34,313 nucleotides of DNA from Flammeovirgaceae bacterium BBD 1991-12 (GTDB lineage Bacteria; Bacteroidota; Bacteroidia; Cytophagales; Cyclobacteriaceae), in NCBI GenBank assembly GCA_001657315.1, contig LYSV01000028.1, forward strand, positions 1 to 34,313. Reading direction: 5' to 3'. The notes beneath the pieces are model-generated. The model was not told where the DNA came from. It worked only from the letters and a program-made list of their open reading frames with translations, and searched no databases. Both the position numbers and the translations under genes were made by a program. Shown in pieces: positions 1 to 34,313 of this stretch; within the stretch, counting starts at the first letter, position 1, and every line of letters begins with the position of its first letter.

Positions 1-517
1 AGGACAAATAACGGCCTTCGTTTCCGGCAGTTTGTAAGTGGATCCTCATAAAGACTATGTCATGCTCATCCAGTATACTAATAGCATTTGAAACTATATC
101 TTCGTCTGCTGAACCGGGTATCTGGAATACAATATTAAAACCTCTTGTTACGGAGCTATAGGCATTTGTATTGGTCAGGAAAGCAGTTGGGCCCCGTTGG
201 CTTAAGGCTTCCTGGATCATTTTATTGGCAGGGTCAATGAAAATGGTACCCTGATGCAATACAGGGTTTGGAAACGAGCTGGTGTTGTTTTTGCCATAAT
301 CCCCTACTGTTGGGTGATGTGGTGTGATCATGTAAGACTTTTGCACATACACCCCCAGGCTTCTCAACGCATTGAAGTGATTTAACTCCAGCCTGTCGGG
401 AGCCTGACAGTGCAAACCGTCTATCATAAAGAAAATAACTCTTTTCGGAGGACTGCTCCATGCATAAATGGAGGACATTAAAAATCCCAGGACAAAAAAG
501 GTGTTTTTAATCATCAT
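1..517 (-). CDS. Secreted alkaline-phosphatase-superfamily enzyme, N-terminal part (cut by window edge)
   Basis: About 172 codons are visible on the minus strand and the reading frame runs off base 1, so the C-terminal part is missing. Two tandem ATGs (517 and 514) precede a signal peptide of about 20 residues ending near YAWSS. The mature part begins PKRVIFFMIDGL, the first metal-binding Asp motif of the alkaline phosphatase / type I phosphodiesterase / sulfatase fold. A Ser/Thr/Asn-rich segment (NTSSFPNP) follows about 45 residues later, where the nucleophile normally sits. The fold assignment rests on these two motifs and the secretory signal; I cannot tell phosphodiesterase from sulfatase because the remaining metal ligands lie outside. 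It points the same way as the downstream GH105-DUF2264 gene's strand partner, so both may belong to one polysaccharide or organic-phosphate degradation cluster (inference). Confidence 0.7.
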   Translation of the reverse strand, partial: MMIKNTFFVLGFLMSSIYAWSSPPKRVIFFMIDGLHCQAPDRLELNHFNALRSLGVYVQKSYMITPHHPTVGDYGKNNTSSFPNPVLHQGTIFIDPANKMIQEALSQRGPTAFLTNTNAYSSVTRGFNIVFQIPGSADEDIVSNAISILDEHDIVFMRIHLQTAGNEGRYLS

Positions 518-614
518 GTTGTTTTTTGTTGGTGCCGGTCGGGTGGCACTTTTTCCGGATTTACTATATCAGAATTAAAACCTTTAACTCAGGACAGAAA
601 TCCTGATCAGCAGG

Positions 615-2921
615 TCAGTTTTTTGGATTGGGTACATCTTCCCCGCTCCAAATGCGTTGTTGAAACCATTTTGAACGTTTTTCAGTCCAGAAAGGGGCGT
701 CCGGTGGGATTCCGAGATGCATGAGTCCCATCGCCACCATATACAGTGCCCCTGTGTAGTTGTAGGGATCTCTTGCATTCACCTGTTCGCCTACTATACC
801 AGCGTTCAGCCACCCGTTTTCATCGAAAGTGCCGGGGGCTTCTGTCATGTTACGAATGACCGCTGTCAGAGCCGCCCGTGTCGCTCCCGGGTTAAGTGAT
901 TCAGGTAATTCCCATCGAAAACCCATGTATCCCAATTGCTGAAAAGCTGCAAAACGATATACCGAAGAGCGACCGATTACGGGGTACGTTCCCTCGGGCG
1001 AGATCAGGTGCTCCAATATTTCCGCATAACGAACACCCCTTTCCAGTGCTTCAGGCAGGTTACTTCCCAGTTTGTGACCTTTCTCCTTACAGACTTTTAA
1101 AACTTCCAGCAACATGGGATGTATCACGTAGCTATTGTAATAATCCCAATGCAACTGAGGCCCATCACCGTATGTTCCATCACCGAGGTACCATTCCATA
1201 TGTTTGTTTACAGCATATTCAACCGGTTTAAGGTCACATTCTCCGGTAAATTTCCATATAGCACTTTCAATGATCGCTGAAAAAAGGAGCCAGTTGCTTT
1301 CCCATGGTTTCAAACCCCGATGCGATTTAAGTGCTGCAATGACATTCGCTTTTTCTTTTTTGGATAAAGGCTCCCATAGTTGTTCCTCTGCCATTAATAA
1401 AGGATAGGCCACAAAAGCCGTATGTACGATATGCTGTGTAATACGTTTTTCAAACATATAATCGGCTGCTTTGGGATCTGTAGCATTTTTCAAACCTTTC
1501 AGGCAGAGATTTATGTATTTTTCACGCAGTTTGCCTTCGCCAGAGTCGTCACCACCCAACGAAAGCCACGGAGCCATCCCTGATAAGGTTCTACCAAAAG
1601 CCTGTAAGGGCGATGTGTGAAAGGCGTCGTCGTTTGTTTCCCAATCCTTCCTTGGCAATACCTTCTTTAGGCGATCCTCGCTTAAAGGATTTAAGACCGG
1701 GTCTGCAATTTTACGCATAACGCCAACGGTATATGCCCTGTCTTGCTGTGCCTGTTCAACCTGACCGGATGAGGCAGGTTGACCATTATTTAAGAATTGG
1801 TAAATCTCTGAACCAGCCAGTAAAAACGCCCCGGCGCCATAGGATTCGGAATCGTCAAAACTTACGTCTGTGGGTGAGTCACCTACCTCCTGCACATAGC
1901 CCAGCTTACCGGATGGGTGAACTGCTTCATTTAAAAATTTCCATCCTTTTTCAATGACCGGCAAAAACCTTTCTTCATCCAGCAATCCGTTATTTACGCC
2001 CCACATCATTCCAAATAAGAAGAAAGCGGTGCCACTGGATTCCTTTTGAGGATAGAATTCAGTATCCAGCAGGCTTTGGCCCCAGTAACCCCCTTCTGTT
2101 TGCAATCCCGTTAAACGTGTACACATCTCCACGAATTGGTTTTCAAATTTTTCTCTTCCGGGATAATCCATGGGCATGTAGGTAAGCAAACGCGCTAATC
2201 CTCCCACTACCCAGCCGTTTCCGCGGGACCAGAATATTTTTTCTCCGTTTTTGGACTTTAAATTAAAGAAGCGATCATCTCTGAAGTATAAACTGTCCGT
2301 AGGGCTGTACAAATAATCAGAGGTTTCCCACCATCGTTGTACCATGAATTTCATGTAACCGGGCTTATCCAAAACAGTAGCAGCCCTGGCGTAGGCCGGA
2401 GGAGCCATAAACAGCGCATCACACCATGTCCACCATTCCCACCAGTATTTGTTCCCGTCAAATGTTACGTCATTTTCCAATCTCCTGTGCATCGGAGCCT
2501 CCAAAAGAAAATTGGATTTGTCGATCATATATTCCTCACCGGTGAGCTCATACATTTCATAAAAAACCTGGGTGATGGCAAAAACATTGGCGTCATACGG
2601 CCGGGCCCGCGGCAACCACTCTACCTTATCACCCATTTCCATGAGCAGGCTAAAGTATTTTTGATCCTTTTGTAGCTTGTATGCAGCCATTATTCCGGCG
2701 TAGAAAGGTGCATAATCCCATGTATTCCAACCCTTGCCCGTCGGGTTTTTATGCTGCCATTCCGTCACTTTTTTCATTGCTGCCAGTACATCTTCTTTGA
2801 CAATACTTGTGTTCGCTCCGGTGTTTTGTGCAAAAACGGGAGCTGATTCAAACAGACAGGTAAGTATGAATGCAGCAGTCAGTGCCAGGCTGTGTATAGT
2901 ATAGTTCCTATGGTTCATCAT
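615..2921 (-). CDS. Secreted GH105 (unsaturated rhamnogalacturonyl hydrolase-like) fused to DUF2264
   Basis: A 768-residue protein with a signal peptide (residues 1-32, cleavage near VFAQ). Residues about 40-380 form an alpha/alpha-barrel of the GH88/GH105 type. Visible signatures are RPYDANVFAITQVFYEMY, with Asp110, and WWTWCDALFMAPP, with Asp168; these are where YteR-type enzymes carry their two key Asp residues. SRGNGWVVGGLARLL and SSGTAFFLFGMMWG are further family signatures. After a polar linker (about 385-400), residues about 405-760 match DUF2264, starting near DWETNDDAFHTSPLQAFGRTLSGMAPWL, a domain also built of helical hairpins and found in pectin-related loci. GH105 enzymes remove the unsaturated sugar left by polysaccharide lyases, so a periplasmic or surface role in pectin, ulvan or similar glycan breakdown is likely. 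The substrate cannot be read from sequence. MMNHRN at 2921 is the natural start because the signal peptide begins there. Confidence 0.88.
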   Translation of the reverse strand: MMNHRNYTIHSLALTAAFILTCLFESAPVFAQNTGANTSIVKEDVLAAMKKVTEWQHKNPTGKGWNTWDYAPFYAGIMAAYKLQKDQKYFSLLMEMGDKVEWLPRARPYDANVFAITQVFYEMYELTGEEYMIDKSNFLLEAPMHRRLENDVTFDGNKYWWEWWTWCDALFMAPPAYARAATVLDKPGYMKFMVQRWWETSDYLYSPTDSLYFRDDRFFNLKSKNGEKIFWSRGNGWVVGGLARLLTYMPMDYPGREKFENQFVEMCTRLTGLQTEGGYWGQSLLDTEFYPQKESSGTAFFLFGMMWGVNNGLLDEERFLPVIEKGWKFLNEAVHPSGKLGYVQEVGDSPTDVSFDDSESYGAGAFLLAGSEIYQFLNNGQPASSGQVEQAQQDRAYTVGVMRKIADPVLNPLSEDRLKKVLPRKDWETNDDAFHTSPLQAFGRTLSGMAPWLSLGGDDSGEGKLREKYINLCLKGLKNATDPKAADYMFEKRITQHIVHTAFVAYPLLMAEEQLWEPLSKKEKANVIAALKSHRGLKPWESNWLLFSAIIESAIWKFTGECDLKPVEYAVNKHMEWYLGDGTYGDGPQLHWDYYNSYVIHPMLLEVLKVCKEKGHKLGSNLPEALERGVRYAEILEHLISPEGTYPVIGRSSVYRFAAFQQLGYMGFRWELPESLNPGATRAALTAVIRNMTEAPGTFDENGWLNAGIVGEQVNARDPYNYTGALYMVAMGLMHLGIPPDAPFWTEKRSKWFQQRIWSGEDVPNPKN

Positions 2922-3381
2922 TATTTCAGGATAAAGAGAAATACATTCTGCAAAGTAAAATATGTGATATTAAGCAATTGCATCTTTCTACCTTTGCGCA
3001 AACCTTTGGGGGTATTTGTAAGAGGTGATTTTCACTTCGCTCCTGCATGACACAATGATTTTTATTCCTTCGTTACAACACTGATGCCGATAGGGTATGT
3101 AGCGAAAGATCACTCAAGGAATGATACCTTCTCTGTCAGTTGAGCCTACTCATTCACTGTGGTATTCTTGCCATCACCGGCAGGAAGGGTTAGCTTCGAC
3201 AATGATCTTTTTGTTCTCGCTGACTACCTTATAAAGGGTTTTTGTCAGCATGGCCCCAGTACTTTTTGGATTGAATACTGATACGGTTTAGAGTATTGAT
3301 ATCTTTGCTCTGGCTCTTTTGAGTCTGGCTTTCATTTGGATAAAATAGAATTTGAAATAGCACGGATATGCTTATTCTATT
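2922..3381. other. 460-bp gap without a supported gene
   Basis: No long open frame with coding character. The minus strand has a 25-codon frame (3251-3174) reading MLTKTLYKVVSENKK and on to a stop, which looks protein-like but is too short to call. A TAnnTTTG-type box (TACCTTTG) lies on the plus strand at 2989-2996 with no gene after it. The gap may be the remains of a lost gene. Confidence 0.4.
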
Positions 3382-4440
3382 CTACGATCCGTTGGCATTT
3401 TGGATTTTAACCAGAACCCTGTCAACGATCTCCAGGGCTGTTGTTAGCTTTGAAAGATCAGTGTACAATGTTCCTGATTGCCCGGAATGATGCCCGTGTC
3501 CCACCAGCTCCATCAGGTAGTATTTTTTGGAATGGTTCAGATCAATACTGGCTTCGTAGATAAGCGAGGGCTGACCAAGCTGACCGGTACCGTTGTGAAA
3601 TACCTCATCATCAGGAAAATCGAACTCGGAATAATACTCATTGTCATCGAACGCCACATTGATCTCGAGCATCAGCTTAAATGCATGCTGTGTTGGAGCA
3701 GTGGTCGTGTGTAATATGAAACTATCCGCGAAGGTAGCCCCGGAGATTCCATCAGGCAGCGGTTGGTCAGGTGGTGGAGCGTACAACCCATCAGCGTACT
3801 GTACCCCTCTTTTGTGCGACCAATGGGGAAGTGCGTCCACTCTCCGGTAAGAGAAGGACTCGCCGGAGTTTCTTACAGCATCATATTGTTTGAAATTGGA
3901 TTTTGTTCTGCCGCCATAGAATGTCCCCTTCGCGGTGGCATGGGATACAAACAGGCTTTCCTGAAAATTACCGGCGCTGTCCTCCAGCCAAATGGCCATC
4001 TGTGGATGCCAGTAGTGCTCTCCCCGCAATAATTCTATTTCGATCTTCAGCTCTCCTTTGGCCTCCAGTTGTAGCTCAATAAATTCAGTCCGGTCAGCCT
4101 TATTTATGGAACCAGCTTTCTGCCGGGCGCCGAATTCCATGATCTGGGGAAAAGGGGATGCCTTGTAGTAGATAGCCATAGACAACAAAATGATGATGGC
4201 CACCGCCCCCAGGGACAGGCTGGACGGGGCATTGACGCGTTGGTTGTACAAATAGGTTTTCAGAGGCACCAGATTATTCGAAATGTGGATAACAATACCA
4301 ACGATAAACAGAAAGCCGAAAATAGTATGGAAGGTAGCCAGCGTTCGGGTGTAATTGACCAGATAAGACATGACCCCGGTGAAGGCTAAAACAAAAAAGC
4401 ATAAGACAATGCTTATGCTTGTGATCTTACGGAACCGCAT
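3382..4440 (-). CDS. Three-helix membrane protein (DUF4405-like) with extracytoplasmic DUF2271-like domain
   Basis: 352 residues. Three membrane segments are visible: about 9-28, 35-54 and 76-94. His38 and His52 lie in or beside the second segment (FHTIFGFLFIVGIVIH), an arrangement resembling the b-heme ligands of DUF4405 / cytochrome b561-like proteins, though heme binding is inference. Residues about 110-350 are soluble and resemble DUF2271-type periplasmic domains: HPQMAIWLEDSAGNF, then LPHWSHKRGV, and a C-terminal segment with GHGHHSGQSG followed by YTDLSKLTTA. The gene starts 3 bp after the preceding small secreted protein and is third in the sigZ operon, so it is probably made when that sigma factor is active. 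In other bacteria DUF2271 and related domains occur with flavin-transfer or respiratory membrane proteins, so a redox role at the cytoplasmic membrane is plausible but unproven. Confidence 0.65.
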   Translation of the reverse strand: MRFRKITSISIVLCFFVLAFTGVMSYLVNYTRTLATFHTIFGFLFIVGIVIHISNNLVPLKTYLYNQRVNAPSSLSLGAVAIIILLSMAIYYKASPFPQIMEFGARQKAGSINKADRTEFIELQLEAKGELKIEIELLRGEHYWHPQMAIWLEDSAGNFQESLFVSHATAKGTFYGGRTKSNFKQYDAVRNSGESFSYRRVDALPHWSHKRGVQYADGLYAPPPDQPLPDGISGATFADSFILHTTTAPTQHAFKLMLEINVAFDDNEYYSEFDFPDDEVFHNGTGQLGQPSLIYEASIDLNHSKKYYLMELVGHGHHSGQSGTLYTDLSKLTTALEIVDRVLVKIQNANGS

Positions 4441-4443
4441 GTA

Positions 4444-4908
4444 TTAAATCTCTGAAGATAAGTGGGTCATCCGTTGTTCCAGATACCTGACCTGCCGGGC
4501 TTTCCGGTCAGGCAGATTGAATTTTCTGAGGCTGGTGCCAAGTTTACTGTGAAATTCATTTTCTATCAGCTTCACCTCCTCAATGATAATGGTCAGGCTT
4601 TCTTCGTCAGTTTCCCCTATGATGTTCTTTATATCATAGGACCGTGGGGAGAACGTTACCATTGATGACTTTTCCATTTTGGCCTTAAGGTCAATGAGCT
4701 GTAAACGGAGATTGGAGATCACTTTGGCTTCTCCAAACTTTGTTTTAGCGCCACGGCACGCAGATGGAGTACAGCCCGAATTTCCTTTTTGTATCTCTAC
4801 CAGGCCACTGGCCGCTTCGGGTGAGCAGCTGGACTGAGCATAGGAAAACAGGCCTGTCAATACAAAACCGCATACAGCCAAAAGTCTGAATAACTGTAAT
4901 TTTCTCAT
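4444..4908 (-). CDS. Small secreted Cys-containing protein of the sigZ operon, unknown function
   Basis: 154 residues with a clear signal peptide (MRKLQLFRLLAVCGFVL, cleavage near SYAQ). The mature protein opens with three cysteines in about 25 residues (SSCSPEA, then SGCTPSACRGAKTKFGEAK). The rest is predicted helical and charged, with a C-terminal stretch rich in Glu and Arg. It lies between sigZ (81 bp upstream) and the membrane protein (3 bp downstream), which supports one transcript. I do not recognise a named family. The Cys cluster could bind a metal, form disulfides or sense redox state in the periplasm; all three are inference. Confidence 0.7.
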   Translation of the reverse strand: MRKLQLFRLLAVCGFVLTGLFSYAQSSCSPEAASGLVEIQKGNSGCTPSACRGAKTKFGEAKVISNLRLQLIDLKAKMEKSSMVTFSPRSYDIKNIIGETDEESLTIIIEEVKLIENEFHSKLGTSLRKFNLPDRKARQVRYLEQRMTHLSSEI

Positions 4909-4989
4909 AGTGTAATCTTTTTATTCAATTACCTACAAGACGGGAAAATCAAAAAAAGACGAAGAAAAGATGAAAAACTTTTCCGGGAC

Positions 4990-5535
4990 TTAGCAGCAGG
5001 CGGTCCTTTTCTGGTAATGAATGATGTTGCCGAAGCGGTCATGTTCTACCACGCAACACTCCTCTATCAACTCCCTCAACCTTTGACGTGCTCTTTGAAC
5101 TCTGGATTTTACCGTAGAATAGGGCAATCCCAGTTGGTCTGCCAGCTCTTTCTGGCTTAGATCTCCCAGCTCCACCCGGATCAGGACGTCCCGGGATTGT
5201 TTGGGAAGGAAAGGTAGAAAATGATGTATGCATGAAGTAAACTCAATGGTCATGTCAGTGTTATCTTCAGACTCCATGCAAGGGTGTATATATTCAATGT
5301 TGACAAGGCCACTTCCGTTCTTTCTGTAAAAGTCAGTAACGGTATTTCTGGCTATGGAAAATATCCACGCTACGATCCTGTCCCTGTTTTTCAGGGTATC
5401 GACATTGTCATGTACCTTGAGAAACACCTCCTGTACGATATCCTGCGCATGTTCAGCAGTAACGCCCTTCTTTTTGACATAACGCAACAATGAATCGTGA
5501 AGATGGTCCCATAAGTGATTCAACTCAGCCTGCAT
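4990..5535 (-). CDS. sigZ: ECF RNA polymerase sigma factor, SigZ type
   Basis: 181 residues with sigma-70 region 2 at about 25-75 (AQDIVQEVFLKVHDNV, then RIVAWIFSIARNTVTDFYRK) and region 4 at about 110-162 (LPKQSRDVLIRVELGDLSQ, then ELADQLGLPYSTVKSRVQRAR). Region 4 ends in LRELIEECC and is followed by a short tail that names the SigZ subgroup: CCVVEHDRFGNIIHYQ ending in CC. The paired cysteines at both ends of this tail suggest metal or thiol control. No anti-sigma gene is adjacent, unlike many ECF loci. The gene heads an operon with a secreted Cys protein and a membrane protein. A TATTTTTG box lies upstream on the same strand. Family assignment is firm; the signal it answers to is unknown. 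Confidence 0.9.
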   Translation of the reverse strand: MQAELNHLWDHLHDSLLRYVKKKGVTAEHAQDIVQEVFLKVHDNVDTLKNRDRIVAWIFSIARNTVTDFYRKNGSGLVNIEYIHPCMESEDNTDMTIEFTSCIHHFLPFLPKQSRDVLIRVELGDLSQKELADQLGLPYSTVKSRVQRARQRLRELIEECCVVEHDRFGNIIHYQKRTACC

Positions 5536-5578
5536 GACGTTTTTTTTTGAGTGATTTTTATTCCTTTACGAATAGTGG

Positions 5579-5586
5579 CAAAAATA
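5579..5586 (-). promoter_or_regulatory. Bacteroidota -7 box (TATTTTTG) before sigZ
   Basis: A perfect match to TAnnTTTG on the minus strand, 44-51 bp upstream of the sigZ start. That spacing leaves a short leader. A clear -33 TTTG element is not seen, so this is moderate evidence. Confidence 0.5.
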
Positions 5587-5701
5587 GGTTGACCGAAAGC
5601 CTCGTTGAAAGCGATCTTTCAAGTGGTCCTGTTTGTAACAAGGGGATCAAAATCATGGTACTGAGTGGCAGTTTCACCCGCAAAAAATGTAAATTGAAGA
5701 T

Positions 5702-6574
5702 ATGTCAAACATTGGATTGATTATCGAAGAACGCAGCCGGGATATTGGTGATTTCCTGGTGGGAAGACTTATTCCGTTCCGTAAGAAAAGGATGGTCGGG
5801 CCCTTTATTTTTATTGATCATATGGGCCCGTCAGTGATTAAACCCAGTCATTACATGGATATTGGCCAGCATCCCCACATTGGTCTTTCTACACTCACCT
5901 GGTTGTTTGAAGGTGAGATACTGCACCGGGACACACTGGGTACTGTGCAAAAGGTGACCCCGGGGGCAGTGGGATGGATGACGGCCGGAAGAGGTATTGT
6001 CCATACGGAACGCACGCCACCTGAGCAACGGGATGGCGGAGAATATCCAATCCATGGTTTTCAGATATGGGTAGCGCTGCCCAGGGATCTCGAAGAAATG
6101 GAGCCGGAGTTTTTCCATACACCTGCCGGCGATTTACCGGTATGGTCTGAAGACGGGGTAACATTTACCCTGGTGGCAGGAAAGGGCTACGGGCGTGAAT
6201 CACCCGTGCCGGTTTATTCTGATCTTTTTATGGTGCAAGCAAGATCTACCAAAAAAGGGGTTTTTGATACAGACGGCAAGCTGTCCGGTGAGATCGGGAT
6301 ATGTGTGGTGGAGGGCTATATTGAAGCTTGTGGAGAGCGGGTGGAGCAGGGCAATATGCTGGTTTCCAAGGAGCAGGATACATGCCATCTGATGATCGGT
6401 GAAAATACACATTTGCTGCTTTTTGGAGGGCAGCCTTTTGAAGAGGAGCGTTTTATCTACTGGAATTTTGTGGCCTCAGACAGGGAGCGACTGGAAGCGG
6501 CGAAACAACGCTGGGCCGACAGGAAGTTTAAAATGGTACCGGGAGAAACAGGGTATGTGCCACTACCGGGGTAG
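5702..6574 (+). CDS. Pirin-family bicupin
   Basis: 290 residues, normal pirin length. The N-terminal cupin holds all four iron ligands in the places known from human pirin: His57 and His59 in QHPHIGLSTLTWLFEGE, and His101 and Glu103 in GRGIVHTERTP. VGPFIFIDHMGP near residue 32 and IHGFQIWVALP near residue 128 are further family signatures. The C-terminal pirin_C cupin covers about 165-280. Bacterial pirins are cytoplasmic iron proteins; some have quercetinase activity and others modulate metabolic enzymes, and sequence alone does not decide. The start at 5702 gives the expected N-terminus. The next gene, a flavin disulfide oxidoreductase, begins about 90 bp downstream on the same strand; such pairing fits redox metabolism but is not proof of an operon. 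Confidence 0.9.
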   Translation: MSNIGLIIEERSRDIGDFLVGRLIPFRKKRMVGPFIFIDHMGPSVIKPSHYMDIGQHPHIGLSTLTWLFEGEILHRDTLGTVQKVTPGAVGWMTAGRGIVHTERTPPEQRDGGEYPIHGFQIWVALPRDLEEMEPEFFHTPAGDLPVWSEDGVTFTLVAGKGYGRESPVPVYSDLFMVQARSTKKGVFDTDGKLSGEIGICVVEGYIEACGERVEQGNMLVSKEQDTCHLMIGENTHLLLFGGQPFEEERFIYWNFVASDRERLEAAKQRWADRKFKMVPGETGYVPLPG

Positions 6575-6664
6575 CGGTGGGTCATTGCGTGATTAAACTT
6601 ATTTGTTGTTAGGTTATCGGCGAGTCCATTAGGCTTGTTGATCAGATGAAAATCACACGTGCTT

Positions 6665-8053
6665 ATGAAGAAATACAATTCCATCATCATCGGCGCCGGT
6701 CAGGCAGGCCCCTCGTTGTCTGCGCAACTGGCGGCTCAGGGAGAGAAGGTAGCTATCGTTGAACGCAAATTGTTCGGCGGTACCTGTGTGAACAATGGAT
6801 GTACCCCTACGAAAACATTGATCGCCAGTGCCAGAGCCGCGCACATTGCCCGCCGCGGAGCCGACTTTGGGGTGATGATCAACGGACCTGTACTGGTGGA
6901 TATGAAAAAAGTAAAGGAACGGAAAGATCAGGTCGTTCGTCAATCCAGCACCGGTGTGGAAAACTGGCTGAAAAATACACCCAATCTGGACGTTTACGAG
7001 GCTCATGCCCGGTTTGAAGATGCTAAAACGTTACAGGTCGGTGATGAAAGGATCACCGGAGAGAAAATTTTTATCAACGTAGGTGGGAGAGCACGTGTAC
7101 TGGATGATGTAAAAGAGGCGAGATATTTTACAAACAGTACCATCATGGATGTGGATTTTGTGCCGGAGCATCTTGTCATTGTAGGGGGTAGTTACATTGG
7201 CCTGGAGTTTGGACAAATGTACCGGCGATTTGGCAGTGAGGTGACGGTCATAGAAATGGGGGACCGTGTGGTAAGCCGTGAGGATGAAGACGTATCCGAA
7301 GCCATCCGGGAAATACTGGAAAACGAAGGGATCAACCTGCGCCTGAAGGCCGAGTGTATAAAAGCCACACAGCATGGGGATGAGGTGGAGGTTGACGTCA
7401 TTTGCAAGGAAGGCCCTCCGAAAGTACGGGGGTCACACTTGCTGGTAGCTGTCGGACGTGAACCCAATACCCATGATCTTGGGCTGAACAAGGCTGGGGT
7501 AGATATGGACGAACGTGGCTTCATCATCGTTGACGACCACCTGAAGACCAATGTGCCGGGGATATGGGCTTTGGGTGACTGTAATGGTAAAGGAGCCTTT
7601 ACCCATACAGCCTATAATGATTTCGAGATCGTTTATGACCACCTGTACGGTACTGGCAAAAGAAAGGTCAGTGACCGGATACCCTGTTATGCGCTGTATA
7701 CCGATCCGCCTTTGGCAAGGATAGGTATGTCGGAAGGAGAGGCCCGCGGCAGCGGAAAAAATGTACTTATCGGTAGTCGTACCATGAAAAGGGTGTCCCG
7801 CGCCCGTGAAAAAGGAGAAGATCAGGGATTCATGAAAGTGCTGGTGGATGCCGGGACCCAACAGATCCTGGGGGCCACTATTCTGGGTATCGAAGGAGAT
7901 GAGATCATCCACTCCTTACTGGACATAATGTATACCAGGGCACCCTACACTATTATACAAAATGCAGTACATGTTCACCCTACTGTGTCCGAATTAATAC
8001 CTACCATGTTGGGTGAGCTCAGACCCCTGGAAGAATACGCTGAAGATCATTAA
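6665..8053 (+). CDS. FAD-dependent pyridine nucleotide-disulfide oxidoreductase (mercuric reductase-like)
   Basis: About 462 residues. I prefer the ATG at 6665 (MKKYNSIIIGAG) over an in-frame GTG at 6659, because the Rossmann strand starts directly after it. The FAD-binding GAGQAG is at about 10-15. The redox-active pair is Cys41 and Cys46 in GGTCVNNGCTPTKT. The NAD(P)H-binding site is near residue 175 (VIVGGSYIGLEFGQMYRRFG), with a second FAD contact at IWALGDCNGKGAFTHTA. The dimerisation domain ends in VHVHPTVSELIPTML, which carries the catalytic His-Glu pair. It lacks the N-terminal heavy-metal domain and the C-terminal Cys pair of true mercuric reductases, so mercury reduction is unlikely. 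It is also not an obvious Lpd because no dehydrogenase complex genes are near. The physiological disulfide or other acceptor is unknown. Confidence 0.88.
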   Translation: MKKYNSIIIGAGQAGPSLSAQLAAQGEKVAIVERKLFGGTCVNNGCTPTKTLIASARAAHIARRGADFGVMINGPVLVDMKKVKERKDQVVRQSSTGVENWLKNTPNLDVYEAHARFEDAKTLQVGDERITGEKIFINVGGRARVLDDVKEARYFTNSTIMDVDFVPEHLVIVGGSYIGLEFGQMYRRFGSEVTVIEMGDRVVSREDEDVSEAIREILENEGINLRLKAECIKATQHGDEVEVDVICKEGPPKVRGSHLLVAVGREPNTHDLGLNKAGVDMDERGFIIVDDHLKTNVPGIWALGDCNGKGAFTHTAYNDFEIVYDHLYGTGKRKVSDRIPCYALYTDPPLARIGMSEGEARGSGKNVLIGSRTMKRVSRAREKGEDQGFMKVLVDAGTQQILGATILGIEGDEIIHSLLDIMYTRAPYTIIQNAVHVHPTVSELIPTMLGELRPLEEYAEDH

Positions 8054-8068
8054 AAAAATACATCCTGT

Positions 8069-8335
8069 TTATACCTGATCTTCATTTTTTTCAAAGTCAG
8101 TGAAAAACCGGCCGAGAGAGGTATCAAGTACCGTACAGATTTTTTTTAACGTGAGTATGGTAGGCATGATCTTTCCGTTCTCGATCTTGGAGAGGGTATA
8201 ACGATCTATAGCGCCGGTCATGGTTTCAAAATTACGGATGGAGATGCCCTTGAGCTTACGGAGCTTCTTTATCTCAAGGCCAAGCTTCACACTAAATTCT
8301 TTTTTTTCATTTACATCTCCTCTTTCCTTCGACAT
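8069..8335 (-). CDS. Small XRE-family helix-turn-helix regulator
   Basis: 88 residues. A single helix-turn-helix of the Cro/C1 type spans about 15-72: LGLEIKKLRKLKGISIRNFE, then DRYTLSKIENGKIMPTILTLKKICTVLDTSLGRFF. There is no sensor or effector domain, so it acts as a simple DNA-binding protein. It converges with the flavin oxidoreductase, leaving only 15 bp between stop codons, and there is no obvious terminator there. Its own upstream region, also upstream of the response regulator, is about 400 bp long and contains a short dyad. Target genes are unknown. Confidence 0.85.
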   Translation of the reverse strand: MSKERGDVNEKKEFSVKLGLEIKKLRKLKGISIRNFETMTGAIDRYTLSKIENGKIMPTILTLKKICTVLDTSLGRFFTDFEKNEDQV

Positions 8336-8736
8336 GGTTTTTAACGCATTGGGGGTGTTTCATAAATGTAATTTTTTATTAAATAATGAACAAAAAAGCA
8401 TTATCAGATGTTATTGGCAGATTTCTGATCATGTAAGTTTTTTGTGCTTCGTATCATTTCAGGTCGATTTTCATTCATGCACGCTGATTTACTTGTGAGC
8501 TTCGTTATGCATTGGTCCGTAGTTATTTTGATAGTAAGGTTGATGTTTTTATCAACCGTCCTATTTTTAAGTCTAACCATGTTTTAATACTCATTATAAG
8601 ATGTTTATCCCATCATTTGGTTGAAGTATCATTTTAATATGAGTGAGATAGACTGATTTTTTACTTGCAAGATGCGTTGAGGAAAATGTTAATTTTGTCT
8701 TAAACCTTACAGACATTAGATTATGAGGATGATAAA
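8336..8736. other. 401-bp divergent intergenic region with a dyad
   Basis: The region separates the XRE regulator from the response regulator. It is AT-rich, with no supported gene. It contains a perfect 7-bp inverted repeat (GGTTGAT at 8538-8544 and ATCAACC at 8551-8557, 6-nt loop) that could be a regulator binding site or small hairpin. A TAATTTTG box for the response regulator is at 8690-8697. Confidence 0.45.
8690..8697 (+). promoter_or_regulatory. Bacteroidota -7 box (TAATTTTG) before the response regulator
   Basis: Perfect TAnnTTTG match, 39 bp before the ATG at 8737. A TTG at 8665-8667 lies 22 bp upstream of it, a little further than usual for the -33 element. Confidence 0.5.
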
Positions 8737-9378
8737 ATGACAACTATAGACCTTTGTTTACTTGATGATCATGAGCTCTTCCGTGTAGGGCTAAGGGAGC
8801 TTTTTAAAAAGCAAAAAGAATTTCGGATAATTGGAGAATATGCGTCAAATGAGCAGTGCCTGAATGAAATCGGGAGTCAGCTTCCTCATATCCTGCTACT
8901 GGATATTGCCCTGAAAGACGGCTTGTGCTTTGATCTGATCAATGAACTACGGAGCACTCACCCTGACATGAAATTTGTGATCCTGAGTATGCACAAGGGA
9001 GAATACTATGTGATACGGGCCGTGGAGACCGGGATTGACGGGTATTTGTGCAAGGATATAAGCCAGGAAGAATTATTTCATGCGCTTAAAAAAGTGGCAC
9101 GTAGCGACAAGTTTTTTTCTCGTGATATTTCAGAGATCGTGATCAATAACCTTTATCAAATGCCCTCGGTAGGGGTTAGCGGAGTAAAAGCGCTGACTGA
9201 ACGTGAAAGGGAATTGTTGGGTCTTATCGTACAGGGCGATACCAGCAAGGAAATATCGGAGTCGCTGAATATAAGCAGAAAGACGGTGGAAACCCACCGT
9301 GCCAATATTCTCAAAAAGTTCGGTTTTAAAAATACCACCCTCATGGTGCGCGAGCTTACCAGAAGTGGTGTGATCTGA
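8737..9378 (+). CDS. NarL/FixJ-type response regulator (orphan)
   Basis: 213 residues. The receiver domain covers about 3-120. Acidic pocket Asp10-Asp11, phosphoacceptor Asp56 in HILLLDIAL, Ser84 in VILSM and Lys106 in DGYLCKD are all present, so phosphorylation should work. The LuxR-type helix-turn-helix is at about 148-210 (LTERERELLGLIVQGDTSKE, then SLNISRKTVETHRANILKKF). No histidine kinase gene is nearby on either side, so the partner must be encoded elsewhere. The gene stands alone between two long intergenic gaps. Confidence 0.93.
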   Translation: MTTIDLCLLDDHELFRVGLRELFKKQKEFRIIGEYASNEQCLNEIGSQLPHILLLDIALKDGLCFDLINELRSTHPDMKFVILSMHKGEYYVIRAVETGIDGYLCKDISQEELFHALKKVARSDKFFSRDISEIVINNLYQMPSVGVSGVKALTERERELLGLIVQGDTSKEISESLNISRKTVETHRANILKKFGFKNTTLMVRELTRSGVI

Positions 9379-9767
9379 AGCAAGAAAACAGGTGTGAGGG
9401 AGGGGGAAAAACTTAGTTTACATCAAAGCTAGCGGGTGTTCTTTCCTGCCTCCCGATCCAGGGCGTACGTGAGCCATTCGGTTGTTTCATGACATCAAAT
9501 TTTTGTTAAGATTTAGCCATCTCATCAGTAAAGGCATGGAACCAATTTTTCATGTCCCTTTCAAAAAGTAAAATTTTGACTATCAGCCATTTATTTCGAA
9601 AACCGAAGGAAATATTCCTGCAGCAGGCCGTATCTCGGTTTTAAGTTTTTGTAAATTCTTTGTGGAAAAAAGCCCTCATGATGCCTCATGGGTCACTTTT
9701 TGTGGTCTGACAGATCTTTATGCATACAAACTCTCCGTAAAAGAAAAGAGTTCTAACCCCCTGATCT
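9379..9767. other. 389-bp gap without a supported gene
   Basis: Short open frames here lack coding character and family signatures. I see no RNA gene, strong hairpin or clear TAnnTTTG box in it. Confidence 0.4.
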
Positions 9768-11372
9768 ATGACATTGGCAAAAAAGGAACAGGATATTCTG
9801 ATCGCTGTAACCTGTCTGGCGCTATTGATGGGATGGTTTCTCAATCTTGGTAGCTTTCCCCTTAAACTGGAAGAACCCCGCCGGGCACTGGTGGCACTCG
9901 AAATGGTGCTGAACAACGAATACATTGTACCTACTGTGAATGACGTTCCCTATTACAAAAAACCACCTCTTTTTAACTGGGCTTTAATAGGCTCTTTTCG
10001 TCTTTTCGGTGACTACTCCGAATTTTCGATCCGGTTTGTAACCGTATGTTCGTTCATTGTCCTTGTTGTTTTGGTGGGTTGGGTGGGTATGAGGTACGTG
10101 AGCAGGGAGTTTGGATGGTTGCTGGCACTTTTAACCGCTACGTGTGTTGATTTTTTGTTTTATGCCACCATATACGCTGAGATTGATGTGTTCTATGCGC
10201 TGATCACGGTACTGGGTTTCCTTAGCCTCTTCCATTTCTACCAGCAAAAGAATTTTTATGCACTTTTTCCGGGGGTTTACCTGTTTGGGGCTCTGGGTAC
10301 ACTCACGAAAAGCCTGCCATCCCTGGCTTTCCTTGCCTGTTCTCTTACGGCCTGGTTTCTTTATCACAGGGATTGGAAGCGACTTTTTTCCTTGTCACAC
10401 CTGTCAGGGATCCTTCTTTATACAGGTATCATAGGTATGTACCTGATAGTCTATGAAAAAAGGCATAGCCTTGAAGCCTATCTGCAAACCCTGTTTCATG
10501 ATTCCAGTGAAAGAACGCTGGTAGAGCAGGGGTGGTCCGGTCTGTTCAGTCATCTTTTCAGTTATCCCATAGAAGTGCTGAAGGGAATGCTTCCCGGGTC
10601 GCTTTTGCTCATCTTCTTTGTTAGAAAGCGGAAGGAACTTGCCACCACCCTTAGGGAAAACCAATTCATACTCTTTTCCGCGGTTATTGTTATTGCCAAT
10701 TTCTGGCTTTACTGGATCTCTCCTGGTGCCAGGCTGAGGTATGTATTCATGCTGTTTCCATTTATCCTGGCAGTATTCCTTTACAGTTATCAGAAATTCA
10801 TTGCACGTGATATTATCAGATCCCGCGTGTTCAGCATAGTAACCAGTGTCCTGATCGGTTTCGGTGGAATGGCCTGTCTTGTGCTTCCTTTTGTTCCTCA
10901 GGTGAAGGAGCTGCCCTGGATCCTGACTATTTCGTGGATACTGGCCGCAGGGGTAGCTGTTATTTTCCGGTATCAGCGGAAACGCCCGGAAAACTCCCTG
11001 ATCTGTCTTGTACTGGTAGTGGCGCTGTTCCGCGTGCTTTTTGATGTAACCGTCCTCCCGGTACGTAGTAAATACAGTGACTCAAAACAACTCAAGGATA
11101 TTGCCTATGAGGTAGCGGAGCTCACCAAAGGAGACCGGTTATGCGTAACAGAAGCCGACCGTATGCATCTGCTGATCCCTTTTTATCTTACCCGTGAAAG
11201 GCAGGAGATACTGGCCTGTTGCCCTGAGCTGGATAAGGGTTACTACTACCTTGTAGACCAAAAGGCTGTGGACGAGGAACAATTTACTGTTCATTATGGA
11301 TTTGTGATCAAGGAAAGGGAGTATCTCATTGTTACGTTAAAACCTGATACCGGTGAAAATCCGGTTAACTGA
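9768..11372 (+). CDS. ArnT/PMT-like integral membrane glycosyltransferase
   Basis: 534 residues with about a dozen membrane segments; the first (about 10-30) is followed by an extracytoplasmic loop. That loop holds the hallmark of GT39/GT83 enzymes: EEPRRALVALEMVLNNEYIV and then PYYKKPPLFNW, matching the DEPRY...KPPL pattern of ArnT. A second conserved acidic site is in FYATIYAEIDVFYAL. Such enzymes use polyprenyl-phosphate sugars and transfer the sugar to lipid or protein outside the cytoplasmic membrane. A soluble C-terminal domain covers about 430-534. It is first in a run of three glycosyltransferase genes on the same strand (gaps 212 and 45 bp), suggesting a surface-glycan or glycolipid task. 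The acceptor cannot be told. Confidence 0.85.
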   Translation: MTLAKKEQDILIAVTCLALLMGWFLNLGSFPLKLEEPRRALVALEMVLNNEYIVPTVNDVPYYKKPPLFNWALIGSFRLFGDYSEFSIRFVTVCSFIVLVVLVGWVGMRYVSREFGWLLALLTATCVDFLFYATIYAEIDVFYALITVLGFLSLFHFYQQKNFYALFPGVYLFGALGTLTKSLPSLAFLACSLTAWFLYHRDWKRLFSLSHLSGILLYTGIIGMYLIVYEKRHSLEAYLQTLFHDSSERTLVEQGWSGLFSHLFSYPIEVLKGMLPGSLLLIFFVRKRKELATTLRENQFILFSAVIVIANFWLYWISPGARLRYVFMLFPFILAVFLYSYQKFIARDIIRSRVFSIVTSVLIGFGGMACLVLPFVPQVKELPWILTISWILAAGVAVIFRYQRKRPENSLICLVLVVALFRVLFDVTVLPVRSKYSDSKQLKDIAYEVAELTKGDRLCVTEADRMHLLIPFYLTRERQEILACCPELDKGYYYLVDQKAVDEEQFTVHYGFVIKEREYLIVTLKPDTGENPVN

Positions 11373-11584
11373 CCCATTCAGCGGTTACTTTATTGTTACA
11401 GAAATGTTTCGAACCTTTACCCCATGTAATTATACTATTTCCCTATCATTAATAGCTCTCCCTACGCCCTTGCAGGCCCAGTAACTCCTGCGCATTCATT
11501 GCTTAAATTTTTTACAGAAAGGTAACCCACCATTTTGCGGGAAACAGCGTCCCGACCATCATATTTAGAAGAGATTTCCAAGAG

Positions 11585-12706
11585 ATGAATATTCTTTTCC
11601 TTACCTATCAGGGTGATATTGCCGGCTCTACCAATTCCATCATTTACCTGACCCGGGGGCTTGCAGACCGAGGCCATGGTATCTATGTCGGTTGCCGCGA
11701 AGAGTCGTTACTTTATAAAACTCTGCGGAATACCCATGTTCATTTAATACCTATGACCTTTCGTTCAAAATTTGATCAGTCAAATATAAAACAGATCAGA
11801 GAGGTAGTATACAGGTATAACATTCAGATCATCAACGCACAATCCAGCAAGGACAGATATACCTCCATTTTTGCCCGGTGGCTTTACCGGTTACCGGTGT
11901 CGGTGGTGCACACCAGAAGGCAGGTTTCACAAAGTGTTGGGGGCCTGCAGAGCTGGCTTTACTGTAAAGGAACAGACAAGATAATAGCCGTAAGCAAAGG
12001 AGTGAAGGAATCGCTAACGAAAAAGGGCATCCCTGATCACCATATCAAAGTCATTTACAACGGTACCCCAAAGGAAAAATACAATCACCTGAACAGTGCC
12101 ATAACCGAAGATCTTCGCAGGAAATTCAGCATAAAAAGTCATGACTTTGTGATCGGCTGTGTATCACGGATAAAGAACCAGGAGCAGCTTCTTGAAGCCC
12201 TGAAGTATATCGACTTTAAGGTGAAGGTGATATTTGCAGGCATTGAAAAACCAGATTATCATGATGAAATAACCAGGGAGTATACAGTGGATCATGACAT
12301 ATACTATGAGGGAATGGTAGCCTGTGATATGATCCTGAATTACTATCCTCTTTTTGATCTTAAGGTTTTGCCTTCGACTATGGAGGGATTATCCCAGTCA
12401 GTTCTGGAAGCCATGTATCTGAAAGTGCCGGTGATAGCCACCAGGGCGGCCGGCAATGTGGATCTTGTACAGCACAACCACAACGGATTACTTTTTGACA
12501 ACGCGGATATAAAATGCCTTAAAACCCAGATAGAAGCCGTTTACCATGATCATGTGGATTGTCAGGCATTGACAGGCAATGCATACACGACGGCTTCATC
12601 GGATTTCTGCATTGGAAACACTATCAATACCTATGAGTCATTTTTCAGGGGACTGCTGGCTAAAAAGCTGGTACCGATTCCGGCCTTCCCTGTTTTTTCA
12701 GATTAA
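11585..12706 (+). CDS. GT4-family glycosyltransferase (GT-B fold)
   Basis: 373 residues, cytoplasmic, no membrane segments. The N-terminal Rossmann half starts MNILFLTYQGDIAGSTNSI, with the glycine/serine-rich acceptor-side loop typical of GT4. The C-terminal donor-binding half includes FVIGCVSRIKNQEQLLEALK, then LPSTMEGLSQSVLEAMYLKV, which contains the E-x7-E motif (EGLSQSVLE) that contacts the nucleotide sugar, and then PVIATRAAGNVDLVQHNHNG. It is second in the three-gene glycosyltransferase run and follows the ArnT-like gene after 212 bp. Retaining transfer from a nucleotide sugar to a lipid-linked or polysaccharide acceptor is expected; sugar identity is unknown. Confidence 0.9.
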   Translation: MNILFLTYQGDIAGSTNSIIYLTRGLADRGHGIYVGCREESLLYKTLRNTHVHLIPMTFRSKFDQSNIKQIREVVYRYNIQIINAQSSKDRYTSIFARWLYRLPVSVVHTRRQVSQSVGGLQSWLYCKGTDKIIAVSKGVKESLTKKGIPDHHIKVIYNGTPKEKYNHLNSAITEDLRRKFSIKSHDFVIGCVSRIKNQEQLLEALKYIDFKVKVIFAGIEKPDYHDEITREYTVDHDIYYEGMVACDMILNYYPLFDLKVLPSTMEGLSQSVLEAMYLKVPVIATRAAGNVDLVQHNHNGLLFDNADIKCLKTQIEAVYHDHVDCQALTGNAYTTASSDFCIGNTINTYESFFRGLLAKKLVPIPAFPVFSD

Positions 12707-12751
12707 GCCAGATATTTTTAGTTTTGTCGGGTTTTTATAAAAGCCTGACAG

Positions 12752-14338
12752 TTGAACAGATCCGGTTTTCGTTTTTCCTATACGTCGCTGCAGACCATTC
12801 TTCTGGTAGCACTTGTTTTCAGACTACTGGCAGCTCTTTTTTCAAAGGGATATGCTTTTCATGACGATCACTTTTGTGTAATAAGGGTGGCCCAGAACTG
12901 GGCGTACGGTATTCCACACTGGATTGAATCACCTGTGCCGCCGAAGCATAGCATGCTGTATGCAGGCATCAATGCCGCTTTTATCTGGCTGGCTGAGTCA
13001 GTAGGTGTTCAGGACCCCATAGTTAAAACCACATTTCTAAGGCTGGTGCATGCTTTCTTTTCTCTGCTTATTGTGTACTATTCCTACAGGATTACGGAGC
13101 TGATAGCTTCTGCCAAAGATGCTGCACTTGTAGGCTGGATCCTGTCTCTGCTATGGTTTATGCCCTATTTAAGTGTAAAGTTTATGGCAGAAATCGTGTG
13201 TATTGTGCCCGTGCTGGCCGGCTTTTATCTTCTATTAAAAAATGAACGTGCGGGAAATAACAACCCGTGGGTGGCATTAATTGCCGGCCTGCTGTTTGGT
13301 GTGGCCTTTACCATTCGTATGCATACCATTTTGTTTGCCGGTGGCCTTGGACTGGTGTTGCTGTTTGAAAAAAAGATACGGGATAGCATTTTATTCACGC
13401 TCGGATATCTTGCCATAGTGGCTGTCATCGTGGGGATACCGGATTACCTGTTCTTTGAATACCCTTTTCAGTACATCATAGGCTATTTTACGCATAATGT
13501 GGACAATGCCTATAACTACATTACCGGATCACCCTTCAAATTCATGCTCACTACTTTCGGATTTCTGGTGCCTCCGGTCAGTTTAATGCTGATGTGGGGT
13601 TACATTCGTACGTGGAAAATTGAGCCGAAGATCTTTTTAGCGGTTCTTGTCTTTTTCATAGCGCATTCGGCTTTTCCCAACAAGCAGGAGCGCTTTATCC
13701 TGCCCATGTATCCGCTCCTGGTGATCCTGGGAACGATCGGATGGAACCGGTTCCGTGCACAGTCGGCCTTTTGGTCAAAAAATATGCGGCTGGAGAACGG
13801 ACTATGGAAATTTTTCTGGTCTGCTAACCTGCTGGCTGCGCTGGCCCTGGCATTTACCTTCACCAAAAAGGACCGGGTAGAGCCTATCTACTACCTGTCC
13901 AAAAAGCAGGATGTACGATCGGTGATCGTGGAGAGCAGCAGCGGGTCGGTGAAACAGGTGCCGGTGTATTATCTGGGCAGAATAGCAGCGGATTATTCCG
14001 ACTTTGAAAAAGGTAATATACTGGGTATGAATGAGTGGAAGCTGGACAAAACATATCTTGATAATGGATTTCCCTTTGTTTTTAGCATAGGAGCGGATAA
14101 AAGCACGGAAGAGCTCCAACAGGAGCTGCTAATGGTGGAAAAGCAACCGAACTACATTATATTCAAGGGCACGGAAAATCTGGAGCAGCGGCAGGAGCGG
14201 TTAAAGCCTTTGTTTTCGGATAAGCAGTTTGTACTGGAAAAAACCATCGAGCCCTCTGCCTTTGACCGGCTGTTGCACAAGCTCAATCCCAAAGCACACC
14301 GGGATGAGACAGCGCTGATCTACAGGGTCGCTGATTAG
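12752..14338 (+). CDS. GT22-like (ALG9/PIG-B type) membrane mannosyltransferase homologue
   Basis: 528 residues and about ten membrane segments. The first extracytoplasmic loop carries GYAFHDDHFCVIRVAQNWAY, with the acidic pair characteristic of lipid-sugar-dependent GT-C enzymes. Later, AHSAFPNKQERFILPMYPLL closely follows the HK(E/Q)ERF motif of the GT22 mannosyltransferases ALG9, ALG12 and PIG-B. The soluble C-terminal part (about 380-528) is less conserved. The start is TTG at 12752: no in-frame ATG occurs before the catalytic DDH motif, so an ATG start would remove it. It lies 45 bp after the GT4 gene and probably shares its transcript. The likely donor is a polyprenyl-phosphate sugar. 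Confidence 0.82.
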   Translation: MNRSGFRFSYTSLQTILLVALVFRLLAALFSKGYAFHDDHFCVIRVAQNWAYGIPHWIESPVPPKHSMLYAGINAAFIWLAESVGVQDPIVKTTFLRLVHAFFSLLIVYYSYRITELIASAKDAALVGWILSLLWFMPYLSVKFMAEIVCIVPVLAGFYLLLKNERAGNNNPWVALIAGLLFGVAFTIRMHTILFAGGLGLVLLFEKKIRDSILFTLGYLAIVAVIVGIPDYLFFEYPFQYIIGYFTHNVDNAYNYITGSPFKFMLTTFGFLVPPVSLMLMWGYIRTWKIEPKIFLAVLVFFIAHSAFPNKQERFILPMYPLLVILGTIGWNRFRAQSAFWSKNMRLENGLWKFFWSANLLAALALAFTFTKKDRVEPIYYLSKKQDVRSVIVESSSGSVKQVPVYYLGRIAADYSDFEKGNILGMNEWKLDKTYLDNGFPFVFSIGADKSTEELQQELLMVEKQPNYIIFKGTENLEQRQERLKPLFSDKQFVLEKTIEPSAFDRLLHKLNPKAHRDETALIYRVAD

Positions 14339-14394
14339 CACGGTGACCGTTAGCGATAAGTAAGAAACATGAAAAAAGATTTTCTTTAATATTT

Positions 14395-14699
14395 ATGGAT
14401 GCTTATTCTTTTGCTGTGCCTGGTGGATTATTCGCTTGGGGTATTTGGTATGTAGAGAAAATAGAAAATAAGATCTTAATTTCCGAAATAGTTGCAGTTA
14501 TTATGGCAGTTCTGCATTAGCAGTCTCAATAAACAACAGAAAAGCCAGAGAACGCGAATATGATCTTCATGTTTTGAAGGAAAAATAAAAGGTATATGAG
14601 CACTTTTATAATTCCTTTTTTGACTTACTGAAAGGTTCTAAAAAAGGAAGACAAGGTGTATCATCAAAAACTGTAAATGAGATGCACGAGAAAAATTAA
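14395..14699 (+). pseudogene. Decayed small membrane-protein gene (frameshift plus in-frame stop)
   Basis: The frame from ATG 14395 reads MDAYSFAVPGGLFAWGIWYV, a single membrane segment, and hits TAG at 14518. Shifting frame near 14513 restores sense: MAVLALAVSINNRKAREREY, then DLHVLKEK, a TAA at 14586-14588, then KVYEHFYNSFFDLLKGSKKG and a final stop at 14697. The helix-plus-charged layout is coherent across the breaks, so this is one gene broken by a one-base indel and a nonsense change. The protein was about 100 residues, probably a membrane-anchored coiled segment of unknown function. It sits just before the Fic gene in an AT-rich island. Confidence 0.6.
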
Positions 14700-14723
14700 G
14701 ACAAAACCAGTAGCTAAATGGAT

Positions 14724-14748
14724 CTAAACTGCATTGAACGCAGTTTAG
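14724..14748. terminator. Hairpin followed by a short T-run
   Basis: Perfect 9-bp stem (CTAAACTGC with GCAGTTTAG) and a 7-nt loop, followed by CTTTTC. It fits an intrinsic terminator behind the decayed gene. Confidence 0.55.
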
Positions 14749-14934
14749 CTTTTCTCAGAGAGAACTCCGAGACACCTGGGAAAACCTGATCCAAAAAATA
14801 ATGTCAACCCACACCCAACACACCGAAAACCATGTAATCGGGTTCTGCACTTTACTTGTGATAAATGACTTCCTCTTTTTGGGATCGCCGCGAGGCTGGT
14901 ACTAAAAGATACAGGGCCTTCATTAGACATCTCT

Positions 14935-15041
14935 CTAATTAATTTTTATTAACAATTCTTAATTATAATTTTCCTTGTTTAATTTTTTTACATTTTTCTT
15001 AATTAAGAGCTATCTTTGATTAATTAAACAGGTAAGAAAGC
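14935..15041 (+). promoter_or_regulatory. AT-rich promoter region of the Fic gene
   Basis: This stretch is visibly more AT-rich than its surroundings. It contains a perfect -7 box TATCTTTG at 15011-15018, 24 bp before the ATG at 15042. Two palindromic cores flank the box: CTTAATTAAG just before it and TTAATTAA just after it. Such paired sites could be operators for autoregulation by the Fic protein's C-terminal winged helix (inference). Confidence 0.5.
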
Positions 15042-16175
15042 ATGCTAAACTTTATTGCTGGAAGGTATATCAGTCAAGGCTCTTACAAGAGCTTTCAGCC
15101 TGAGAAGATCTGTAGAAAATGGAAAATTGAGAATATGGAATTACTTAACCTGTTAAGCCAGGCTGATAGACAACTGGGAAGACTGGATATGTATTCAGAA
15201 TATATTCCAAATATCGATTTGTTCATCAGCATGCATGTTCTGAAAGAAGCAACCCAATCGAGTAAAATTGAGGGAACCAAAACAAACATTGAAGAAGCAT
15301 TACTTGATAAAGAAGATATTTCAGAAGAACAACGAGATGATTGGGAAGAAGTTCAAAATTATATAGCAGCATTAAACCAGGCTATACATAAGCTTGAAGA
15401 GTTACCATTTTCATCACGACTGATAAGACAAACTCATAAAACACTACTATCAGGCGTTAGAGGTAAACATAAATTACCCGGGGAATTCCGCACAAGTCAA
15501 AATTGGATAGGTGGAGCAAGTATTGCAGATGCAACTTTCATCCCCCCGGTGCATTCCTCAATTAATGAATACATGGGTGACCTGGAAAACTTTGCCCATA
15601 ATCAGGAGTACTATTTCCCTGAACTCTTAAAAATAGCATTGATACATTATCAATTTGAGACTATTCACCCATTCCTCGATGGCAATGGAAGAGTAGGCAG
15701 GTTGATGATAACACTTTATTTGGTTGAAAAAAGAATTTTGAAGAAACCAGTCTTGTATCTGTCTGATTTTTTTGTGAGGAACAGAATGCTATACTATGAC
15801 AACCTGATGAGAGTTCGTGAGAAAAACGATATTACCCAGTGGTTTAAATTCTTTTTGGTCGGAGTGATAGAAACAGCCAAAAACAGTATATCCACTTTTG
15901 ACAAGATATTTAAACTGCAACAGGACGTTGAGACACGTTTGCAACGTTTGGGCAGCCGGTCCGCTAATGCCAGCACTGTTATAAAGCAATTATACCGGCA
16001 TCCAATAATTCAGGCCCGTAACGTGAAAGAGACAACGGGTTTATCAATGCCGTCTGTTTATAAACTGATAGAAGAAATGGAAAACTTAAAAATCCTTCAT
16101 GAAGTAACAGGAGGAAAAAGAGGTAAGGTCTATTTCTTTAGAGAATACATTAATTTGTTTAGCAACGAAGGCTAA
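15042..16175 (+). CDS. Class II Fic-domain protein (AMP transferase type) with C-terminal winged helix
   Basis: 377 residues. The Fic core motif HPFLDGNGRVGR is complete at 209-220, with the catalytic His209 and the phosphate-binding GNGR, so nucleotide transfer (normally AMP from ATP to a Ser, Thr or Tyr hydroxyl) is expected. Residues 73-78 (SSKIEG) match the inhibitory helix motif (S/T)xxxE(G/N). Its position N-terminal to the core makes this a class II Fic, which holds itself inactive without a separate antitoxin. A Fic_N-type helical region precedes it. Residues about 310-370 look like a winged helix (IQARNVKETTGLSMPSVYKL), suggesting DNA binding. The upstream region is AT-rich with palindromes. 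Accessory context, next to gene remnants and the CRISPR locus, suits a defence or stress gene, but the target is unknown. Confidence 0.92.
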   Translation: MLNFIAGRYISQGSYKSFQPEKICRKWKIENMELLNLLSQADRQLGRLDMYSEYIPNIDLFISMHVLKEATQSSKIEGTKTNIEEALLDKEDISEEQRDDWEEVQNYIAALNQAIHKLEELPFSSRLIRQTHKTLLSGVRGKHKLPGEFRTSQNWIGGASIADATFIPPVHSSINEYMGDLENFAHNQEYYFPELLKIALIHYQFETIHPFLDGNGRVGRLMITLYLVEKRILKKPVLYLSDFFVRNRMLYYDNLMRVREKNDITQWFKFFLVGVIETAKNSISTFDKIFKLQQDVETRLQRLGSRSANASTVIKQLYRHPIIQARNVKETTGLSMPSVYKLIEEMENLKILHEVTGGKRGKVYFFREYINLFSNEG

Positions 16176-16184
16176 CAAAACGAT

Positions 16185-16328
16185 ATGACACATTCCTCTA
16201 AATTATCAATTGAAACTGATGTGCTAAACCGATACCTTTTGTGGATATTAAAAGAGTCCGGAGGCACCTGTTATATCTGGACGACTATCGCCCACTGGAA
16301 AAATAGTATCAAATATTTATCTTCGTAA
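16185..16328 (+). CDS. Possible 47-residue small protein
   Basis: An ATG-initiated frame starting 9 bp after the Fic stop, reading MTHSSKLSIETDVLNRYLLW and continuing to a TAA. It has two Trp pairs and one Cys, and no membrane segment. The short gap to the Fic gene would allow co-transcription. No family is recognised and the frame could be chance. Confidence 0.3.
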   Translation: MTHSSKLSIETDVLNRYLLWILKESGGTCYIWTTIAHWKNSIKYLSS

Positions 16329-16353
16329 AGTTTTAAACCAAGACATCAATTAA

Positions 16354-16587
16354 ATGAAAGATACGCTAACCTCCATCATTGCTGCTGTTAAAATTTTAAA
16401 AGAAGAAAATGCCGATAGTAAAGCCATCGGAGTATTGGAAGACAGTATAAAAACCTTGTGCAAGCAATATATCCTGGATATGTCCTCTATGTCCGGCGTA
16501 ATTGGGTTTGAGCAGATCAAAGAAGAACTGGAAAATGGATTGAAGCTTCTCCAAATCTTTTCTGATAAACCCGGATCTAAAAACTAG
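16354..16587 (+). CDS. Small helical protein, unknown function (77 residues, followed by in-frame TAG)
   Basis: Starts MKDTLTSIIAAVKILKEE and is predicted all-helical, with a hydrophobic middle (CKQYILDMSSMSGVIGFEQI). Two ATG-proximal facts favour a real gene: an in-frame TAA directly precedes the ATG, and a TATCTTCG box (7 of 8 to TAnnTTTG) lies about 30 bp upstream. The frame ends at TAG (16585-16587), but past the stop the same frame stays open for 35 codons with coding-like composition (CPFDVSKEADKSEYFEWIF), meets a second TAG at 16693-16695, and then runs on through the 21-nt periodic tract to 17001. It may therefore be the front of a longer gene broken by nonsense codons. Confidence 0.5.
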   Translation: MKDTLTSIIAAVKILKEENADSKAIGVLEDSIKTLCKQYILDMSSMSGVIGFEQIKEELENGLKLLQIFSDKPGSKN

Positions 16588-16689
16588 TGTCCCTTTGATG
16601 TAAGTAAAGAAGCGGATAAGAGCGAATACTTCGAATGGATTTTTAAAGCTCAATTAACCATTAGTAATATTGACCTTACTGCTCCTGCA

Positions 16690-16941
16690 CCGTAGCCCGT
16701 TGCTACTACCTCTGCCATAGCCGCTTTACGCCGGAAGCTGGTAATAAGCGCCCTTGAAATTGTGAGGGATGCACTCCTCACAGTGGAGTTCCCCCTCCGC
16801 ATAGTGAATATTACCCTCGATCTGGTGAGGACTCCCCTCAAAAAAGTGGACGTGTCCCCCGGCTTAGTGGATGATGCCCTCAACCTTGCGGACACTGCCC
16901 TTGACATTTCCAGCCCTGCCCTTGAAAATTTGTGCCTCGCT
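16690..16941 (+). repeat. Degenerate 21-nt periodic tract, about 12 units
   Basis: Aligned in 21-base steps from 16690, the sequence shows fixed anchors and variable gaps. Each unit begins CTC or CTT, has GTG at positions 10-12, and ends in CC, usually GCC or TCC; the six bases between anchors vary. The clearest units are at 16753, 16774, 16795, 16816, 16837, 16858, 16879, 16900 and 16921; those before 16753 are weaker. On the plus strand each unit encodes a heptad L-x-x-V-x-x-(A/P), such as LRIVNIT and LDLVRTP. On the minus strand it encodes heptads such as DTSTFLR and GVLTRSR. The plus-strand frame ends in TGA at 16999-17001, overlapping the ATG of the next gene (ATGA). I do not know this element. 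Confidence 0.75.
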
Positions 16942-16997
16942 ATTGTGAAGTTATGTCCCCGTGGCTTAATTTGGCGACAAAACAAACCTATACCCCT

Positions 16998-17684
16998 ATG
17001 ATTAGTAGAAATTATAATTACTCCGATGAAACATTAATTCAGTATGCCAGCGACCAACTGAGCTATCTTCAGGAAGACCTGTCTGCCTTTGAGGCTTTTG
17101 ACGAGGACCTGGGGGCGGCAAAGCGTGATGCTATGCAGGTGCTGACCGACTGGGCATTGAGCGAGGGGGGCGATGAGGTGAACGTGAGCCGGTTGGGAGG
17201 CTACACTGAAAAGGTGCAGGAGGAAATGGAAAACGCTCGAAAGCTGTACGGTCAGCTGCGCTACTGGGTGGCCAAGGCCTTTCCCGGCAGGAAAGCGGTA
17301 CAGCGGCAGTTCGGCATCGGCAGGTTCAGCAAGATCGCTGACAGTCAGGAGGCCCTGATCAGATTCATGAGCGGGCTGGCCGAATCCGTTAATGACTACC
17401 GTACTCAACTCGAAGCAGCAAAAGCGCCGGTTACCCTGCTGGACAGCGTAGCCGGACAGGCCTCAGCCCTCAGAGCAGCCAATGACGCGCAGGAAAAGAA
17501 GAAAGGCAACCGTACGGTGGATACTGAAGGGAGGATCCGCAAGCTGAACGAACTTCACAGGCACACCCGGGATTACAACGCGGCAGCCGAGCACGTGTTT
17601 TATGACTCTGCTGCCAAAAGGGACCGCTACAGAACACCGGCAAACAACAATACCGTGGAAGCCGTGGATGAGGTGGATATATAG
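16998..17684 (+). CDS. Helical protein of unknown function downstream of the 21-nt tract
   Basis: 228 residues from the ATG at 16998 (MISRNYNYSDETLIQYASDQ). A longer in-frame reading from a GTG at 16932 would run through the repeat tract and is less likely. The protein is charged and almost wholly helical, with no signal peptide or membrane segment. Landmarks are LLDSVAGQASALRAANDAQE near residue 140 and a basic C-terminal third (ELHRHTRDYNAAAEHVFYD). GC content and codon use are higher than in the neighbouring Fic gene, so the two probably have different histories. Translation may be coupled to the preceding heptad frame through ATGA. A strong hairpin (17697-17732) ends the transcript. No family is recognised. 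Confidence 0.75.
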   Translation: MISRNYNYSDETLIQYASDQLSYLQEDLSAFEAFDEDLGAAKRDAMQVLTDWALSEGGDEVNVSRLGGYTEKVQEEMENARKLYGQLRYWVAKAFPGRKAVQRQFGIGRFSKIADSQEALIRFMSGLAESVNDYRTQLEAAKAPVTLLDSVAGQASALRAANDAQEKKKGNRTVDTEGRIRKLNELHRHTRDYNAAAEHVFYDSAAKRDRYRTPANNNTVEAVDEVDI

Positions 17685-17696
17685 TTTTCCGTTTTT

Positions 17697-17732
17697 GAAA
17701 ACCTATCCGGTTCCAGAACCTGATAGGTTTTC
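17697..17732. terminator. Strong bidirectional terminator-like hairpin before the CRISPR array
   Basis: An 11-bp perfect outer stem (GAAAACCTATC with GATAGGTTTTC) continues through one mismatch into a 5-bp inner stem (GGTTC with GAACC). T-rich sequence occurs on both sides, so it could stop transcription in either direction. It lies 12 bp after the stop codon at 17684. Confidence 0.75.
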
Positions 17733-17788
17733 ATGGATTGTAGAAGCTTGTATCTAACACAAGACTACTTTTACCACTGGATAGAGAT

Positions 17789-18350
17789 GCTGTGATTGAC
17801 TTTCAAATTGTAATTTAGCACAGGGATCTTAATTATCTCTACCTTAGTGTAGTAGTTGTGATTAGCTCTCAAATTGTAATTTAGCACAGGGAACCGATAA
17901 AGTCATGGTTTCCTCTATCGTTGTGATTAGCTTTCAAATTGTAATTTAGCACAGGCATTCGGAATGGAAGGCTGGAACATTTGCTGTTGTGATTAGCTTT
18001 CAAATTGTAATTTAGCACAGGCAACACATCAGCACTACCTGCTGCACTGCCGTTGTGATTAGCTTTCAAATTGTAATTTAGCACAGGATGATACCTGTAT
18101 GCCCTGCAACACTAAGGGTTGTGATTAGCTTTCAAATTGTAATTTAGCACAGGCAGTTCTATGAACTGGCAATGTTGGTCAAGTTGTGATTAGCTTTCAA
18201 ATTGTAATTTAGCACAGGGAAAACGCATAATGATGAGCAAACCAATAAGTTGTGATTAGCTTTCAAATTGTAATTTAGCACAGGATGGCCAATCAATGCC
18301 AGTGAAATCATTAAGTTGTGATTAGCTTTCAAATTGTAATTTAGCACAGG
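17789..18350 (+). CRISPR. Type II-C CRISPR array: nine 36-nt repeats, eight 29-30-nt spacers
   Basis: Repeats start at 17789, 17855, 17920, 17986, 18052, 18118, 18183, 18249 and 18315. Each begins GTTGTGATTAGC and ends TTTAGCACAGG. Repeats 3-9 are identical; repeat 2 has one change (position 14) and repeat 1 has three (positions 2, 10, 11). All changes in repeat 1 fall in the half that pairs with tracrRNA. Spacers are 30 nt except two of 29. The plus strand is the likely crRNA strand, because the tracrRNA anti-repeat is complementary to the first 24 bases of the plus-strand repeat. Positions 23-30 of each repeat (TAATTTAG) match the TAnnTTTG box at all but one base, with TTG at positions 2-4 placed 18 bases upstream, so each repeat may carry its own promoter, as known for Neisseria type II-C arrays. 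No spacer target is recognisable by eye. Confidence 0.98.
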
Positions 18351-18407
18351 ATAGTATGATCTAAAACTCAGATAATCATACACTTGTGCCTCCCAAGCGA
18401 TGGGAAC

Positions 18408-18450
18408 AAAACATAAAACCGGGATAAAACAAGTGCCCGGTTTATGTTTT
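18408..18450. terminator. Convergent terminator between the array and the cas operon
   Basis: An inverted repeat of about 15 bp with one bulge (AAAACATAAAACCGGG with CCCGGTTTATGTTTT) around a 12-nt loop. It is 9 bp downstream of the cas2 stop and 58 bp after the last repeat, so it can end both the minus-strand cas transcript and a plus-strand array transcript. Confidence 0.7.
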
Positions 18451-18458
18451 ACCCGGCT

Positions 18459-19696
<1,238 letters not shown>

Positions 19697-19707
19697 GGTA
19701 ATCAGGT

Positions 19708-22700
19708 TTATTCACCTACCTTAATAATATTACCCAGGTGGTTCAGTCGTATTTTTGTGATCCTGCCCAGGTCCTTCTTTCCTGAAATACGATTCCACGT
19801 GATCCCCTTCAGCGGCGCTTCGTCTATGGATTTACCATTGGCATCTTTTCTGTCAACACGTGTTTCCAGGTGATGCCTGAAATCAATGATCGTCTGTCCT
19901 GTTTTCGCCACGCTGATCTTTTGTATCCTAAACAGCTTACAACTGATCTGATCAAGGTTTTTAACCTCCAGAAAATCCAGTTCATCATCATTCCGTGAAT
20001 CTGCCCTGTGTTTCAGATCGAATACGAAAAGGTCATTGATCTGCATGGAAAACCGGAACGCCCCCCATTCGATATGGTCTGACCGGTCAACGACCGGGTA
20101 GGGCTTTGAGGTTTGTTCAATGTTGGCCAGTCCTATACCAACGGCCTCCCAGAAAGAGATTACTTTAATAGTGTAATCGCCCTTGTGGTTTTTATAGACC
20201 AAAGCATGGTGATTTCCACCGGTAGCCACATTATTGGTGGGTACGGGGCGGCCATCTTTTAATAGCTCTTTGCCAAAGTGATCCCGCTTTACACTGGTTT
20301 GAATGACCGTGTTTTCATCAAAAACTGTGATCCGCTTTACTTTTATCCCTTTTTCCTGGTTCAGCCATACAGGATTTTCGTCGAGGTTCCTGAAGGCCTG
20401 TTTAATGCTTCCTGCCTCTGCTATCCTACGTTCAACCAGGTGCCTGATCCTTTGGTCCGTGAGTTTTTTGACCTGCGCATGGGTTATATTTTCATCGAGG
20501 GCTATACGTTTGGTGCCTACCTTTTCATACACCTTGACTTCCTTCAGTACCTTGCCCTTATAGCGTAAGGGATAATTCCTAAGGATTTTGGCTGTAAATG
20601 CCACCCTGGGGTTATAGTCATATTGTTCCAGATGATGAATAACCAGTTCCTTAATGGCCGGGTCAACAATATCCTCATGTTGTCTGAATCTATCATCCAG
20701 TTTTGCAGGTTTGGCAGCTATTCTTTTCACCTTGCCCATAACGGTCTCCTCGTGTAACCTGCCCCGTGGCGTCCAGTATTTTTTGCCGGTGTTCTGATCA
20801 ATGTTTGGAGTGAGTACTTTGGAATTACTTTTCTTAAAAGAGACCAGCAGGTTTTCCAGGTGGTGTTTAACCTGTGCCCTTAAATTGGGTATGGGGCATT
20901 GAAATTCATAAGCCCCCTGATCTATAAATTCTTTCAGGTCAAGATGTTTTCCTGTTTCCTTTTCAAATGAAGCCAGCTCTTCCCCGGTCAGCTCGTTTCG
21001 TTTGTATTGATATATTTTATTGAGGTTATTGAGCCGGAATATGACCTTTTGATCAGTAAGCGCACAAATCAGTGCATCAACGGCATGGTGCCTGTGATCA
21101 TCCCGTTTGCTCCAGTTTTTAATGGCAGTATAAGGAACAGTTTCTCCCCGGCTATTCTTGTAGTTCTTCATCTCCACCTGACCTGCCAGCTTATATTTTT
21201 CAAGATTTATTTCCCTCAGCAGGTGTTCCAGTTCCCATTCTTTTCGTAATAAGTCAGTTATCTGGCCTGTAGTAGTATAGGTAGCTTCACAAACGGTTTT
21301 AAGTAGTTTCACCGCCTCTCTGGCTATGTATTGTGAATCCTTTTTCATTCGTTCCACGAAGTCAGAAGGGATATCCTCACCACGGCAGAGCAGGTTCTCA
21401 AATTTCACCTTGCTAATACTGCCGGCGCCATCTTTGTATAAGGCATTTACCTTTTCTATGTACTGATGAAGTCGTTCTTCTCCAAGGCTGGCCATAAAAT
21501 CATACGCCGTCCGTTGGTCTTTCGTCTTATTGCAGGTACGATGCGCCAGTATGTAATTATTCATTGCATTGCTGAAACTTCTTGACTTAGGCAAAATATG
21601 TTCAATATCTGCCTGACCCTGAAGAAATTCATTAACCGTTATGGGATTGTTACAATAGAGGCATTGCTGCTTGGTTTCCTGCCAAAGCTTGTACCGTTTT
21701 ATATCACGGTTATTGACAATCTTAAAGCCATATTCCTCTTTAAGGCACGTCCTGATACTATCATTAGTCTTTTTATCTTTTGCATTGTGTGCACTTATTC
21801 TTTTCCTGGATTGGGCATTATTTCGCAATTCGCGTGCAAGCTCAACACGTATTTCGTCAAATGGTCCGTATTGATCTATGGCTATGTTGACCATGTTAAC
21901 CATTTGATTCAATATTTGCTCTACTACAGGATTACGAAGACTATTCTGACGGACCGGTAAAAGTCTGTCCTGAATTTCAATTTTAGTTTTATATCCACTG
22001 TGATCATAACCTACTTCATCGCATGCCTCACTGTATTGGAGTCCTTTCTGAAGATATGGTAGTAGTTTTCTTATAGCTCGGGTAGACAGTCTTCCATAGT
22101 CAGACGTGTAGCCTACAGAACGAGCTATGGTTTGGCTTTGATCTTCAGTAAAGCCGAAGCGCCGCATTAAACTGCTGACCACCTGCTGTTCGTCAGGCAA
22201 TGAATAGGTAAGATGCCATAATTCGAAGAGCCCTCCTTTTTCATCGTGCTGATCCAAATTAAAAAAAAGATATTGCTCCGCGTCATCAACACCTGCCCGG
22301 ATCAAGGCAGCCTTCAGCATGGAGTAAGTACGGCTTCCATCCAATTCCGTATGGCTCAGGTATACTCTTTCATTCCTGGAGAACCCCAGTATTTTTTTGA
22401 TCGCCGTGATTGTTAGCTTATAGTGCTTATTAAGCCCGGTACCGTAAAAAAGTGCATTAAAAAGTGCCTCTTTCTGCTGTTCTGAAGGCGTCTGTTCCTC
22501 ACCACTTTCCGTTTTCCAGTTAAGGTCATTGACCTTCTGCCATATCCTGAATATTTCAAAATACGGAGAGCTCTTAGCCACCGCCTTATGATGCTTTTCA
22601 AATGGACATGCTGACACAAGACCTTTCTGGCTTTTCAGGGGATTTTGCCAGTAAATCGTTTTGTTACATATCTCATCATAAAGGGTACCTCCGTTATCAC

Positions 22701-23352
22701 TTTGACCAGGGCCACCGGAGAGTAGTTCAGGATAAAATTGTTGCTGTTTATTCCATATCCTGTCAAACTCTTCTACGTAACTGGCCCTCAAATAGGTCCT
22801 CTCTCTTAAGAGAATGTGCTGCGTTTCTTTTGCTTCCTGTAATTCCTGGTACAGTTGCTGGCCTATCGTCTTCCCGGACCGGTCATTTTCCAATTCAGCA
22901 ATCCGGTCTTTATAAGCCGAGGAGCTTTCCTCTTCCGAAACCGACTTTCGATTGCTCAAAAAACCTCTTCGCTGGTTCAGCAAAATTAAGATCCTCCCCA
23001 ATTGCTTCAGGCTTATTTTCTCCTCGACTGCCTTTGCCCTCAACCCATATAGCTGATATGCGTCTAATAAAAATAATGCTTTGTCCGGAAACATATCGTG
23101 TAGCCTCAGTAAAGCATAAAGCTTGTTTCTCCTGGTTTTGAAACGTTGATTATTTCTCCTAATACCTCTTTTCTCTGTTCTGGCCAAATTCTTGCTGGCT
23201 GTATTGCCGGAGTAGAACTTCCCATGAAAATTGGGGTCTTCCGGCACTACACGGCATGCCATTTTTAAAACTTTTTTTCCTTTGGCGCTATCCTCTACTA
23301 TGGCCAGGCCTACAGAGGATACACCAATATCTAAGCCAAGGATCTTTTTCAT
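19708..23352 (-). CDS. cas9: RNA-guided endonuclease Cas9, subtype II-C
   Basis: 1214 residues. All catalytic parts are present: RuvC-I with Asp8 (KKILGLDIGVSSVGLAIVE), an Arg-rich bridge helix (RRNNQRFKTRRNKLYALL, about 65-82), RuvC-II with Glu504 (PFDEIRVELARELRNN), HNH with His585 (ADIEHILPKSRSFSNAMNNY) and Asn608 (HRTCNKTK), and RuvC-III with His756 and Asp759 (DDHRHHAVDALICALTD). CLYC (564-567) precedes the HNH catalytic strand and could bind zinc together with Cys607, though only three cysteines are seen. Residues about 830-1214 are the WED/PAM-interacting region; the PAM cannot be predicted by eye. The protein cleaves both strands of DNA matching a crRNA, using the tracrRNA encoded just upstream. 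ATG 23352 is chosen because RuvC-I follows directly. Confidence 0.98.
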   Translation of the reverse strand: MKKILGLDIGVSSVGLAIVEDSAKGKKVLKMACRVVPEDPNFHGKFYSGNTASKNLARTEKRGIRRNNQRFKTRRNKLYALLRLHDMFPDKALFLLDAYQLYGLRAKAVEEKISLKQLGRILILLNQRRGFLSNRKSVSEEESSSAYKDRIAELENDRSGKTIGQQLYQELQEAKETQHILLRERTYLRASYVEEFDRIWNKQQQFYPELLSGGPGQSDNGGTLYDEICNKTIYWQNPLKSQKGLVSACPFEKHHKAVAKSSPYFEIFRIWQKVNDLNWKTESGEEQTPSEQQKEALFNALFYGTGLNKHYKLTITAIKKILGFSRNERVYLSHTELDGSRTYSMLKAALIRAGVDDAEQYLFFNLDQHDEKGGLFELWHLTYSLPDEQQVVSSLMRRFGFTEDQSQTIARSVGYTSDYGRLSTRAIRKLLPYLQKGLQYSEACDEVGYDHSGYKTKIEIQDRLLPVRQNSLRNPVVEQILNQMVNMVNIAIDQYGPFDEIRVELARELRNNAQSRKRISAHNAKDKKTNDSIRTCLKEEYGFKIVNNRDIKRYKLWQETKQQCLYCNNPITVNEFLQGQADIEHILPKSRSFSNAMNNYILAHRTCNKTKDQRTAYDFMASLGEERLHQYIEKVNALYKDGAGSISKVKFENLLCRGEDIPSDFVERMKKDSQYIAREAVKLLKTVCEATYTTTGQITDLLRKEWELEHLLREINLEKYKLAGQVEMKNYKNSRGETVPYTAIKNWSKRDDHRHHAVDALICALTDQKVIFRLNNLNKIYQYKRNELTGEELASFEKETGKHLDLKEFIDQGAYEFQCPIPNLRAQVKHHLENLLVSFKKSNSKVLTPNIDQNTGKKYWTPRGRLHEETVMGKVKRIAAKPAKLDDRFRQHEDIVDPAIKELVIHHLEQYDYNPRVAFTAKILRNYPLRYKGKVLKEVKVYEKVGTKRIALDENITHAQVKKLTDQRIRHLVERRIAEAGSIKQAFRNLDENPVWLNQEKGIKVKRITVFDENTVIQTSVKRDHFGKELLKDGRPVPTNNVATGGNHHALVYKNHKGDYTIKVISFWEAVGIGLANIEQTSKPYPVVDRSDHIEWGAFRFSMQINDLFVFDLKHRADSRNDDELDFLEVKNLDQISCKLFRIQKISVAKTGQTIIDFRHHLETRVDRKDANGKSIDEAPLKGITWNRISGKKDLGRITKIRLNHLGNIIKVGE

Positions 23353-23379
23353 TCATTTTTATTTTACATATGACTAATG

Positions 23380-23387
23380 TATATTTC
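23380..23387 (+). promoter_or_regulatory. -7-like box (TATATTTC) for tracrRNA
   Basis: Seven of eight matches to TAnnTTTG on the plus strand, 4 bp before the anti-repeat, so transcription would start at or near the anti-repeat. It lies in the 38 bp between cas9 and the tracrRNA. Confidence 0.45.
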
Positions 23388-23390
23388 AGA

Positions 23391-23465
23391 TACAATTTGA
23401 AAGCTAATCACAATAAGGATTATTCCGTTGTGAAAACATGCAAAGCGGCTTCGGTCGCTTTTTTT
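23391..23465 (+). ncRNA. tracrRNA
   Basis: The anti-repeat at 23391-23413 (ACAATTTGAAAGC then TAATCACAA) is the exact reverse complement of repeat positions 2-24, and the next base allows a G-U pair with repeat position 1. It continues into a tail known from Bacteroidota II-C systems: TAAGGATTATTCC, GTTGTGAAAACATG, then a terminator hairpin (AAAGCGGC, TTCG loop, GTCGCTTT at 23442-23461) and a run of seven T. The pairing appears uninterrupted, without the internal bulge seen in many other tracrRNA-crRNA duplexes. It is transcribed away from cas9, sharing a very short promoter region with it. RNase III would process the duplex. The 5' end is inferred. Confidence 0.93.
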
Positions 23466-23779
23466 GTAACTGACTTTTTTATGGCAGTTCACCTTCTGCA
23501 AGAAGAAAGGTGTGCTGTTCTGATCAATTGCAATTCAAACTAACCATGCGTTGACAATGTTTGGTACTATTTGAAGTGAAACAGTAACACAGTTTCATTT
23601 TTTTTGTGAAAAATTAAGCATTTTTCATCGATTAAGCTATTCATTACCTTAAGTCATTCATTGATAATTACTGTATTCAAAAGCTTGATTGACAATTCTT
23701 TAACTGGTCGCGGGCCAATCGGGAAGTGAGAGCTCGGGGAATAAGTTTTTTTCTTCCTCCAGGACTCTAAGAAGGGTAA

Positions 23780-24049
23780 AATGCAGCTTATCAAGATGCA
23801 CATGATCAAGGCTTTGATACTCTGGAGTGGATTCCAGGTCAATACTTTAAACATCTTACAAACACAGATGCATTGTATGGAGCGGGGATTAAACTGTACT
23901 CGAATATTTGGAGTCCTGATAGCTGTGTGGATGCTTCTTTGATGAAGGAAAATCAGCGATTTTATTAAACGGATTTCAAAAAATACCAAAAAAATGACAG
24001 GGCTGAAAAACTGAAGGCAGACGTAATAGCCCCGCAAAACTTTGCGCTC
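23780..24049 (+). pseudogene. Decayed coding remnant next to the CRISPR locus
   Basis: One plus-strand frame is open from a TAA at 23777 to a TAA at 24050, broken only by TAA at 23966-23968. It reads NAAYQDAHDQGFDTLEWIPG, then KHLTNTDALYGAGIKLYSNI, and after the stop TDFKKYQKNDRAEKLKADVI. There is no start codon, and composition and sequence look protein-like, so it is probably the 3' part of a lost gene. Upstream bases (about 23680-23775) hold further short coding-like traces in another frame. The family is not recognised. Confidence 0.4.
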
Positions 24050-24092
24050 TAAAGCCCAGGCTACTACTTTGCCAATGTAAGTTATAGCACAT

Positions 24093-24524
24093 ATGAAAAA
24101 GCTGTTTTTGATAATATCAATAGGATTGATTTATTCTTGTCTACCTGGAATAAAAAACAACCCTGAAACTTTAGAAAAAGTGTTCTCTATGTCAGATTTT
24201 GATATTGAGATTCAAAATTGGGGATGTTTCGGTGGAAGCGAAGAGTACTTTTCTGTGAGTAGAAAGAATGATGAGTATCTGTTAAAATCGAAAAGGACAG
24301 GCAGAAGTCATTGGGTACCCAACGTTAAAATGGACTCTCTGAAAGACTATTTGAAAACAAAAATTGGAAAAGAAGATTATGGAGGTTGCACTTCAAGTGA
24401 ATACATAAGAATTGGCTCACTTTTCAATTCAGTTGATTATAAGCATAGTTTTTGTAGTGGAGTTGAAGCGACCATGATCAATGATCTGCTGAATTATTAT
24501 GATTTGATACATGAAAACGACTAA
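24093..24524 (+). CDS. Putative lipoprotein, unknown function
   Basis: 143 residues with a lipoprotein signal (MKKLFLIISIGLIYSCLPG); the lipobox IYSC makes Cys16 the lipidated residue. The mature part has three more cysteines (WGCFGG, YGGCTSSE, SFCSG). Low GC and plain composition resemble host-range or horizontally acquired small genes of Bacteroidota. It stands alone between remnants and a LysR gene. Function unknown. Confidence 0.7.
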   Translation: MKKLFLIISIGLIYSCLPGIKNNPETLEKVFSMSDFDIEIQNWGCFGGSEEYFSVSRKNDEYLLKSKRTGRSHWVPNVKMDSLKDYLKTKIGKEDYGGCTSSEYIRIGSLFNSVDYKHSFCSGVEATMINDLLNYYDLIHEND

Positions 24525-24646
24525 ATAAAATTACGTGTTACAACAAATGGCGATAAAGCACAGGCATAACCTGAAGTAGCTACAATTTAATCTGACAGTT
24601 AAGGATTTAACTAAGTTTCTCATCATCTCCGGATATCCTCATCTTC

Positions 24647-25543
24647 CTACCCCCCTACATCACTAAAATCCTCCAGAAAGTTTGAAGTGAAATTTGCAAA
24701 ATATTCCAGATTACGCTCAGCCTCGCGCATTACCAGGTAATGTGTTCTTTTCAAGCCGTTCTTCCCTATTCTCTTGAAAGTCAGATCCTCTGACAGTTTA
24801 AAGGGTTTTAAGGTCCATTTTGGCAAACACATCACGCCCATATTGGCGTTCACCAGCTCAAGAGCCACTTCAGTATAAGGGATGGCTGAGACTTTTGAGG
24901 GCACTACTCTGTTAGGTTTTAGAAAATGCTCGAAAACCGATACATTTTCCAGGGGAAAGGAATTAATAAGTAAGTGTAGGTCTGAAAAATGGCTGGCATC
25001 AAGAACAGGCTGTTCATTTAAATAATGCTCTTTATGCATGACTACGAGTATCTCATCTTCAACTACTCTGGTCACCGCAAGCTGTTCCGATGCAGGCTCC
25101 GTGGTAACGATGGCCACATCAATTTCCTGTGATAACAGCTGCGATATGGTTTGGTGGGTCGCACCCATGTTCAGGTCGATGCTTATCTCAGGATAAAGTA
25201 TGCCCATCCGCTGTACAAAGGCGGGGAGACCGTGAAAAAAAGACTGACATTCGGCGCTCACCTTTATTGAACCTTTGGCTCCTTCCTTTATTTTCCTGAT
25301 GTTGGCAAAACCATCTTCGATCGTTTGAAGTAGCTGATTTGCCAGTTTATAAAGCTCTTCTCCTTCTTTTGTAAGTCGCCAGTGATTTCTGCTTCGGTTG
25401 AACACTTTAAAACCCAGCCGATCCTCCAACTCACGAAGCTGATGACTTAGCGCTGACTGTGTGAGGAACAGCTGTTCCGATGAATTGGCTATATTCCCTT
25501 CTTCAGCAATGGCTTTGATCAATCTGAAATATTTGAGTTCCAT
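24647..25543 (-). CDS. LysR-family transcriptional regulator
   Basis: 298 residues, normal LysR length. The winged helix-turn-helix is at 1-60 (MELKYFRLIKAIAEEGNIAN, then LFLTQSALSHQLRELEDRLG and FKVFNRSRNHWRLTKEGEEL). A periplasmic-binding-protein-like effector domain covers about 90-295. LysR proteins usually control a divergent neighbour; here the upstream side is a 273-bp gap followed by a truncated gene, so the original target may be lost or the regulator may act elsewhere. Confidence 0.95.
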   Translation of the reverse strand: MELKYFRLIKAIAEEGNIANSSEQLFLTQSALSHQLRELEDRLGFKVFNRSRNHWRLTKEGEELYKLANQLLQTIEDGFANIRKIKEGAKGSIKVSAECQSFFHGLPAFVQRMGILYPEISIDLNMGATHQTISQLLSQEIDVAIVTTEPASEQLAVTRVVEDEILVVMHKEHYLNEQPVLDASHFSDLHLLINSFPLENVSVFEHFLKPNRVVPSKVSAIPYTEVALELVNANMGVMCLPKWTLKPFKLSEDLTFKRIGKNGLKRTHYLVMREAERNLEYFANFTSNFLEDFSDVGG

Positions 25544-25816
25544 AAGTGGAAGATAGTATTTTTATGGATGGGTTGTAGTTGAAAAAAATTCAGCTATACC
25601 TCACAAAACATCTCAATTAATAAGCCGGCCTTCAGGCATCGGTATTTCGTGTTCAGTTGTATGAAAAAGAGCTCTTACTCAGCACGGAGTTCAGTATTAT
25701 GATTCCAGAAATAGTATTGGCATATCGATCAAATTCAAAGAAAAAAACAGCAGTTTATCAGCAAAAGCAAAGAGCCGTTAAGGGATTTAAATGGCCAGGC
25801 TAAGGCAATTTCATAA

Positions 25817-25960
25817 ATGAATATGACAGATTGGATCGGCTTTATCGGGATTTCCTCCATACTTGTGGCCTATGGACTTGATCGATTAACCATCATTAAG
25901 AACGATAGTCCGGCACTTGTTTATTTCAATAGTATCACTCATGAAGTATCTGATCAATAG
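25817..25960 (+). pseudogene. Truncated small membrane protein (CBU_0592-like)
   Basis: 47 codons. MTDWIGFIGISSILVAYGLD and KNDSPALVYFN follow the opening of the CBU_0592-type family, whose members run to about 80 residues with two or three membrane segments. Here the frame ends early (SITHEVSDQ then TAG), after only the first membrane segment, 3 bp before the next gene. It is probably a broken remnant. Confidence 0.5.
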
Positions 25961-25963
25961 ATC

Positions 25964-26371
25964 ATGAATAACAAAACTGAATTGACGAATCTCATAAAAA
26001 GGCTGTCTCCGGTTCTGAACAACGGAGAATATGTATTTTGTACTGTTAATGATCCAAAGGAAATTGAACGAAAGGATACCATTTGCGAATTTCAGGAAGA
26101 AGAAGGAACAACATTGATCCTGGAAAAAGACAAAGCGGACAAACTAGGGCTCTCATACGAATTCATCGCTTCATGGATCACCCTGAAGGTGCATTCATCA
26201 TTGGAGGCAGTAGGGCTGACGGCTGTTTTTTCAGGCGAACTGGCCAGGCAGAACATCAGTTGCAATGTGATAGCAGGCTATTATCATGATCACATTTTTG
26301 TCCATAGTAGGGACAGGAAAAAGGCAATGGAAGCTTTGAAAGCATTATCCAAACGCCACGATACAACCTAA
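25964..26371 (+). CDS. ACT-domain protein (DUF2241 / ACT_3 type)
   Basis: 135 residues. The family's strongest blocks are clear: LNNGEYVFCTVND, EEEGTTLILEKDKADKLGL, ASWITLKVHSSLEAVGLTA and ISCNVIAGYYHDHIFV. These form two ACT-like folds; ACT domains usually bind amino acids or related small ligands. It has no enzyme domain, so a ligand-sensing or buffering role is expected, without known partner. It starts 3 bp after the stop of the truncated membrane gene, possibly an old operon. Confidence 0.85.
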   Translation: MNNKTELTNLIKRLSPVLNNGEYVFCTVNDPKEIERKDTICEFQEEEGTTLILEKDKADKLGLSYEFIASWITLKVHSSLEAVGLTAVFSGELARQNISCNVIAGYYHDHIFVHSRDRKKAMEALKALSKRHDTT

Positions 26372-26556
26372 TGAAACGAAATATAAAATGGCCTGTCAAA
26401 GCATCATGCCAATGGAGTTTTATGGCATATTTGACCCTCTGATCAACTCCGGTTGAATTTTTAACTTTCTGTAAATACCTTTAACTACTGATATCCGTTA
26501 GCCTTTGGGCGAACATGACATAAAACACTGTATTTGTAACCGGTAATTTGAAATGT

Positions 26557-27309
26557 ATGCGTAAACAATATCATATTTTAAACGGTGACGCTCTAAAAGA
26601 ACAGTTCCCTGAGGAAATAGAAGGAGAAATTATCGTTGCCCGTGAATGTCTTGTAGATGGAGATGTAAAGAGTGACAATTTGGATGAGCTCTTTCAGATC
26701 AGAGCTAAGTTTATCGCTGAGTTTTATGGTGGTCATTCCACCCAGGATTATTATCGTGATGCGGTTTCGGAATTTGAAAAGATCATGGCTATTCCAAAGC
26801 AGTCATCCGTCAATTTATGGTTCGAGGATGACCTGTTCTGCCAGGTGAATTTTTGGTTTGTTGCAAGTCTGTTGGAAAAGATCACAGATTCCGATACTTC
26901 TGTTTATTTGGTCAGACCCCAGGTACATACACAATACGGTTTTGCCGGGCTAAATCAATCTGAGTTGGTTTCAATTTATAAAAACAGAATAATTCTGAGG
27001 GAACCTGGCAAGGTTGCAGGTCTTTGGAGGTCCTATCAAAAGGGCGACACGGAAGCACTGATGAATACAGCCAATGAACTCAGGGAATTGTACCCGTTCA
27101 TTCTTCCTGCTGTTGAGGCCCACATGGCAAGAATACCTACCGCAAATAATGCCGGGAGACCCATTGAGTCTTTAACGGCCATAATGAAGGAATTAAAAAC
27201 AGACGACTTCGGAACTGTTTTCAGGGAATTCAATAAACGTGAAAATATCTACGGATTTGGTGACCTACAGGTGAAAAAACTGTTTGATACTGTGAAAAAC
27301 AACGGCTGA
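26557..27309 (+). CDS. DUF1835-domain protein
   Basis: About 250 residues. ATG 26557 (MRKQYHILNGDALKEQFPEE) is preferred to the TTG at 26548 because HILNGD, the DUF1835 opening motif, follows directly. The middle has IAEFYGGHSTQDYYRDAVSE, and LWFEDDLFCQVNFWFVASLL, the acidic, aromatic family block. The C-terminal part is helical. The biochemical role of DUF1835 is not established. It is cytoplasmic with no signal or membrane segment and stands as a single gene. Confidence 0.85.
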   Translation: MRKQYHILNGDALKEQFPEEIEGEIIVARECLVDGDVKSDNLDELFQIRAKFIAEFYGGHSTQDYYRDAVSEFEKIMAIPKQSSVNLWFEDDLFCQVNFWFVASLLEKITDSDTSVYLVRPQVHTQYGFAGLNQSELVSIYKNRIILREPGKVAGLWRSYQKGDTEALMNTANELRELYPFILPAVEAHMARIPTANNAGRPIESLTAIMKELKTDDFGTVFREFNKRENIYGFGDLQVKKLFDTVKNNG

Positions 27310-27571
27310 CACTGATCCTGATCAAAAAAGAGGTGCGCCTGACTCCTTCTATGACGAGTAGTAGTGGAGACAGACGCCAGACAAACCCCCCAACCCAGGA
27401 TTCGACTCTTTACCCCTTTATTTTTACATTACTGCTGTACATATCAGTTGGGACTGTTGATCAGGAAGAAACACTTTGTAAAGCGGTTATCCACATTGTC
27501 TGTGTTTGATTTTATCCAAAATACTCTACTGAACCTCAACAGGATCTAAAGCGATCTTTGTGATTGATTAC

Positions 27572-27862
27572 TCATTGAAAACACAGTGAGCGGGCAACAA
27601 ATACATTTTTTTCGTCCAGTGGGATCTCAACACTGCCGAACGTGCAGGATGATTTCAACAGGGTTCTGTAAACTGTCAAAAGCCGGTATGGAGGAAGCAT
27701 AGGATGCTCGGTGGCCAGCCTGTACATATTTACGATCACGTAGTTATGCTGCATATTCCTCTCCTGGGTCAGGAGCCGGTTTTGTATGCGTTCACAAACC
27801 CTCAGCAATTCAAAAAAACGGACGAGCTTTTCATTATTCATAACAAGTCTGGTTGATAACAT
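27572..27862 (-). CDS. Hypothetical protein, 90-96 residues
   Basis: Minus-strand frame with two possible starts, ATG at 27862 (MLSTRLVMNN) or at 27841 (MNNEKLVRFF). It is basic and helical, with RFFELLRVCERIQNRLLTQE and YRLLTVYRTLLKSSCTFGSV. No membrane segment or signal peptide. It is not recognised, and coding status is uncertain. Confidence 0.4.
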   Translation of the reverse strand: MLSTRLVMNNEKLVRFFELLRVCERIQNRLLTQERNMQHNYVIVNMYRLATEHPMLPPYRLLTVYRTLLKSSCTFGSVEIPLDEKNVFVARSLCFQ

Positions 27863-28100
27863 TAAAGGCCGAAAACTAGGGCAAATTTCAGCGCCTTGTC
27901 AGAAAGGATACCGGATTTTAACCGGACAATACTTTATACTTGTTTCTTAAACCTGCTTTCCTGACCTGACAGTTTTGGATGTAAAAAATGAACAGAGGTA
28001 CAGAAATATACTGACAATGATCTCTGTCACATAACATTATGATATAAATCTCCTCTGGGTCGGTAGCATATTCCTAAAATTGTACCTTAATGCGGCTTAA

Positions 28101-28472
28101 TTGAGGAGATCTGTTACCATACTGCTTATCTTTCTTATACTCACGGTCAGCCTGAAGGATGCTGTTGTGTATGTCTCCTTCAAAATAGATCAGAAATATA
28201 TAGCGGAGAATCTTTGTGTTAATCGCTTTGAGACCATTACCGTGTGCATGGGCTCCTGCTTTCTGAAGGCAAGACTTTGGGAAAACCATATTGAAGATGA
28301 AACTCTGCCGGCCCCTAAAACTGAAAACAAACCCATTTCCCCCTTCTGCCTGAATACTCCCTGCCAGATCGTGTATGGAAGGATAGAAATACTTCGCTCA
28401 TTTCAAATCATTTCTGACAATAAATGGAAGGGTGATTATTCCTCACTCCTGTTCCGCCCGCCCCAAAGTTGA
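28101..28472 (+). CDS. Small secreted Cys protein upstream of the copper receptor
   Basis: 123 residues. Start is TTG at 28101: an in-frame TAA directly precedes it and no ATG gives the signal segment (RRSVTILLIFLILTVSLKDA). After the N-terminal membrane or signal segment comes FKIDQKYIAENLCVNRFETI, then CMGSCFLKARL, with Cys39, Cys49 and Cys53. A C-x-G-x-C motif in this setting recurs in small Bacteroidota proteins that precede copper-related TonB receptors (from memory). It precedes the OprC-like receptor by 78 bp on the same strand, so a copper-handling periplasmic role is the best guess. Confidence 0.6.
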   Translation: MRRSVTILLIFLILTVSLKDAVVYVSFKIDQKYIAENLCVNRFETITVCMGSCFLKARLWENHIEDETLPAPKTENKPISPFCLNTPCQIVYGRIEILRSFQIISDNKWKGDYSSLLFRPPQS

Positions 28473-28550
28473 CAGATAGGATGATCCTGTAAGGTAGTCT
28501 GACAACCTCAGGCTCCTTTTTCTCTATGTCAACTTTAAAAAACAAACACG

Positions 28551-30830
28551 ATGAAAATAAATAAAACGCTATTGGCGGTTTGCCAATACATACTTTTTTG
28601 TTTGTGCTGGCCCAATCCGGCAGCACTACGGGCCCAGCAACTGCAGAAGATCCGATTGCTGGATGCCACTTCTGATCAACCCATTGCTGCTGCCAGCTAT
28701 CAATACGCACTACAGTCCGGATTGTCCGACGATGAGGGGTACCTGGAATTTGTTTACACCTCCGGTGAGGCCATGACCCTTTCGCATATCACCTACGGCC
28801 AATGGAAGCTAAGTGATGAGGAACTAAGAGCGGTAATACAGGAAGGAACGGTTTACAGAGCGCCATTGGCATTGCAACTTTATCCGGTAACAGTCATTTC
28901 GCTACGTGCCAAAACAGATGAAAAGGAAACGCTGGAACTCGACTACAAGGACAGGATGGCGCATGACGGAGGGGCTATTCTTAACCAGATACCTGTCATC
29001 AACAGCATTCGCAAGAGTGGAAGCTATGGTTTTGATCCGGTCATGCGTGGTTTTAAGTATGATCAGCTCAATATAGTGGTCAATGGCGCCCAATCTGCCA
29101 CAGCGGCCTGTCCCAACCGTATGGACCCGCCTACCAGTCAGATCGCTCCTAATATGATGGACCGTATAGAGATACTGAAAGGACCCCATGCTTTGCGCTA
29201 TGGTAGTTCACTTGGTGGAACGATCAATTTTGTACCAGCTTCTGCTCGTTTTTCAGAGCGTTTTCAGACCTATGGCAGACTTTCGGGAGCGTGGGAAAGT
29301 AATGGTAATATATTCAGAAATGAAGGCCTGATCGGTTTCAGAGGAGAAAGCTACGATCTGGGCATCTTTGGCTCATGGTCACAGGGCGATGACTATGAGG
29401 ATGGTAATGATAATACCGTACCGGCCGGATTTTTAAGAAGTAGCTTCGGAGCGCAACTTGGGATCAGGCTGTTGCCTGACCAGCGTCTGACCCTTTCCGG
29501 CACACGTAATCTTGCCAGGGATGTGGATTTTCCTGCACTACCAATGGACCTGAGAGAGGACGACACGTGGATGCTCAATGCCCGGCATGATATCACATTT
29601 AACCACGACTTCCTGCAATCATGGAACACCACCGTATACGGGACTTTTGTCGACCACCTCATGAATAACCATCTCAAGTTACTGGACCCTCGTATGGTGA
29701 ATGCCGAAACAGCGGCAGAGACCAAAACCTACGGTGCGCGGACCGAAGGAGTATGGAAACGACAGGGGGTAACGTTGTTTGCCGGCGCTGACCTGCGGGT
29801 AGAAGAAGCGGAAGGCAGTCGTGTACGTGAATTTGTGGCAGGCCCGAATGCCGGAAGGGTTTTTACGGACAATGCCTGGCAAAACGGAAGAATTACAAGA
29901 AGTGGGCTTTTTGCAGAGTATCACCTGCAGAAAAATAGCCTTCAATTTATTTTTTCCGGCAGGCTGGAGGTCAATGACGCACATATTTCGGAGGCAGAAG
30001 AAGAGTTTACCAGTGTCTATCCTGACACGGAAACCACACAGGTCAATCCCAGTCTGAGCATTGGGAGTATAAAGAACATCGATAACCATTATTCCGTCGG
30101 GCTCTGGCTTGCCCGTGCACAGCGAAGCGCCAGCCTAACAGAGCGTTTTATCAATTATTTTCCTGTAGGGCAGGATCCCTTTGAGATGTTGGGCAATCCC
30201 GGACTGGATCCTGAGGCAAACCACCAGCTGGACCTGACATTTGAATACAAAAACGCTAATACCACCATCAATCTGGATTTGTTTGCGTCCTGGCTGCAGG
30301 ATTACATCTCTTCTGTGATCGATACTACCCTGACCGCCCGTTTGCCCAACAGTCCGGGTGTGCGGCAATTTACCAACATAGACGAGGCATGGAAGACCGG
30401 CTTTGAGCTAGGCTGGGGTCAGGTGTTGTTCAAGGGGCTACAGCATCAGCTCAATATAGCCTATACCTATGGCCAGGACCTTGAGCGGAATGAACCCCTT
30501 CCGGAAATTGCACCCCTTGATCTGAGGTATACCCTTTCAGGCAGCTATTTACAAAACAAACTGCATCCCGAGGTGATGTTTCGTTATGTAGCCGGGCAAG
30601 GCAGAACTTCCGATGAGTTTGGGGAAACAGTGACTCCTTCTTTCATTACAGTAGATGCCAGGGTTTCCTATGAGATCAACAGATTGTTGAATGTCACTCT
30701 TGGGGTGCAAAACATTTTTGATGAGGCCTATTATGAACACCTGAATCGTTCTGTACGTGGAAACCAGCCGCAGCCCATTTTTGCTCCCGGCAGGAATATG
30801 TTCATGTCCCTGAATCTGAAATTAATGTAG
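28551..30830 (+). CDS. TonB-dependent copper receptor, OprC/NosA type
   Basis: 759 residues. Signal peptide 1-29 (cleavage near LRAQ), a carboxypeptidase-like N-terminal extension (about 30-115), a plug domain (about 125-235) and a 22-strand barrel ending in LNLKLM. The plug has AACPNRMDPPTSQIAP with Cys187 and Met191, the same CxxxM site that binds copper in Pseudomonas OprC. The barrel has HLM at 369-371 (VDHLMNNHLKLL), matching the HxM pair of OprC. All four ligands are therefore present. Plug landmarks are NIVVNGAQSATAACPNRM and IEILKGPHALRYGSSLGG. The preceding small CxxxC protein likely belongs to the same unit. Copper is the expected substrate; methanobactin or another ligand cannot be ruled out. 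Confidence 0.9.
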   Translation: MKINKTLLAVCQYILFCLCWPNPAALRAQQLQKIRLLDATSDQPIAAASYQYALQSGLSDDEGYLEFVYTSGEAMTLSHITYGQWKLSDEELRAVIQEGTVYRAPLALQLYPVTVISLRAKTDEKETLELDYKDRMAHDGGAILNQIPVINSIRKSGSYGFDPVMRGFKYDQLNIVVNGAQSATAACPNRMDPPTSQIAPNMMDRIEILKGPHALRYGSSLGGTINFVPASARFSERFQTYGRLSGAWESNGNIFRNEGLIGFRGESYDLGIFGSWSQGDDYEDGNDNTVPAGFLRSSFGAQLGIRLLPDQRLTLSGTRNLARDVDFPALPMDLREDDTWMLNARHDITFNHDFLQSWNTTVYGTFVDHLMNNHLKLLDPRMVNAETAAETKTYGARTEGVWKRQGVTLFAGADLRVEEAEGSRVREFVAGPNAGRVFTDNAWQNGRITRSGLFAEYHLQKNSLQFIFSGRLEVNDAHISEAEEEFTSVYPDTETTQVNPSLSIGSIKNIDNHYSVGLWLARAQRSASLTERFINYFPVGQDPFEMLGNPGLDPEANHQLDLTFEYKNANTTINLDLFASWLQDYISSVIDTTLTARLPNSPGVRQFTNIDEAWKTGFELGWGQVLFKGLQHQLNIAYTYGQDLERNEPLPEIAPLDLRYTLSGSYLQNKLHPEVMFRYVAGQGRTSDEFGETVTPSFITVDARVSYEINRLLNVTLGVQNIFDEAYYEHLNRSVRGNQPQPIFAPGRNMFMSLNLKLM

Positions 30831-30850
30831 ATTGTTTTGTTGCCAGTTGC

Positions 30851-30889
30851 GGGTTGCCCGGTTATGAGGCGATCCGCAACCGGCAACCC
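30851..30889. terminator. Hairpin between convergent genes
   Basis: GGGTTGCC, one bulged C, then GGTT pairs with AACCGGCAACCC around a 14-nt loop. It lacks a long T-run, so termination is likely but not certain. It sits between the copper receptor and the convergent isomerase-like gene. Confidence 0.5.
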
Positions 30890-30923
30890 TTAGAGAAACA
30901 TAACCGGAAACGGAAAAACGGGG

Positions 30924-31907
30924 TCAACTTGTCAACTCCGTTCTCACTTTTTCCAAAAGGGCTTTAGTAGCCTTTATGCCTTCCATTTCACCCAATTGTT
31001 TTCCCTCATACTCGATCCCTACGTAGCCTTTGTAACCGGCATCTTTCACAATCTCCATCATTTTGAGGTAATCTGTGTGGACTTCATTGCCCTGCTCATC
31101 AAAGTCATGGGATTTGGCACTTACTGCTTTTGCCCATGTCATAAGCTCTTTCACTCCTTTGTACCGGTCGTATTCCTCAACGCAGGTACGGGATTCATCT
31201 CTTTGAATACAAAAATTACCAAAATCAGGCAGCGTGCCGCAGTTGTCCATATTCACCTCTGCCATCACACCTGACAGCCACTGGCCGCTGGAGGAGTAAC
31301 CTCCATGATTTTCAACGATCACATTGAGGTTATAGTCCGAGGCGAGTGTGGCCAGCCGTCCCAGGCCGTCAACAGCCGCGGCGCTTACTTCTTCAGTTGT
31401 TCCATTACCAGCGGCGTTCACCCGGATAGAGTGACAGCCGAGGAACTTCGCAGCCTCCAGCCACGGGTAGTGGTTTTCTACAGCTTTTACACGTTCTGCC
31501 TCATCAGTGTCCCCAAGATGGCCCTCCCCGTCTATCATGATGAGCAGGCTCTTTACCCCTGCATCGTCTGCCCGTTGTTTCATCTCTGCCAGGTAGGTTT
31601 GGTCGCGGGCCTTATCCTTAAAAAACTGATTGACATACTCTACCGCGCTGATACCGAATTCCTGTTTGGTAGTTGCTGCAAAGTCCAGGTTATCCAGGTC
31701 TCCGGCCCTTATGGTCCGGTGCAGCGACCATTGGGCCAGGGATATCTCAAAATGCCATGGAGCGACCGCAATGGCCTGTTTTTCTGTTGTGCTTTCTTCT
31801 TTTTTCGCCGGTGTGTTACAGGCAGTAAAAATAGCCGGTACCGTAGGCATGAGCGCTACTCCGGCGCTGCTTCCGGCAAGTTTTCTGATAAAGGTCCTTT
31901 TATTCAT
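30924..31907 (-). CDS. Secreted lipoprotein, xylose-isomerase-like TIM barrel
   Basis: 327 residues. The N-terminus ([20 protein letters not shown]) looks like a Tat-type or lipoprotein signal, with lipobox FTAC near residue 30. The rest is the AP_endonuclease_2 / sugar phosphate isomerase-epimerase barrel: [74 protein letters not shown] and [20 protein letters not shown]. Glu and His residues at the strand ends fit a metal site. Exported members of this family occur in glycan and inositol-related clusters. It is followed on the same strand by an aldo/keto reductase gene upstream (17 bp), so the two are likely co-transcribed. Confidence 0.88.
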
Positions 31908-31924
31908 AGTGTTTTGCTTTCAGG

Positions 31925-32896
31925 TTATTGAGACCACTCCGTGGGTATACGGTCCCACCGGTGGTTGCGGAGTTCGTTCATGAGTGTGGTTTCCAGTCCA
32001 TGACCATCGCTGGTGGCGGTATTGGCCAATACATTCCTTTCTTTTCTCATTCCGGGGATCACGGTAGCCACGTCCTTATTGGCCAGTATAAATCTCAACG
32101 CCATTTCTGCCATGGTCATACCTTCAGGTATCCATGGTCTGAGCCGGTCGGCCCTTTCTGCGCTGGCCAGTAGGTTTTCCGGTACGAAATAGGTGCTGCG
32201 CCAGTCGTCTGGAGGAAAAACAGTGTCTTTGGTGATACTTCCGGTGAGTGTACCTTCGTCAAAAGGTACCCTGGCTATAACAGCAATGTCCAACTCGCGG
32301 CACAGGGGAAAGAGGTTATCCTCCGGAGCCTGATCAAATATGTTATAGATCACCTGCACTGCATCTATAAGGCCTGTCTTCAGCGTACGCAGGCAGTTGT
32401 CCGGCTCCCAGCGGTTTACACTCACCCCGAATGATGTCACTTTACCCTCTTTCTTCAGGTCTTCCACAGTTCTTTGCCATTCCTCTTTATCGGCCCAGTT
32501 GTCTTCCCATACGTGAAACTGCATCAGGTCTATGCACTCCAGGTCCAGGTTGGTCAGGCTTTTTTCCGTGTATTCACGAATGTAGTCCGCAGGAAATACA
32601 TCGTTCAGTTCAAAACCGGACTGTGAGGGCCATGTTCTGTTTTTCGGAGGTATCTTTGTGGCGCAATAAATACGTTTCCCGGGATGTCGTTTGATCAGTT
32701 CACCCAGCAGCTTTTCGCTGTGCCCGGCTCCGTAAGCCCAGGCAGTATCAAAAAAATTGACACCCTTATCCACCGCCAGATCCAGAGATTTTGAAGATTG
32801 CAGATCATCGGAACCGGTCCAGCCTGCCATACCCCACATGCCATACCCTATCTCACCTACCTGCCATTCGAGGCGTCCAAATTGTCTGTATATCAT
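31925..32896 (-). CDS. Aldo/keto reductase
   Basis: 323 residues, cytoplasmic TIM barrel. The catalytic tetrad is complete: Asp50 and Tyr55 in FFDTAWAYGAGHSE, Lys81 in YCATKIPPK, His128 in LMQFHVWED. The C-terminal NADPH-site motif is FILANKDVATVIPGMRKERN. It lies just upstream of the secreted isomerase-like gene in the same direction. Substrates of this branch range from sugars to aldehydes, so the reaction is stated only as NAD(P)H-dependent carbonyl reduction or its reverse. Confidence 0.93.
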   Translation of the reverse strand: MIYRQFGRLEWQVGEIGYGMWGMAGWTGSDDLQSSKSLDLAVDKGVNFFDTAWAYGAGHSEKLLGELIKRHPGKRIYCATKIPPKNRTWPSQSGFELNDVFPADYIREYTEKSLTNLDLECIDLMQFHVWEDNWADKEEWQRTVEDLKKEGKVTSFGVSVNRWEPDNCLRTLKTGLIDAVQVIYNIFDQAPEDNLFPLCRELDIAVIARVPFDEGTLTGSITKDTVFPPDDWRSTYFVPENLLASAERADRLRPWIPEGMTMAEMALRFILANKDVATVIPGMRKERNVLANTATSDGHGLETTLMNELRNHRWDRIPTEWSQ

Positions 32897-32964
32897 AGAG
32901 GCGTGTTTTATGGTTATTATTAAACGGCGGTTAAATTAGCGATAAATTGGCAATTAGTGTTCTA

Positions 32965-32992
32965 AGTTGAAAGTTCAATGTTCAACGTTGAC
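32965..32992. repeat. Short imperfect direct repeats (AAGTTGAA, AGTTCAA, GTTCAACG)
   Basis: A cluster of near-identical 7-8-base words between the aldo/keto reductase and the next membrane protein. It resembles small intergenic repeats of Bacteroidota but is too short to name. Confidence 0.35.
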
Positions 32993-33029
32993 GTAGAATT
33001 TTTAATCCGGAACATAGAACTTTGATCCT

Positions 33030-33488
33030 ATGCATACCTTTCTTCTGAGTATTGATTTTGGTCTTGTTGTTCTTATCTGGATCGTTCAGCTGATCATTTA
33101 TCCCGGCTTTAATTATTATGACAGGGCAGGATTAAGAAAGTGGCACGCCAAATATACCGTTATGATCACGATTATTGTGCTGCCGCTTATGGTAGGGCAG
33201 GTGGTCCTGCACGGCCTGAGGCTGTTGGAGCAGGTTCATGTTTATGGAATGATACAAGCTGCTATGATCACCTGCGTATGGGGCATTACTTTTTTAAAAG
33301 CTGTGCCGCTACATGCCCGGATAGACCGGGATGAGCAAGTGAGCCGGGTCATCATACAGCTAGTCCGTTGGAACTGGCCACGTACAATTTTGTGGAGTAG
33401 TGTCTTCATTATTCACTTCATCCAGAAATGTGATAGCTACATCGTTGAACTCTTCTGCCCTGTCAATATTCACCACGTGACCGGCTAA
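33030..33488 (+). CDS. Four-helix membrane protein with an altered C-terminus
   Basis: 152 residues with membrane segments at about 5-27, 42-62, 72-92 and 115-130. Landmarks are LIIYPGFNYYDR, RKWHAKYTVMITIIVLPLMV, ITFLKAVPLHARIDRDE and LVRWNWPRTILWS, a pattern I associate with a small Bacteroidota membrane family that ends soon after NWxRTxLW. Beyond that point (SSVFIIHFIQKCDSYIVELF) the frame runs into the antisense 3' end of the alpha/beta hydrolase gene for 129 bp. The last 25 or so residues are therefore probably new sequence gained by loss of the original stop. Function unknown. Confidence 0.7.
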   Translation: MHTFLLSIDFGLVVLIWIVQLIIYPGFNYYDRAGLRKWHAKYTVMITIIVLPLMVGQVVLHGLRLLEQVHVYGMIQAAMITCVWGITFLKAVPLHARIDRDEQVSRVIIQLVRWNWPRTILWSSVFIIHFIQKCDSYIVELFCPVNIHHVTG

Positions 33489-34268
33489 TTCTATGATCTC
33501 CAGTTGTACTGTCTTCTGCCGTCTGGAAAAGGATTTTGCTGCTTTCAGAAAGACATAATCCTCCTGTCCCATTACGATCAGTGTTCTTACATTAAGTTGC
33601 TGATGATAGAAAAGATTCAGCAGGCGAAAGAATTCAGAGTACAACCCTACCCATTTCATATATTCCTTCTGGGTAAGTCTGGCTGCCTGCATTTGATAGA
33701 TACGCCTGGCCTTTTGATTTCTTTTCCGGGGCATAAGCAGGTATGAAAACAGGCTGTACATGGTGGAATAGCTCAGAAATATGTTCATGATCCTTGCCAG
33801 ATGGACAAAGGAGCGGATAAGTACATTTCCCTTAAAAATCCCTCCTGCAAAGATCAGCCTGTCAATTAAACCCGGGTAACGCATATAGAGGTCCTGAATG
33901 ACTACACTGCCAAATGACAGCGTAACAAAATGAGCTTTGGTAATGCCAACCTGGTCCAGCACTTTCTTTATATCCCGGGAAATGATAGGGAAGCGATAAC
34001 TTTCGAAAGCAGGCTGAATGTTTTTGGACTGACCGTGATCACGTAGGTCGATCAGCAAAATGTTAAAATGATCTTTAAAGGCATCCACCTGAAAAGACCA
34101 TGTTCTGGTACTTCCGCCAGCTCCGTGAAGAAAAACAACCCAACGCTTTGCAGGGTCACTGGTCAACAATTCATAATACAACATTCCGGGTATGTTAACA
34201 AAAGTAGCAGCAGGATGTTTGTTATGATGGAACAACAGATAGCAGATTTTTTTCAATGAAACATACAA
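33360..34268 (-). CDS. Alpha/beta hydrolase
   Basis: 302 residues. The oxyanion loop is WVVFLHGAGGSTRTW. The nucleophile elbow is HFVTLSFGSVVIQDL, where Ser stands in TLSFG instead of the common GxSxG. The acid is likely Asp in VMGQEDYVFLKAAK and the base His in ELAGHVVNIDRAEEF. A lid region lies between about residues 165 and 240. The start is TTG at 34268, the only candidate between an upstream in-frame stop (34287) and the core. The last 16 residues (NEDTTPQNCTWPVPTD) go past the usual end and overlap the convergent membrane-protein gene. Ester or lipid hydrolysis is likely; substrate unknown. Confidence 0.85.
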   Translation of the reverse strand: MYVSLKKICYLLFHHNKHPAATFVNIPGMLYYELLTSDPAKRWVVFLHGAGGSTRTWSFQVDAFKDHFNILLIDLRDHGQSKNIQPAFESYRFPIISRDIKKVLDQVGITKAHFVTLSFGSVVIQDLYMRYPGLIDRLIFAGGIFKGNVLIRSFVHLARIMNIFLSYSTMYSLFSYLLMPRKRNQKARRIYQMQAARLTQKEYMKWVGLYSEFFRLLNLFYHQQLNVRTLIVMGQEDYVFLKAAKSFSRRQKTVQLEIIELAGHVVNIDRAEEFNDVAITFLDEVNNEDTTPQNCTWPVPTD

Positions 34269-34313
34269 AATGGATGAGCTTGGTGCTCAGGGCGGCAGCA
34301 TTTTACAATATTT

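Follow-up and report, generated by a model that had tools for sequence, protein, structure and literature searches.

Tandem short repeats that lie beside the gene for their own binding protein are known from plasmid centromere arrays. In parC/ParR (type II) and parS/omega (type Ib), the repeats precede the genes of the binding proteins or overlap their promoters, and the small protein binds the repeats cooperatively, wraps the DNA and represses (PMC5016525). Here, we analysed a tract of 21-bp periodicity in a stretch of 34,313 nucleotides (contig LYSV01000028.1, hereafter the window) of Flammeovirgaceae bacterium BBD 1991-12, together with related loci in other genomes. A search of open-licence papers found no description of such arrays.

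The periodic tract and its surroundings

A previous sequence-only reading of the window described about 12 units with a period of 21 nt, and our results show that this periodicity is real, with nine clear units in a strict parse and 12 in a laxer one (Table 1). Lag-21 identity is 0.47 across 16690-16941, with a shuffle mean of 0.25 (z 7.5). That reading would have been abandoned if shuffled sequence had given the same 21-nt autocorrelation, but none of 2000 dinucleotide-preserving shuffles matches the lag-21 identity of the tract, either at that lag or anywhere between lags 3 and 59. The tract is the strongest 200-bp lag-21 stretch in the whole 34-kb window, and it was not reported by Tandem Repeats Finder at its lowest threshold (score 30). 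Both CTC/CTT and GTG agree with their description as anchors, as does the CC between units, and the idea that the 6-mers between them vary freely is only roughly right: the frequency of the commonest base per column runs from 0.32 to 0.92. The ATGA overlap with the gene start does exist, with TGA at 16999-17001 over ATG at 16998-17000, but it is atypical among related loci; in 50 parsed arrays, the median distance from the array end to the aligned gene start is 131.5 bp.

Table 1. Positions of the tract and of neighbouring features in the window.
Feature	Position	Strand	Remarks
Fic-family gene	15042-16175		Pfam match
Stop-to-stop open frame across the array	16696-17001	+	Terminates in ATGA; judged accidental
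Array including weaker flanking units on both sides	16708-16959	+	12 units; laxer parse
Array core	16752-16940	+	Nine units; consensus CCTCgacat.GTG.a...tgC; 8 of 8 spacings exactly 21; profile parse
Gap between array and gene	16941-16997	+	AT-rich in related arrays; promoter probably here
Family A gene	16998-17684	+	228-aa acidic protein, predicted all-helical; proposed array binder
CRISPR array	17791-18350		Repeats of about 36 bp
cas2	18459-18797	-	
cas1	18794-19696	-	
Gene for Cas9-like protein	19708-23352	-	1214 aa; RuvC_III, HNH, Cas9_a

A CRISPR array was said to lie less than 1 kb from the tract, and one does start about 850 bp away, followed by cas genes on the opposite strand. The region 17791-23352 is a type II CRISPR-Cas system that, as far as seen, is unrelated to the tract, and a link between the two finds no support in other loci: none of 15 other contexts has a cas gene in common with the window by BLAST. 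The tract is not itself a CRISPR array: its 21-bp units show graded column conservation instead of near-identical repeats with unrelated spacers, and the true CRISPR array is separate. Upstream of the tract, the window has a Fic-family gene, and another is found upstream of the homologous gene in L128 (6982-8400, genome G047). The two Fic genes are 32% identical over 164 residues, and this shared neighbour may be due to chance.

Association of the arrays with genes for helical proteins

The gene downstream of the tract codes for a protein of what we call family A. An AlphaFold2 model built from a 6-sequence alignment contains helices only (mean pLDDT 85, pTM 0.50), in agreement with the helical protein of 228 residues predicted in the sequence-only reading. 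Pfam searches assigned the protein to no family at its cut-off and found no Rep domain, and structure searches gave nothing decisive and found no known DNA-binding fold. The protein reaches 37.3 bits against NCBIfam NF052641 (PQLLE), below the curated cut-off of 80 bits, and family A and PQLLE are, judging from comparison of their profiles (hhalign E 1.9e-5), remotely related. Family A homologues occur in 22 of 395 genomes of a class sample (from its named relatives, presumably Bacteroidia) and in 9 of 196 genomes of an overlapping family sample; many of these matches came without a locus, and the association counts below cover the located ones. Family B is a helical-looking protein of 211 aa that was first met behind an array in Marinoscillum furvescens (G021) and is present in 13 of the 196 family genomes, and family C comprises the PQLLE members of the window's own genome (four members or pseudogenes looked at). 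Comparison of families A and B did not demonstrate homology between them. The array-linked proteins have about 210-230 residues and are mostly acidic, with median pI of 4.9 (A), 5.0 (B) and 5.4 (C) and a few basic members up to 9.6. Some have a C-terminal extension, which in family A members of f24 and f30 (e.g. L014, L015, L016 and L017) measures roughly 90 residues and by eye resembles a carboxypeptidase regulatory-like domain.

An array was called when lag-21 identity reached 0.52 or more over 105 bp somewhere within 650 bp upstream of the gene. For family A, 44 non-redundant loci were taken after removal of duplicates (L002, L009, L010, L038, L039, L046, L049, L051) and contig-edge fragments (L007, L050), and 40 were assessable, the exceptions being L004, L013 and L035, which are close to a contig end, and L041, which contains a run of N. 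An upstream array is present in 34 of the 40 assessable family A loci, 15 of 22 family B loci and 2 of 4 family C loci, with none at this threshold in six and seven loci of families A and B, respectively. In family C, a third member stays just under the threshold (0.51) and the pseudogene does not pass. Two weak family A matches with no tract at threshold (L045, L048) were left out, and with both the count becomes 34 of 42; a partial family B match (L203) was left out as well. Homologues of the window gene lacking any tract had been proposed as the observation that would speak against a gene-coupled array, and most homologues carry one.

The association is specific in position and in period. 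Downstream arrays were called in 1 of 42 family A loci, 0 of 21 family B and 0 of 4 family C, and the sole case (L031) is the upstream array of a tandem second gene copy. When 28 other lags between 10 and 40 were pooled, only 2 of 40 (A), 2 of 22 (B) and 0 of 4 (C) loci were flagged. Among control sequences, 6 of 1710 windows of 650 bp passed (1.14 Mb, four genomes): two are themselves gene-linked (L078, L106), and the other four come from L074 (two), L096 and L100 (one each). A genome of the same genus without family A or B match (G006) has no lag-21 tract in 400 kb and has five tracts at other lags. A scan of 827 kb recovered eight lag-21 tracts, of which four are gene-linked (the window, L078, L087 and L106) and the others correspond to coding sequence (L074:14311), a short stretch by an HTH-like ORF (L074:16506), a four-copy minisatellite (L096) and an orphan (L100). 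A 42-bp array in L104 comes in addition to these eight.

In G021, arrays are also located away from family A and B genes. A leader of about 140-180 bp occurs at 12 places in this genome and its last 24 bases at 16 (leader loci L118, L133, L140, L142, L156, L160, L161, L162, L163, L164 and L165), and in most of 16 loci compared in detail an array begins directly after GGGTCC, with units differing by place. Exceptions are L153, with no array seen, L164, with remnants, L160, where the leader end is doubled, and L157, with the first part of the leader only. The exact 24-base pattern is absent from six other genomes. Between two leader arrays, L161 carries two IS200-like ORFs, one confirmed as Y1_Tnp and the other a near copy by eye. 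We read this dispersal as a local spread by a mobile element, outside the general system. Three arrays of this genome terminate on the stop codon of a convergent gene or no more than about 20 bases from it (paired positions: L116 2334/2335, L158 5895/5893, L163 5879/about 5898). In L116, the stretch 2335-10513 holds a family A gene, hsdM (Pfam) and, by eye, hsdS- and hsdR-like ORFs in one direction; a short array precedes the family A gene and a 19-unit array (0.94 identity) follows the hsdR-like ORF, both with the same unit family and the same orientation.

Pitch, unit sequence and constraint on the anchors

Fifty arrays with a visible tract (32 A, 15 B and 3 C) were parsed into units, leaving aside L014, where a 7-nt repeat dominates, L034, a near copy of L033, and L026, L041 and L111. 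These arrays have 5 to 19 units, with a median of 11. Of 508 spacings, 498 are exactly 21, the rest being six of 20, two of 19, one of 18 and one of 22, in a parse that presumes a 21-bp model and so leans towards 21, as the lag test does not. The unit sequence varies by locus, often even among paralogues of one genome, while the period is constant; array GC ranged from 0.17 to 0.66 in the first set, one N-filled tract being left out. Some loci depart from the common form. In L115 (3527-4490, G243), a 42-bp (2 x 21) array with palindromes in its units lies downstream of a gene whose 240-aa product matches nothing in Pfam or NCBIfam, and upstream of the gene in L033 and L034 there are two sub-arrays that have their unit core in common and face opposite ways (GTTGTCCGC and GCGGACAAC). 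In L154 (G021 C13), at about 1330-1500, CCTGCG is followed by 14-15 apparently unrelated bases at a spacing of 20-21 bp, as judged by eye, so that in these units the anchor is kept and all else is lost.

Conservation of the 21 columns was analysed in the 45 arrays with at least eight units. The second harmonic, with a period of 10.5 bp, holds 0.252 of column-conservation power, where permuted columns give 0.10. Among ten harmonics it ranks first in 22 of 45 arrays; in the other 23 a different harmonic leads, which is the first harmonic in 11 of them. No block permutation out of 2000, with local clustering preserved, reaches the mean 10.5-bp power, and this remains so when the window is removed and when families A and B are analysed separately (0 of 2000 each). 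In the window array alone, this harmonic accounts for 0.56 of the power, a value reached in 7 of 20000 permutations. Such a recurrence suggests that the unit tends to have two conserved patches, one per helical turn, and half-unit repetition (z -0.09) indicates that the two patches are unlike each other. Twenty-one base pairs is the shortest length in whole base pairs that makes up a whole number of 10.5-bp turns. The sequence-only reading had proposed a protein-bound array with every anchor on the same DNA face, and the 10.5-bp recurrence of conserved columns over 45 arrays argues for it.

Constraint on the anchors could be followed in L109 and L110, loci of two Cyclobacteriaceae metagenome-assembled genomes whose arrays align unit by unit. 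Eight anchor columns are 0.91 identical between them, and the rest 0.51, in the ten units nearest to the gene, with corresponding values of 0.86 and 0.49 for 12 units and 0.75 and 0.45 for 15; identity at the three codon positions of the gene is 0.89, 0.95 and 0.56 (third). The anchor set was chosen after seeing the columns, so the fair test is to permute and ask how often the observed column heterogeneity is reached; this was the case in 0 (10 units), 0 (12 units) and 1 (15 units) of 20000 permutations. The claim that selection acts on the anchors is thus supported in this pair. In these orthologue columns alone, the 10.5-bp harmonic lacks significance, being reached by 7120 of 20000 permutations for 10 units and by 2008 for 15; a repeat gave 7152 and 1957.

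Between array and gene, the gap has a median GC of 0.31, compared with 0.46 in the arrays (50 related arrays). The Bacteroidota-like motif TANNTTTG occurs in the gap of 5 of 50 loci, with one match in all arrays and three in the 150-bp stretches upstream of arrays. An AT-rich gap with this motif in some loci suggests that the promoter of the gene is probably in the gap and the array upstream of it.

The array as a probable set of binding sites, its candidate reader and known systems

Association with the genes, the fixed period, the 10.5-bp columns and, in one orthologous pair, anchor constraint are features of the DNA as observed, and both the pattern and its spread across genomes have good support. 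On these grounds the tract is rather probably a non-coding array of DNA-binding sites, all on one DNA face. Each 21-bp unit would correspond to two helical turns with two different short anchors, one per turn, so that all anchors would face one side of the DNA, and five to nineteen such sites would be stacked upstream of the probable promoter of the helical-protein gene. A family-specific protein, most simply the downstream product or its partner, may bind the array cooperatively and form a nucleoprotein filament controlling its own gene, and this filament would perhaps organise or mark that stretch of the chromosome.

Comparison of unit motifs bears on which protein reads the array. Within family B, arrays of four genomes from four genera share the motif CTGCAnAnACCnCTcG, oriented alike relative to the gene (L185, L188, L198, L189 and L193, with a variant in L199). 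Fifteen of 87 cross-genome family B pairs score above the highest value that 420 A x B control pairs reach in the same orientation, and in opposite orientation none of the 87 does. Same-genome pairs across families (nine, A x B and A x C) have similarities of 0.16-0.33, with a background mean of 0.277 over 1057 different-genome pairs. As far as these comparisons go, motif and orientation follow the protein family and not the genome, clearly so in family B, which suggests that the reader is family-specific and directs attention to the downstream product or one of its partners. In a comparison of 28 family A and 14 family B arrays of seven or more units, L008 and L044 being left out, the relation of array similarity to protein identity is weak in A (Mantel, 146 of 2000) and moderate in B (39 of 2000). 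The window array is not alike to those of its closest relatives (0.37 with L109, 0.27 with L110), and paralogues of G021 that are 65-77% identical (L005, L006 and the fragment L008) have unrelated arrays (0.26-0.39), so tight co-evolution fits poorly. We tentatively regard the downstream protein as the array binder; this is a guess, since the proteins are mostly acidic and have no known DNA-binding fold. The same two properties would suit an unlinked host regulator or nucleoid protein that binds the array, with the helical proteins merely its regulated targets, as would the existence of arrays without such a gene. However, in B the motif stays with the family from genome to genome, and within one genome different families have different motifs, so that several family-specific regulators would be required; we consider an unlinked regulator unlikely.

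The other explanations concern what a 21-nt period could be if it is not a row of binding sites. Slipped-strand duplication of 21-bp units followed by neutral decay would produce an ordinary minisatellite without function, and the fast turnover of unit sequence, as well as young and near-uniform arrays such as those of L113 (42-bp lag identity 0.97) and G021 C20 (0.94), is in line with this. It is nevertheless very unlikely in our judgement, because arrays of unlike sequence share an identical exact period and are linked to genes, because columns decay unevenly, both in the L109/L110 heterogeneity and in the 10.5-bp harmonic over 45 arrays, and because family B keeps its motif and orientation across genera. 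Transcription of the array as a repeat RNA, for example a type III antitoxin-like RNA holding many copies of the downstream protein, is suggested by the position of a repeat array right before one gene, as in type III toxin-antitoxin loci (PMC8860590), and by the conserved leader with inverted repeats before many G021 arrays. Folding of 47 arrays, limited to nested folds, gave no signal relative to column-permuted copies on either strand, with mean z of -0.14 (sense) and 0.02 (antisense) and z below -2 in two arrays (sense) and one (antisense), and nine loci had no Rfam match at its family's curated cut-off. In addition, 10.5-bp modulation is a signature of the double helix and an AT-rich gap sits between array and gene, which makes an RNA function quite unlikely.

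The heptad repeats proposed in the sequence-only reading would make the array a peptide-coding sequence. Twenty-one nucleotides are seven codons, one forward frame is open across the window array, and at least one stop-free forward frame exists in 27 of 50 arrays. Against this, 19 of the 50 have stops in all six frames, 9 of the 10 spacings other than 21 (18-22) break the frame, and period-3 power of column conservation falls below its null (0.082 vs 0.10). In L109/L110, the period-3 harmonic was the largest for 10 units, at a non-significant level (1717 of 20000; 3607 for 15 units), and coding was therefore tested directly over 12 units. The open plus-strand frame has a pN/pS of 1.57 (1.00-2.76) and the open minus-strand frame 0.80 (0.59-1.12), compared with 0.10 for the gene itself. 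A low value in favour of a peptide, 0.47 (0.32-0.69), belongs to a plus frame with 3 and 2 stops, but a minus frame with 6 and 3 stops is also at 0.44, so low pN/pS is no sign of coding in these arrays. None of the frames combines an open reading with a clear sign of purifying selection, and a heptad peptide is hardly probable.

An array of binding sites on one DNA face would explain the 21-bp period as the smallest whole number of helical turns in whole base pairs, and uncharacterised families of helical proteins are thereby tied to a precise DNA partner. If the downstream proteins bind the arrays, they would offer a new DNA-recognising fold and natural protein-array pairs for the study of joint change; if they do not, other family-specific regulators exist and should be findable. 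It is possible, though in our view doubtful, that the whole forms a self-addressing system, in which a helical superfamily with an undescribed mode of DNA binding would have a private array per family or paralogue, the pitch being fixed at two turns while the code drifts, so that several orthogonal pairs would coexist in a single cell, each assembling its own one-sided filament along the chromosome.

Among known systems, the remotely homologous PQLLE proteins (NF052641) share more than ancestry with the window protein, as some PQLLE genes in its genome also have upstream 21-bp arrays, but the window protein is far below the 80-bit cut-off of their model. ToxIN and other type III toxin-antitoxin loci likewise have a repeat array immediately before one gene (PMC8860590), but the units here are diverged 21-bp sequences with DNA-helix periodicity and no nested RNA-fold signal. 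No plasmid copy of family A was found among 72,556 plasmid records, and in G243, G496 and G592 the contigs that carry family A loci measure 1.6-3.1 Mb (up to 3.1 Mb in G243). Iteron arrays of plasmid Rep proteins have sites near two helical turns apart. The arrays described here resemble them in this spacing and in their place beside a putative cognate gene, but are found on chromosome-sized contigs and beside a protein with no Rep domain at the Pfam cut-off. The closest system in working would, by analogy, be the plasmid centromere arrays, since here too the array lies upstream of the gene for a putative binding protein. Unlike parC/ParR, no motor gene is a common neighbour in 16 contexts within 5.5 kb, some of them cut by contig ends and with partial annotation; what these 16 do share is limited to a Fic gene (two contexts), an ORF of 80% identity (L106 and L128) and short matches between the large ORFs of three contexts. 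The protein is predicted all-helical with no strand in the 6-sequence AlphaFold2 model, which may set it apart from ParR, a ribbon-helix-helix protein with a beta strand, and the unit sequence differs between loci, unlike plasmid parC. We would class the module as a phased operator- or centromere-like array that belongs to no named family.
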